Shown: positions 1 to 49,287 of the stretch, one piece after another
How positions within the stretch are numbered: the first letter of the stretch is position 1
Layout of the letters: every line of letters starts with the position of its first letter
Origin: Bacteroidales bacterium
GTDB taxonomy: Bacteria; Bacteroidota; Bacteroidia; Bacteroidales; UBA10428
Assembly: GCA_016931575.1 (NCBI GenBank)
Contig: JAFGEO010000125.1
Location: 1-49,287, forward strand
DNA: 49,287 bases
Direction of reading: 5' to 3'
Notes under the pieces: model-generated
Databases searched by the model: none
What the model saw: the letters and a program-made list of their open reading frames with translations, nothing else
What the model was told of the DNA's origin: nothing
Program-made: the position numbers and the translations under genes

Positions 1-87
1 AGCCTTGGCGAAGGATGGCCTCGCCATAGACTCTGTCTTTTTCCGTAGCCTTGGCGAAGGATGGCCTCGCCATAGACTCTGTCTTTT
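1..87. repeat. 41-bp direct repeat, two copies with internal hairpins
   Basis: Two identical 41-bp copies lie at 1-41 and 47-87, separated by the 5-bp spacer tccgt. Each copy can fold into a hairpin (tggcga with a bulged a, then gg; loop atgg; then cctcgcca), followed by a second small hairpin agac-tct-gtct and a T run. The array touches the window edge, so more copies may lie upstream. The hairpin plus T run would fit a terminator or a REP-type element; which of these it is cannot be told from here. Confidence 0.85.
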
Positions 88-348
88 AAAAAAAGATCAT
101 ACAATAATCATTTTCTTAAAAGCCCCGCAAAGATATATTTCTTTTTAAATTCTGGCAATTTTTTTTTCCTGGCTGCATGATAAAATCAAATTCTCGTATA
201 TTTGCACGCTCCAAAAAAATGATTTTGTATATTGCCCTCTGAAAAAGTCTGTGAAAATTGCGCACATCGGGGCCCGGTACTAACAGAAAGCAAATCAGAT
301 TTTTCCAGATCGATCGCAGGGTAGATGTGTTAGTGAAAACGAGCTTTT
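88..348. other. Intergenic region before the START-like gene
   Basis: No open frame of convincing length was found. The stretch is AT-rich up to about 240. It contains one TATATTTG box at 197-204 that fits the Bacteroidota -7 element, about 145 bp before the first gene, leaving a long leader. No tRNA-like or riboswitch-like fold was recognised. Confidence 0.4.
197..204 (+). promoter_or_regulatory. Possible -7 promoter box TATATTTG
   Basis: It matches the TAnnTTTG -7 consensus of Bacteroidota primary sigma promoters. The expected upstream TTTG-like -33 element is not clear, so this is a weak call. It would serve the START-like gene at 349. Confidence 0.35.
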
Positions 349-723
349 ATGAAAAAAAAATTAACCTTAGAATATACGCTTAATTCATCTCCGAAAATTC
401 TATACCCCCGACTAAGCACACCCGGAGGTCTGTCTGAATGGTTTGCCGACGATGTTAATTTAAAACGAAATATCTACTTCTTTATCTGGGAAGGCACTGA
501 GCAGCGCGCCGAAGTGGTCCGTAAAAAAGAAAATCATTATATCCAGTTCCGATGGCTCGACGACCCCGATGAGCCTACCTTCGAATTCCGTATCAACGTT
601 GACGAACTAACCGGTGATGTTGCACTGGAAATTCAGGATACCATCGATGAGGAAGACGAAGATGATGTTATCGGCTTGTGGGACAGTCAGATCGCTGAGC
701 TTAAGCATGTGCTGGGTTCGTAA
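349..723 (+). CDS. START-like domain protein (AHSA1/SRPBCC-like)
   Basis: A 124-residue acidic protein, the usual size of the small START-like proteins conserved across Bacteroidota. The N-terminal beta strand (KLTLEYTLNSSPKILYPRL) followed by GGLSEWFADDV is the typical helix-grip entry, and the C-terminal half has the expected strand pattern and a final amphipathic helix (WDSQIAELKHVL). An Asp/Glu run lies at about residues 98-107. The ligand and cellular role of this family are not established. The ATG at 349 is followed by a Lys-rich start and no Shine-Dalgarno sequence precedes it. It is transcribed in the same direction as the permease that follows, but a promoter-like box at 819 suggests separate expression. 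Confidence 0.8.
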   Translation: MKKKLTLEYTLNSSPKILYPRLSTPGGLSEWFADDVNLKRNIYFFIWEGTEQRAEVVRKKENHYIQFRWLDDPDEPTFEFRINVDELTGDVALEIQDTIDEEDEDDVIGLWDSQIAELKHVLGS

Positions 724-796
724 GTGTATTGCATTCAAGAAATATCCTCTTTTTCAGACGTGGTATAGCGCGGCTGTACTTTTCTTTCCCAATTTT

Positions 797-826
797 TTTA
801 CAATCTGACAACATAAGCTACTTTTG
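797..826 (+). promoter_or_regulatory. Promoter before the LptF/LptG-type permease
   Basis: The box TACTTTTG at 819-826 matches TAnnTTTG, with a T-run (793-799) standing in for the -33 element at 19 bp spacing. It sits 50 bp before the GTG start at 877. Confidence 0.5.
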
Positions 827-876
827 TAATCGTTCATAGTAAAAACCCTCATGAGCACAACTAAAAACTGATTAGC

Positions 877-3027
877 GTGAAGCGATTACACCTGCTCGTA
901 CTCAGATCTTTCATAGGACCTTTCATTCTGATCTTCTTCATCGTACTGTTCGTACTGCTGATGCAATTTTTATGGAAGTATATCGACGAGCTGGTAGGAA
1001 AGGGCCTCGAGTTCCATATCATCGGTGAATTGCTGCTCTATACCACTGCCAGCCTGGTTCCGCTGGCACTCCCATTATCCGTCCTGATGTCGTCACTGAT
1101 GGCCTTTGGCAACCTGGGGGAATTCAATGAACTCACTGCCATGAAGGCCTCCGGGATCTCCCTCCAGAAAGTTATGATCCCCATGATCGCGATCATTGTC
1201 CTTCTCAGCATCGGGTCCTTCTATTTCTCAAATGAAGTTTTGCCCTTCACTAACCTGAAAATGAGGGCCCTGCTATACGATGTGCGAAAACAAAGACCGG
1301 ATGTAAACATTATTCCCGGCACTTTTTACAACGATATTGAAGGGTACAGCCTGCGCGTGGAAGATAAGGATCCCAGCACCAACACACTCTACGGCATCCG
1401 TTTGTATGACCATACGGGAAAAAAGGGAAATACAAGTGTAACTATAGCAAAATCAGGAAAATACCGGATAATTGGTAACGACCGCTTCATGGAATTTACC
1501 CTCTTTGACGGGCATTCTTATAACGAAGTGATCGAAGAAAAGAAGGAGCGAAACAAACCTAAAACCCATCCCCACCGCTTCGATAGCTTCAAGGAACAGG
1601 TGATCAACATCGAACTTAAGGGCTTCGGACTGGAACGTACCGATGAAAAGCTTTTCAGGAACCATTACGCTCTGCTGGATATCAAGATGCTCAGACAAAT
1701 GGCAGACTCTGTCGATGCAAACATTCAGTTCGGTAAGAATAACATGGTGAAGACGGTCATAAAAACGCTTTTCTTCAAAAAGAGGCATTCCAGCCTGAAG
1801 AAGGCCGCCAATGACACTGTTCCTGAGACTATAACACCCATCGCAGACAAAAAAGACCCCAGCACCTCAGAGGGGCCCGCAGTGCAGGAGTTAAAAACGA
1901 AGAAAGCGGATCAGAAACCCACTTCTGCAAGAAAATTAGAAGCTGATAAGGTGGTCCGTCCCCCGGCTTCTCAGAAACCGCATTCTGATAATGCCGGAGA
2001 AAAAGTCCCCGCTGCTTCCGAAGATCCCATAACAACCAATAAGGACCCGGCATTCTACCATAACTTGTTTGGCAAACTAACCTTAAAGGAGAAGGATAAT
2101 GTACTGAGCTCCGCGGTATCCTATGCACGATCGGCCAGGACCTATATCTCAACTGCCTCTAACAGTATGGATGCCAAAACCAGTAACCTCCGAAAGTTCG
2201 AAATTGAAATACACCGGAAATACACTCTGGCCTTTGCCTGTTTTCTGTTCCTCCTGATCGGAGCCCCGCTGGGGGCCATCATCCGGAAAGGGGGACTGGG
2301 AATCCCTGTGGTGCTCTCAGCCCTGCTGTTCATCTTCTATTACATCGTTTCGCTGGCCGGCGAGAAGGTGGTCCGGGAAAGTTTCCTGCCCGCCTACCAG
2401 GGAATGTGGGCTCCCTCAGCCATCTACCTGATCACGGGATTCTTCCTGAGCTACAAGGCCGCTACGGATGCTGCCATCCTGAATCTGGAAACCTATACAA
2501 ACCTCCTGAGAAAATATCTGGGCATCCGCAGAACAGTGCTCCTGGATAAACTCGATGTCGGAAAAACCCGGGTCGCCGCTGTTCCTATCAAGCATGATAA
2601 GATCATTTCTGCTCTTGGATCCTTCAGGGAGACCATTTCCGATAATATTCACAGTGTATCAACACGCCTGAAGTTCTCAGGTTTCCTGATCACGCTGGCC
2701 GGATTTCGCGAAAGTACCAACATCATCCTCTTTGAACGCCTCTATAAAAACATTATCGCAAGCATCTGTAGCTCTGACCTGGCCAGTGACAAAGCCATTA
2801 TGAACAAGTTGTACGAGTTTCCGAATTTCAGGTACCGCCGGTACCTCGACCTGAAATGGATACTGTATATCAGGCTTGTCCTGCTTCTGATTCCTCCTTT
2901 CACCCTCATCATTATGATTCGTCAGTATGTCCGCCTCATGAATCTGAAAGGCCGGCTGATATTCATCCAGCAGCTCACCACGGACCTGATCCGCCTGCTG
3001 CAGAAACACGATATCCTGGACAGCTAA
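877..3027 (+). CDS. LptF/LptG family permease (YjgP/YjgQ), enlarged
   Basis: Predicted transmembrane subunit of the lipopolysaccharide export ABC transporter that, with LptB and LptC, extracts LPS from the inner membrane. Membrane segments are visible at about residues 10-35, 50-77, 100-117, 449-468, 474-496 and 510-528, with the large periplasmic domain between the third and fourth, as in LptF/LptG. The start is GTG (877); the ATG at 851 opens only a six-codon frame. At 716 residues it is about twice the usual length. A Lys/Pro/Ala-rich low-complexity stretch (about 305-392) interrupts the periplasmic domain, and a C-terminal extension of about 180 residues has one or two extra membrane segments (about 661-685). 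It lies 8 bp before a glycosyltransferase gene, consistent with an envelope operon. The family call is firm; F versus G is not resolved. Confidence 0.88.
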   Translation: MKRLHLLVLRSFIGPFILIFFIVLFVLLMQFLWKYIDELVGKGLEFHIIGELLLYTTASLVPLALPLSVLMSSLMAFGNLGEFNELTAMKASGISLQKVMIPMIAIIVLLSIGSFYFSNEVLPFTNLKMRALLYDVRKQRPDVNIIPGTFYNDIEGYSLRVEDKDPSTNTLYGIRLYDHTGKKGNTSVTIAKSGKYRIIGNDRFMEFTLFDGHSYNEVIEEKKERNKPKTHPHRFDSFKEQVINIELKGFGLERTDEKLFRNHYALLDIKMLRQMADSVDANIQFGKNNMVKTVIKTLFFKKRHSSLKKAANDTVPETITPIADKKDPSTSEGPAVQELKTKKADQKPTSARKLEADKVVRPPASQKPHSDNAGEKVPAASEDPITTNKDPAFYHNLFGKLTLKEKDNVLSSAVSYARSARTYISTASNSMDAKTSNLRKFEIEIHRKYTLAFACFLFLLIGAPLGAIIRKGGLGIPVVLSALLFIFYYIVSLAGEKVVRESFLPAYQGMWAPSAIYLITGFFLSYKAATDAAILNLETYTNLLRKYLGIRRTVLLDKLDVGKTRVAAVPIKHDKIISALGSFRETISDNIHSVSTRLKFSGFLITLAGFRESTNIILFERLYKNIIASICSSDLASDKAIMNKLYEFPNFRYRRYLDLKWILYIRLVLLLIPPFTLIIMIRQYVRLMNLKGRLIFIQQLTTDLIRLLQKHDILDS

Positions 3028-3035
3028 TACCTGAT

Positions 3036-4244
3036 ATGAAAATTCTTCAGCTCTGCAATAAGGTCCCCTATCCCTCCCTCGACGGCGGTGCAATTGCCAT
3101 GCTGAATATGGCCCTGTCACTTGCCGGCAGCGGGAACGAGCTTACCGTTCTGGCGATGAATACACAGAAACACCGGGCCAGCTCAGACAATATCCCGGAA
3201 AATCTTAGTACTGCAATCCGTTTTATTTATGTTGATGTCGACACACAGATAAACCCGCTGAAACTGGTTTCCAATCTTCTTTTCTCCTCCCAACCATACA
3301 ATGCCGTCCGGTTCCTTTCAGACAGTTTTGCCTCACGCCTCAAAGGCCTTCTGAAAACCGAAAGCTTCGACCTGGTGCAACTCGAGGGCCTTTATCTGTG
3401 CCCGTATGTTCACCTTATCCGGGAATTTCATTCAGGGAAAATCGCGTACCGGGCTCATAACATCGAAAGTGATATCTGGACAGGGAGAATGCAGGCCGAA
3501 TCCCATCCCCTGAAAAAAATCTACCTGAAGATCATCAGCCGTCGCATGCTTCGCTATGAGAAAAAATTTATCGATCAGTACGACATCCTGCTCCCCATCA
3601 CCGCCCCGGACCATGAGAAATTCATGGCCATGGGCAACACCCGGCCTGCCCACGTTGCCTACACCGGTATTCCTGAGAATGCCCTGCATGCCCCGGAAAA
3701 AATCCGGCCACCGGTAAGCCTCTTTACGATCGGTGCACTGGACTGGGTGCCGAACCAGGAAGGGATACGCTGGTTCATCGAAGAGATCTGGCCCCTTCTG
3801 ACACCTGAATTCCCAGATCTCAGCCTGCACATCGCCGGCCGAAATGCCCCTGAATGGTTCAGAAAATCCTGCAATATCCCCGGAATAGTATTTCATGGAG
3901 AGGTTCCCGATGCCCACCGGTTTATGGATGATCACGACATCATGATTGTACCCCTCTTCACCGGAAGCGGTTTGCGAATTAAAATTGTCGAAGCCATGGC
4001 GCGCTCACGTGCCATCCTGACTACCCCAACCGGTGCGAAAGGGCTGCCGTCACTTAGCGGAAAGGAACTTCTGATCGGGCATCAGGCAGCAGACTGGGCT
4101 GCTACTATCCGTTCCCTCTTAAGCGATCACGAAATGTATGCCGGAATATGCCGGGAAGCCTTTGAGTATGCAAAAGAAAACTTCGGCGACAAGGCCATCA
4201 TTGCAAAACTTTTATACTTTTATAGGCAACAGAAAATATGCTAG
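3036..4244 (+). CDS. Glycosyltransferase, GT4-like (group 1)
   Basis: A 402-residue GT-B fold enzyme expected to transfer a nucleotide-activated sugar to a surface glycan or lipid. The N-terminus (MKILQLCNKVPYPSLDGGA) is the typical acceptor-side Rossmann start with a glycine-rich loop. The C-terminal donor domain shows FTIGALDWVPNQEGIRWF, the LHIAGR strand, and GSGLRIKIVEAMA with the conserved glutamate of group 1 transferases. The frame stays open upstream to 2856, but that part overlaps the permease in another phase and is not protein-like, so the ATG at 3036 is chosen. Its 3' end overlaps the next transferase by 7 bp, so the two are probably coupled. The sugar and acceptor cannot be predicted. 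Confidence 0.88.
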   Translation: MKILQLCNKVPYPSLDGGAIAMLNMALSLAGSGNELTVLAMNTQKHRASSDNIPENLSTAIRFIYVDVDTQINPLKLVSNLLFSSQPYNAVRFLSDSFASRLKGLLKTESFDLVQLEGLYLCPYVHLIREFHSGKIAYRAHNIESDIWTGRMQAESHPLKKIYLKIISRRMLRYEKKFIDQYDILLPITAPDHEKFMAMGNTRPAHVAYTGIPENALHAPEKIRPPVSLFTIGALDWVPNQEGIRWFIEEIWPLLTPEFPDLSLHIAGRNAPEWFRKSCNIPGIVFHGEVPDAHRFMDDHDIMIVPLFTGSGLRIKIVEAMARSRAILTTPTGAKGLPSLSGKELLIGHQAADWAATIRSLLSDHEMYAGICREAFEYAKENFGDKAIIAKLLYFYRQQKIC

Positions 4245-5413
4245 TTGTACTGTTTTGGATATTGCTGAGTATTATTCTGTATGCCTATCCCGGGTATGCA
4301 GTGCTTATTTTGCTATTGAGTGGTATCAAATCACTTTTGTGCCCCCGGAATGCTTCGGATGAAGAACCTTTCCTCCCGGATGTTACCCTGCTTATTGCTG
4401 CCTGGAATGAAAAAGAGCTGATCGAAAGCAAGATGGAGAATACCCGGAACCTGGATTATCCTAAGGAGAAACTCAGGATCGTCTGGATTACCGACGGATC
4501 GGACGATGGAACCCCGGAAATCCTGGCCTCATATCCGGATGTAAAGGTTCTGCACGAGCCGGAACGAAAAGGCAAAACCGCCGCTGTTAACCGGGCCATG
4601 CCCCAGATCGGAACACCCTATGTGGTGTTATGCGATGCCAACACGATGCTGGATCCGAAAGCCATTACGTACCTGATGGCTGGCTTCCGGGATGAACGGA
4701 CAGGTTGTGTGGCAGGGGAGAAGCGCATTGCTAAAAGCAATGCCGATATGGCAACCGGAGCAGGTGAAGGTGCCTACTGGAAATATGAGTCATGGATAAA
4801 AAGGCTGGAATCCGAGCTTTATTCCACGGTTGGTGCCGCCGGTGAACTGTATGCCCTGCGCACTGAGCTCTATGAAGTAGTCAACCCGGACAGCATCATC
4901 GATGATTTCGTAATATCCATGAGCATTGCGCAAAGAGGCTTCAAAATCGCCTATGAACCTCGTGCCTTTGCCCTCGAAAAGCCTTCCGCCAGCATTAAAG
5001 ATGAGCTGACGCGCAAGGTACGCATTGCCTCCGGGGGCTTTCAAACGCTCTTTCGATACCCATCACTCCTGAATGTCTTCAGGCATGGGCTCCTCAGTTT
5101 TGAATACTTCTCGCATAAGGTAATCCGCTGGATACTGGTACCCTTTGCCATGCCCCTCATCTTTATCCTGAATTTTTTCATCTGCATGAACCAGATGGGA
5201 CTCGAAAGCTTTTACCTTATATTCCTCTGCCTGCAGCTGGGATTTTATCTTTTCGTAGCCCTTGGAGCGGTTATCTCCGAAAAAAGTACCCGGCTGAAAT
5301 TCCTGTTCCTGCCTTATTACCTTGCCATCATGAATTATGCTCAGATAGCTGGTTTGGTGCGCTATCTGAGAAGAAAACACTCCGTTGTCTGGGAGAAGGC
5401 TAAACGGGCCTGA
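4238..5413 (+). CDS. Glycosyltransferase family 2, membrane-bound, cellulose-synthase-like
   Basis: 391 residues. An N-terminal membrane helix (about 2-28) leads into a GT-A domain starting VTLLIAAWNEKELIESKM. The nucleotide-binding aspartates are seen in WITDGSDDGT and the metal-binding motif in LCDANTMLD. A later acidic motif, IIDDFVISMSIAQRG, is placed like the catalytic base region of processive and semi-processive GT2 enzymes. Two to three membrane helices close the protein (about 295-370). The start overlaps the preceding GT4 gene, so the two probably act in one pathway, such as exopolysaccharide or glycolipid assembly on the inner membrane. The canonical QxxRW is not evident; RKVRIASGG occupies its place, which argues against a true polysaccharide synthase. 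Confidence 0.87.
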   Translation: MLVVLFWILLSIILYAYPGYAVLILLLSGIKSLLCPRNASDEEPFLPDVTLLIAAWNEKELIESKMENTRNLDYPKEKLRIVWITDGSDDGTPEILASYPDVKVLHEPERKGKTAAVNRAMPQIGTPYVVLCDANTMLDPKAITYLMAGFRDERTGCVAGEKRIAKSNADMATGAGEGAYWKYESWIKRLESELYSTVGAAGELYALRTELYEVVNPDSIIDDFVISMSIAQRGFKIAYEPRAFALEKPSASIKDELTRKVRIASGGFQTLFRYPSLLNVFRHGLLSFEYFSHKVIRWILVPFAMPLIFILNFFICMNQMGLESFYLIFLCLQLGFYLFVALGAVISEKSTRLKFLFLPYYLAIMNYAQIAGLVRYLRRKHSVVWEKAKRA

Positions 5414-5445
5414 ACAGACTTTGGTTTTAAAGCATGACATATTTC

Positions 5446-5477
5446 TTGGTTAATTTGAAGAACAAATTCTACTTTTG
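5446..5477 (+). promoter_or_regulatory. Promoter before ribBA
   Basis: TACTTTTG at 5470-5477 fits the TAnnTTTG -7 box. A TTG at 5446-5448 lies 21 bp upstream, as expected for the -33 element. The ribBA start is 33 bp downstream. Confidence 0.55.
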
Positions 5478-5481
5478 CCAA

Positions 5482-5497
5482 ACCAATGATCATTGGT
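5482..5497. promoter_or_regulatory. 16-bp perfect palindrome in the ribBA leader
   Basis: The sequence accaatgatcattggt is a perfect inverted repeat, located just after the -7 box and 13 bp before the ribBA ATG. The position fits an operator for a dimeric regulator. The leader is too short for an FMN riboswitch. Which protein would bind it is unknown. Confidence 0.45.
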
Positions 5498-5510
5498 AAA
5501 ATAAAAATCC

Positions 5511-6767
5511 ATGACGGAAAACACAGAAGAAAAATACAACTTGAATACGGTTGAGGAGGCCATCCGGGAAATCCGGGATGGAAAAATCATTATTGTTGTT
5601 GATGATGAAGATCGGGAAAACGAAGGAGACTTTATTTGCGCTGCGGAGCTTATAACTCCTGAAATCGTGAATTTCATGGCCATGTATGGCCGGGGACTGA
5701 TTTGTGTCCCGCTGCCTGAGGAACGTTGCGATGTCCTGGAACTTGAAAACATGGTCCCGGTAAATACCTCCCTGCATGCAACCGCTTTCACTGTATCAGT
5801 AGACCTGCTGGGACACGGATGCACAACCGGAATTTCAGCCAGCGACCGGTCAAAAACCATAAAAGCACTTATTGATCCGGAAACCCGCTCAGAGGACCTT
5901 GGCCGCCCGGGGCATATATTCCCGCTTAGGGCTAAAAACAAAGGGGTCCTCCGCCGTGCAGGACATACCGAGGCTGCTGTCGACCTTGCCAGGCTGGCCG
6001 GGCTGAAAGCTGGTGGGGTACTGGTGGAGATCATGAATGAAGACGGTACCATGGCCAGACTCCCTGAATTGATGGTGATAGCAAAAACTCATAAGCTGAA
6101 AATTATCAGTATAAAGAGCCTGATTGCCTACCAGTTGAAAAGGGATACCCTGATCGAACGGGGTGAAAGGGTAAAACTCCCTACTGAATTCGGTAATTTT
6201 GAGTTGATCCCTTTTGTTCAGATATCAAACGGACTGGAGCATGTGGCCCTGATTAAAGGAAAATGGACCAAGGACGATCCCGTGCTGGTCCGTGTACATT
6301 CCTCCTGCCTTACCGGGGATATTTTCCACTCATACCGCTGCGACTGCGGGCCCCAGCTCCATGAGGCGATGCGCAGAATCGAACTGGCCGGGTGCGGTGC
6401 CATCGTGTACCTAAACCAGGAAGGACGTGGCATCGGGCTCTTCAATAAGATTAAAGCCTACAAGCTGCAGGAACAGGGCCGGGATACCGTTGAGGCTAAC
6501 CTCGACCTGGGATTTGAAGATGATGAGCGCGATTACGGAATAGGCGCCAGCATCCTGAGGGAGCTCGGCCTGGGCAAGATTCGCCTGCTGACCAATAATC
6601 CTGTAAAACGGGCAGGTCTGGAAGGCTATGGACTCACAGTTGTTGAAAATATCCCCATCGAGATCGAACCCAATGAACACAACCAGTTCTACCTCGAAAC
6701 CAAACGCAATAAAATGGGACACTTCCTCGAACTTGTTGTAGAGGATAAAAAGTCAAAGAAGAAATAA
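5511..6767 (+). CDS. ribBA: Bifunctional DHBP synthase / GTP cyclohydrolase II
   Basis: It catalyses both entry reactions of riboflavin biosynthesis in the cytosol: ribulose 5-phosphate to 3,4-dihydroxy-2-butanone 4-phosphate, and GTP to the diaminopyrimidine precursor. The RibB half (about 1-205) carries the acidic metal-binding loop [12 protein letters not shown] and the [13 protein letters not shown] segment. The RibA half (about 210-405) has the zinc-binding cysteines in [18 protein letters not shown] and the [13 protein letters not shown] motif. The length of 418 residues is normal for the fusion. The start ATG is preceded by a good promoter and a palindrome. fmt follows 15 bp later, so they may be co-transcribed; no other riboflavin gene is in the window. 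Confidence 0.97.
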
Positions 6768-6782
6768 GCCGCTAAATTGCTC

Positions 6783-7751
6783 ATGCCACACCACCTGCGA
6801 ATCGTATTTATGGGCACCCCCGACTTTGCTGTTGCCTCGCTGAAAAAGCTTTTGGAGGAGGAGTACCCTGTGGTTGGCGTAATCACCGCACCTGATAAGC
6901 CAGCAGGAAGAGGAAAAAAATTGCTGTCATCACCAGTGAAAAAGTTTGCCATGGAAAGAGGCATTCAAAACATCCTTCAACCTGCAAACCTGAAAGATCC
7001 CGGGTTCCTCGCTGAACTGAAATCCCTGAACGCCGACCTGCAGGTTGTTGTGGCTTTCCGGATGCTCCCGGAGGCGGTCTGGTCCATGCCTCCGCGCGGA
7101 ACGATCAACCTCCATGCTTCCCTCCTCCCCGATTACCGGGGGGCAGCACCCATCAACTGGGCAATCATCAACGGAGAAAAGGAAACCGGGGTAAGCACCT
7201 TTTTTATTGAGAAGGAAATCGATACCGGTAAAATCCTTTTCCAGGATACCGTATCCATCCCTGCGACAATGGATGCGGGCGAGCTGCACGACACCCTGAT
7301 GATCCTCGGGGCCGAACTGCTGGACAAAACCCTGAGCGCAATCGAGGGAGGTACATACTCCTCCGTTCCGCAATCGGTTATGTTAAATACCCGAAAGGAA
7401 TGGAATGCCGCACCCAAAATTTTCCGTGAGGACTGCCAAATCGACTGGAAAAAACCGGTTCCGGATATCTATAATTTTATCCGGGGACTCAGCCCCTACC
7501 CGGCCGCCTATACCTATATTTCGGACGGCGAAAAGGATGTACTGATGAAAATATTCCGAAGCACAGTGCTGGAAGGTAACCCCAGTACAACACCCATGCT
7601 TGAAACGGACGGAAAGACCTATATCCGGATTGCACACCCAGACGGCATCCTGAATATCCTGGAGCTCCAGCTGGAGGGAAGAAAACGTATGAAAACCGAC
7701 GAATTCCTGCGGGGCTTCAAGGAAATGGGATCATATACGCTTGCAGAATAA
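6783..7751 (+). CDS. fmt: Methionyl-tRNA formyltransferase
   Basis: Formylates the amino group of initiator Met-tRNA using 10-formyl-tetrahydrofolate. The N-terminal catalytic domain shows RIVFMGTPDFAV, TAPDKPAGRGKK, NLHASLLPDYRGAAPINWA and GVSTFFIEKEIDTG, which hold the folate site and the Asn-His-Asp catalytic set. A C-terminal tRNA-binding domain follows from about residue 205. The length (322 residues) is normal. I chose the ATG at 6783 over the in-frame TTG at 6777 because the conserved start strand begins right after it. It is 15 bp downstream of ribBA and probably in the same transcript. Confidence 0.96.
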   Translation: MPHHLRIVFMGTPDFAVASLKKLLEEEYPVVGVITAPDKPAGRGKKLLSSPVKKFAMERGIQNILQPANLKDPGFLAELKSLNADLQVVVAFRMLPEAVWSMPPRGTINLHASLLPDYRGAAPINWAIINGEKETGVSTFFIEKEIDTGKILFQDTVSIPATMDAGELHDTLMILGAELLDKTLSAIEGGTYSSVPQSVMLNTRKEWNAAPKIFREDCQIDWKKPVPDIYNFIRGLSPYPAAYTYISDGEKDVLMKIFRSTVLEGNPSTTPMLETDGKTYIRIAHPDGILNILELQLEGRKRMKTDEFLRGFKEMGSYTLAE

Positions 7752-7792
7752 CCTGGTTTCTGGCCGAATTTCACATTCCGGATGCATATTCG

Positions 7793-7800
7793 TATCTTTG
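7793..7800 (+). promoter_or_regulatory. -7 promoter box TATCTTTG
   Basis: It matches TAnnTTTG and sits 34 bp before the ATG at 7835. The -33 element is not well defined. Confidence 0.45.
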
Positions 7801-7834
7801 GGTTCTGAATTTAAGTATTTCAACAGACCGGACC

Positions 7835-8179
7835 ATGAAAAAATTTTTACCCCTGGCGCTTGCGTTGATCTTAGTCGGCTTGCTCCTGATCCTGACAAAG
7901 CCTTCAGAAAAAAATTTTGATGCCTATATCAAGGCCCGGGCCGAGACTAAAATCCATGCCACGGACACTATTTTTCAGCACTACGACAACTACATCCTCA
8001 CCAGCGTATTGAAAACCAGGAAGTACAACAACAAATTTTTCTTCTCAACAGTAACCCTATATCCCGAACACCTGTATAACCCTAAAACCAATGAGCCCCT
8101 GAACCCTGAATATGAATACATTGGTATCTTTGGGACCTGGTTTGGAAAGACAGATATTTTTGATTTTCAAAAGAAATAA
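7835..8179 (+). CDS. Small single-pass membrane or secreted protein (DUF4359-like)
   Basis: A 114-residue protein with one N-terminal hydrophobic helix (about 3-21), which may be an uncleaved anchor or signal, followed by a soluble domain rich in aromatic residues and lysine. The pattern of a short anchor, then KPSEKNFDAYIKARAE, then a mixed alpha/beta domain resembles small DUF4359-type proteins, but this is from memory of the pattern only. It has its own promoter box and lies 17 bp before the next gene, a lipoprotein. No catalytic motif is visible and the function is unknown. Confidence 0.65.
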   Translation: MKKFLPLALALILVGLLLILTKPSEKNFDAYIKARAETKIHATDTIFQHYDNYILTSVLKTRKYNNKFFFSTVTLYPEHLYNPKTNEPLNPEYEYIGIFGTWFGKTDIFDFQKK

Positions 8180-8196
8180 AACTAACTTCGGATATT

Positions 8197-8976
8197 GTGA
8201 TTTTAAAGACTAGCCGTTTCAGCCTGATTATCCTTGCAGGGATACTCTTATACTCCTGTCACCCTGTTGTTATGAGCTCGTTCAGCTCGCCGCGTGATAA
8301 ACGTGTTCCGGTAGGTGAAATTCTTGTTATCGGGCTAAACCATACAGCAGACCTATCCTTAAGTAAAATAGGGGATATTGAGTTTAAGAGCTCGGAGACA
8401 AATATAGGGTGTAGCTACGAAGATGCCGTTCACCAATTTAAGCGCGTGGCAGCCAGAAATGGGGGCAACGTTATCAAGATTACCAATATTGAGGAACTGA
8501 ACTCGTTTTTTGAAGCCTGCCTTAGCGTAAAAGCTGAAATCTACTATGTACAGGACCTGGCTGCATTTAAAGCTTCATCGCATTCCTCTGACCGAAAATC
8601 AGGTGACCGGGAAACTGAAACGGGTGAAGCCTATCTCTACTTTTATCGTTCTCCCATTGCCATGGATGACATGATGGAATTCGACATCTACCTCGACAAG
8701 GAATTCCTGTGCACTTCGAAACCGAACTGGGGAAAGAAAGTAGTGGTAACACAAACCGGGCAACATGTATTGTGGACCAAAACAGAAAATCGTTCCAGTA
8801 TGCCTATTACCATTCGCGATGGAGAGAGTTACTACATTAGCTGTTCCATCGTAATGAGCCTGAGAAATACAAGGCCTGTACTTAAACTTGAAGATAAATC
8901 AGTTGGCGAATCGGCATACACCAAAATTGTGGGACTTATCCTGACTTATGTCGGCAAGACTTCAGCTGCCCTCTGA
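8197..8976 (+). CDS. Hypothetical lipoprotein with DUF2846-like C-terminal domain
   Basis: 259 residues starting from GTG at 8197; no ATG exists near the signal sequence. A hydrophobic signal ends in a lipobox-like LLYSC, with Cys21 as the expected lipidation site. The middle part has an alternating alpha/beta pattern with GGNVIKITNIEEL, as in small envelope-stress lipoproteins. The C-terminal half (about 145-215; AYLYFYRSP, then a Lys/Gly turn, then DGESYYISC) resembles DUF2846, a beta-sandwich seen in secreted proteins. It is probably co-transcribed with the 7835 gene and converges with the chemoreceptor gene. Function unknown. Confidence 0.7.
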   Translation: MILKTSRFSLIILAGILLYSCHPVVMSSFSSPRDKRVPVGEILVIGLNHTADLSLSKIGDIEFKSSETNIGCSYEDAVHQFKRVAARNGGNVIKITNIEELNSFFEACLSVKAEIYYVQDLAAFKASSHSSDRKSGDRETETGEAYLYFYRSPIAMDDMMEFDIYLDKEFLCTSKPNWGKKVVVTQTGQHVLWTKTENRSSMPITIRDGESYYISCSIVMSLRNTRPVLKLEDKSVGESAYTKIVGLILTYVGKTSAAL

Positions 8977-9052
8977 AATTTCACTTCTTCATCCGAATTT
9001 CTTGCTTTACTTATTTGCACCTGGGCAGGGTTTCAGAGTGAAAATATTAATG

Positions 9053-9083
9053 AAAAAGGCTGTCTCAACCTGCTAAGACAGCC
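9053..9083 (-). terminator. Rho-independent terminator for the chemoreceptor gene
   Basis: A perfect 8-bp stem ggctgtct/agacagcc (9058-9065 and 9076-9083) with a 10-nt loop. Read on the minus strand it is followed by a run of five T (9053-9057). It is placed 25 bp after the stop of the gene ending at 9108. Confidence 0.8.
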
Positions 9084-9107
9084 CTCCTTAAAACCAGACA
9101 GGAATCA

Positions 9108-11201
9108 TCAGGTAAATTGATGCAGGGTAGCAGAATTAATTTTTTCTATCAGGTGCCTTGGAACTACAGGCTTTCGCAGAAATGCCAGGGCTCCCAGCTC
9201 CATACATTCTCTTTCCCGTCCGGGATCATGACTGGAAGCTCTGACCGGATGTTTGATTTTTGACTTCCCGGAGGAGCCATTGCCCCCGTGTGACAGCAGT
9301 CCTTTTGATATGGAAACCTTATCTATTTTGAAAAAGCTTACAACTTCTTTAAGCTGTTCTGCCTGACTGGCCAACTCCTCAGCACTGGTTGCCATTTCCT
9401 CGCTGGAAGCAGCATTCTGCTGGGTAAGGGTATTTAACTGCTGTATGGCATTGTTTACCTGACCTGCCCCGTTTGCCTGTTCAGAACTTGCAGCAGCGAT
9501 TTCCTGCACCAGACGGGTGGTCTTTTCAATTTCCGGAAGCATTTGTGCCAGCTTCGTACCTGCCTCCTCACTAAGCTTCAGACCCTCCTGGGTAAGAATT
9601 ACTATTTCTTCCGCAGCTACTTTACTCCTTTCAGCCAGCTTTCTGACTTCCGCAGCAACAACGGCAAATCCTTTTCCATGCTCCCCGGCACGGGCTGCCT
9701 CGACTGCCGCATTCAATGCCAGAATATTTGTCTGGAAAGCAATCTCATTAATGATGTTAATCTTCTCGGCAATCTGTTTATTAGCATATACTACCTGTTG
9801 CGACCGTTCATTGACTTCAGCAATGCCCTGTTCGGCATTTGCGGAGATGCTTCGTGTTTCCTGCGAATTTTCATTGTTCTGGTCTATATTGGCAGATATC
9901 TGCTCCATGGTAGATGAAATTTCCTCAACTGAAGATGCCTGCTCATTTGCCCCCTGCGATAACTGCTGGGAAGAGGAGCTGACCTGGACACTTGCATCTA
10001 CGATGTTTTCTGCGCCGGCTGAAACCGTGCCGCAAACCTCCCGAAGTCGTAACCTCATTTCTTCCAGCGCTGATGCCAGTTGTCCAATCTCATCTTTTTG
10101 CTGAATAAAAAGTGCCGTTGTCAGGTCTCCCTCAGAGATCTTCCTCGTGAAGGCAAGTCCAAGTTTCACGGGGGTTACAATCTGCCTTGAAATTACCATA
10201 GAGGCAACAACAGCAGCAATTACGACAAATAAGCCAAGTAAAATCACCATGCGACGTGTTAAGGTAGCCCTGGAAAGCATTCGTTGATCCGTGAGTATAT
10301 ATTTTTTTGAATCGTCCGCCATTTTTGTCAGCAAACTACCTACCTCATCCAGGTATTTCATGGTTTCGGAATGATAGATCTCATTTGCCTTATCCATACC
10401 AATAAGCTTCCTGTCATTCCAGGCGATTAGTTTATCCAGGTCCGCAAGGACTGCATAGGTTGATGGCTCAATGCTTGTACTAAAAACATTCTGCCCCGAA
10501 GCAATGTTTCCGCTGCGGTATAAGTTTTCCATGGTTTGAACCTCTTCATGCAACCTGTTATGGGGTGATTCAATTGCCGTACAATAATCGTCAAATTCCT
10601 TGTCAGTCATCCGCCGCTGAACTACCTCATCCGAATAAAGCCACTTCCCGAGATTACATTGATGTGGATCCTTAATCACATTAATGCTGCTGGTTTGCCG
10701 CCTGGCTAGGACAACATCCTTTACCTTATCCATAAACACAAGATGATCCACTTTTGCCCCCCTCAGTTGGTTACTGAGTTCCCGGTCACCCTGCTCAAAT
10801 ACTTCGCCAATCCTGGCAGCTGAGCCATGCAGGTGCTTATGGGGTTCTTCAATGGCGTTCAGGGTGGGCCTCAACTGGGGAGCAAGTCGTTCTGCATCCT
10901 TTTTCCCTTCACCGTAGTACCATTTACCAAATGCACATTGAGTATGATCAAGCTGCACATTAAGTTCCGTGACATCCTTATCCGTTAAGAGGGCATTAAC
11001 CTGCCGGGCCCACTCCAAATGCTGTACGTGCTTTTGCTCTATATTTGTCCGGAGTTTGTTTCCATCAATAACCTCCTCCGAATCTTTTACAATGCTCCCT
11101 ATACCTATGATAGACCACAGAATAATAAAACTCACTAGAATAATGATCCCTCCAAATCCGACCATTAACTTACGCGATAATTTTAAGTCTTTCCATTTCA
11201 T
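9108..11201 (-). CDS. Methyl-accepting chemotaxis protein with two CZB-type sensor modules and a receiver-like tail
   Basis: A 697-residue transmembrane chemoreceptor. TM1 is at about 13-34 and TM2 at about 317-339. The periplasmic region between them has two chemoreceptor zinc-binding (CZB) repeats: His61, Cys89 (CAFGKWYY), His121 and His125, then His153, Cys182 (CNLGKWLYS), His214 and His218. A HAMP domain (about 340-392) and a complete signalling domain follow; its hairpin tip region reads [20 protein letters not shown] at about 486-505. The last 48 residues resemble the end of a response-regulator receiver domain ([16 protein letters not shown]). Zinc or redox sensing is inferred from CZB family knowledge. 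No che or motility genes are nearby. A Fnr-like gene is divergent, and the gene has its own terminator. Confidence 0.93.
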
Positions 11202-11436
11202 GATTAATTGGTTAAAGTGAATATTAATACCAGTAAGTTAGGTGGATTTGATGAGGGACACTATGGTTTAAAGAAGTAAGAAGGGATGTATGAGCCAGGA
11301 TTTTACGCTGTCAGGACAGGTAAAATTATGTACTTTCAGTAGTAATAATACATACCCTCCTTATGTTATATGATGGATAAATTGAAAAAAAAGACTATCT
11401 TAGAAAAAGAGTCATAACCAGTTATAAGGCAATATT
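11202..11436. other. Divergent intergenic region between the chemoreceptor and Fnr-like genes
   Basis: A 235-bp region that must contain both promoters. I saw no TTGAT-N4-ATCAA FNR box. A short inverted repeat ctgtc-ag-gacag lies at 11308-11319. A partial -7 box TATCTTAG at 11396-11403 points toward the Fnr-like gene. No small gene is visible. Confidence 0.3.
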
Positions 11437-12132
11437 ATGCAGGCTATTGAAACAGGTATCTCCTGCACTGCATGCGAGCACCATTGTGTAGGAAGCCAGT
11501 CTTTCAACAAGGAAGAAATTGAACTCCTCGATCCAAATAAACGGTGTGTTCATTTCTCAGCAGGTGAAATTATTCTTAAGCAGGGCAGTCTGCTGGACTA
11601 TATATATTATCTGAGTGAAGGATTGGTTAAGGTCCTGATTGAAACAGACCAGAACAGGAACATCATCCTTGAAATTGCCGGTCCCGGGCAATACCTGGGT
11701 CTGAATTCCAGCCAAATTTTAACGGATTCACCCGTTTCATTTATTGCGCTTACCGATTGTGGTATTTGCCAGATACGAAAACCTTACCTGATGCAGGTAA
11801 TACAGAAAAACGAAACGCTGAATAGGATGCTGGCAGAGAGCAATGGCACGAATTACAGATTCCTTTACAGCAAACTTGCGCTTTTCGGTTCAAAGAACAA
11901 TCATGGTCGTTTGGCGCACACCCTCCTCTACCTGGACGATCCGGATTTCAGGAGCAAGGATATTTACTCCGTGATTACGCGAAAAGATATTGCTGAACTT
12001 TCCGCTATGTCAATCGAAAGCATGAACAAAATCATGAAAGAATTCAGGGAAGACCTGCTGATTGAAGTAGATGATAAAAGAATCCGGGTTGTCCGCCCTG
12101 ACCTGCTGAAGCGTATCTGTCGTGCGGGTTAG
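11437..12132 (+). CDS. Crp/Fnr-family regulator, probable oxygen-sensing Fnr type
   Basis: 231 residues. An N-terminal cysteine cluster (Cys10, Cys13, Cys17 in CTACEHHC) precedes a cyclic-nucleotide-type beta-barrel (about 33-125; PNKRCVHFSAGEIILKQGS, EIAGPGQYLGL). Cys108 and Cys111 lie in ALTDCGICQI, which aligns by position with the fourth cluster ligand of E. coli FNR. A long dimer helix and a C-terminal winged helix follow (TRKDIAELSAMSIESMNKIM is the recognition part). A 4Fe-4S cluster bound by Cys10, Cys13, Cys17 and Cys111 is a reasonable inference, making this an oxygen or NO sensor. It is divergent from the chemoreceptor gene, which may be a target. Confidence 0.88.
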   Translation: MQAIETGISCTACEHHCVGSQSFNKEEIELLDPNKRCVHFSAGEIILKQGSLLDYIYYLSEGLVKVLIETDQNRNIILEIAGPGQYLGLNSSQILTDSPVSFIALTDCGICQIRKPYLMQVIQKNETLNRMLAESNGTNYRFLYSKLALFGSKNNHGRLAHTLLYLDDPDFRSKDIYSVITRKDIAELSAMSIESMNKIMKEFREDLLIEVDDKRIRVVRPDLLKRICRAG

Positions 12133-12161
12133 CTCCTTAATTCATCATGAATCGGGTAACT

Positions 12162-13169
12162 TTATTTGTCCGCATCAAAATCAATAATGATTTCTTCCCG
12201 GGGTTCTTCCCTTATTTCCAACTTTGGAAATACCATTCGCTCTCTTTTCCCCTTTATCCTCCCCCGAAGCAGGAGCACCTGACCAGGCTTAAGCACCGCA
12301 TCAGGTTCAAGCATGTTCCTCAGTGCAAGTTTCTCCAGCTTAACAGCATACTTCTGGGAAATATCCCGGAGGGTCTCACCCTCTTTGACACTATGGCTGT
12401 CATGATCAATATCCGCTTTATTGCGCTTGGGCTGCAGATACACTATGTCCCCTTCTCCAAAGACTTTGTCAGCAGGCATATCATTATATTTCGGCAACTG
12501 CCATTCAAAAAGGTCAAGTTCTTCGCTCAGGTTGTAAAAACGGTCCCCTTCCCGTGCAAGAACATATTTCACCCGGTTGTTGTAATGCACCTTGCGGCCT
12601 CCCGCATACTCCGTATCGGCATAATCCGACCGGCGATGGGCCTTCCCTCCTGTCTTTGCAAGTACCTGCCTGTCATACTTATAGAGTTCATTCTCTTCAA
12701 TGATGTGGATCAATCGGTCGGCATAGGTAGGACTGGTTGCATATCCTGCTTTCTTTAATCCTTTTGCCCAGGCCTTGTAATCATCCGGCTTTAAGGTAAA
12801 AAGATCCGCATAGCGGCTCCTGCCAACCAGGAAATCAGAATGGTCCCGAAAGGAATGTTCTACCGATTTATACTTTCTGAAACATTCGTTTTTTTCATCA
12901 TCATCCTCACGCATGGTCTTGCCGTTCCAGTCATGACATTTAATTCCAAAATGGTTGTTCCCTTTAGTGGCCAGCCGGCTGTTGCCATCACCCGACTCCA
13001 GTATCCCCTGAGCAAGGGTAATACTCGCAGGTATATTCGTACGCTCCATCTCCTTCATCGCAAGCTCCTTGTATGTATCGATATACTCCTCGCGGGTAAT
13101 CTTACGCTGTTTCTGACCCAGTAGAACGGCCGGAACCAAAACAAGAAGCAGCAGTAACCTGTATCTCAT
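12162..13169 (-). CDS. Glucosaminidase (GH73-like) with C-terminal LysM
   Basis: A secreted peptidoglycan hydrolase of 335 residues, expected to cleave N-acetylglucosaminyl bonds in the cell wall. The start at 13169 (MRYRLLLLLVLVPAVLLGQ) gives a clean signal peptide; the longer in-frame extension to 13232 is not signal-like. The catalytic domain (about 25-165) has ASITLAQGILESGDGNSRLA with the catalytic Glu, NNHFGIKCHDW, and YATSPTYADRLIHIIEE. A LysM repeat near 250-300 (VKEGETLRDISQKYAVKLE, then a Leu/Asn/Pro-rich end ending KPGQVLLL) anchors it to glycan strands. It converges with the Fnr-like gene with only 29 bp between stops and no visible terminator. Confidence 0.93.
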   Translation of the reverse strand: MRYRLLLLLVLVPAVLLGQKQRKITREEYIDTYKELAMKEMERTNIPASITLAQGILESGDGNSRLATKGNNHFGIKCHDWNGKTMREDDDEKNECFRKYKSVEHSFRDHSDFLVGRSRYADLFTLKPDDYKAWAKGLKKAGYATSPTYADRLIHIIEENELYKYDRQVLAKTGGKAHRRSDYADTEYAGGRKVHYNNRVKYVLAREGDRFYNLSEELDLFEWQLPKYNDMPADKVFGEGDIVYLQPKRNKADIDHDSHSVKEGETLRDISQKYAVKLEKLALRNMLEPDAVLKPGQVLLLRGRIKGKRERMVFPKLEIREEPREEIIIDFDADK

Positions 13170-13280
13170 ATCCTTTATATTGATCGTTTCACAAAAATAA
13201 CCGCGGGGAACATGGGGTTCGTATTTCAGCACCGCGTTTTTTGAACATTAGCCCTGAACTTTTTAAAAAGACCTGAAATA

Positions 13281-13312
13281 TTTTTATTATGAACATATGT
13301 TCTTTATATTTG
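13281..13312 (+). promoter_or_regulatory. Promoter of the DUF134/NifX operon
   Basis: The -7 box TATATTTG at 13305-13312 fits TAnnTTTG, with a T-run at 13281-13285 at 19 bp spacing. The start codon of the first gene is 16 bp downstream, giving a very short leader. Confidence 0.6.
13291..13302. promoter_or_regulatory. Perfect 12-bp palindrome gaacatatgttc between promoter elements
   Basis: The palindrome lies between the T-rich -33 region (13281-13285) and the -7 box (13305-13312) of the DUF134 operon, an ideal place for a repressor. The DUF134 protein encoded immediately downstream is a DNA-binding protein and the obvious candidate; this link is inference. Confidence 0.6.
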
Positions 13313-13328
13313 CGTCAGATTTTTAATT

Positions 13329-13742
13329 ATGGCACGACCCAGGCAAACAAGTATCGTTCAGATCCCTCCGCGGGTGAAGGGTTTTATACCTTTCGCTTAT
13401 TATGGTAAGGTGCGTGAACCAATTAAGCTAAATCTGGAGGAATACGAGGCGATCCGGCTGCTGGACTATGAGGACCTCTCCCAGACTCAGGCTGCCGAAT
13501 TCATGGATATTTCCAGGCCTACGTTAACAAGGATCTATGACAGGGCCCGTAAGAAGATGGCCCTTGTCCTCACAGAGGCACACCAGCTGCTGATTGAAGG
13601 AGGCAAGGCCTTACTTGAGGGAGAATGGTATGAATGCAGCAAGTGCCGGTGCAGATTTAACAATCCGCAAAGCAAACCTGTCGCTGCATGCATCGTTTGT
13701 GATAATCCGGATGTCACCCGCCTAAATAGTTGTATGCAATGA
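13329..13742 (+). CDS. DUF134 family DNA-binding protein
   Basis: 137 residues, the usual length. The family start MARPRQTSIVQIPPRVKGFIP is well conserved. A helix-turn-helix follows (about 50-78; LSQTQAAEFMDISRPTLTRI), sigma-70 region 4-like. The C-terminal tail has two cysteine pairs (CSKC at about 108-111 and CIVC near 124-127), likely a zinc ribbon or metal site. DUF134 genes commonly lie beside NifX/NifB-type small proteins and MRP-like ATPases in anaerobes, and are thought to regulate iron-sulfur or metal-related loci; the exact signal is unknown. It overlaps the next gene by 4 bp and has a palindrome in its promoter, suggesting autoregulation. Confidence 0.92.
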   Translation: MARPRQTSIVQIPPRVKGFIPFAYYGKVREPIKLNLEEYEAIRLLDYEDLSQTQAAEFMDISRPTLTRIYDRARKKMALVLTEAHQLLIEGGKALLEGEWYECSKCRCRFNNPQSKPVAACIVCDNPDVTRLNSCMQ

Positions 13743-14053
13743 GAATAGCCATCCCTGTAAGAGAAGCTGCTGAAGACAGCGGGCTTTCTCTGAAATTTTC
13801 CCGAAGCCCCTGGTTTCTTATTATCGACAGGGAAAAAAACACTCGGGAAACCATAAGGAACCCGTATGCTGAGGAAAAAGTAATGGCCGGATCCCGTATT
13901 TTTAACATGCTGATTAACGAAATGAAAGTGGATACCTTTATGGCTTTCGAACTGGGATTGAAAGTCCAGCAGATGGCCGTGAAAAATAAAATTCAGCTGA
14001 TCATAACCGATAACACAGAGCTGAACCTGAAGGATAAGCTACTGAAACACTAA
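13739..14053 (+). CDS. NifX/NifB-C-like small protein (dinitrogenase Fe-Mo cofactor biosynthesis family)
   Basis: 104 residues with the start MRIAIPVREAAEDSGLSLKF and the beta/alpha pattern of the RNase-H-like NifX/NafY fold. In this family the first loop usually carries HFG with His/Cys ligands. Here FSRSPWFLIID takes its place and lacks them, so this copy may not bind a cluster in the usual way. The ATG at 13739 overlaps the DUF134 stop (ATGA). There are no nif structural genes in the window, so a role in nitrogen fixation is not supported; a general Fe-S or metal-carrier role is more likely. Confidence 0.8.
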   Translation: MRIAIPVREAAEDSGLSLKFSRSPWFLIIDREKNTRETIRNPYAEEKVMAGSRIFNMLINEMKVDTFMAFELGLKVQQMAVKNKIQLIITDNTELNLKDKLLKH

Positions 14054-14092
14054 AAGATAATCTCAGGTTTCTAAAAAATAACAGGCAATTCT

Positions 14093-14290
14093 ATGGCACA
14101 CCTGAATTATAAAGGCCCTGAGGAAAAAGGCCCTAAAACTGGCAGAATGCTGGGGAAATGTAAAAAAACAAAAGAGGAAGGGGAGCGCTCCCCGAACTAT
14201 GAGCTGGGAAAAGGTATGGGCCGGCATCGTAAAGGTGAATGCAGCTCTGCTGCCGGCAACAGAAACCAGGCAGGAGGCTACCCGAAATGA
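14093..14290 (+). CDS. DUF5320-like small Gly/Lys-rich protein
   Basis: 65 residues. The segment NYKGPEEKGPKTGRMLGKC matches the pattern of DUF5320-type proteins (G-P-x-G-x-GP-x-TGR-x-x-G-x-C), which occur in NifX/DUF134 neighbourhoods of anaerobes. The remainder is Gly, Lys and Arg-rich with a second Cys, and no hydrophobic core is evident. It overlaps the next gene by 4 bp (ATGA), so translation is likely coupled. Function unknown; a metal-binding or flexible partner role is only a guess. Confidence 0.7.
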   Translation: MAHLNYKGPEEKGPKTGRMLGKCKKTKEEGERSPNYELGKGMGRHRKGECSSAAGNRNQAGGYPK

Positions 14291-14574
14291 AACTTTCAGT
14301 CCTGACCGATAATGTCCCGGCCCATGCAGGTTTTGAGTCGGAACACGGCCTTTCCTGGTATATTGATTCCGGGAGCATACGCATCCTTTTCGATACAGGA
14401 CAGAGTGGAATTTTTGTGAATAATGCCGCAAAAATGGGCATCGATCTGTCAAGGGTCGATTTCCTGGTGATCAGCCATGGACATTACGATCATACAGGCG
14501 GTATCAGGCAATTCCTTCAAATAAATGATCATGCCGGGATCATCATTAAAAAATCAGCCTTGCTTAAAAAATAA
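14287..14574 (+). pseudogene. Truncated MBL-fold metallo-hydrolase
   Basis: 95 residues matching only the N-terminal third of the dihydropteroate-like metallo-beta-lactamase family, which is normally about 260-280 residues. The fragment has the start KLSVLTDN and the zinc motif SHGHYDHTGG (HxHxDH). It then stops after about one more beta strand, so the later metal-binding His and Asp residues are absent. I searched the following 66 bp in all forward frames and saw no continuation, so the rest appears deleted rather than frameshifted. It is still coupled to the upstream gene by ATGA. As an isolated fragment it is unlikely to be catalytic. Confidence 0.75.
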
Positions 14575-14640
14575 ACTTCTGCCTCAGTTAGAATATGGTT
14601 TCGCAGGCAATATTTACGAATGACTATAAAATATTATCTT

Positions 14641-15009
14641 ATGAAAATAGCAATTCCTACACGGAATCAACAGGTTGACGAACACTTTGGGCATTGTGAC
14701 CATTATACGATCTACAGCATTTCTGATAGCCTGAGGATCGAAAGTGAAGAGGTTTTCCAGGCCCCTCAGGGCTGTGGATGTAAGTCAAACATTGCCGGTA
14801 TTCTCAAAGAAAAGGGAGTCGGAACTATGCTGGCCGGAAACATGGGCATGGGTGCCCTCCAGAAAATTCAGCAGTCTGGCATGAAAGTCGTCCGCGGATG
14901 CGAAGGTAATGTCAGGGATATTGCAGAATTGTACCTGAAAGGCAGCCTTACAGATTCAGGGGATACCTGCAACCACCACGGTGAAGACGGGCACCAGTGT
15001 GAACATTAG
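14641..15009 (+). CDS. NifX/NifB-C-like small protein with Cys/His-rich tail
   Basis: 122 residues. It starts MKIAIPTRNQQVDEHFGHCD and so keeps the HFGHC metal-ligand motif of the dinitrogenase iron-molybdenum cofactor family. An internal CGCKSN and the ending GMKVVRGCEGNVRDIAELY are also family features. The tail after residue 108 is rich in His and Cys (CNHHGEDGHQCEH), suggesting metal binding. The start at 14641 is preferred to the in-frame ATG at 14620 because the beta strand begins there. It is the last gene of the DUF134 operon and is followed by a terminator-like hairpin. Compared with the other NifX-like copy, this one looks functional. Confidence 0.88.
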   Translation: MKIAIPTRNQQVDEHFGHCDHYTIYSISDSLRIESEEVFQAPQGCGCKSNIAGILKEKGVGTMLAGNMGMGALQKIQQSGMKVVRGCEGNVRDIAELYLKGSLTDSGDTCNHHGEDGHQCEH

Positions 15010-15020
15010 CCCAGCCTTAA

Positions 15021-15044
15021 ACTCAGCAACCGGCTGAGTATTTT
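15021..15044 (+). terminator. Probable terminator of the DUF134/NifX operon
   Basis: A 7-bp perfect stem actcagc/gctgagt (15021-15027 and 15033-15039) with a 5-nt loop is followed by atttt. It lies 11 bp after the stop at 15009. Confidence 0.6.
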
Positions 15045-15171
15045 GGGAAAAGATTGAAAAGGGTGTCATTGCTACCGGAGGGAAGCCATCTGAATATGGC
15101 TTTATTCTTAGTTGATAAGGGCTATCTGCCATGTTGGCCGGTATTCTTGTTGTATGTAGGTGCAACTATCA

Positions 15172-15206
15172 GGAGATTGCTTCGCTGGCACTCGCCATGA
15201 CAGCGA
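15172..15206. repeat. Possible dispersed intergenic repeat
   Basis: The stretch reading attgcttcgctggcactcgc resembles a short sequence that recurs between genes in many bacterial and metagenomic contigs. Only one copy is in this window, so this rests on memory. The rest of 15010-15262 has no credible gene. Confidence 0.3.
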
Positions 15207-15262
15207 CTCCGAATAGCTCTATGAAGTCCCGGGCATTAGCCATAAACAGTTCAATAAGCATA

Positions 15263-15964
15263 TTACCCTTCAATTCCAAGCTGTTCAACAAAATAATCCC
15301 AGAGCTTATCACCTGACGGGGGTCTGGCGGTAATCCGGACCAGTTCTTTGCTAACAGGGTGCTCGAAACTGATTTCCCTGGCATGTAATGAAATCCCACC
15401 ATCCGGATTCGAACGGGAATACCCGTACTTCAGGTCACCTTTGATCTGACAGCCCATAGTGGCCAGCTGGGCCCGGATCTGATGGTGGCGCCCGGTCAGA
15501 AGTTTCACACTGAGCAGGTAGTATCGGTCCGATTGCCCCAGGAGCTCATAGCTCAGTTCCGAGCGTTTGGAATCCGGCTTCGGATCGGGGTAACAATAGG
15601 ATTTGTTCTGCCGTTCATTCTTTACCATATAATGAACAAGGGTATCTTTGTCCTTTGGCGGCTTGTTGGCTACCAGGGCCCAATAGGTCTTATCCACCTG
15701 CCCGTCACGAAACATGGCATTCATGCGGGACAGGGCCTTGCTGGTGCGGGTGAAGAGCACTACGCCGCTAACCGGCCGGTCCAGCCGGTGTGTAACGCCC
15801 AGGTAAACATTTCCCGGCTTATTATACTTCTCTCTGATATAAGCCCGTAAGCGGTCATCCAGTGCCTTGTCGCCGGTTTTATCCTTCTGGACAAGGTCGT
15901 GATTTCCCTTATTGATGGCAATCAGGTGATTATCTTCAAATAGTATTTGCAATGGTTCCTCCAT
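15263..15964 (-). CDS. RluA-family pseudouridine synthase
   Basis: 233 residues; converts uridine to pseudouridine in rRNA or tRNA. The catalytic-aspartate motif reads GVTHRLDRPVSGVVLFTRTS, followed by KTYWALV and, near the end, TGRHHQIRAQLATMGCQIKGD, all standard for RluA/RluC-type enzymes. There is no S4 domain, as in the short Bacteroidota forms. I chose the ATG at 15964 (MEEPLQILFEDN), since the conserved first strand starts there; the frame extends nine codons to 15991. The exact target nucleotide cannot be told. It stands alone, divergent from the SusC gene. Confidence 0.92.
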   Translation of the reverse strand: MEEPLQILFEDNHLIAINKGNHDLVQKDKTGDKALDDRLRAYIREKYNKPGNVYLGVTHRLDRPVSGVVLFTRTSKALSRMNAMFRDGQVDKTYWALVANKPPKDKDTLVHYMVKNERQNKSYCYPDPKPDSKRSELSYELLGQSDRYYLLSVKLLTGRHHQIRAQLATMGCQIKGDLKYGYSRSNPDGGISLHAREISFEHPVSKELVRITARPPSGDKLWDYFVEQLGIEG

Positions 15965-16200
15965 GTTCAGCCTGGCTCCTCTTAACGCCAAATGTACGAG
16001 TTATTCCATAAAAAAAATCACTTCTTAGGGGAGACACTTAAATAAATTGTATATTGTATTTTGTATAACATTATTCTTTTTCGAAGTCAGTCTGACTACC
16101 CGGCCTATGAAAAGAAGTTCACCACTTACCGCTGTTCAGATCACCCCGACAGACACGTCGCGAATACAATTCCTTATCCCTAACTAAAAAATATCAAACA

Positions 16201-19200
16201 ATGAGAAGAATACACTCTTTGAAGAGGAGTTCCCTGATCTATCTGATGGCTCTTACGGCTTTCGGACTGCTGGTCAGTACGCTTCTTCATGCAGAAGGGA
16301 ATGCCGAAAATCTTTTGCAGAATAAAATCACCGGTACGGTTACCGATGAAGATACTTCAGAGCCCCTGCCGGGGGTATCGGTGGTCATCAAAGGTACGCT
16401 TCAGGGTGTCATCACCGACCTGGATGGCCGCTTCACCATCGATGCAGGAAGTGAGGATGTCCTGGTTTTCAGCTTCATCGGCTATGCCACACAGGAAATA
16501 ACCGTCGGTAACAGCACTACCCTTAATGTACTGTTGTCACAGTCCGCCATCGATATGGACGAGGTGGTGTTTGTCGGTTTCGGGACGATGAAGAAAAGTG
16601 ACCTGACCGGTGCCATAACTTCTGTTTCAGAGGAATCCCTGAAAACTCATCCGGTAACCAGTATCGACCAGGCTCTTCAGGGAAGGGCTGCCGGAGTAAC
16701 GGTCCAGCAGAGCTCAGGATCCCCGGCCGGTGGTGTTTCGGTATTGATCCGGGGTGCCAGCTCCATCAATGCATCCAGCCAGCCGCTCTATGTGGTGGAT
16801 GGAGTCATCATTAATAATTCTTCAACGGGAGGCCTTGCCAGCATGGACGGAGGTCAGGGTGGCCAGAACTCGAACCCGTTGGCTATTCTTAACCCCGATG
16901 ATATTGCGTCCATTGAAATCCTGAAGGATGCTTCAGCAACAGCCATCTATGGAACCCGGGGATCAAACGGGGTTATTGCCATAACTACGAAACTGGGACA
17001 ATCCGGAAAAAGCATCATGGAATTCAATGCATCCTACGGCTTCCAGAAATTACCTAAAAAACTGGATGTCCTGAATTCCTTGGAGTACAGAAGGTTCCGC
17101 CTGCTTCAGCATATTAACAACTTAAACAGCGGTGATGATGAATACCCTCTGTACATCAATCAACTGGATATCGAAGACGACCAGATCCCCTTCACTACCC
17201 TGGATCCCGACTCCATTGATGTCAATACCGACTGGCAGGACGAAGTCTACCAGGTAGCCCCCATGCAAAACTACCACCTGTTAGTGGGCGGTGGAAATGA
17301 CAAACTGAATTATAAAATTTCCGCTGGCTTTGCTAAACGGGATGGAATCCTGATAGGGTCCTCTTTTGAGCGCCTTTCTTTAAGCTCCCGTACCGAATCG
17401 CAGGTTACAGACTGGTTTCAACTGGGTACTAATATCCTCTATGGCTATACGGTCGAGGATATGACGTTTAATGATGCATATTACGGAGGTGGAATGGTGG
17501 AACGCGCCCTGCAGCAGCGCCCCGATATGCGCGTGCGGGATGAGAATGGCAACTTTGTCGGTCCCGACCCCGATATGGAAGAAGCCCCCGACAACCCTAT
17601 CGCTGCTGAACTCGAAAAGCAAAATGATAATGTGGTTTCCCGAATTGTGGGAAATGTGAATGGAAAGATTACCTTCTTTAAGGGCCTTGATTTTCGGTCC
17701 GTCTTTGGTACCGATATCTCCAATTCCAGAACTACCTTGTTTAACCCGTCGGTTGACAGGGGTGCTATCTATATTGAAGACGCCAGGATGAGGGAATCCA
17801 TTCAGCAAAACCTAAGCTGGTCCTGGGATAACTTCATGACCTTTAACCATCAGTTTGGCAATCATGGGGTAACGGCTATGGCAGGTGTCAGCTGGAGCTA
17901 TGTTAAATGGGACCAGTTCTCTGCCTATCGCGACATATTTCCGAACAACGATGCCCGGAACCTGAACCTGGGTTCCACAGCCAATATGGTGAATGGCGCC
18001 TATGCAGGCGATATTGCCAGAATGGAAAGCTTTGGCCGGGCTATCTACAATTATAAGGATTACCTTACCGTAACCAGCACGGCTTCCGTTCAGGCAAGTT
18101 CCAAGTTTGCCGAGGGAAGTAAAATTGGTGTTTTCCCTTCTGTAGCGCTGGCATGGAAAATCTCCAACCACGACTTCATGCAAAACATTCCGGCGATTAA
18201 TTTTGCCAAACTCCGACTGGGATACGGCCAGGCTGGAAATGACAACCTGGATGTATATCAGTACCTTGCCCGTCTCACCCAGGTGGAGGTAACCCTGAAC
18301 AACCAGGTATATCCGGCCTTTGAACCCGATGGGAAAGATAACCCTTTCCTCCAGTGGGAAAAGGTAATTTCATATAATGCCGGTTTTGACCTGCATATGC
18401 TGAAAAGCCGTATCCAGCTGAATGTTGACTTTTACCTCAGGAAAACCCAGGGAATGCTCATCGAGTTGAACCTCCCTGCCACCATCGCCCCTTTCGGATC
18501 GCCCTGGGCTAACGAAGGCGGTATGACCAACAAGGGCTTTGAGGTCAACCTGGTTTCTCATAATATTTCCTCCCAGGAATTCAACTGGTCAACCACTGCC
18601 ACCTATTCCTTCAACCGGAATGCAGTCACCGACCTGGAAGGAACCGACATTCCTGCCCGTATCCGAACCCAGGACCCCATGGTAACCCTTACCAGTGAAG
18701 GCTACCCGGTTGCCCAGTTCTACGGTTTTGTTACCGATGGCATTTTCCGCTCTGACGAGGAGATCGAAGAGCACGCATTCCAGAATGTCAGAACCCGTGT
18801 GGGTGACATCCGCTTTAAAGATCTGAATGGAGATGGCGTGATTGACGATAACGATAAAACCTACATTGGTAATCCGATACCTATCCATGTATTCGGTTTA
18901 ACCAATACGTTCAGCTTTAAAGGTTTCGATATGACCATCTTTTTGCAGGGAATGGCCGGCAACCAGGTTTTCAACTGGACCAAGCGGAGCATGGAATCCA
19001 TGAAGGGCACAAACAACCAGTTTGCGACGGTTCTGGATGCCTACAATCCGGAAGATGTATACCTGGAGACTGAATACGGGACTTTTCTGGTCGCTGAACA
19101 AAACCTTGACACTGACCTGCCCAGAATGACCCTCACCGACTTTAATAACAACACCCGACTCTCCGACCGGTACGTTGAGGACGCTTCATTCCTGAAGCTC

Positions 19201-19440
19201 CAGACGGTTAGTATCGGTTATAATCTGCCACAGGGCATACTGGACCTGTTAAAGATGCAAAGTCTGAGAATCTACCTGACCGGGACAAACCTGTACACGT
19301 TTACCGCCTACACAGGATATGAGCCTGAACATGGAGCCCTGTTCAACAGTGAAAATAACAACGGACTGCTGAATGGTATCGATCTGGGGAACTACCCCAT
19401 CCCGCGATCTGTTATTGCAGGCATAAACGCTAAATTTTAA
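16201..19440 (+). CDS. SusC/RagA-family TonB-dependent outer-membrane transporter
   Basis: 1079 residues, typical for SusC. A signal peptide (about 1-31) is followed by a carboxypeptidase-regulatory-like beta domain (about 43-118; GTVTDEDTSEPLPGVSVVIK), a TonB-box region with the SusC signature VVFVGFGTMKKSDLTGAI, a plug domain (about 140-245; ALQGRAAGVTVQ, VLIRGASSI, PLYVVDGVI, IEILKDASATAIYGTRG), and a long beta barrel ending in a C-terminal aromatic (NAKF). It imports an oligosaccharide, peptide or other large nutrient delivered by the SusD partner encoded 19 bp downstream. No ECF sigma, anti-sigma or polysaccharide lyase/hydrolase is adjacent, so substrate and control are unknown. Confidence 0.97.
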   Translation: MRRIHSLKRSSLIYLMALTAFGLLVSTLLHAEGNAENLLQNKITGTVTDEDTSEPLPGVSVVIKGTLQGVITDLDGRFTIDAGSEDVLVFSFIGYATQEITVGNSTTLNVLLSQSAIDMDEVVFVGFGTMKKSDLTGAITSVSEESLKTHPVTSIDQALQGRAAGVTVQQSSGSPAGGVSVLIRGASSINASSQPLYVVDGVIINNSSTGGLASMDGGQGGQNSNPLAILNPDDIASIEILKDASATAIYGTRGSNGVIAITTKLGQSGKSIMEFNASYGFQKLPKKLDVLNSLEYRRFRLLQHINNLNSGDDEYPLYINQLDIEDDQIPFTTLDPDSIDVNTDWQDEVYQVAPMQNYHLLVGGGNDKLNYKISAGFAKRDGILIGSSFERLSLSSRTESQVTDWFQLGTNILYGYTVEDMTFNDAYYGGGMVERALQQRPDMRVRDENGNFVGPDPDMEEAPDNPIAAELEKQNDNVVSRIVGNVNGKITFFKGLDFRSVFGTDISNSRTTLFNPSVDRGAIYIEDARMRESIQQNLSWSWDNFMTFNHQFGNHGVTAMAGVSWSYVKWDQFSAYRDIFPNNDARNLNLGSTANMVNGAYAGDIARMESFGRAIYNYKDYLTVTSTASVQASSKFAEGSKIGVFPSVALAWKISNHDFMQNIPAINFAKLRLGYGQAGNDNLDVYQYLARLTQVEVTLNNQVYPAFEPDGKDNPFLQWEKVISYNAGFDLHMLKSRIQLNVDFYLRKTQGMLIELNLPATIAPFGSPWANEGGMTNKGFEVNLVSHNISSQEFNWSTTATYSFNRNAVTDLEGTDIPARIRTQDPMVTLTSEGYPVAQFYGFVTDGIFRSDEEIEEHAFQNVRTRVGDIRFKDLNGDGVIDDNDKTYIGNPIPIHVFGLTNTFSFKGFDMTIFLQGMAGNQVFNWTKRSMESMKGTNNQFATVLDAYNPEDVYLETEYGTFLVAEQNLDTDLPRMTLTDFNNNTRLSDRYVEDASFLKLQTVSIGYNLPQGILDLLKMQSLRIYLTGTNLYTFTAYTGYEPEHGALFNSENNNGLLNGIDLGNYPIPRSVIAGINAKF

Positions 19441-19459
19441 TTCTAAAATTGAGTATGAG

Positions 19460-21082
19460 ATGAAACGTTCAAACCTCCATATACCAATCCTCCTGCTGGT
19501 CATCTTCCTCTTATCATCCTGCGAAGATTTCCTCACCCGGGGGCCTATTGATACAATTCCTGCCGGAGAATACTTTCAGACTTCTGAAGGGATTCAGTAT
19601 GCTGCAAATGCCATCTATGCCCCTCTGGGTGAAGAGGGCTTTAACGGTAAATCCTACTGGATGATCGGCGACGGTGCTTCCGATGATGCACAACCTAATG
19701 GTGAAGATCCCGATTACATCCCCATCGACCAGTTTTCTCTTGCCAGTGACAATGCACGCAATGCCGACCTGTGGCAGATCCTTTACCGGATGATCGCCCT
19801 GGCCAACATTGTCCTGGAAAATTCAGATCCAGCGATAAACGATGCCCCGCAAGCCGTCCTCGACCGTGTCAGGGGTGAAGCCCTCGGTCTCCGGGCTTAT
19901 GGATATTTTGTGCTGGTGCGCCTGTATTCTGATGTCCCCCTTATCGTGGACGGGATGGCCCCTGAAGAACTGATTAATCCTGTACGTACCTCAGCGTATG
20001 AGGTTTACCTTCAGATCATCGAAGACCTGGAAACAGCTTCTGATCTTCTTCCGGCCAAAAGCGACTACACCGGAGACGATATCGGGCGCATTAACAAACA
20101 TGCAACGAAATCCATTCTGGCCCAGGTGTACATGACCATAGCCGGCGACCTGAGCATGTACAATACCGAAAGCTTCCCTGACAACAGCGATAACATAGCC
20201 AGTATTGCCAATGCACAAACCTGCTATCAGAATGCACTGGAATTGTGCGATGAAGTCATCAACTCCGGAGATTACCGCCTCCTTCCCGACTTTGCTGATC
20301 TGTGGACCCGTGAAGGCGATAATTGTGACGAATCGGTCTGGCAACTCCAGATGCTGGGAAAAGGCACACGCCATGGATCCGGCAATATGCGCCAGGCATT
20401 CTGGGCCCCCTGGCAATCTGAAATTACAGGTGCCGGAGACGGCTGGGGATCGCATAGTCCGCACGAAGACCTCGTACGTTGTTTCTATGACAATCCCGAT
20501 GATCTGATTATTTCGGGAAATACTGTGGATACGAATGTTTTACCGCCTAGTGATCTGCGGTTCCGGGAAACCATCATGTTCCCGGGTGTTGAATACCCTG
20601 AACTGCCGGTCGTAGCTACCGGTGAGCCCTACGCCCTGCCCTACAGCTATGGAGCCAGTGGTTTTGCCTGCAGGAAATATGTCATTGGTGCCGGGGAGGA
20701 TGTAGGCTCCATGAGCGCCCCCAACAACGTTTACCTGGTGCGCTATGCCGAGCTTTTCCTGATGAAAGCCGAATGTATCGTTGAACTGAACGGAAGTATG
20801 ACCGAGGCGGCTGCTGCACTTGACGGGATCAGGACCCGCGCAGGAAAACCATTGATCGAAGCAGGACTGGATCAGGCAAGCATGAGAGCTATTGTCAGGC
20901 TCGAAAGACGCCGCGAACTGGCCCTGGAACAAAAGCGATGGTTTGACATCCTCCGCTGGGGCATTGCGTACGATGTGCTGGAAACCCAGGACATAGCCCT
21001 GGACCCTGAACGCAGGCTGTTCCCGATTCCGGGCACTGAAATCGCCTTGAATAAAAACCTTGTTCAAAATACATCCTACTAG
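19460..21082 (+). CDS. SusD/RagB-family nutrient-binding outer-membrane lipoprotein
   Basis: 540 residues. The signal peptide ends in LLSSC with Cys21 as the lipidation site, then the family opening EDFLTRGPIDTIPAGEYFQ. TPR-like helical repeats (LRAYGYFVLVRLYSDVPLI, YEVYLQIIEDLETASDLLP) and the typical closing segment (MRAIVRLERRRELALEQKRW, then DILRWG, LFPIP) complete the match. It caps the SusC barrel on the cell surface and binds the substrate. The ligand cannot be deduced because no enzymes are next to it. It follows SusC by 19 bp and precedes a third lipoprotein gene by 19 bp. Confidence 0.97.
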   Translation: MKRSNLHIPILLLVIFLLSSCEDFLTRGPIDTIPAGEYFQTSEGIQYAANAIYAPLGEEGFNGKSYWMIGDGASDDAQPNGEDPDYIPIDQFSLASDNARNADLWQILYRMIALANIVLENSDPAINDAPQAVLDRVRGEALGLRAYGYFVLVRLYSDVPLIVDGMAPEELINPVRTSAYEVYLQIIEDLETASDLLPAKSDYTGDDIGRINKHATKSILAQVYMTIAGDLSMYNTESFPDNSDNIASIANAQTCYQNALELCDEVINSGDYRLLPDFADLWTREGDNCDESVWQLQMLGKGTRHGSGNMRQAFWAPWQSEITGAGDGWGSHSPHEDLVRCFYDNPDDLIISGNTVDTNVLPPSDLRFRETIMFPGVEYPELPVVATGEPYALPYSYGASGFACRKYVIGAGEDVGSMSAPNNVYLVRYAELFLMKAECIVELNGSMTEAAAALDGIRTRAGKPLIEAGLDQASMRAIVRLERRRELALEQKRWFDILRWGIAYDVLETQDIALDPERRLFPIPGTEIALNKNLVQNTSY

Positions 21083-21101
21083 TAAATTAAAACTACTGAA
21101 C

Positions 21102-21566
21102 ATGAATAAAATAAAATATTTCCTGCTGATCACTTCCGGAGTCGTGCTGTCCCTGGGATGGCTTTCATCCTGTGAGATTGATGAACCCTTCTCCGACCCC
21201 GAAGGATCCTCCTTCGTGATAAAAGGTGTCAATCCGGAAACTAACTACTATGAAGAACTGGAAGAACCCTATACGCTCATCGTCGGCCAGACTTATGATT
21301 TTGTTGTGGATGGAGCGGCAGAGCAATTTGTATTCTGGTTTGGGGTGCCGGGGGATTCTTCCAAGAATACTCCTTCGGGTTCCGACTTTGAAGACAGGGG
21401 GGTAAATCACCTGTCAAAGGGTGTGGCTACCGTCAATGGACTTACCCGATACAGCTATAAGACTGCAGGGGAATATACTCTGACCTTTGTAGCTTCAAGC
21501 TACAGCTATACCCGGGATGAGTATACAGAAAACCTGATTACGAAAACCATAGAGGTAGTACCTTAG
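21102..21566 (+). CDS. Third SusCD-locus lipoprotein, PKD-like
   Basis: 154 residues. The start at 21102 (MNKIKYFLLITSGVVLSLGW) gives a signal ending in LSSC with Cys24 lipidated. The mature part is a single beta-sandwich-like domain: PYTLIVGQTYDFVVDGAAEQ, then FWFGVPGDS, and a closing YKTAGEYTLTFVASSYSY, which is PKD-like in pattern. Lying directly after susC-susD, it is probably a surface ligand-binding or glycan-binding accessory protein in the position of SusE. It has no known catalytic motif. The in-frame upstream start at 21060 overlaps susD and lacks a signal peptide. Confidence 0.75.
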   Translation: MNKIKYFLLITSGVVLSLGWLSSCEIDEPFSDPEGSSFVIKGVNPETNYYEELEEPYTLIVGQTYDFVVDGAAEQFVFWFGVPGDSSKNTPSGSDFEDRGVNHLSKGVATVNGLTRYSYKTAGEYTLTFVASSYSYTRDEYTENLITKTIEVVP

Positions 21567-21926
21567 TAAGAAGCTGCCTGTAATGATTCAATGAAAGGGC
21601 TTGCCCGGAAAGCCGGTTCCTGTCTTTAAAAGCGAAGCTGGGAAATAATACAAGGAGCTGCCTTTCCGGACACCCTATTCCTCTTTGGTGCTGTTTTCTA
21701 CACTATGTCACACCATGGCTGCACCCGAATTTTGTTCTATTCTTTCCCCAGCCTTCTTCACCTTATATGGCCGGTTCCAGCTCCATTCTCATCAATATCA
21801 AAAAAATACTTTATACCCCTTTAGGAGTATTCCATCATCAGTTTCGAAGCATTAATCAAGTGCCTGGCTACCACATACAACTTTTCCCGTATACCAAACC
21901 GAAACCCGAATACAAATTGATCTATC
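21567..21926. other. Intergenic region after the SusCD locus
   Basis: 360 bp with no supported gene. A weak 65-codon frame from 21767 overlaps the next gene in another phase and does not look like protein. No clear terminator, palindrome or TAnnTTTG box was found. Confidence 0.3.
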
Positions 21927-22310
21927 ATGGAAACTATAATGCAAACAGAAGAATTATTGATTGAGGCCACCCGGCTTTTCCCGAGGGTTCATTTCCGGGA
22001 TAACGGGGAACTCTGCATTAGTGGCCGGATCATCAGTGATCATCTGAGTGAGTTCTTCTCTCCCCTGTTTACCTGGGTACAACACTTTCCGGGAAAACAT
22101 ATTATCCTGGAAGTAAACCTGGATTACCTGAATTCCAATGGTACCTTTCTGCTGATTGATCTCCTGCACCGAATGGAAGCGAGAGAACAAATTCATTCTA
22201 TAAAAGTAATCTGGCACTATGAGGAAGAAGATGAAAGCCATTACGAACTTGGAGAGATTGTCAGGGAAAAACTGACACGGGCCGAATTCAGCTACGTTAG
22301 TTACATTTGA
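21927..22310 (+). CDS. SiaC-family (DUF1987) protein
   Basis: 127 residues. TRLFPRVHFRDNGELCISGR, then EFFSPLFTWVQHFPGKHIIL, LNSNGTFLLIDLLHRMEA and the acidic segment IWHYEEEDESHYELGEIV match the DUF1987/SiaC family. These are small STAS-like proteins that are phosphorylated on a Ser/Thr and act as partner switches in signalling. The phosphoacceptor region here reads NSNGTF. The usual SiaB/SiaA partner genes are absent, so this is an orphan copy. It ends 143 bp before the radical SAM cluster and could be its regulator or unrelated. The ATG at 21939 is an alternative start. Confidence 0.8.
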   Translation: METIMQTEELLIEATRLFPRVHFRDNGELCISGRIISDHLSEFFSPLFTWVQHFPGKHIILEVNLDYLNSNGTFLLIDLLHRMEAREQIHSIKVIWHYEEEDESHYELGEIVREKLTRAEFSYVSYI

Positions 22311-22453
22311 GAACCGGCTCTACCATCTGAAGAAAGCAGATCTCCCGGCCCGGGTTGACCTGCATTGCAGCTTTGTACCTACTTTATTGTCCAGAATACT
22401 TGGCTTCCTGCCGGATTATCGTAAATTGGATCTCCGATGATGAAAAGGAGACC

Positions 22454-23761
22454 ATGTTACGCAAAATCACTCTGATAAAGCCCAATATATACAGCTCAAG
22501 GTCGAAAGGTGCCCTGCCCCCGCTTTTTGCTGCTGCACTTGCTGCACATACTCCTGAAGACATCCATCTTAAACTTTATGATGACCGGATTGAGAGCATT
22601 CCCTTCGATGAACCTACGGATCTGGCCGCCATCCATATTGATACCTTCTCGGCCTTACGTGCCTATCGGATTGCAGGTGAATACAGAAAGCGTGGCGTTA
22701 AGGTTATCGCCGGTGGGTTCCATGCCACCCTGTGCCCGGATGAAACCCTGCAACATGTCGATTCAATCATCACCGGCGATGCTGAAGAACAATGGCCAGC
22801 CCTCCTGGAGGATGCCAGGCATAACCGGCTGAAAACCCGCTATGAGCAGAAGGGATTTATTAAACCGGAGAGAATCAGGTTTAAAAGAGACCTGTTCCTT
22901 GGGAAAAAATACGGTCCGGTCGAGATGGTCCAATGGGGCCGGGGATGCACCTACGACTGCGAATTCTGTTCCGTTAAATCCTTCTATGGGAACGGACAGA
23001 TCTGGCGGCCAATTGAAGATGTAGTTGAGGAAGTTGCCGGTCTGAAAAAGAAAATCGTTTTCTTCGCCGATGATAATCTTTTCCATAACCGTTCCGGGCT
23101 GGTCCGGTTCCTTAAGGAAATTAAACCTCTCAGGATCAAGTGGGTGTGCCAGGTATCGGTTACCATAGCCCAGGACCCTGAACTGCTGGGGCTTATGGCT
23201 GATAGCGGCTGCTTTATCGTGCTTATCGGTATTGAATCTTTTAATGCATCAAACCTTAAACTGATGAATAAATCCTGGAACATCTCCCGCCTGGGAATCC
23301 AGGAGGCGGTGAATATTATCAGGTCATTCGGCATTTTCATTTTCGGGACTTTTATCTTTGGTTATGATCACGATACCCCGGATTCTTTTCAGTATGCTGT
23401 TGAATTTGCCTCCAGGAATAATTTCTTCCTGGCAAATTTCAACCCCCTCTATCCCCTGCCAGGCTCACGCCTCTACCAGAGGTATAAAAAGGATAACCGG
23501 CTTCTCGACAATTGGTGGCTCCGCGAGGATTATTATTATGGCAAATCCATGTTTGAGCCGTTGGGAATGAGCTCCGGGGTCCTTGAAAAAAAAGTGTACG
23601 AAGCCAAATTACAGTTTAACTCCTGGAAGTCAATCCTGAACCGTGCCGGAGGATTGATGAAATCGGGAGTACCCCTGGAAAAACTGGCACTATTCTTCTA
23701 TTCAAATTATATCAATCGCAGCGAAATCATTCATAAACAGGGAAAAACACTGGGTGTATGA
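22454..23761 (+). CDS. B12-binding-type radical SAM protein, copy 1
   Basis: 435 residues. An N-terminal Rossmann-like domain (about 1-130; KITLIKPNIY, YDDRIESIPFDEPTDL, VIAGGFHATLCPDE, GDAEEQW) matches the B12-binding region of class B-type radical SAM enzymes but lacks the DxHxxG cobalt-ligand motif. The radical SAM core has Cys165, Cys169 and Cys172 (GRGCTYDCEFC) for the 4Fe-4S cluster, FFADDNLFHN, IGIESFNASN and FIFGYDHDTPDSF. A C-terminal part ends PLPGSRLYQRYKKDNRLLD. Expected to perform radical methylation or cyclisation on a lipid or natural product; the substrate is unknown. The frame runs up to 22355, but ATG 22454 starts the conserved strand. It overlaps copy 2 by 4 bp. Confidence 0.9.
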   Translation: MLRKITLIKPNIYSSRSKGALPPLFAAALAAHTPEDIHLKLYDDRIESIPFDEPTDLAAIHIDTFSALRAYRIAGEYRKRGVKVIAGGFHATLCPDETLQHVDSIITGDAEEQWPALLEDARHNRLKTRYEQKGFIKPERIRFKRDLFLGKKYGPVEMVQWGRGCTYDCEFCSVKSFYGNGQIWRPIEDVVEEVAGLKKKIVFFADDNLFHNRSGLVRFLKEIKPLRIKWVCQVSVTIAQDPELLGLMADSGCFIVLIGIESFNASNLKLMNKSWNISRLGIQEAVNIIRSFGIFIFGTFIFGYDHDTPDSFQYAVEFASRNNFFLANFNPLYPLPGSRLYQRYKKDNRLLDNWWLREDYYYGKSMFEPLGMSSGVLEKKVYEAKLQFNSWKSILNRAGGLMKSGVPLEKLALFFYSNYINRSEIIHKQGKTLGV

Positions 23762-25116
23762 GAATTACCATGATCAAACCGAATATCGGCCTGCTTCAGC
23801 TGAAAAATGGCAAAGACCTGCCCTTTAATGACAAAGGGAGAATGGAACCCTTGCAGTTAGGCGTTCTCGCAGGACTGACACCGGACCGTCATGAGGTCAC
23901 CCTTATCGATGACCGGATCAATCTCCTGGATTACGATACCGACACGGATCTTGTGGCCGTTACCGTGGAAATCTATATGGCAAAAAGGGCCTACGAAATC
24001 GGTACCGGGTTCAGGAATCGTGGAGTACCTGTTGTATTTGGAGGAATCCATGCTTCCATGATGCCGGAGGAAGCCGGTCAATACGCCGACAGTGTCATCA
24101 TCGGAGATGCAGAGGCTGTGTGGGAGCAAGTGCTCACCGATGCAGAGAATAAGAAATTGAAAAAGGAGTACCACTCGTTTCCTTCTGTGCCTCACCCGGG
24201 TAAAATTGCCCGTCGCAGCATCTATCAGGGCAAAAAATACCTCCCGCTTACCCTCCTCCAGTATGGCCGGGGGTGCCCGTATGCCTGCAGCTTTTGTTGC
24301 ATCAGTGTGTATTTCGATAAGAAACGCTTTCACAGGGATATCGGTGAAGTGCTGGCCGAAATCAAGGCTCAGCCCCGGCGCCTGCTCTTTTTTGTGGATG
24401 ATAATATCATCGGGGACAAGGAGCTGGCAAAGAAGCTTTTCCGTGAACTTATCCCCCTGAAACTAAAATGGGTCGGGCAGGCAAGTCTTGACATGACCCA
24501 GGATCCGGAGCTCATGCGGCTTATGCAACAGAGCGGGTGCATCGGACTGGTCATCGGTTTTGAGTCGTACAGCGAAAAGGGCCTGGCTGAATTCAACAAA
24601 ACACCGAACGACCTTCGTGAATTCGACCGGCAAATCCGGATCATCAGGAACCACCGCATTAACATCTGGGCCGCTTTTGTCCTGGGGCATGATGAAGAAA
24701 CAAAAGAAACCCTTCGGAAAACACTGGAATTTACTATTCGGCAAGGTTTTGCCTTTGTTGCCTTTAACATCCTGATGCCCTACCCTAAAACGGAAATCTA
24801 TGCCAGGCTCCAAAAAGAAAACCGGCTTCTGTACGATGGCAAATGGTGGCTGCACCCTGATTACCGGTTTAATTATGCCGCATTTCAACCTAAGCAAATG
24901 ACGGCTGATGAGCTCACGGATTATGTATTTTACATGCGGAAAAAATTTAACAGCGTCCCGATCATTCTGAAGCGAGTATTCTCCTGGCACAACCTCCGGA
25001 ATATCGGACGGATCCTGTTCCTGCTCCGGATGATGTTCCTTTACCGGAGAGAAACATTCAAAAAACAGGGAATGAAATTCGGTGTAAAATCCCAATTAAC
25101 CAACTCAACAATATGA
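23758..25116 (+). CDS. B12-binding-type radical SAM protein, copy 2
   Basis: 452 residues, the same layout as copy 1. The N-terminal domain has LIDDRINLLDYDTDTDLVAV and VVFGGIHASMMPEEAG. The cluster motif is Cys173, Cys177, Cys180 (GRGCPYACSFC), directly followed by a further Cys181 that the other three copies lack. LLFFVDDNIIGD, IGFESYSEKGL, GHDEETKETL and PYPKTEIYARLQKENRLLYD follow in order. The last 70 residues are basic with hydrophobic patches, suggesting membrane association. Overlaps of 4 bp on both sides (ATGA) point to coupled translation. Role as for copy 1, presumably another step on the same substrate. Confidence 0.9.
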   Translation: MRITMIKPNIGLLQLKNGKDLPFNDKGRMEPLQLGVLAGLTPDRHEVTLIDDRINLLDYDTDTDLVAVTVEIYMAKRAYEIGTGFRNRGVPVVFGGIHASMMPEEAGQYADSVIIGDAEAVWEQVLTDAENKKLKKEYHSFPSVPHPGKIARRSIYQGKKYLPLTLLQYGRGCPYACSFCCISVYFDKKRFHRDIGEVLAEIKAQPRRLLFFVDDNIIGDKELAKKLFRELIPLKLKWVGQASLDMTQDPELMRLMQQSGCIGLVIGFESYSEKGLAEFNKTPNDLREFDRQIRIIRNHRINIWAAFVLGHDEETKETLRKTLEFTIRQGFAFVAFNILMPYPKTEIYARLQKENRLLYDGKWWLHPDYRFNYAAFQPKQMTADELTDYVFYMRKKFNSVPIILKRVFSWHNLRNIGRILFLLRMMFLYRRETFKKQGMKFGVKSQLTNSTI

Positions 25117-26474
25117 TGAAGCTCACCCTCATACATCCGGCCATTGGCAAGATCCCTGGCGAAAAGTACCTGCGGGCATGGCAGATGGAACCCCTTCCTG
25201 TTGCTATGATCGCAGCGTTAATCCCCGATGATTTTACCATCTCTTTCTGGGATGACCGCATGGAAGATATTCCCTGGGACGAGCCTGCCGACCTGGTATT
25301 GATGAGCGTGGAAACCTGCACGGCGAAACGTGCCTACCAGATCGCAACGGAATACCGACGAAGAAATGTACCTGTGATCATGGGCGGCTTTCACGCAACG
25401 CTGTGCCCTGAGGAAGTGATGGAATATGCTGACACTATCGTGGTGGGTGAAGCTGAGACCATCCTGGATGAGGTGTTGGAGGACTTCAGAAAAGGCAGTC
25501 TTAAGAATAGGTACGAAGGCCCCGACTGCCAGTTCGATCGCGAAATCATGCCGGACCGATCCATCTATGCCGGTAAAAATTACCTGAAAATTTCCCTGCT
25601 CGAATCAGGGCGCGGATGCAGATTCCGCTGCGAGTTTTGTTCCATTCATAACTTCTTCCGGGGAAAGCACCATTTCCGACCGGTGGATACCATCATTCAG
25701 GAGGTCCTGGAGCTAAAAAAACTTAAGCGACTGCTCTTTTTTGTGGATGATAACATTGTTGCCGACCAGGAATATGCTTCAGAATTATTTAAAGCCCTTA
25801 TCCCTCATAAACTCAAATGGGTAGGGCAGGCCGATATTACGATAGCAAAAAATCCGGAACTCCTGAAACTTATGTCCAGGAGCGGTTGCCAGGGTGTGCT
25901 GATCGGCTTTGAGAACCTCCGCCCTGAAAACCTGAAGGAGATGAAAAAAGGCCTGTTCCGGGACATCGAAGAACTCGGACAGGCGATAAGAACTATCCAC
26001 AGGAACGGGCTCAGGATTTACGGAACCTTTCTTTTCGGGTACGATCATGATAAGCCGGAGGACTTCGACCTTGTGCTGAAATTTTGCATCCGCAATAAGC
26101 TCTTCATGGTCGGTTTTAACCACCTGACCCCCTTTCCGGGAACACAGCTCTATGAAAGGCTCAAAAAAGAAAAGAAACTCCTCTACCCGGAATGGTGGTT
26201 GGAGGATTCCTATACCTACGGGCAAATACCTTTTCAGTCAACAATTCCCTATGACACCATTGAGGAAGAATGCCGCCGGATACGCTACAGGTTCTATGGC
26301 TTCCGGTCCATGCTGTTCAGGATGACCAACCGGACAAATATCAATTCCTGGCTCATGTTCCCTATGTACCTGACAATTAATACCATGCTTAGAAAAGATA
26401 CCCTGCAGCGAAAAAAGTTTCCGCTTGGGGACCTGGCATTCCGGGGGCAGCTGCTAAAAGTGAAACGCTCATAA
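25113..26474 (+). CDS. B12-binding-type radical SAM protein, copy 3
   Basis: 453 residues; the start has two consecutive ATGs (25113 and 25116), the first overlapping the stop of copy 2. The N-terminal domain has SFWDDRMEDIPWDEPADLVL and VIMGGFHATLCPEEVMEY, and the cluster motif is Cys169, Cys173, Cys176 (GRGCRFRCEFC). RLLFFVDDNIVADQ, IGFENLRPENL, LFGYDHDKPEDF and PFPGTQLYERLKKEKKLLYP are conserved across the four copies. It looks closest to copy 1 in the N-terminal half, suggesting a local duplication. The next gene follows after 7 bp. Confidence 0.9.
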   Translation: MMKLTLIHPAIGKIPGEKYLRAWQMEPLPVAMIAALIPDDFTISFWDDRMEDIPWDEPADLVLMSVETCTAKRAYQIATEYRRRNVPVIMGGFHATLCPEEVMEYADTIVVGEAETILDEVLEDFRKGSLKNRYEGPDCQFDREIMPDRSIYAGKNYLKISLLESGRGCRFRCEFCSIHNFFRGKHHFRPVDTIIQEVLELKKLKRLLFFVDDNIVADQEYASELFKALIPHKLKWVGQADITIAKNPELLKLMSRSGCQGVLIGFENLRPENLKEMKKGLFRDIEELGQAIRTIHRNGLRIYGTFLFGYDHDKPEDFDLVLKFCIRNKLFMVGFNHLTPFPGTQLYERLKKEKKLLYPEWWLEDSYTYGQIPFQSTIPYDTIEEECRRIRYRFYGFRSMLFRMTNRTNINSWLMFPMYLTINTMLRKDTLQRKKFPLGDLAFRGQLLKVKRS

Positions 26475-26481
26475 AAAAAGT

Positions 26482-27591
26482 ATGGATCTGGAAGCGCGCA
26501 TACTGACCCTGGAGGATACGGAAATGCTGAACGATTTCTACATAAAATCAGGAAGCGGGACCAGGATGAATATTAATCTTCACCTCGACCGGTCACCGGA
26601 TTTCCGGGAAGCTGTTTCCATTCATGGTTTTGACAACAAAGTCCTGGCGGTTATTGACCGGGACCGAGGACAAATTGCCACTGCCTGCATCGTCAGCCTG
26701 AGGCATTCCTATATCAGGGGATCTGCCTGCACAACCGGGTATATGTGTGGAATGAAAAGCCGCAGTGAATATGCCGGTACCCTCGCCTTTGCCCGGTTTA
26801 TGAAGCTTTTCAACGAATACTGGCAGGAAAATATGGCTGTATGCTGGATATTTTCCAGCTTCGCTGATAATCAGGTGCTCAATAATCTGATGCACAGAAA
26901 ACATCAGCTTTTCCCGGAAGTAAAGGTCCTCTCCCGGTATGTCACCCACCTGTTCAAACCTGCTGTGATACCCTACGCAGATCCGGATCACGGAACCATT
27001 AGCTGCAGGTATGCCCAACCAGAGGATGCAATAGCTCTGGGGAATTTTCTGAAAATAGCCTATCCGAAAAAAGAATTCAGCCAGGCAGATCATATCGATG
27101 AAATCTGGTCGGGAAAGGGGGAAATGAAAGGCTATAAGCTGACTGACATAGCCCTGGCATTCAGAGACGGTAAAATTGTTGGCACGGCCGGTTTATGGGA
27201 CCAGAGCAGCTACCGGCGCTGGTATGTTGAGGGATATTCTTGCGGGTACAGCCTGGGCAGGCCCCTGATCAACCTGCTTTCCCGGGTACGAAAGATGCCC
27301 GGTTTACCCGCCCCCGGACAGCTTATTCCTTACCGGCTGATCAGCACACTGTTCATTGAGAATGACGATCCGGGGATCTTTCTCAAACTGCTGAACTGTC
27401 TGAAGAAAAAGCTAAATGGCAATGAAATCCTTTCGCTGGGCTTGCCTGAGCATCATCCTTTTGCGAACCTTGTCGAAAGAAAAAGTTTCAGGCTCGAAAA
27501 TAACATCTACCTGGCCTATAAAAATTCAGAGACTGAACGAATGAGAGAAATTCAAGCGAACCATTTATATTTAGAACAGGGAAGCCTATGA
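26482..27591 (+). CDS. GNAT-like acyltransferase (two tandem GNAT-type halves)
   Basis: 369 residues. The N-terminal half begins DLEARILTLEDTEMLNDFYI, the typical opening of GNAT enzymes. A second similar opening appears near residue 172 (ISCRYAQPEDAIALGNFLKI), followed by ALAFRDGKIVGTAGLWDQ, the beta strand pair of a GNAT acyl-CoA fold. Two GNAT-like modules in tandem is therefore the best reading. Acyl-CoA or acyl-ACP transfer to an amine is the expected chemistry, but the donor and acceptor are unknown. It lies inside the radical SAM cluster, 7 bp after copy 3, and overlaps the next gene by 4 bp. Confidence 0.6.
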   Translation: MDLEARILTLEDTEMLNDFYIKSGSGTRMNINLHLDRSPDFREAVSIHGFDNKVLAVIDRDRGQIATACIVSLRHSYIRGSACTTGYMCGMKSRSEYAGTLAFARFMKLFNEYWQENMAVCWIFSSFADNQVLNNLMHRKHQLFPEVKVLSRYVTHLFKPAVIPYADPDHGTISCRYAQPEDAIALGNFLKIAYPKKEFSQADHIDEIWSGKGEMKGYKLTDIALAFRDGKIVGTAGLWDQSSYRRWYVEGYSCGYSLGRPLINLLSRVRKMPGLPAPGQLIPYRLISTLFIENDDPGIFLKLLNCLKKKLNGNEILSLGLPEHHPFANLVERKSFRLENNIYLAYKNSETERMREIQANHLYLEQGSL

Positions 27592-28301
27592 CCAACTTGC
27601 AGAGAGAAATCGTCAGCGTTCACGACCTGACCCCGGAACAAAAGGACAGCATGTACCAGTTAATGCACAACTATTACAGTCATGTGCACAGGGACAGCTT
27701 TGATCATGACCTGTCAGAAAAAAACTGGGTGCTTATGCTCCGGGAGGAGTCCGGACAAGAGATCGCAGGTTTTTCAACCCAGATGCTCTTCCCCTTCAGG
27801 CATCAGGGAAAAGAGCTTCGAATTTTATTTTCCGGAGATACCATCATCCGGAAGGAGCACTGGGGCAGCATGGCCCTGAGCCTCCTTTTCGGAGAGCTAA
27901 TGATCAGGATCCTGAAAGAGTTTGGGGAGCATGAATTATACTGGTTGTTAATCTCCAAGGGACTTCGAACCTATAAATACCTCCCGGCATTCTTCCTCGA
28001 ATATTATCCCTGCAGTAAATGTCCCACACCCCCCGAAATTCAGGAACTGATGCATGCCCTGGGTATCTTTAAGTTTGCGGATTCCTACTCCCCGGAAAAG
28101 GGGATTATCCTGGCAGACCGGGAAGGGCAATACCTGAAACCCGAGTACCATGCAGATGCAAAACCTTCCAAACCCCATGAGGTGTTCTTCTACAAAGCGA
28201 ATCCCGGCTATATCCGGGGCGATGAACTCCTGTGCCTGACCCGTTTGTCCCTTGACAACATCAATCCTTTCATTAAACGACAAATCAGTAAATACCAATG
28301 A
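27588..28301 (+). CDS. GNAT-fold-like protein of unknown substrate
   Basis: 237 residues with no firm family assignment. LMLREESGQEIAGFSTQMLF, then LRILFSGDTIIRKEHWGSM and LSLLFGELMIRILKE follow the order of GNAT strands and the CoA-contacting turn (RKEHWGSMA), so a divergent acyltransferase is plausible. A Cys-x-x-Cys (CSKC) lies near residue 143-146 and could bind metal. Both ends overlap neighbours by 4 bp (ATGA), so it is an integral part of the cluster. The alternative is a structural or adaptor protein without catalysis. Confidence 0.45.
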   Translation: MTNLQREIVSVHDLTPEQKDSMYQLMHNYYSHVHRDSFDHDLSEKNWVLMLREESGQEIAGFSTQMLFPFRHQGKELRILFSGDTIIRKEHWGSMALSLLFGELMIRILKEFGEHELYWLLISKGLRTYKYLPAFFLEYYPCSKCPTPPEIQELMHALGIFKFADSYSPEKGIILADREGQYLKPEYHADAKPSKPHEVFFYKANPGYIRGDELLCLTRLSLDNINPFIKRQISKYQ

Positions 28302-29935
28302 GTACCCTTCCAGCCATAGCAAACCGGCTTTTCATGGTGCTCAACCGCAGGGCATACAAGAAGCTGACAAAATCCTGCCGGCACCCGGAACAGGTACAGG
28401 AGCGATTGCTCAGATCTATTCTCAAAAAGAACCGTCACAGCCGGTTTGGTCTGCTTCATAACTTTCGGAACATCAGGAACTATGCCGACTACCACCACGA
28501 AGTTCCCCTGAGCAGTTACGATGATTACCAGGATGCCATTTACCAGTCGGCCCAGGGCGAAAAGCATCTTCTCTGCCATGATCCCATTCATTACTTTGCC
28601 ATCTCCAGCGGGACCACTGCCGCATCTAAACTCATTCCCTTCACTGCTTCCCTGAAATCAGAATTCAACCGGGCGATCAATCCATGGATCTATAACCTCC
28701 TCGATACCTATAAAGGTATCAGGGGCGGAAAACAATTCTGGATCATCACCCCCTCAACCCTTCCTGACCACCTGCCTGAAAGTGTTATCCCTATTGGTTT
28801 TGAGAAAGACCGTGATTATTTTGGAAAGCTTCAGCGGTTTCTGATCGGGACGGTTATGCTGCTGCCGGAAGAGATCAAAAATATCCGTAGCAGCGAAAAT
28901 TATTTTTACCTCATTTCCTGGTTTCTGCTAAAGGAGAAAAACCTGCGTCTCATCTCCATCTGGAATCCCAGCCTGCTTTTATGGATCATGCACTACCTGA
29001 ACACCAACTATGCAGCATTGTGCGCAGATATTGCAGGCGGAAAAATCAGGCTCCCGAAACCCGATGAACCTGGCGACCGGAAACTGGCCGACAACTATGC
29101 CCGGAGGGATGTCAAACGGGGGGAATTCCTCATGTCGGTTGGCTCTGCATCACCCGAAAACATTTCACTGATCTGGCCAAGGTTAAAATTAATCAGTAGT
29201 TGGGCCGATGCCTGGGCAGGGGAACTTATCCCTGATCTGAAATCACTTTTCCCGGGCATAAGCATTCAGGGTAAAGGACTGCTTATGACCGAAGGAGTGA
29301 TCAGTATTCCACATACCAGACTTCCCGATCCCTTATTGACAGTGAACTGCCAGTTCTATGAGTTCCGGCATCCGGGGGATAATCAGACTTACCTGGCTCA
29401 TGAGCTGAATGACGGGGATGAATATGAAGTAATTATTACCACTTCCGGAGGGTTCTACCGGTATAAAACCGATGATATCATCCGGGTCAAAGGCTTTTTC
29501 AGGAATACGCCGATGATTGAGTTTATCGGTAAGCAGAATGTGGTCTCCGACCTCTGCGGGGAGAAGCTCCATGAAAATTTCATTGCTAATATCCTGCACG
29601 AACTGTCGCATAAATACCTGAATGGCGAACGGTATATGTTCCTGGCTCCGGCGAAAAGAGAAAACCGATGGTCCTATACCCTGTACCTGGAAGTTCACCC
29701 TGACGAGCTGACTCCATATGAAAATGAACTGTGTAAAGAACTTGACATGCTCCTCAAAAAAAATTATCACTATAAACATTGCAGAAGGATGCAGCAGCTG
29801 GATTCCCCGCGGATCCACTTCCTGAATGAAGAAAGTTGCCTGAAAAGTCAAAAGCTGCGGCTGGGCGAACGACCATCTGGCACAAAAAAGCTAAACTACC
29901 TCGAAACAGCACTTATCAATCCGGACACCTTATAG
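28298..29935 (+). CDS. GH3-family acyl-adenylating amide synthetase
   Basis: 545 residues. Members of this ANL-superfamily branch activate a carboxylic acid with ATP and join it to an amino group, often of an amino acid. The ATP motif SSGTTAASK is at about 103-111. GLLMTEGVISIP matches the second nucleotide motif, and FYRYKTDDIIRVKGFF followed by MIEFIGKQN is the third. Usual bacterial GH3 proteins are 500-560 residues, so it is full length. The start overlaps the GNAT-like gene by 4 bp, and a fourth radical SAM gene begins 9 bp after the stop. The context suggests that it makes an amide or activates an acid that the radical SAM enzymes modify; this is inference. Confidence 0.88.
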   Translation: MSTLPAIANRLFMVLNRRAYKKLTKSCRHPEQVQERLLRSILKKNRHSRFGLLHNFRNIRNYADYHHEVPLSSYDDYQDAIYQSAQGEKHLLCHDPIHYFAISSGTTAASKLIPFTASLKSEFNRAINPWIYNLLDTYKGIRGGKQFWIITPSTLPDHLPESVIPIGFEKDRDYFGKLQRFLIGTVMLLPEEIKNIRSSENYFYLISWFLLKEKNLRLISIWNPSLLLWIMHYLNTNYAALCADIAGGKIRLPKPDEPGDRKLADNYARRDVKRGEFLMSVGSASPENISLIWPRLKLISSWADAWAGELIPDLKSLFPGISIQGKGLLMTEGVISIPHTRLPDPLLTVNCQFYEFRHPGDNQTYLAHELNDGDEYEVIITTSGGFYRYKTDDIIRVKGFFRNTPMIEFIGKQNVVSDLCGEKLHENFIANILHELSHKYLNGERYMFLAPAKRENRWSYTLYLEVHPDELTPYENELCKELDMLLKKNYHYKHCRRMQQLDSPRIHFLNEESCLKSQKLRLGERPSGTKKLNYLETALINPDTL

Positions 29936-29944
29936 AACAAAGCT

Positions 29945-31258
29945 ATGACAAAGAAAATGCTCATCATACTGCCTGAAGCCAGGATACACAAGCTCTCCCT
30001 GGGTCTCTTCAGGATGTCATTCAGGGAAGCTCCCTTAACCGCAACAACACTGGCAGCCATGGTGCCGGAGGAACATAACTTTGAAATTACCTGCTGCGAT
30101 GAAAATGTTCAGAAGCTTCCCCTGCACAGGAATTTTGACCTGGTAGCTATCAGCATCCTTACCGGAACAGCCGATCGGGGTTACGAACTTGCAGACTATT
30201 TCAGGTCAAAGGGATCCACGGTCGTTATCGGCGGTGTCCATGCCACACTGATGCCGGAAGAAGCCTCCCTGCATGCCGATGCGCTGGTTTCAGGATTTAG
30301 TGAACACACCTGGCCGCAACTCCTCAGGGATTACTCGGAAGGTAAGCTGAAGGCCCTGTATAAGGATATGGTTCAGCATTATAAAGAGAGTCCCGTTCCG
30401 AGGCGGGACCTCCAGAAAAACCGCCGGTATGGGGTTCCCAATGTCGTCAGTGCGACGCGTGGCTGTAAAAATAATTGCGATTTCTGTTCGGTGCCTGCCG
30501 CAGGCTTTGGCTGGCAAACACGCCCTGTGGGACAGGTGATCGATGAAATCAGGCAGATCCGCTCCGGACGCATTGTCTTCAATGACGTGAGTATGGGAGA
30601 AGATATGGAGTATTTCAAAAGCCTGCTGCGGGCACTGATACCGCTGAAAAAGCGCTGGGGGGGACTGGTTTCCACTAAGGTATTTAAGGACCCTGAGATT
30701 ATCGACCTGCTGGCAAAAAGCGGATGTGTCTACTTACTGATCGGCTTTGAATCCCTGAACGATTACTCCCTGAGCTCCATTAAAAAAGGTTTTAACAAGT
30801 ACGACGACTACCTGAACATCATTAAGGCACTGCACTCCATCGGGGTAGTGATCATGGGCTGCTTCATTTTCGGTTTTGATGAAGATGACCGGGACATTTT
30901 CAAAAAGACAGTTGATTTCGTAAATGCAAACGAACTGGATATTCCGCGCTACGCCCTCTACACCCCCTATCCGGGAACGGACTTGTTCCACCGCTTTGAA
31001 AAAGAAGGACGGCTCCTGCACAAACACTGGCACCACTACGACACCCAGCATGTAGTATTTAAACCTAAACTCCTTAGCCCTGAAGAACTGGATGAAGGGT
31101 TTAAATGGGCATACCGGCAAACATTTACCGTGTCCTCCTCCCTTAAGAGAACCATCCATACCGGAAAAAATTTCTTTATCACCTTTGGTGGTAACCTCGC
31201 TTATAAAATCTACATCCACCGCCTGATGAAAGAGAAAAACCGCATCCTGTTTGAATGA
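29945..31258 (+). CDS. B12-binding-type radical SAM protein, copy 4
   Basis: 437 residues. The N-terminal domain differs somewhat from copies 1-3 (CCDENVQKLPLHRNFDLVAI, then VVIGGVHATLMPEEASLHA). Its cluster motif is Cys174, Cys178, Cys181 (TRGCKNNCDFC). The core shows IVFNDVSMGEDMEY in place of the FFVDDN segment of the other copies, then LIGFESLNDYSLSSIKKGFN, FIFGFDEDDRDIF and YPGTDLFHRFEKEGRLL. It is the most divergent of the four and so may act on a different position or substrate. It ends the run; the next gene is a separate lipoprotein 87 bp away. Confidence 0.9.
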   Translation: MTKKMLIILPEARIHKLSLGLFRMSFREAPLTATTLAAMVPEEHNFEITCCDENVQKLPLHRNFDLVAISILTGTADRGYELADYFRSKGSTVVIGGVHATLMPEEASLHADALVSGFSEHTWPQLLRDYSEGKLKALYKDMVQHYKESPVPRRDLQKNRRYGVPNVVSATRGCKNNCDFCSVPAAGFGWQTRPVGQVIDEIRQIRSGRIVFNDVSMGEDMEYFKSLLRALIPLKKRWGGLVSTKVFKDPEIIDLLAKSGCVYLLIGFESLNDYSLSSIKKGFNKYDDYLNIIKALHSIGVVIMGCFIFGFDEDDRDIFKKTVDFVNANELDIPRYALYTPYPGTDLFHRFEKEGRLLHKHWHHYDTQHVVFKPKLLSPEELDEGFKWAYRQTFTVSSSLKRTIHTGKNFFITFGGNLAYKIYIHRLMKEKNRILFE

Positions 31259-31345
31259 TTTAAGTGACTTTAGCCAAAAAAGAAGAAAGGCAAGCAACCA
31301 ATTCACAGCTTCCGGCATCTACCTGTTAAACTAATAAATAATGCT

Positions 31346-31870
31346 ATGAAAATCCGGCCATATCTTTTTACCTTAACGGCTCTGCTGCTGATTCTATGGA
31401 TTTCCTGTGACACTCCAACCATAGGTCCCGGAATTATCGAAGGGGAGCTGGTGGACCATTCCGAATGTAAGTTGAGCAAGTCGGCCCTGGAAGGTACCGA
31501 AACCCCCGACACCCTGAGCTGTGTTGAATATTCCTACGATGCATCAACCAGGATATTGACCCTCAGGCATATAAACGCTGCCTTCAACTGCTGTCCCGGA
31601 GAGCTCGGCTGCATCATCAGTGAAGAGGAGAATGTGATAAGCATCCGGGAAACCGAGGAAGCGCCCATGTGCGACTGCAATTGCCTTTACGACCTGGAGA
31701 TAAGCATTTCGGGCGTGGAAAAAGACAGCTATACCATAGAAATAGACGAGCTTTATATACCCGAAGAAAACGATCTGAGTTTCGGCATCAACCTTAAACA
31801 AAAGACAGAAGGTTCAGTATGTGTTGTAAGAAAGGTGTACCCCTGGGGCCTTAATTCATTAGTAGACTGA
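31346..31870 (+). CDS. Cys-rich hypothetical lipoprotein
   Basis: 174 residues. A signal ends in LWISC with Cys21 lipidated. The mature domain is a beta-rich fold with two conspicuous cysteine clusters, FNCCPGELGC and MCDCNCLYDLEISISG; the same combination recurs in other small Bacteroidota lipoproteins that I recall only as uncharacterised. The cysteines may form disulfides or bind metal in the periplasm. It is followed by a strong terminator at 31937, so it is likely a monocistronic unit or the tail of the radical SAM transcript. Confidence 0.72.
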   Translation: MKIRPYLFTLTALLLILWISCDTPTIGPGIIEGELVDHSECKLSKSALEGTETPDTLSCVEYSYDASTRILTLRHINAAFNCCPGELGCIISEEENVISIRETEEAPMCDCNCLYDLEISISGVEKDSYTIEIDELYIPEENDLSFGINLKQKTEGSVCVVRKVYPWGLNSLVD

Positions 31871-31936
31871 ACCCTCCCAAAAAACCATCTGACAATAAAT
31901 TGTTTTCCTGATCTACAGGACGTTTTGATATCCCAG

Positions 31937-31970
31937 ATCCCCCTGCATAAACTGCAGGGGGATTATTTTA
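31937..31970 (+). terminator. Strong Rho-independent terminator
   Basis: A perfect 11-bp inverted repeat, atccccctgca/tgcagggggat (31937-31947 and 31953-31963), with a 5-nt loop is followed by tatttta. It sits 66 bp after the lipoprotein stop and closes the transcript before the carotenoid genes. Confidence 0.88.
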
Positions 31971-32058
31971 CCGGTATATGATCCCCCATAATTTGTATCT
32001 TGCCCCTAAAATCCGATTACCGGCCCCTCCATAGGCCTGTCAAAAACATACCAGCCTG

Positions 32059-32334
32059 ATGAACAAAGACCTTGACAAAATGAGCGCTGAAGAATTGAGC
32101 TTACTCTTCCCAATTCTGCTTTGCTCTCCCGATCCCGAGTGGAAACATCGCTACCTTACAATGGAAAGACAGATCAGGGATGCTTTTTCTGCGGGACAAA
32201 TTGTTGCCCTGGATCATATCGGAAGTACTGCCATTCCCGGTTTAATCAGTAAGCCCACCATCGACATCCTCCTCCAGGTGGCTAAACACACTCCTGATCA
32301 GGACATTATCAGAAATCTGAAAAACCTCCGTTAA
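32059..32334 (+). pseudogene. Truncated GrpB-family protein
   Basis: 91 residues matching the N-terminal half of the GrpB family (nucleotidyltransferase-like fold, normally about 160-180 residues). DHIGSTAIPGLISKPTIDIL is the family signature. The frame stops at 32334 just where the next conserved segment would begin. The 150 bp that follow show no GrpB C-terminal motif in any forward frame, so the 3' half appears lost. A short functional domain cannot be excluded. Confidence 0.7.
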
Positions 32335-32484
32335 CCGACCATTCTTTATGGTTCGCCGAATAATATGGGAGCATGATTCGATATGAATCGTATTTTTATC
32401 GGGATTTTTAGGAATGAATTTTGAGTATTAGCCAATGATCGTATCAAAAGCACTAAGTCAACGTTCATTCAGAGACCTAAAAGA

Positions 32485-33996
32485 ATGATCAAGCAGACCA
32501 TGACAGAGAAGAAGAAAGTAGTCGTAATCGGTTCAGGAATCGGAGGTTTATCCACGGCAATCTACCTGGCGCGAAATGGATACGAGGTAAGTGTGTTTGA
32601 AAAGAACAGCTTTATCGGGGGACGTTGCAGCCACCTGGTACAGGAGGAGCACCGTTTCGACCTGGGGGCCACCCTCCTGATGATCCCTGATATTTACGAC
32701 CGGGCCTTTAAAGCCATGGGTAAGAATATGTTCGAAGAGATGCAACTTAAGCGTATCGATCCGGTCTATAGGGTTGTCTATGCCAATGGAAAGGAACTGC
32801 GCTTTACCAGGGATCTGGAAAAGATGAAAGCCCAGCTTGAGGATATCGAACCAGGCAGTGCAGAAAAATTCCTGAGGTTCATGGATGAAAGTATCCAAAA
32901 TTACCGGATCTCTATGAAGGCGGTTATTGAGAAAAATTACTATTCGGCATACGATTTTTTTAATCCGAAGACCTTATCCATCCTGCTGAAGGTAAAGGCA
33001 CTCCGGAACCATTACAAACTGGCGTCACAGCATTTTAAAAGTGACATCCTGCGCAGTGCGTTTACATTTCAGAACATCTATGTCGGTCAGAATCCTTTCC
33101 AGGCCTCGGCCGTTTTTGCTATGCTCCCTTTCCTTGAAATTACCGAAGGTGTTTATTTCCCTGTAGGAGGGATGTATGAAGTGATCCGTACCATGCTCGA
33201 TACCTGCAAAGAGTTGAATATCCCCGTACATACCAACGCAGCCGTAAAGGAGATCCCTGTAACAAAAAACCGGGTGAAAGGCATTAAGCTGAAGGACGGC
33301 AGTTTTCATGGAGCCGACATTGTGGTATCCAACGCCGACCTTCCCTATGTATACCAGGAATTGTTACCCAAAGAAGACATTCCCTCCAGGATGAAGCGAC
33401 TGAGGTACACCTGTTCAGCGGTGGTCTTCCACTGGGGCATGGATAAATCGTACCCCGAATTACTGCAACACAATGTATTTGTGGCTGAGCAATACAAAAA
33501 AAGCATCGATGCGGTTTTTAACGGGGATGTCTTCCACTCCGATTTCAGCTTTTACCTGCATTCACCTGTGAAGAATGATCCGACAGCCGCCCCGGCGGGC
33601 CAGGATTCGATCTCTGTGATTGTTCCCATTTCCAACATGAAATCTGCCCTGAACTCAAATTGGCAGGATATCCGTGAACATGTCCGGGAGATCGTATTCA
33701 GGAGACTGGAAATGGAAGGACTGACAGATTTCCGGAAACATATCAAATTCGAGAAATGCTTTACACAAAACGCGTGGAAAAGTATATTTAATTTATCCGA
33801 GGGTGGCACCTTTGGAAGCCTGAACCATGATATTTTTCAGATGGGGTATATGCGACCGGGAAATCAGCATAAAAAATTCAGAAACCTCTATTTTGTAGGA
33901 GGAAGTACACACCCCGGAAACGGAGTACCCATGGCATTGATTTCCGCGCGGCTGACAACAGAAAAGATTATCAAAACCAACAAACCAAAAACCTGA
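32485..33996 (+). CDS. crtI: Phytoene desaturase (CrtI-type)
   Basis: 503 residues, normal for CrtI. The FAD-binding start VVVIGSGIGGLSTAIYLARN with a following acidic strand end (VSVFEKN) and FIGGRC are clear. The C-terminal second FAD signature reads LYFVGGSTHPGNGVPMALIS. It desaturates a C40 (or C30) carotene precursor at the membrane. The substrate depends on the partner synthase encoded directly downstream; the stop and the next ATG overlap (TGATG). No geranylgeranyl-PP synthase, cyclase or ketolase gene is in the window, so only the core of a carotenoid pathway is visible. ATG 32485 is used; the internal ATG at 32500 is an alternative. Confidence 0.95.
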   Translation: MIKQTMTEKKKVVVIGSGIGGLSTAIYLARNGYEVSVFEKNSFIGGRCSHLVQEEHRFDLGATLLMIPDIYDRAFKAMGKNMFEEMQLKRIDPVYRVVYANGKELRFTRDLEKMKAQLEDIEPGSAEKFLRFMDESIQNYRISMKAVIEKNYYSAYDFFNPKTLSILLKVKALRNHYKLASQHFKSDILRSAFTFQNIYVGQNPFQASAVFAMLPFLEITEGVYFPVGGMYEVIRTMLDTCKELNIPVHTNAAVKEIPVTKNRVKGIKLKDGSFHGADIVVSNADLPYVYQELLPKEDIPSRMKRLRYTCSAVVFHWGMDKSYPELLQHNVFVAEQYKKSIDAVFNGDVFHSDFSFYLHSPVKNDPTAAPAGQDSISVIVPISNMKSALNSNWQDIREHVREIVFRRLEMEGLTDFRKHIKFEKCFTQNAWKSIFNLSEGGTFGSLNHDIFQMGYMRPGNQHKKFRNLYFVGGSTHPGNGVPMALISARLTTEKIIKTNKPKT

Positions 33997-34952
33997 TGAA
34001 AACAAAAAGCGAAGCACAAAGTCTGCTGGAGCATATCGATTTTGAAAGCATTACCAAGCACCCGAATATCCTGATTGCAGCGAAATTCTGGGATGAAGAA
34101 CGCTATGAAGCTGCAAAGACCTGCTATAGATTCATGCGGGCAATTGATGACCTTATCGATGATAAAAAAGCAGCGCTGAGGACCTTCAGCGCTGAAGAAA
34201 AACAACAACTGACCCAACAGGTAAACAGCTGGATCAACAGCATCGACGAACTCGACAGTGAAGATCCTTTTATCACCGGGCTGGTGGATACCATCAGACG
34301 CTTCAAGATCCCCCTGAAGCTTTTTCATAATTTTGCCCGTTCCATGCTGTATGATATCAACCATAACGGATTCAAGACGTTTCACGATTTTATAACCTAT
34401 GCTGAAGGCGCCTCGGTTGCCCCTGCTTCGGTTTTTATTCACCTCTGTTGTCTGAAACAGAAAAACGGCGAATATTACCCTCCCGCCTTTGATGTTACCG
34501 ATGTTGCCCGTCCCTGTGCTATCTTCAGCTATATCGTGCATATTATCAGGGATTTTCAGAAGGACCAGTTTGAGAACCTCAACTATTTTTCGGATGACAT
34601 TCTGACAAAATATGGCCTTACTGCTCCTGATCTTCAGGAAATTGCCCGCAGCAGCAACATTCCTCTGGGTTTCAGGGATGTGATCAGGGAGTACCTGGAC
34701 CAGGCCCGCATCTATTCGATACAAACCCTGATGCAAATCGACAACCTCGTACCCAGGCTTGACTCCCGGTACCTGCTGAGCCTAAAGATCATCTATGGAC
34801 TTTACCTTCAGGTATACAACCGCATCGATGCCGAGCATGGCAGGTTCACCATGGATGAGCTAAATCCAGGTATGCAGGAGGTTAAGCAATTCATCGCGGA
34901 TATTATTAATGAAGAATATTGTGAAAACAGCCAGACGGGTAATCCTGTGTGA
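33996..34952 (+). CDS. crtB: Phytoene/squalene synthase family protein
   Basis: 318 residues. It condenses two prenyl diphosphates to phytoene (or a C30 analogue). The first Asp-rich motif is in MRAIDDLIDDKKA, and the second in HIIRDFQKDQFENLNYFSDDIL, both placed as in trans-prenyl head-to-head synthases. The start overlaps crtI by one base. Its second motif, RDFQKDQ, suggests a plain CrtB-type enzyme, but which chain length it uses cannot be settled. It is followed by 235 bp with no gene. Confidence 0.93.
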   Translation: MKTKSEAQSLLEHIDFESITKHPNILIAAKFWDEERYEAAKTCYRFMRAIDDLIDDKKAALRTFSAEEKQQLTQQVNSWINSIDELDSEDPFITGLVDTIRRFKIPLKLFHNFARSMLYDINHNGFKTFHDFITYAEGASVAPASVFIHLCCLKQKNGEYYPPAFDVTDVARPCAIFSYIVHIIRDFQKDQFENLNYFSDDILTKYGLTAPDLQEIARSSNIPLGFRDVIREYLDQARIYSIQTLMQIDNLVPRLDSRYLLSLKIIYGLYLQVYNRIDAEHGRFTMDELNPGMQEVKQFIADIINEEYCENSQTGNPV

Positions 34953-35187
34953 TGTCAACAACCATCTTCAATCCTTATTCAGTTGTCCAGGTATGCCGAT
35001 TCCCAGGTAACAAGGCAATCGGGTAAGATCAACAGAAAACCGTATTCTCAATTCTTACTTATTAATTACCAGGCAAAGCACCCCTTTGTTAAATCCTTTG
35101 GGGTAAAATGATTCAATTTCAGGAAGTCATTTCATAATTCATTCCTGTGCCGGAAAAAAATCGTATTTTCAGGGCATATCACAGAGT
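34953..35187. other. Intergenic region after crtB
   Basis: 235 bp, AT-rich, no gene. A weak inverted repeat acccc/ggggt lies near 35080-35105 but is not followed by a T run on the plus strand. Confidence 0.3.
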
Positions 35188-36339
35188 ATGATCATGAAAA
35201 AAGTATTTGTTTCCGGCTGTTACGATATGCTGCACAGCGGGCACGTGGCTTTCTTTAAAGAAGCCTCCGAGTATGGTGAACTACACGTTGGCATAGGATC
35301 TGATTCAACCATTTCAGGACTGAAGGGAAGGCCCACGATCAATTCGGACCAGGAAAGGTTGTACATGGTGAAATCCATACGGTATGTAAGCGATGCACAG
35401 ATCAATAGCGGGAATGGCATACTCGACTTTGAAGAAGACCTGAAGTTGCTCCAGCCCGATCGCTTCATTGTAAACGAAGACGGGCACTCACCTGCCAAGG
35501 AAGCCTTATGCAGGGAGCTGGGTATCGAGTATATCATCCTCAGGCGTGTGCCGGAAGCAGGCCTGCCAACACGCTCTACCACCGCCATTCGCTCTGGCGA
35601 CAACTGCCTTCTTCCCTACCGCCTCGACCTGGCCGGTACGTGGATCGACCAGCCCTTCGTTTCTGCCATACACCCCGGCTGGGCATTAACCATATCCCTT
35701 GAACCCATTATCGAATACAATGAACGGAGCGGTATGTCCACCTCAACCAGGAATGCGGCCAAAAACCTCTGGCCTTACCAGCTTCCCCTGGCAAAACCCG
35801 AAAAGCTCGCCGAAATGCTTTTCCGGTTTGAGAACAAACCAGGGAACGAACTGATCTCCGGGGCCCAGGATGCCATCGGGATCTGTGTCCCCGGCCTGGC
35901 ACGGCATCATTATGCAGGGGAGTACTGGCCGGATATAATTGAAAAGGTTTATGACGAAAATATCCTTACCTGGCTGGAAGCGCATCTATACCTGGTAACC
36001 CTCTGGCCCCGTCCGGATGGCACTGACCTGCTGATCAACAAAGATGTGACAAAGGAAAAGATCATCAGGCTCACCACAGCTGCAGATGATTGCTGGGATG
36101 CCATTTTGAACAGGGACCTTCCTGCCTTCGGTAAAGCTGTGCATGAATCGTTTGAAGCGCAGGTCAGTATGTTCCCGAACATGGTAAATGAAAAGATCTA
36201 CAACGTAATAAACCTGTATAAGGAACAAGCCCTGGGATGGAAACTATCAGGTGCCGGTGCCGGAGGATACCTGGCCCTGGTGTCAGAGAAACCCATCCGG
36301 AATGCGATGAAGCTAAAGATCAGAAGGTGGACCGTGTAA
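35188..36339 (+). CDS. Cytidylyltransferase-like / GHMP kinase-like fusion
   Basis: 383 residues with two domains. Residues 1-130 are a nucleotidyltransferase: KVFVSGCYDMLHSGHVAFF has the HxGH motif, and LPTRSTTAIR matches the closing substrate motif of glycerol-3-phosphate cytidylyltransferase-like enzymes. Residues about 140-383 are GHMP kinase-like: SGAQDAIGICVPGLARHHY and the closing KLSGAGAGGYLALV are the second and third GHMP motifs. The glycine-rich ATP loop (PxxxGLGSS) is not recognisable. A bifunctional enzyme making an NDP-sugar or NDP-polyol is suggested by the pairing. Start 35188 or 35194. Flanking genes give no pathway clue. Confidence 0.82.
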   Translation: MIMKKVFVSGCYDMLHSGHVAFFKEASEYGELHVGIGSDSTISGLKGRPTINSDQERLYMVKSIRYVSDAQINSGNGILDFEEDLKLLQPDRFIVNEDGHSPAKEALCRELGIEYIILRRVPEAGLPTRSTTAIRSGDNCLLPYRLDLAGTWIDQPFVSAIHPGWALTISLEPIIEYNERSGMSTSTRNAAKNLWPYQLPLAKPEKLAEMLFRFENKPGNELISGAQDAIGICVPGLARHHYAGEYWPDIIEKVYDENILTWLEAHLYLVTLWPRPDGTDLLINKDVTKEKIIRLTTAADDCWDAILNRDLPAFGKAVHESFEAQVSMFPNMVNEKIYNVINLYKEQALGWKLSGAGAGGYLALVSEKPIRNAMKLKIRRWTV

Positions 36340-36370
36340 GCTAATCTTATAAAACTCAAACTATACGAGA

Positions 36371-36916
36371 ATGAAAACTGCCTGTATACCCTGGATCCTT
36401 ATGCTCCTGATTTCTACACAGCCCCTAAAAGCTCAGAATTCGGATGCAGAAATGAAGTTTTACACGTGTATCGAACAGCATGCAAGCCTTTCAGGAATTG
36501 ACCTCCCGGAAATCCTGGACCATTTCGAAAAAGAGCTGATCAGCCAGAAACTGCTTAAAGATGGCAGTGGCAAGAGCTACCAAATGCTGGTGCAGGAAAT
36601 TGCTAAAACAGGAGCTATCCCGGAATCAACTAAATACCTGCAATCTGATCCTGAAATCCAGCTTGCCTATAACTGGATCGCTATGGATATGAATGACGAT
36701 TGTGCGGATTGCCTTGAGTCTCTGATTGAAAGTGAGGATTTTGAGGGGTCAGTACTAAACAAGCTCGATCAGGCAATTGATACCTCCTATCCCGATGCAA
36801 AAGGACCTGTGGAGGAACTTTTCAGAGCTACCGCAGAGACCCTGCCCGTTGAAGCCTACGAGTCCGAATTTATTAAAATGTTCCTGTTTGCACAGTATAT
36901 GATATTTCAGGAGTAA
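36371..36916 (+). CDS. Hypothetical secreted protein
   Basis: 181 residues with a signal peptide (about 1-21, ending LKAQN). The mature part is helical and acidic, with a Cys-x-x-Cys in DCADCLES and one further Cys near the mature N-terminus. I recognise no family. It lies 31 bp downstream of the transferase-kinase fusion and may be in the same transcript. The helical, charged pattern might suit a protein-interaction role in the periplasm. Confidence 0.6.
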   Translation: MKTACIPWILMLLISTQPLKAQNSDAEMKFYTCIEQHASLSGIDLPEILDHFEKELISQKLLKDGSGKSYQMLVQEIAKTGAIPESTKYLQSDPEIQLAYNWIAMDMNDDCADCLESLIESEDFEGSVLNKLDQAIDTSYPDAKGPVEELFRATAETLPVEAYESEFIKMFLFAQYMIFQE

Positions 36917-37313
36917 AAAAATAGGTGCTCAGCTCATCAGGTATCTTTTGGATGGTGGGAATGCCTATATGGTGGCATTTCCATCCCCATTTAGAGGCTT
37001 CGGGGAGTTCGTGGTCCTGTCGGTTAACTTGTATGTCCAAGGATCTATGGCTTTGTAAACCCTGGAGGCTCGAAGGTAATGAATAAATTGAAGAGTTTGG
37101 GCTTATCTTTTCAGGGCAAATAATTTTTATCAAATCTCTGTGCAGTGCATTTTTGCAGTCGAAAGATCAGCTCTGTAAAAGGCCCCACATTTTTCTCACT
37201 GTTTCAGACAAAAAAATAGTATCTTAAAAACCGAAAACAGCAGAGTGTGAAATTCTAAAGGTTCGTATTTCACGCTGACTGCTAAAAAAAACATCCACTA
37301 AAGTATACCCGGC
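36917..37313. other. Intergenic region with possible gene remnant
   Basis: 397 bp without an intact gene. A minus-strand fragment with glyoxalase-like residues lies at about 36930-36994 (separate entry). The plus strand has only weak hairpins. A partial promoter-like tatcttaa lies around 37220, before the next gene. Confidence 0.35.
36930..36994 (-). pseudogene. Possible relic of a VOC/glyoxalase-family gene
   Basis: On the minus strand, an 86-codon frame (37133-36873) contains KWGWKCHHIGIPT followed by an Ile/Lys/Pro-rich stretch, which resembles the N-terminal metal-binding strand (HHIGIPT) of some VOC-superfamily proteins. The rest of the frame lacks family features and runs into the neighbouring gene. 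The likeness covers only about 15 residues, so this is tentative. Confidence 0.3.
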
Positions 37314-38435
37314 ATGAGAGAACTACAGAAAATCCTTGATGTTACCCGACTGAAACTCAACAGGCACGAAGACCTGTTTATCACCCCAAAATTTGATGTC
37401 AGTCTGATTGTAAACACCATCAATGACTTCATCAGTATACCCGTTGATGAATACCTTTTACTTTTTGCCGACCTATCGGACAGCCAATCAAAAAATGCAC
37501 TCTACGTGACCAACAAGAATATTATCCGCATAGGCGATAATGGTTCCAGCGAAATAAGCTTTGAAAAGATCCGTCAGGTCATGCTTGATGGTCCCGATAC
37601 ATACTCCATCCTGTTAAACGGTACCCGTTTCTTCGACTTTCCTGATCATCAGAATATGGCTAATATCGTCATCGAATTCCTGGCCGACCTGCAAAACATC
37701 GGAATATCAAACCTGGATTTTGCCCGGTCTGAAATCCGCTACCCAAAATTCGCCGACATCATCGATGCAGTCATCACCTACAACGAAAAAAATAAAGATA
37801 GTATCAGGCTGGAGAAGCTCTATTTTAAGCTTTCTGACAGTGGATTTAAAACCCGGATCGAAGATGCCATCCTTACTGTAAAACAATCCGGCAACCAAAA
37901 CAATCAATGGGAATTTTTCAATGAAAACGGAGAAAAATATTATTCCACCGACAAGGTGAAGGATATTGCGGAGAAGATGAAAACAAAAGTCATTAAACCT
38001 GAGCACATGGTAATACGCAACGGCGTTGGCGAAATGAAACCGGTTCGTGAGATCTCTCAGTCAGAACCTTTGTTAAAGAGAGCCCTCAATCCCTTTCCCA
38101 GGATCATGAATTCTTCTGCCATCCTAGGGGGAATTGTGGGACTGATCCTCGGTACTCTTTATTTTTTCATGCTACAGGATACCTACGATGTCAGGATCGA
38201 TTTCATTGTTGCGGGCCTGGTCCTGATTGCTATAGGTTTTATCTCGTATGAAATCTCAAAGAAGAATCCCCATCCGGCATATAAGTGGGTCGGCAGGCTC
38301 GTTCCTATTGCTGGTGGTATCAGCTTCCTGTATGGATCGGCCTGGTTCCTGATCATTGTCCTGGCTTTTATAGCCGGCACAGCGCTCCTAAGCCTGATAG
38401 TAGGCTGGATCCTTTACCAGCGGAGTAAAAATTAA
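37314..38435 (+). CDS. Hypothetical protein with C-terminal membrane domain
   Basis: 373 residues. The N-terminal 150 residues form a soluble domain with a PH-like strand pattern (YLLLFADLSDSQSKNALYVT, NIIRIGDNGSSEISFEKIR). The middle part has an alpha/beta domain with a NGVGEMKPVREISQSEPL linker, somewhat GYF-like. Three or four membrane helices follow (about 263-283, 292-312 and two between 325 and 368). I recognise no enzyme motif. The PH-like part suggests lipid or protein binding at the inner face. It has no operon partner. Confidence 0.65.
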   Translation: MRELQKILDVTRLKLNRHEDLFITPKFDVSLIVNTINDFISIPVDEYLLLFADLSDSQSKNALYVTNKNIIRIGDNGSSEISFEKIRQVMLDGPDTYSILLNGTRFFDFPDHQNMANIVIEFLADLQNIGISNLDFARSEIRYPKFADIIDAVITYNEKNKDSIRLEKLYFKLSDSGFKTRIEDAILTVKQSGNQNNQWEFFNENGEKYYSTDKVKDIAEKMKTKVIKPEHMVIRNGVGEMKPVREISQSEPLLKRALNPFPRIMNSSAILGGIVGLILGTLYFFMLQDTYDVRIDFIVAGLVLIAIGFISYEISKKNPHPAYKWVGRLVPIAGGISFLYGSAWFLIIVLAFIAGTALLSLIVGWILYQRSKN

Positions 38436-38592
38436 ATCACCTGGGCTACCCTGTCCCGCGGATAATCATATTCAACCGGAGAAAACAGCTCTAAATTCTT
38501 CACGGGTATATCACTGGGTTTGAAAAGCTTAAAACTTTTCTTTTCCCATTATCGTATTATTAATAATTTCGTTAATAACCAAACTTCAGATC

Positions 38593-39273
38593 ATGAAATC
38601 AATCCAATCGGTTTTAACCATTTCAGGCTTATTTGTCCTGGTGTTAATCCTCAATTCCTGCGCCAGCGCGTATGTTCCAAATAAGGTAAATTCTCCCCTG
38701 CTTTCCAATAAAGGGGAATTGCAACTCAGCGTCAATGCAGGCGTATCAGGATTTGACCCCCAATTTGCCTATGCCATTACCGACCACCTCGGGGTAATGG
38801 CTAACGGAAGCTTTGATTACCGTGTTTCCGACTCGACAGAGAACTTCCATGTGCATCAGTTCCTTGAGGTCGCCCCCGGCTATTATACCAGCTTCGCACG
38901 GATTATGCGATTTGAAGTGTACGGCGGCTTTGGGATGGGAAGTACGCAGGGCCAGTACGATAACCAACTCTGGATTTCCAATGCCGATGCCCGCCTGGTC
39001 AGGGCATTTGTTCAACCGGGAATTGGCCTTACCACCAATTTCGCCGATCTGTCACTCGTCACCCGGTTTAGCTATGTTGCCCTCAGCCAGGACGACCAAT
39101 TCAGCGGGAGCCTGTTCCTCGAACCGGTGTTGGACCTGAAGCTGGGGTATAAATATGTTAAACTGATCTCACAGGTCGGTTTTTCCCTGCCCCTGGGCGA
39201 TGAAAGCGTAGATTTTGCATGGCAGCCCATTATTTTTTCAGTAGGGCTTCAGGTGGACCTTTTTAAAAATTAA
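38593..39273 (+). CDS. Hypothetical lipoprotein with outer-membrane beta-barrel pattern
   Basis: 226 residues. A signal ending in LNSC puts Cys23 as the lipidation site. The mature part has alternating polar/hydrophobic strands, many Gly, Asp and aromatic turns (QLSVNAGVSGFDPQFAYAIT, LEVAPGYYTSF, FEVYGGFGMGS) and a typical end strand SVGLQVDLFKN, as in small barrel proteins of Bacteroidota. Both lipidation and a barrel in one protein is uncommon, so one of the two may be wrong. It is probably an outer-membrane protein of unknown role. Confidence 0.62.
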   Translation: MKSIQSVLTISGLFVLVLILNSCASAYVPNKVNSPLLSNKGELQLSVNAGVSGFDPQFAYAITDHLGVMANGSFDYRVSDSTENFHVHQFLEVAPGYYTSFARIMRFEVYGGFGMGSTQGQYDNQLWISNADARLVRAFVQPGIGLTTNFADLSLVTRFSYVALSQDDQFSGSLFLEPVLDLKLGYKYVKLISQVGFSLPLGDESVDFAWQPIIFSVGLQVDLFKN

Positions 39274-39364
39274 TGGTAGATATCGCTTGTGAAAATACCC
39301 GGATGAGATCCCGGATCCAAAAAAACTGGAATATTGCGGATACAGCTGCCCCGAAGATTGCCTG

Positions 39365-39679
39365 ATGTTCCAGGCTACCCTGAAAAACGATCCCGAAGCA
39401 AAAAAGAAAGCTTTTGAACAGTGGGGCTTAGAAGAAAAACATGGCATGAGCTTCGATGCCGAAAAGGTATTATGTTATACCTGTAAACCGGGTGATAAAC
39501 CTGCCGGAATCGCAGTGCAGCATTGCGAAATAAGGAAATGTGCCATTGAAAAAGGCTTCGACTGCTGCATTAAGTGTGATGAATTGTCATCCTGCAAAAA
39601 AGGAGCATTCACCAGCTTCCCGGAATTTCATAAGGGGGTAGTCAGCATGCAGGAAAAGTACCGGAAGGCTCAGGCATAA
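39365..39679 (+). CDS. DUF3795 family protein (5' end uncertain)
   Basis: From the first ATG at 39365 the protein has 104 residues, but the conserved Cys motif YCGYSCPEDC is encoded just before it, in the same frame, at 39332-39361. That upstream frame is open back to 39293 and offers no ATG, GTG or TTG; an ATG at 39273 sits in a different frame. Either a one-base frameshift separates them or translation starts at an unusual codon. DUF3795 proteins are small and Cys-rich (here CYTC, CEIRKC, CCIKC, CKKG follow) and probably bind zinc or an iron-sulfur cluster. The stop overlaps the dipeptidase gene on the other strand by 10 bp. Confidence 0.72.
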   Translation: MFQATLKNDPEAKKKAFEQWGLEEKHGMSFDAEKVLCYTCKPGDKPAGIAVQHCEIRKCAIEKGFDCCIKCDELSSCKKGAFTSFPEFHKGVVSMQEKYRKAQA

Positions 39680-41082
39680 TGACGCGCCAGAAATTGCATC
39701 ACATTGCCTGAAGTTACTTTCTCAATGATCTCCTCTGCCTCCAGGTTGTTGGAAGGCTTATCAAAGGAGTTGGGATGGGTAACCAGGTAATTCCGGGCAT
39801 GCTGCAGAACATATTCAAAAAGGAGTTCATATTCGGCAACGGTCCAGAATCCATCCATCGGATTAACGATCCCGTCATAATCCGAACCAATACACATACA
39901 ATCCCAGGCATTTTCATTTACATGATCAAGTGTCCGGGCGATGTGCAGCATCTGGTTCCACAGCAACATGGCATAGCGCTCATGGCGAACTTCGTCGGGA
40001 AGCCTGTGACTGATCTTATCCAGCTCCTTTTCACTGGCGATCCGTCGTTCGTCGAGCTGCAGACCGAAAAGTCCTTTTGATTTCGAGACCTTCACCAGTT
40101 CATCATCGTAGAAATTGATATCTGACCCGTAGAATAAGCCGTTATCCGCCTCATGGACAATATCGGTATACACGGTGGTATGCCCGTTCACACTCCCATG
40201 GCTGACGATAACCGGGATTTCCCGGTAGGCTTCTTCCTCCAGGATAGCATAGTATGTCCTTCGCGATTTCCGGCTCATGTGCTTGATATCGATCAGGATC
40301 CCGTTGGCAAGAAGTTTCCTGACCACTTCATTCCCCAGCTCAGTGAAATCAGTATTGACATGGTCTTCCTGATCAAGCAGGTTTAGTAATACTTTCGGCA
40401 GACTGTAGGCATGGCCGCAGAGATAGTTGTAAAAGTGATGGGTCAGTGAGATAAAAAGTGGTTTATACTCCCAGTCCAGCATTTTGTCGATAGTATCCAG
40501 GACCATTGCAGGATCGGGATCATGGCTGTTGTCTTCCATGAAGGAATGTGCCCCCTCGATGGCAGGGACCACCGAGATAATGTTTTCCGATTCAGAAAGG
40601 TTTGCCACAATTTCGGTGTAGCTCTTCACCAGCCTGTACTCTTTCAATACACCATCAATTTTGATCGGCTTAGCGTGCAGCTGCATTAAAAAGGCCATCT
40701 CGTTCTCAAGTTCGCTGAAATAATCGGTATTTTTCTGTACGAAGTTGATCTTCCGCAAGCCTATTCCAAGCGCCATCTGGGCTGCAATATCTGTTACCGG
40801 ACCTTTCCCAAGCTTTGAAACAAAGAAGCCTTTTTCAAGGGGGGAAAGCGAAGCAAAAATAACCCGGGCATTCCCTTCGCAAAGCGTTTGAAAATCAGAC
40901 TGGGTAAAATGGGTAAGGGTCGTATATTCGTTTAGCTTCTCTGTGAAAGTTCCGGGTTGCTTCCGGTGCCAGATACTTCGCTTCTTTCGGACCTTCTTGC
41001 TGTTTTTATTACCGGAATAACTGTGTCCATAGGGTTTCAGGGAGGGGTGACAATGTATGTCAATAAACAATCGCTTTGGCAT
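39670..41082 (-). CDS. Membrane-dipeptidase-like metallopeptidase (M19)
   Basis: 470 residues, larger than renal-dipeptidase-type enzymes (about 350-400). Metal-binding residues are placed as in M19: FIDIHCHPSLKP, EGAHSFME, ILIDIKHMSRKSR, VIVSHGSVNGH and IGSDYDGIVNP. Extra sequence lies mainly between the first two motifs (about 20-165). The M19 family cleaves dipeptides, but related amidohydrolases use other substrates, and the insertion may change specificity. No signal peptide is present, so it is probably cytoplasmic. It is convergent with the DUF3795 gene, overlapping by 10 bp. Confidence 0.85.
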   Translation of the reverse strand: MPKRLFIDIHCHPSLKPYGHSYSGNKNSKKVRKKRSIWHRKQPGTFTEKLNEYTTLTHFTQSDFQTLCEGNARVIFASLSPLEKGFFVSKLGKGPVTDIAAQMALGIGLRKINFVQKNTDYFSELENEMAFLMQLHAKPIKIDGVLKEYRLVKSYTEIVANLSESENIISVVPAIEGAHSFMEDNSHDPDPAMVLDTIDKMLDWEYKPLFISLTHHFYNYLCGHAYSLPKVLLNLLDQEDHVNTDFTELGNEVVRKLLANGILIDIKHMSRKSRRTYYAILEEEAYREIPVIVSHGSVNGHTTVYTDIVHEADNGLFYGSDINFYDDELVKVSKSKGLFGLQLDERRIASEKELDKISHRLPDEVRHERYAMLLWNQMLHIARTLDHVNENAWDCMCIGSDYDGIVNPMDGFWTVAEYELLFEYVLQHARNYLVTHPNSFDKPSNNLEAEEIIEKVTSGNVMQFLARHYA

Positions 41083-41361
41083 ATCGGTTTGGTTTAATGC
41101 AGGTAGATTTGGTTATTCAATTTAGGAAGGAAATTATAGATTCCCAAACAAAAAAATCTACATGATCTTTAATTCTCATTGCAAGGAAGTTAAGGATCAG
41201 ACCATTAAGAACTTCGACAATTAATCATTGCTGGCTGTGCGGTGCATGGAAGGCTATCATTCTTTGCCTGTCAGAACCTGCACCTGGAAAAAGTTTATCC
41301 CTCATTAGTAGGGTGCGGCTCTTTGCCAGTACCAATTGCCATTTCGATGCTCATTCCAGGA
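41083..41361. other. Intergenic region between the dipeptidase and cca genes
   Basis: 279 bp on which both flanking genes face the same way (minus). No gene, tRNA or clear promoter was seen; the part near 41130-41220 is AT-rich. Confidence 0.3.
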
Positions 41362-42768
41362 CTACTCAGCCCGCTTCAATCCCAACTCCCCTCCCAGGCG
41401 GAGCATCAGCTGAAAAGCCTCATCATGCTGATTATGAATTTCCCCTTCAAGGATGGCTTCCTTTATCGCATTTTTAATCATGCCGACTTCACGGCAGGGC
41501 CCAATGGAAAAAGTTTCCATGATCAGTTCCCCGGTAACCGGTGGCTGGAAATTCCGAACCTCATCCTTCTCCTCAACTTCCTTTAGCTTCCTGCGTACCA
41601 GCTCAAAATTATTCAGGTACTGCTTTACCCGTTTGTCATTTTTGGAGGTGATATCTGCCTCGCACAGCAGCATCAGGTCGTCGATATCATCACCGGCTTC
41701 AAACAGCAGCCGACGGATGGCACTGTCTGTTACCTCCTCATGTGTCAGGGCAATAGGCCTGAGGTGAAGGAATACCAGTTTCTGCACATACTTCATCGGT
41801 CCGCCGGTAGGCATCCTGAAACGTTTAAATATCGACGGGACCATCCGGGAGCCGATGGTTTCATGCCCATGAAAGGTCCACCCGGCAGCCGGCTCAAACT
41901 TCCGGGTAACCGGCTTGGCAATATCATGCAACACTGCCGCCCAGCGCAGCCAGAGATTATCCGTCTTCAGAGAAAGCTTATCCAGCACCTCAAGGGTATG
42001 GTAGAAATTATCCTTGTGCGCCTGCCCCTTCATGATATTCACCCCTTTCAGGTTTTCAAACTCAGGGAATATCAGCTCCAGCAAACCGGTATCATCCATG
42101 AGGAAAAACCCTGTGGAAGGCCTTGGAGACAGTAACATCTTGTTCAGCTCTTCGCTGATGCGCTCCTGCGAAATGATCTTTATCCGCTCCCGGTTCCTCC
42201 GGATGGAAAGCAGGGATTCCTCTTCGATCTGAAAATCAAGCTGAGTGGCAAAGCGGATCGCACGCATCATTCTCAGGGGATCGTCCGAATAAGTCGTGTC
42301 CGGATTGAGCGGAGTCCTGATGATACGGTCCTCCATATCCCGCATCCCCCCAAAAGGGTCAAGCAATTCACCATAATTTTCCCGGTTGAGGGATATCGCC
42401 AGGGCATTGATCGTAAAATCCCTCCGGTTCTGATCATCCTGCAGGCTCCCGTCCTCCACAACCGGCTTCCGCGAATCGTTGCGGTACGATTCCCTGCGGG
42501 CCCCGACAAACTCGATGTCAGAACCCTTATACTTTAGCATGGCAGTGCCAAAATTCCTGAATACATTCACCTTCACCTTCCCGATCTTTCGGGCCACCGC
42601 CTCTGCCAGTTCAATGCCGCTGCCTACCACCACAATGTCAATATCCACTGATGGCCGACCCAGGATCAGGTCCCGGACATACCCCCCGATCACATAGCTT
42701 TCTACCCCCTTTTCATGGCTGATCCCGGACACAAGCTCAAAGACAGGATGTGTGAGTTTATCTCTCAT
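41362..42768 (-). CDS. cca: CCA-adding tRNA nucleotidyltransferase with HD domain
   Basis: 468 residues. It adds or repairs the 3' CCA of tRNA. The class II nucleotidyltransferase head reads YVIGGYVRDLILGR, then VDIDIVVVG with the catalytic aspartates. The motif RRDFTINALAISLNRENYG and DDPLRMMRAIRFA follow, the latter binding the nucleotide-primed tRNA. A HD-type phosphohydrolase domain has LRWAAVLHDIAKP at about 247-259. It is divergent from trxA, with 114 bp between them. The length is typical for the HD-containing Bacteroidota form. Confidence 0.96.
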   Translation of the reverse strand: MRDKLTHPVFELVSGISHEKGVESYVIGGYVRDLILGRPSVDIDIVVVGSGIELAEAVARKIGKVKVNVFRNFGTAMLKYKGSDIEFVGARRESYRNDSRKPVVEDGSLQDDQNRRDFTINALAISLNRENYGELLDPFGGMRDMEDRIIRTPLNPDTTYSDDPLRMMRAIRFATQLDFQIEEESLLSIRRNRERIKIISQERISEELNKMLLSPRPSTGFFLMDDTGLLELIFPEFENLKGVNIMKGQAHKDNFYHTLEVLDKLSLKTDNLWLRWAAVLHDIAKPVTRKFEPAAGWTFHGHETIGSRMVPSIFKRFRMPTGGPMKYVQKLVFLHLRPIALTHEEVTDSAIRRLLFEAGDDIDDLMLLCEADITSKNDKRVKQYLNNFELVRRKLKEVEEKDEVRNFQPPVTGELIMETFSIGPCREVGMIKNAIKEAILEGEIHNQHDEAFQLMLRLGGELGLKRAE

Positions 42769-42882
42769 GCTGCAAAAATAAGAAAAACCCCGTCATCTGC
42801 GATGTCCGGAATTAATGTCCTGATTTCTGTTCATTCTCCGCAAACATTTGTAACTTACCCGGAATAACACTATTTTATTGCT

Positions 42883-43251
42883 ATGATCGAACATTTGACA
42901 ATTGAAAGTTTTAAAGAAAAAGTATTCGATTTCTCAAAAAATCAGGAATGGACCTTTGAGGGGTCGCTGCCCTGTATTATTGACTTCTATGCCGACTGGT
43001 GCGGTCCGTGCAAAATGGTGGCTCCCATTCTTGAGGAGCTGGCTCGGGAGTATGAGGGCAAATTGAACGTCTATAAGGTAGATACTGAAAAAGAACGTGA
43101 ACTCGCTGCCATGTTCAGGATCCAGAGTATCCCCTCTCTCCTGTTCGTTCCTGTTGAGGGACAACCGCAAATGGCCATGGGTGCCCTGCCAAAAGACACC
43201 TTTATACAGGCCTTTAGCGAAGTGCTGAAGATTGATTCAAACGGGAGCTGA
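42883..43251 (+). CDS. trxA: Thioredoxin-family protein
   Basis: 122 residues with the redox motif at Cys40 and Cys43 (DFYADWCGPCKMVAPILEEL), the cis-Pro at IQSIPSLLFV, and the usual fold. The N-terminal 30 residues are longer than in plain thioredoxin. No signal peptide is seen, so it is likely a cytoplasmic dithiol reductant. It stands alone and divergent from cca; the AmmeMemoRadiSam locus starts 95 bp later. Confidence 0.92.
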   Translation: MIEHLTIESFKEKVFDFSKNQEWTFEGSLPCIIDFYADWCGPCKMVAPILEELAREYEGKLNVYKVDTEKERELAAMFRIQSIPSLLFVPVEGQPQMAMGALPKDTFIQAFSEVLKIDSNGS

Positions 43252-43346
43252 CATCGATATGCCCGGGCACCCGGGGTTCATCCGGCTAACGGTTTTGCTA
43301 TTATGAATTTTGGTAATTTTAAGCTGAAATTATAACAACCCCTGCC

Positions 43347-44903
43347 ATGAAATCCTTCATTGCTGCGCTGTTGATCCTAGGGTATTCACTGTTGTCTTCG
43401 GCATGCAATACCCGGCCAAAACCTGTTGTTTCGCCAGATAAAAAGGCCCCGCAGCAGGTAGCTTCCGCCAATGACCAGGATCGTCAACCTGCTGTTGCCG
43501 GAAGCTTCTACCCGGCTTCGGAGGAGGTACTCCGGAAAGACCTTGAAGCTTTATTTGCATCCGTAGAAAAAGTTACCAGTGAACATGTCAGGGCGCTGAT
43601 TGTCCCGCATGCCGGCTATGTATACTCCGGAAAAACTGCCGCCGCCGGTTTTAAACAGCTCGACAGGGACTGCCGCTTTGAACGTGTTTTTCTCATCGGC
43701 TCGAGCCACAGGATGTATTTCCAGGGCGCTTCCGTCTATACTGACGGGGATTTCATTACACCGCTTGGCCGGGTGAAGGTCGACCCCCTGGCAAAAGAAC
43801 TGGCCTCTGCCTATTCAGTATTCACTGATAACCCGGCACCCCACCTGCAGGAACATAGCCTGGAGGTCGAGCTTCCCTTCCTGCAGTACTGGCTAAATAA
43901 TGAGTTTACGCTGGTTCCCATCGTGTTGGGTGGCGACAACCTGAAGGACTTCAGGGAGATCGCTGAAATTTTAGAACCCTGGTTCAACGAAAAAAACCTC
44001 TTTGTTATCAGCAGCGACTTTTCGCACTACCCCGGGTATGAAGATGCCCGGACCTGCGATGCCGAGATGGCAAATGCCATTCTGAAGAATTCAGCGCAGG
44101 ATTTTCTTAAAGCAAAGACAAGGGTAGAAAACCGGCAGGTAAAGGGCTTGGTAACAGCTATTTGCGGTTGGGCTTCCGTGTACACCCTTCTGAATGTTAC
44201 GGAAGACAATGCATCGCTCAACTTCCAGCACCTGCTCTACGAAAATTCAGGAGATTCACCACAGGGCACCACCGACCGGGTGGTAGGCTATCATGCTATT
44301 GCCATAACTTCGGTAGCTGAAAAGAAATCAGAACCGGAGTTCACACTTACCCGGGAAGAAAAGATCAAACTGCTGAAGATTGCCCGGCAAACTCTTGCAG
44401 ACTATATTCCGGGGAAACTAAAATTCACCCCCGAAGAGAAAGACCTGACACCCTTACTTAAAACAGGGGCCGGCGCCTTTGTTACACTGGAAAAGAATGG
44501 GCAGCTCCGTGGATGCATCGGGAATTTCCAGGCTTCGCAAGCCCTGTATCTGACGGTGCGCGATATGGCCATTGCTGCCGCTACTCAAGACCACCGTTTC
44601 CCCGCTGTTGAGGCCTCTGAAATCCCTAAACTCGACATTGAGATCTCCGTGCTCACCCCGATGCGGAAGATAAATTCCATCGACGAAATTGAACTTGGAA
44701 AACACGGGATCTACATCCGTAAAGGAAGCCAGACGGGAACCTTCCTTCCCCAGGTGGCAACCGAAACCGGCTGGACCCTGGAAGAGTTTCTTGGACACTG
44801 CGCCCGCGATAAGGCAGGTATTGGCTGGGATGGCTGGAAAACTGCCGACATCTATGTCTATGAAGCCCTTGTTTTCAGCGAACATGAACCCGATCTGAAA
44901 TAG
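43347..44903 (+). CDS. AmmeMemoRadiSam system proteins B and A fused (Memo-AMMECR1), lipoprotein signal
   Basis: 518 residues. The N-terminal signal ends in LLSSAC (Cys20), a probable lipobox. The Memo domain (about 46-325) has PHAGYVYSGK, IGSSHRMYF, EHSLEVELPFLQ, ISSDFSHYPG and the Cys of TAICGWASV, which together correspond to the metal and catalytic ligands of Memo. The AMMECR1 domain (about 337-515) has the LRGCIGNFQ motif and DHRFPAVEASEIPKLDIEIS. Memo and AMMECR1 are often separate genes; this is the fused form. The chemistry of the system is not known to me. The next gene starts 2 bp later, then the radical SAM component. Confidence 0.93.
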   Translation: MKSFIAALLILGYSLLSSACNTRPKPVVSPDKKAPQQVASANDQDRQPAVAGSFYPASEEVLRKDLEALFASVEKVTSEHVRALIVPHAGYVYSGKTAAAGFKQLDRDCRFERVFLIGSSHRMYFQGASVYTDGDFITPLGRVKVDPLAKELASAYSVFTDNPAPHLQEHSLEVELPFLQYWLNNEFTLVPIVLGGDNLKDFREIAEILEPWFNEKNLFVISSDFSHYPGYEDARTCDAEMANAILKNSAQDFLKAKTRVENRQVKGLVTAICGWASVYTLLNVTEDNASLNFQHLLYENSGDSPQGTTDRVVGYHAIAITSVAEKKSEPEFTLTREEKIKLLKIARQTLADYIPGKLKFTPEEKDLTPLLKTGAGAFVTLEKNGQLRGCIGNFQASQALYLTVRDMAIAAATQDHRFPAVEASEIPKLDIEISVLTPMRKINSIDEIELGKHGIYIRKGSQTGTFLPQVATETGWTLEEFLGHCARDKAGIGWDGWKTADIYVYEALVFSEHEPDLK

Positions 44904-44905
44904 GC

Positions 44906-47353
44906 ATGCCATCCCCCTACCTCCTCATACCCATCGGCCTGTTGGTACTGTCATGTTACCTGCTGAGTCATGTTTTTGTCCGGTTCGACATCCTATCCAA
45001 AAGGAACCACCGCAGGTTCTGGAACATTGTCCTGCTGCTTACCTTTCTGGTAGCGGGAAGCCTCGGCCTCCTGCTTGCCATCCAGATCAACTATAAACTC
45101 GAATGGACTCTTATCAATAACTTCCTGACCTGGCACGTGAATTTCGGCATTGCCATGACAATCGTCGCCATTATCCATTTTCTGTGGCACCTCAACTACT
45201 ACCTGAATCTCTTCAAACGTGGTCCGGTACCTGCCGGAGAAAAAGCCGAAGAACAACACGTACAGCCAAAACCGGATCCCCGGCAAAAGCTGCTCATTCT
45301 TTTTACCGGTTTTTATTCCCCGGTGGTCCAGGTCCTGATGATCCGGGAACTTACCACCCAGTTTCAATCAAACGAAATCATGATGACCTGGACACTGGGA
45401 TTGTGGATGATCCTGACCGGAACAGGATCCCTGCTGGGAAGAAAATTAAAACTATACCGGATCAATCCTGTAACACAGCGCAGGCTTGTCCTCTGGATCT
45501 CGATTGCCCCTGTGGTGATGGTTATGGTATTAAGTCTGCTTAAAGATATCCTCTTCCCCCCCGGCATCCTGATCAGTCCGCTTGAATACCTGCTCCTGAT
45601 CAGCTACATGCTTGCGCCTGTCTGCATTTTTTCCGGTGTATTGTTCACCTGCTTTGTCCGCTCGGAAACCTACTCCTTCTCCGGGGTATACCTCCTCGAA
45701 GCTGCGGGCAGCATCGCAGGAGGGATCCTGGTAAGTTTCATTCTGATCCGGTGGTTCAGCGTGTTGCAGTCGCTCCTGCTCATGATCGTGCTTGCTTCCC
45801 TCTTCCTCCGGTTCTATTCCGGAAAGCGGATATACATACTAACCGGTACCCTTACTCTTGCTCTGGCGGTCTTCCTTCCTGCATCACCTTTCGAAAAGAA
45901 CCTGAAATCCGTCGCCTTCGGGGATCAGAAGGTAGTGGAAAACGAAGAAAGCCGGCTGGGGAACATCACCGTTACGGAAAACGGGGGCGAATATAACTAT
46001 TTCCTGAACGGCTCTCTCCTTTTCAATACCGGGAACTTCGTCATGGCTGAAGAATTTGTGCATTATGCCATGCTGCAGCACGATGATCCGAAGAAGGTAT
46101 TGCTGGTCTCCGGCGGACTGGCCGGTATGGTAAACGAGATCCTGAAATACCCCGATATCAGGCTGATCGATTATGTAGAGCTGAATACGGAGCTGCTGGA
46201 GCTCTCGGAAAAAAGGAATCCCCTGCCAGACACATCCATTCTGCACGTTCATCCCTCGGATATCCTTGATTTTCTGCGAAAAACCGGTACCCGCTACGAC
46301 ATTGCCATCCTGGCAGTGCCCGACCCTTCATCCATTCAGCTAAACCGCTACTATTCTGTAGAATTTATCAGGATGCTGAAAGGCTACCTCGGCGAAAATG
46401 CAGTAATCATCTATGGCTTATCCCCAACAGGAAACTACATGAGCCGCTGGCAAAAGCTGAAGCTTTCCCTGGTCTGTAACAGCCTGAAAAAGCATTTCAG
46501 GAATGTCATCCTGATACCCGGAGAAAAGGATTATTTTGTAGCTTCCGACCAGGAAGTGAGCACTGCCATTGCTGGGCTGAGCCGCGATTATGAGCTGGAA
46601 AATCTGTATGTGAACCCCGACTATTTCGACGATGAGGACCTGCGCATGCGCAGCCTTTTTTTGAGCAGTCAGCTCGACAAGGAGGCAGGAGTGAACAGTC
46701 AGCATAAAGCCCTTCCTGCCTTCTGCTCCACCCTCAAATACCTGTCGAAGACAGGTTCCGGTCTGCCATACCTGCTCATCCCCCTCATCCTGCTGCCTCT
46801 GGTTCTTCTCCTGCAGCAGCGGGGGACCAAAGGCATGTACCTGGCGGGAATGAGCGGGGCATCTGTTGAGATTATGCTGATCTTCATGGTGCAGATCGCT
46901 TTCGGATATATCTATCAGGTGCTGGGAATACTGATCGCTATTTTCATGGGCGGACTGGTTCTCGGAACCTGGCTGACGCGGTATATTCCGGTTTCAGGGA
47001 GAAACTACCGCCTGGCATTTCTGGCCATGGTCGCCTTCCTGCTGCTGTTCTTCCTGTTCATGTTTACGCCCTATATCACTTTCCCCAGGGCGATCCTGTG
47101 GAGTATTTTCAGCCTTTCCATGTTGGCCCCTTCAGCCATTACCGGCTATATTTTTGTGGCTGCCACGCAACTATTCAGGGAAGAAATCACGGCCGCAGCT
47201 CCCAGAATGTATGCTGCCGACCTGATCGGAGCCGCCCTGGGCATCACCTCCATGACCCTGGTCCTGATCCCCCTGATCGGATTGACATACAGCTGCCTCA
47301 TTCTGATTGCGCTGAATGCCATCCCGCTTTTCGCCGGAAAAAAAATTATCTGA
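44906..47353 (+). CDS. Polytopic spermidine-synthase-like protein with possible haem-binding N-terminal helices
   Basis: 815 residues. Residues 1-105 form three helices with His22, His77, His91 and His95 (WHVNFG, IIHFLWHLNYY), like DUF4405 or cytochrome b-type bundles. More helices follow (about 155-330), then a Rossmann methyltransferase-like domain (about 395-500; VLLVSGGLAG, VELNTELLEL, AVPDPSSIQLNRYYS), and a last block of helices (about 625-815). The domain resembles spermidine synthase but has GGLAG where the enzyme has GGGDG, and Ala in place of the catalytic Asp, so polyamine synthesis is unlikely. It is sandwiched between the other two AmmeMemoRadiSam genes, so it is probably part of that system. 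Confidence 0.82.
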   Translation: MPSPYLLIPIGLLVLSCYLLSHVFVRFDILSKRNHRRFWNIVLLLTFLVAGSLGLLLAIQINYKLEWTLINNFLTWHVNFGIAMTIVAIIHFLWHLNYYLNLFKRGPVPAGEKAEEQHVQPKPDPRQKLLILFTGFYSPVVQVLMIRELTTQFQSNEIMMTWTLGLWMILTGTGSLLGRKLKLYRINPVTQRRLVLWISIAPVVMVMVLSLLKDILFPPGILISPLEYLLLISYMLAPVCIFSGVLFTCFVRSETYSFSGVYLLEAAGSIAGGILVSFILIRWFSVLQSLLLMIVLASLFLRFYSGKRIYILTGTLTLALAVFLPASPFEKNLKSVAFGDQKVVENEESRLGNITVTENGGEYNYFLNGSLLFNTGNFVMAEEFVHYAMLQHDDPKKVLLVSGGLAGMVNEILKYPDIRLIDYVELNTELLELSEKRNPLPDTSILHVHPSDILDFLRKTGTRYDIAILAVPDPSSIQLNRYYSVEFIRMLKGYLGENAVIIYGLSPTGNYMSRWQKLKLSLVCNSLKKHFRNVILIPGEKDYFVASDQEVSTAIAGLSRDYELENLYVNPDYFDDEDLRMRSLFLSSQLDKEAGVNSQHKALPAFCSTLKYLSKTGSGLPYLLIPLILLPLVLLLQQRGTKGMYLAGMSGASVEIMLIFMVQIAFGYIYQVLGILIAIFMGGLVLGTWLTRYIPVSGRNYRLAFLAMVAFLLLFFLFMFTPYITFPRAILWSIFSLSMLAPSAITGYIFVAATQLFREEITAAAPRMYAADLIGAALGITSMTLVLIPLIGLTYSCLILIALNAIPLFAGKKII

Positions 47354-47439
47354 CAGGAAGAGGTTTTTCTTCCTCATTTCCCCGGCATTTTTATGTAAAA
47401 GCCCGTAACTTTATCCATAGGAATCCTGAAATTTCCGGT

Positions 47440-48564
47440 ATGAAAAAACTCAGCAAAAGAGATTTTATGAAACAGGGAATGCTCTGTGCCGGGGGACTGT
47501 TGTGTGCAGGCTGGACTAATCCCGTCATGCTTTCCGGAAAAGATTCGCCGGGAAAATTCAGCCGCGAAGCCATGTTTTATACCGTCACTCCCCGGGGAGT
47601 GGAATGCGGACTCTGCCCCAATGAATGCACCCTGCGGCCGGGGGAGACCGGCGACTGCCGAAGCCGGGTGAACCACGCAGATAAAATCTATAGCATCGGA
47701 TACGGAAATCCCTGCGCTGTTCATATTGATCCTATCGAAAAAAAGCCCCTGCTGCATTTTCATCCCAAATCGAAAGCCTATTCCATCGCAGTTGCAGGCT
47801 GTAACTTCGTCTGCCTGAACTGCCAGAACTGGCAAATCTCCCAGACCAGCCCAAAGGACACCCGGAACTACGATCTCATGCCCGGAAAGCTGGTACAGGA
47901 AGTCATAAAGAGCGACTGCCTTTCCATCGCCTATACCTATTCGGAACCCATCACATACTATGAGTATGTCTATGAAAGCTCTCGCCAGGCACATCAGCTC
48001 GGCCTCAAAAACGTTTTTGTATCCAACGGATACATCAACGAGGAGCCCCTGCGAAAGCTCGCCCCTCACCTCGATGCAGCCAACATCGACCTGAAATCCT
48101 TCAGCGATGATATTTACCTGCGGCTGAGTGGCGGCAAGCTACAACCTGTACTAAATACCCTGAAAATCCTGAAAGAAGAAGGTGTGTGGCTGGAAATCAC
48201 CAACCTCATCGTCCCCTCCTGGACCGATAACCCGGATATGATCAAACGGATGTGCGACTGGCTCGCAGCAAACGGATTCAGGGATACTCCCCTGCATTTC
48301 AGTCGCTTTCACCCCGCCTACAAGCTCACCCAGCTTCCCGAAACCTCGCTGAGCACCCTGATCAAAGCCCGTGATATTGCCAAAAAAGCCGGACTTCACT
48401 ACTGCTATGTTGGCAACGTCCCCGGCAAGGGATTCGAAGATACGATGTGTCCTTCCTGCGGCAAAAAAGTCGTGGGACGGAAAGGCTTTACCATAGAGGA
48501 ATACCACCTGGAGAAGGGTAGCTGCGAATTTTGTGGGGAGAAGATTAGTGGCGTATGGGAGTAG
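47440..48564 (+). CDS. amrS: AmmeMemoRadiSam radical SAM enzyme with Tat-like leader
   Basis: 374 residues. The core cluster motif is Cys121, Cys125, Cys128 (GCNFVCLNCQNW). An upstream cysteine group at 56, 59, 63 and 73 (CGLCPNEC) and a C-terminal CPSCGKK/CEFCGEK pair are typical for this family; the former may bind an auxiliary cluster. The leader reads SKRDFMKQG followed by a hydrophobic stretch, a Lys-Arg variant of the Tat motif. The start at ATG 47440 is chosen, since the frame upstream overlaps the membrane protein in another phase. Together with the two genes before it, this completes the AmmeMemoRadiSam set. The substrate is unknown. Confidence 0.93.
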   Translation: MKKLSKRDFMKQGMLCAGGLLCAGWTNPVMLSGKDSPGKFSREAMFYTVTPRGVECGLCPNECTLRPGETGDCRSRVNHADKIYSIGYGNPCAVHIDPIEKKPLLHFHPKSKAYSIAVAGCNFVCLNCQNWQISQTSPKDTRNYDLMPGKLVQEVIKSDCLSIAYTYSEPITYYEYVYESSRQAHQLGLKNVFVSNGYINEEPLRKLAPHLDAANIDLKSFSDDIYLRLSGGKLQPVLNTLKILKEEGVWLEITNLIVPSWTDNPDMIKRMCDWLAANGFRDTPLHFSRFHPAYKLTQLPETSLSTLIKARDIAKKAGLHYCYVGNVPGKGFEDTMCPSCGKKVVGRKGFTIEEYHLEKGSCEFCGEKISGVWE

Positions 48565-48809
48565 TTCAGAGTGAGAGTGAGTTTTGAGAGTGAGGGGCAG
48601 ACTGCCGAATTCAGGCGGCTCCTGAAAAAGATGAATCGATGAATCGTGAAACTGAGAAACTGACGATTCTGCCTGAACTGATTTACCAATATTCCGGTCG
48701 GCTTCCTGAGCCTGCCAATGGTCAATGCGGTTCCTGTTGTCCCTGAGTCCGACGAAGTCAACCGCTTCCAAAGCCGCCATCCCAACTATAATCCACCGCT
48801 CCTCTTTAA

Positions 48810-48864
48810 CCCCGGCTTTTAAGCCGGGGGCCAGGGCTTAAGGGATTACCGGGCTTCAGCCCTG
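48810..48864. repeat. REP-like element with two nested inverted repeats
   Basis: ccccggctt and aagccgggg (48810-48818 and 48821-48829) form a perfect 9-bp stem with a 2-nt loop. Next to it, cagggct (48832-48838) and agccctg (48858-48864) form a second stem. The layout is like extragenic palindromes but is seen only once here. Confidence 0.6.
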
Positions 48865-48966
48865 CAAAAATCTAAGTTGATCCGGCAAACAGGTAGTTCT
48901 TTCTTCCCTTGGTAAAGGGGCCCTGAGCGGGTAAGGCTTTATCATCTTGTTGCTAACTCATGGAAG

Positions 48967-48986
48967 ATCCTGAGATCCCTCAGGAT
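48967..48986. repeat. Short hairpin, 8-bp perfect stem
   Basis: atcctgag/ctcaggat with a 4-nt loop atcc. It resembles a short palindromic sequence found in intergenic DNA of various bacteria. There is no T run, so a terminator role is not supported. Confidence 0.5.
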
Positions 48987-49045
48987 GACGGATGCCCTGA
49001 ATATGACAGTGCACAAACCAGCATAAAAAACCGCTCCCGAACTCC

Positions 49046-49127
49046 AGTCAGGGTTTGACTTCCTTGTTCGAAGAAAGCACAGCCTTAAAACACCCCTTCA
49101 TTGTTAAGTGCGAGTCAAGCCCTGACT
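49046..49127. repeat. Separated inverted repeat pair
   Basis: agtcagggtttgact (49046-49060) and agtcaagccctgact (49113-49127) are reverse complements with one mismatch, 52 bp apart. Each also has self-complementary ends (agtca/tgact or agtca/tgact). A cruciform, mobile-element remnant or REP pair is possible. Confidence 0.5.
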
Positions 49128-49287
49128 TGCCCGATCTTACGAACCCAACGCCGTTACGAGGTTCCCATCCCGTTCCTCGCTTAGAATAATTCCAAATAAC
49201 GGGGGGTATAAATAAAATAAAAAAGTACTACATTAGCTGCGAAATTAATTGTGCCGTTTAACGTAATGAGGAAGGGGTCTCGCCTGA

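Follow-up and report, generated by a model that had tools for sequence, protein, structure and literature searches.

A patchy gene cluster of cobalamin-type radical SAM, GNAT-fold and GH3-like enzymes in Bacteroidales and other phyla, with a possible role in acyl amide biosynthesis

Introduction

In the parts of PMC12493201 that describe the planctomycete OlsH/OlsI ornithine-lipid pathway, OlsH is a bacterial GH3 enzyme that makes N-acyl-ornithine, and OlsI is an alpha/beta hydrolase. Radical SAM enzymes with a B12-like N-terminal domain are represented by HpnJ, HpnR, BchE, PhpK and the ladderane-associated family TIGR04072, and the tetraether lipid synthase Tes is known as a solved structure (7tol). 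The window examined here, a stretch of 49,287 nucleotides from a Bacteroidales bacterium (contig JAFGEO010000125.1), contains a seven-gene operon encoding four radical SAM proteins (RS1 to RS4), two GNAT-like proteins (GNAT1 and GNAT2) and a GH3 protein. The likeness to the OlsH/OlsI system lies in a bacterial GH3 predicted to join an acyl acid to an amine beside acyl-transfer or modifying enzymes; nevertheless, the window GH3 scores 61.7 bits against the OlsH equivalog NF052613 (cut-off 620), no alpha/beta hydrolase like OlsI is found among the seven genes, and the term 'radical SAM' occurs 0 times in the main text of PMC12493201. HpnJ, HpnR, BchE, PhpK and TIGR04072 share the two-domain arrangement of the RS proteins and are their best NCBIfam neighbours, but every match shown for RS1 to RS4 misses the cut-offs of HpnJ, BchE, PhpK and TIGR04072, all by far (RS4 scores 100.4 against 577.6 for HpnJ; the TIGR04072 scores are 61–66 against 360). 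An assignment to a ladderane-type or OlsH-type cluster was thus rejected on the curated cut-offs. Tes-like radical SAM genes join the cluster at four other loci (L100, L101, L138 and L139), with none in the window operon, and GNAT1 shares its fold with Eis2, N-myristoyltransferase (NMT) and MAB_4324, at 7–14% identity among the best 50 structural matches listed. The original prediction did not recognise the set as a described pathway, and this stands: no curated NCBIfam equivalog fits it, and a literature search found no published description.

Results

Organization of the operon

All seven reading frames are open on the + strand between positions 22454 and 31258, and the families first proposed (four B12-type radical SAM proteins, two GNAT-like proteins and one GH3) were borne out by domain matches and, for the GNATs, by predicted structures. 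The operon begins with two accessory B12-type radical SAM proteins, RS1 (22454..23761; the longest frame has an earlier start, TTG at 22355), with orthologues at L095, L103, L134 and L075, and RS2 (23758..25116), with orthologues at L095, L103, L134 and L074. These are followed by the core genes: RS3 (25113..26474), a conserved B12-type radical SAM protein; GNAT1 (26482..27591), a fast-evolving tandem GNAT-fold protein; GNAT2 (27588..28301), a single GNAT-fold protein that serves as the marker of the system; GH3 (28298..29935), resembling acyl-acid amido synthetases; and RS4 (29945..31258), a B12-type radical SAM protein and the most conserved member. The four overlaps at ATGA reported earlier were recovered at 23758, 25113, 27588 and 28298, and the spacings from RS1 to RS4 are, in order, −4, −4, +7, −4, −4 and +9, with +87 before the next gene. 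The GC content of the operon windows (0.46–0.49) lies inside the range of the flanks (0.42–0.51), so base composition offers no hint of recent transfer. The seven genes include neither a regulator nor a resistance gene, and no Tes-like, phospholipid-synthesis or MMPL exporter gene occurs among the scanned window genes around them. CrtI-like and squalene/phytoene-synthase-like genes lie 1.2 kb downstream of the operon.

Radical SAM proteins

RS1, RS2, RS3 and RS4 all match Radical_SAM (PF04055) above its cut-off and carry the CX3CX2C motif, and the DxHxxG motif is found in none of them. For the B12-binding domain PF02310 (cut-off 32.1), RS3 (40.7 bits) and RS4 (34.3) score above and RS1 (23.9) and RS2 (29.1) below; the four are treated as putative cobalamin-type (class B) radical SAM enzymes, with cobalamin binding predicted. 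Identity to RS3 is 39% for RS1, 37% for RS2 and 29% for RS4; RS4 retains 53–72% identity across 11 loci, and RS3 and RS4 are better conserved than GH3 and GNAT1. In a tree whose sequences include no characterised enzyme, RS1, RS2, RS3, RS4 and RS4b, a fifth radical SAM protein present at other loci and encoded in the window genome at a separate locus (L113), fall into separate orthologous clades; the sister clade of RS2 comprises relatives at L079–L082 that stand without GNAT1, GNAT2 or GH3. The closest solved relative of both RS3 and RS4 is the apramycin-biosynthesis enzyme 6fd2, and no lipid enzyme is found among their named solved relatives.

GNAT-fold proteins and GH3

In Pfam, GNAT1 has only sub-threshold GNAT matches and GNAT2 has none; their GNAT fold is nevertheless confirmed by AlphaFold2 models (mean pLDDT 81.7 and 90.4, respectively), with 333 and 357 PDB matches at E ≤ 0.001, of which the best 50 listed are GNAT-fold proteins, as the original prediction of two GNAT-like proteins had it. 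Among the matches listed, the GNAT1 model resembles tandem GNATs (Eis2, NMT and MAB_4324), together with a glucosamine N-acetyltransferase and a tandem GNAT of the clavulanic-acid pathway, and the GNAT2 model resembles single-domain acetyltransferases and parts of NMT, its best matches being aminoglycoside 2'-N-acetyltransferases. GNAT1 shares 22–29% identity with six homologues, and its distances correlate poorly with those of other cluster members (r 0.08–0.47).

GH3 scores above the cut-offs of PF03321 (167 bits versus 23.6), PF23571 and PF23572, and its profile matches plant amido synthetases with E about 1e-38. Of the nucleotide motifs, I (SSGT..K) and III (G.YRY..D), as defined in PMC12493201, appear as SSGTTAASK at residue 103 and GFYRYKTDD at 385, with S104, G105, K111, G385, R388, Y389 and D393 invariant in nine GH3 sequences; at motif II (YGSSE in JAR1), invariance within the TEG region is limited to T331 and E332. 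These features suggest an acyl-acid amido synthetase-like enzyme, with ATP-dependent amide formation as its predicted activity. In the GH3 tree, ten sequences from the cluster group in a single clade (100/100), separate from 18 further GH3s. GH3 alone was rejected as a marker: the window query matches 124 of the 149 genomes searched in the order, mostly as short matches to GH3s of about 510 aa, and eight regions around stronger matches (L034–L041) contain no other cluster gene.

Gene order and distribution

The core RS3-GNAT1-GNAT2-GH3-RS4 is present in rare members of at least three phyla, with its order often kept: further Bacteroidota (among them Saprospiraceae), Omnitrophota and Desulfobacterota. 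This recurrence in other phyla marks the gene set as real, patchy and beyond chance. RS1, RS2 and RS4b are additions that come and go among loci. The fullest arrangements are RS4b-RS1-RS2-RS3-GNAT1-GNAT2-GH3-RS4 at L095 and RS4(cut)-RS4b-RS1-RS2-RS3-GNAT1-GNAT2-GH3 at L103; RS4b-RS1-RS2-RS3-GNAT1-GNAT2 runs up to the contig end at L134, and the same genome has GH3-RS4 at the end of a second contig (L098). The Saprospiraceae locus L099 reads RS4b-RS3-GNAT1-GNAT2-GH3-RS4, the Omnitrophota locus L100 and L144 both read RS4-RS3-GNAT1-GNAT2-GH3, and L101, from Desulfobacterales, reads GNAT2-GH3-RS4-RS3-GNAT1. An apparent GNAT2-GH3 fusion at L144 was dismissed, the long stop-to-stop frame being a GC-rich artefact and GNAT2 lying in another frame. 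RS3 and RS4 are present in nearly all fuller loci; the exception, L145, holds the trio GNAT1-GNAT2-GH3, with no match to RS or Tes-like queries in 20 kb. In genome G070 (RS4 locus L094), RS1, RS2, RS4 and GNAT2 lie on separate contigs among unrelated neighbours, and genome searches found neither RS3 nor GH3. The check proposed earlier, conservation of gene order, thus recovered the order in several other genomes (e.g. L095, L099 and L144), in support of one functional unit. The refuting outcome named with it, loss of the GNAT and GH3 genes from homologous loci, was not seen: 10 of 11 RS4 loci are in genomes with GNAT2 and 9 of 11 in genomes with a cluster-type GH3. The exceptions are G070 (L094), with GNAT2 but no detected GH3, and L104 (genome G806), where GH3 is absent from the locus and no GNAT2 was found in the genome.

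A GNAT2 profile built from seven rows matches 4 of the 393 genomes searched in the window's order, and outperformed the single-sequence query, which returned only the self match among 23 genomes of the family and 395 of the phylum. An RS4-clade protein was recognised in all four GNAT2-positive genomes, in a search that scored at most four radical SAM candidates per genome, so that further RS4 genes are possible. A weak GNAT2 match in G1178 (L146; 33.2 bits, E 7.5e-8), with no cluster neighbours on 12 kb, was not counted. Two scans of viral contigs gave no match, and a further one, with the radical SAM alignment, gave a single 27% match. The presence of the five-gene core together in members of three phyla and its absence from most genomes searched suggest a defined product.

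Neighbouring genes

The four loci with Tes-like radical SAM genes come from Omnitrophota and Desulfobacterales. At L100 and L101, the core is followed by genes for two radical SAM proteins and one small membrane protein (48, 53 and 47% identity), and both of these radical SAM proteins of L100 have 7tol as best PDB match (E 1.7e-18 and 7.8e-10); the three Tes-like proteins scanned score 88–111 against the Tes cut-off of 450, that of L101 as a fragment. L144 and the on-contig part of L140 have no such gene. Downstream at L101 and L144 are CDP-alcohol phosphatidyltransferase-type, CdsA-like and PlsC-like genes, the L101 phosphatidyltransferase match reaching 21.8 against a cut-off of 22, with no BLAST match to that of L144. 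MMPL/RND-type exporters adjoin RS4 (L104 and L095), the window genome's RS4b (L113) and an RS2 relative (L080); those of L104 and L095 reach the Pfam cut-off in none or one borderline family and are tied to MMPL via L080, and that of L095 lies on the opposite strand. The large proteins at L130 and L131 showed no similarity, and a shared protein was rejected. The additional genes seen in other phyla may lie outside the pathway of the core.

Discussion

We give about even chances to the operon building an acyl amide with a radically modified carbon skeleton, most likely a lipid that is exported or resides in the membrane; the substrates, the order of steps and the lipid nature are those we infer. 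Of the original interpretation, the single functional unit is supported, and the acyl-chain or lipid substrate and the stepwise action of the radical SAM proteins are its predicted parts. Ordinary fatty acid synthesis would supply a fatty-acyl-like chain; RS3 and RS4, with RS1, RS2 and RS4b as options, would act on unactivated carbons of the chain or its partner through [4Fe-4S]/SAM radicals and cobalamin, adding methyl groups, closing rings or coupling carbons; GH3 would adenylate a free carboxylic acid with ATP and transfer it to an amine, and GNAT1 and GNAT2 may each acylate an amine or hydroxyl with acyl-CoA or acyl-ACP as donor. This proposal draws on the same set and order in distant genomes, on the separate RS clades and on the single cluster-GH3 clade; amide chemistry is suggested by the match to plant amido synthetases and the OlsH precedent, and a lipid is hinted at by the Tes-like and phospholipid-type neighbours in other phyla and by the exporters. 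Counting against it are the scattered genes of G070, lacking detected RS3 and GH3, the L145 trio without radical SAM homologues, the absence of any lipid gene adjoining the window operon itself, the poorly correlated GNAT1 distances, the lack of a lipid enzyme among the named solved relatives of RS3 and RS4, the Tes-like genes missing from L144 and the on-contig part of L140, the sub-cut-off phosphatidyltransferase match of L101 and the borderline exporter calls, with that of L095 on the opposite strand. Should the product be a radically modified amide lipid, it would define a new class of lipids with potential as biomarkers and bring several new radical SAM reactions at unactivated carbon; seven genes are few enough for direct expression and testing. 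It is improbable that the product belongs to an unrecognised class of amide-linked bacterial membrane lipids in which B12-type radical SAM enzymes cyclise or couple the hydrocarbon tails and, in some Omnitrophota and Desulfobacterota, Tes-like enzymes extend the molecule to a tail-joined and possibly membrane-spanning form.

Radical SAM C-methylases occur in thienamycin and aminoglycoside pathways, and the operon could likewise make a soluble specialised metabolite (a small antibiotic, signal or metal-binding amide) and no lipid; its radical SAM proteins would then methylate carbon, and its GNATs would act as N-acetyltransferases. This is unlikely, though a serious contender: the aminoglycoside acetyltransferases matched by GNAT2, the glucosamine N-acetyltransferase, Eis2 and clavulanic-acid-pathway protein listed for GNAT1, the relationship of RS3 and RS4 to 6fd2 and a patchy distribution typical of specialised metabolites all point to it; however, GNAT folds are generic, the same structural lists include N-myristoyltransferases, the seven genes come without a regulator or resistance gene, and phospholipid-type genes follow the core at L101 and L144.

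It is rather doubtful that the real unit is GNAT1-GNAT2-GH3, with the radical SAM genes as loosely attached, host-variable tailoring enzymes. The trio of L145 and the varying presence of RS1, RS2 and RS4b would fit, but RS3 and RS4 are conserved above GH3 and GNAT1 and accompany the trio in fuller loci except L145, and G070 keeps RS1, RS2, RS4 and GNAT2 while GH3 was not found. Least probable is the modification of an existing cofactor, hopanoid-like or carotenoid lipid or protein, as opposed to building a new amide from free parts: the RS proteins do score best, far below cut-off, against the PhpK, HpnJ and BchE models, and the CrtI-like and squalene/phytoene-synthase-like genes downstream in the window agree with it, but no carotenoid gene occurs among the neighbours of other loci in the part scanned, and GH3 and two GNATs argue for the formation of amide or ester bonds.

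Operon layout and protein families

The seven plus-strand genes at 22454-31258, RS1-RS2-RS3-GNAT1-GNAT2-GH3-RS4, lie at the coordinates where the original prediction had placed them and are joined by ATGA overlaps at four junctions and spaced by 7 and 9 bases at the other two; 87 bases downstream there is a gene for a small protein without a Pfam or NCBIfam match. Each of the four B12-type radical SAM proteins, RS1-RS4, carries a Radical_SAM domain and the CX3CX2C motif, only RS3 and RS4 exceed the cut-off for the B12 domain, and identity to RS3 is 39% for RS1, 37% for RS2 and 29% for RS4. GNAT1 and GNAT2 give scarcely any match with sequence profiles; the prediction that both are GNAT-like was borne out by Foldseek on AlphaFold2 models derived from seven-row alignments (mean pLDDT 81.7 and 90.4, respectively), GNAT1 matching the tandem GNATs Eis2, N-myristoyltransferase (NMT) and MAB_4324, and GNAT2 matching aminoglycoside 2'-N-acetyltransferases, NatD and parts of NMT. 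Plant acyl-acid amido synthetases align with the GH3 profile, and nucleotide motifs I and III are retained in GH3, and motif II partly. The components are of known kinds, and the whole is a variant of radical SAM biosynthetic cluster. None of the NCBIfam matches shown for the seven proteins attains its cut-off, and no description of the gene set was found in the open PubMed Central literature, as judged by titles and abstract openings; within those limits, therefore, the set appears to be new and undescribed.

Elsewhere in the window, a 91 aa frame at 32059-32334, which may be truncated, presumably resembles a GrpB-family protein at its start; a CrtI-like desaturase gene and a squalene/phytoene-synthase-like gene at 32485-34952, 1.2 kb downstream of the operon, overlap by one base; and consecutive genes at 43347-48564 encode a two-domain Memo-AMMECR1 protein, a protein with a spermidine synthase domain and a radical SAM protein, a row that we take to resemble the AMMECR1/Memo/radical SAM trio of annotation.

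Conserved gene set and order

The operon genes are a conserved set across genomes. In locus L095 the same seven genes stand in the window's order behind RS4b, a fifth B12-type radical SAM gene, and L103 reads RS4 (cut)-RS4b-RS1-RS2-RS3-GNAT1-GNAT2-GH3. Shorter versions are RS4b-RS3-GNAT1-GNAT2-GH3-RS4 in Saprospiraceae (L099), RS4-RS3-GNAT1-GNAT2-GH3 in Omnitrophota (L100) and likewise in L144, and GNAT2-GH3-RS4-RS3-GNAT1 in Desulfobacterales (L101). Another Saprospiraceae genome, G801, has RS4b-RS1-RS2-RS3-GNAT1-GNAT2 up to a contig end (L134) and a second contig that begins with GH3-RS4 (L098). The Omnitrophota search yielded L138, L139 and L140, each with RS3, GNAT1, GNAT2 and an RS4- or RS4b-like gene (identity 46/44% in L138 and 42/42% in L139; 58% to RS4 in L140), an RS2-like gene being present in L139 and L140; in L138 and L139, GH3 comes a few genes further on, and the L140 contig terminates shortly past GNAT2. 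The gene content of four loci cut by contig ends (L096, L097, L102 and L133) agrees with the set. Of the 16 genomes with GNAT2, 13 have GH3 at the same locus, and in G801 and G967 a contig end separates the two.

There are exceptions. In genome G070, RS1, RS2, RS4 and GNAT2 are dispersed over separate contigs with unrelated neighbours, RS3 was looked for and not found, and two queries, the second without a positive control, brought up no GH3. In L104, RS4 stands at the start of the contig and the other members are absent from the locus. In L145, GNAT1, GNAT2 and GH3 are present, and radical SAM and Tes-like (tetraether lipid synthase-like) queries match nothing in 20 kb; this locus holds, at 7113-15548, GH3-GNAT2-GNAT1 together with a GDSL lipase-family protein and two proteins of about 455 aa of no known family.

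Distribution

The system is rare and patchy across the genomes searched. A single-sequence query with its marker, GNAT2, retrieved the window's own genome only, both from 23 genomes of its family and from 395 of its phylum. With a seven-row profile, GNAT2 was found in 4 of 393 genomes of the window's order (G000, the window's own, G070, G575 and G671), in 4 of 285 from the phylum to which the Omnitrophota genome G803 belongs and in 4 of 336 from that of the Desulfobacterales genome G804, one of these last being G1178, a weak match that was left out of the count. Sixteen genomes have GNAT2; seven of them (G000, G671, G799, G800, G802, G803 and G804) supplied the profile rows and match by construction, and the other nine are independent finds. 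A scan of the genome collection with RS4 gave 11 loci from 79 candidate stretches, among them L094, L097 and L103, which belong to G070, G575 and G671, already counted by GNAT2; GNAT2 is present in seven of the eight RS4-flagged genomes searched, the sole exception being G806, the source of L104.

Radical SAM clades and conservation

The identities of RS1-RS4 and RS4b are fixed. A 70-row tree, which does not include L138-L140, L144 and L145, places RS1, RS2 and RS3 together in one clade (support 100/100), within which RS1 (100/98, five rows, joined at 90/92 by an outlier from L083), RS2 (99/97, five rows) and RS3 (99/98, eight rows) are each distinct; the sister group of the RS2 clade consists of relatives in L079-L082, with which it unites at 100/99. 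Twelve rows make up the RS4 clade (100/100) and five the RS4b clade (100/98), and these two are sisters at 100/98. RS3 and RS4 extend to Omnitrophota and Desulfobacterales, and RS1 was assigned in Bacteroidota only. In the window's genome the RS4b orthologue lies away from the operon, in L113 (G000:C161), where it and an adjoining MMPL-type transporter gene occupy the stretch 2787-6573. Identity is highest for RS4 (53-72%), followed by RS3 (44-60%), GNAT2 (36-54%), GH3 (31-44%) and GNAT1 (22-29%). In a GH3 tree that carries a program warning about long branches, ten cluster proteins group together (100/100), separately from 18 others, which include the housekeeping GH3 of the window's genome. 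Pairwise distances of RS3, RS4, GNAT2 and GH3 correlate at r 0.59-0.83 (eight genomes), and those of GNAT1 correlate poorly with the other members (r 0.08-0.47, seven genomes), both uncorrected for shared ancestry.

Tandem arrays of two or three B12-type radical SAM genes were also seen in L087-L091, all from one family of the order; these genes form their own clade, joined by a pair from L092, and their neighbourhoods contain no GNAT1, GNAT2 or GH3 match. L079 carries, at 3238-13365, genes for an MFS transporter, a PLP decarboxylase and two weakly GNAT/FemAB-like proteins with four radical SAM genes, one of them the RS2 relative, a cluster partly common to L080.

Putative product

GNATs acylate amines or hydroxyls. 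B12-type radical SAM enzymes catalyze methylation, cyclisation and contraction at unactivated carbons. Plant GH3 enzymes join an acyl acid and an amine via an acyl-adenylate, and the bacterial GH3 enzyme OlsH forms N-acyl-ornithine (PMC12493201). Combined, these family chemistries suggest that the operon product may be an amide with a radically altered carbon skeleton.

On indirect evidence, this putative amide may also be a lipid. In L100 and L101, from two phyla, the core is followed by two more radical SAM genes and a gene for a small membrane protein, the three proteins being 48, 53 and 47% identical between the loci. The best solved relative of both extra L100 radical SAM proteins is tetraether lipid synthase, Tes (7tol; E 7.8e-10 and 1.7e-18), the second scoring 88 of 450 bits, below the NCBIfam Tes cut-off, and the small membrane protein of L100 matches CDP-archaeol synthase at 18.6, below the cut-off of 22. 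Tes homologues are known in bacteria, and a role in branched GDGT synthesis has been proposed for them without proof (PMC8941075). Tes-like genes are found in L138 and L139 too, and not in L144 or on the L140 contig; weaker relatives of the small membrane protein are present in L138, L139 and L140. L138 and L139 both encode an M28 peptidase, L138 in addition a PLP enzyme and L139 a further GNAT. Downstream in L101 and L144 there are CDP-alcohol phosphatidyltransferase-type, CdsA-like and PlsC-like genes, the first type falling slightly under its cut-off in L101 and giving no mutual BLAST match between the two loci. Two observations count against a lipid: a scan of window genes on either side of the operon showed none of the extra genes (Tes-like, phospholipid-type or exporter), and the solved relatives named for RS3 and RS4 (an apramycin enzyme, CysS, a tryptophan methyltransferase, RimO and MiaB) include no lipid enzyme.

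A further indirect hint of a lipid comes from MMPL/RND-type exporter genes, which adjoin RS4 in L104 and, on the opposite strand, in L095, the window genome's RS4b in L113 and an RS2 relative in L080; the L080 exporter is 43% identical to that of L095 and 32% to that of L104, and the L113 exporter is distant. At 13386-17488 of L034, a distant GH3 gene of genome G053 directly adjoins a gene with a BLAST match to the MMPL-type transporter of L113.
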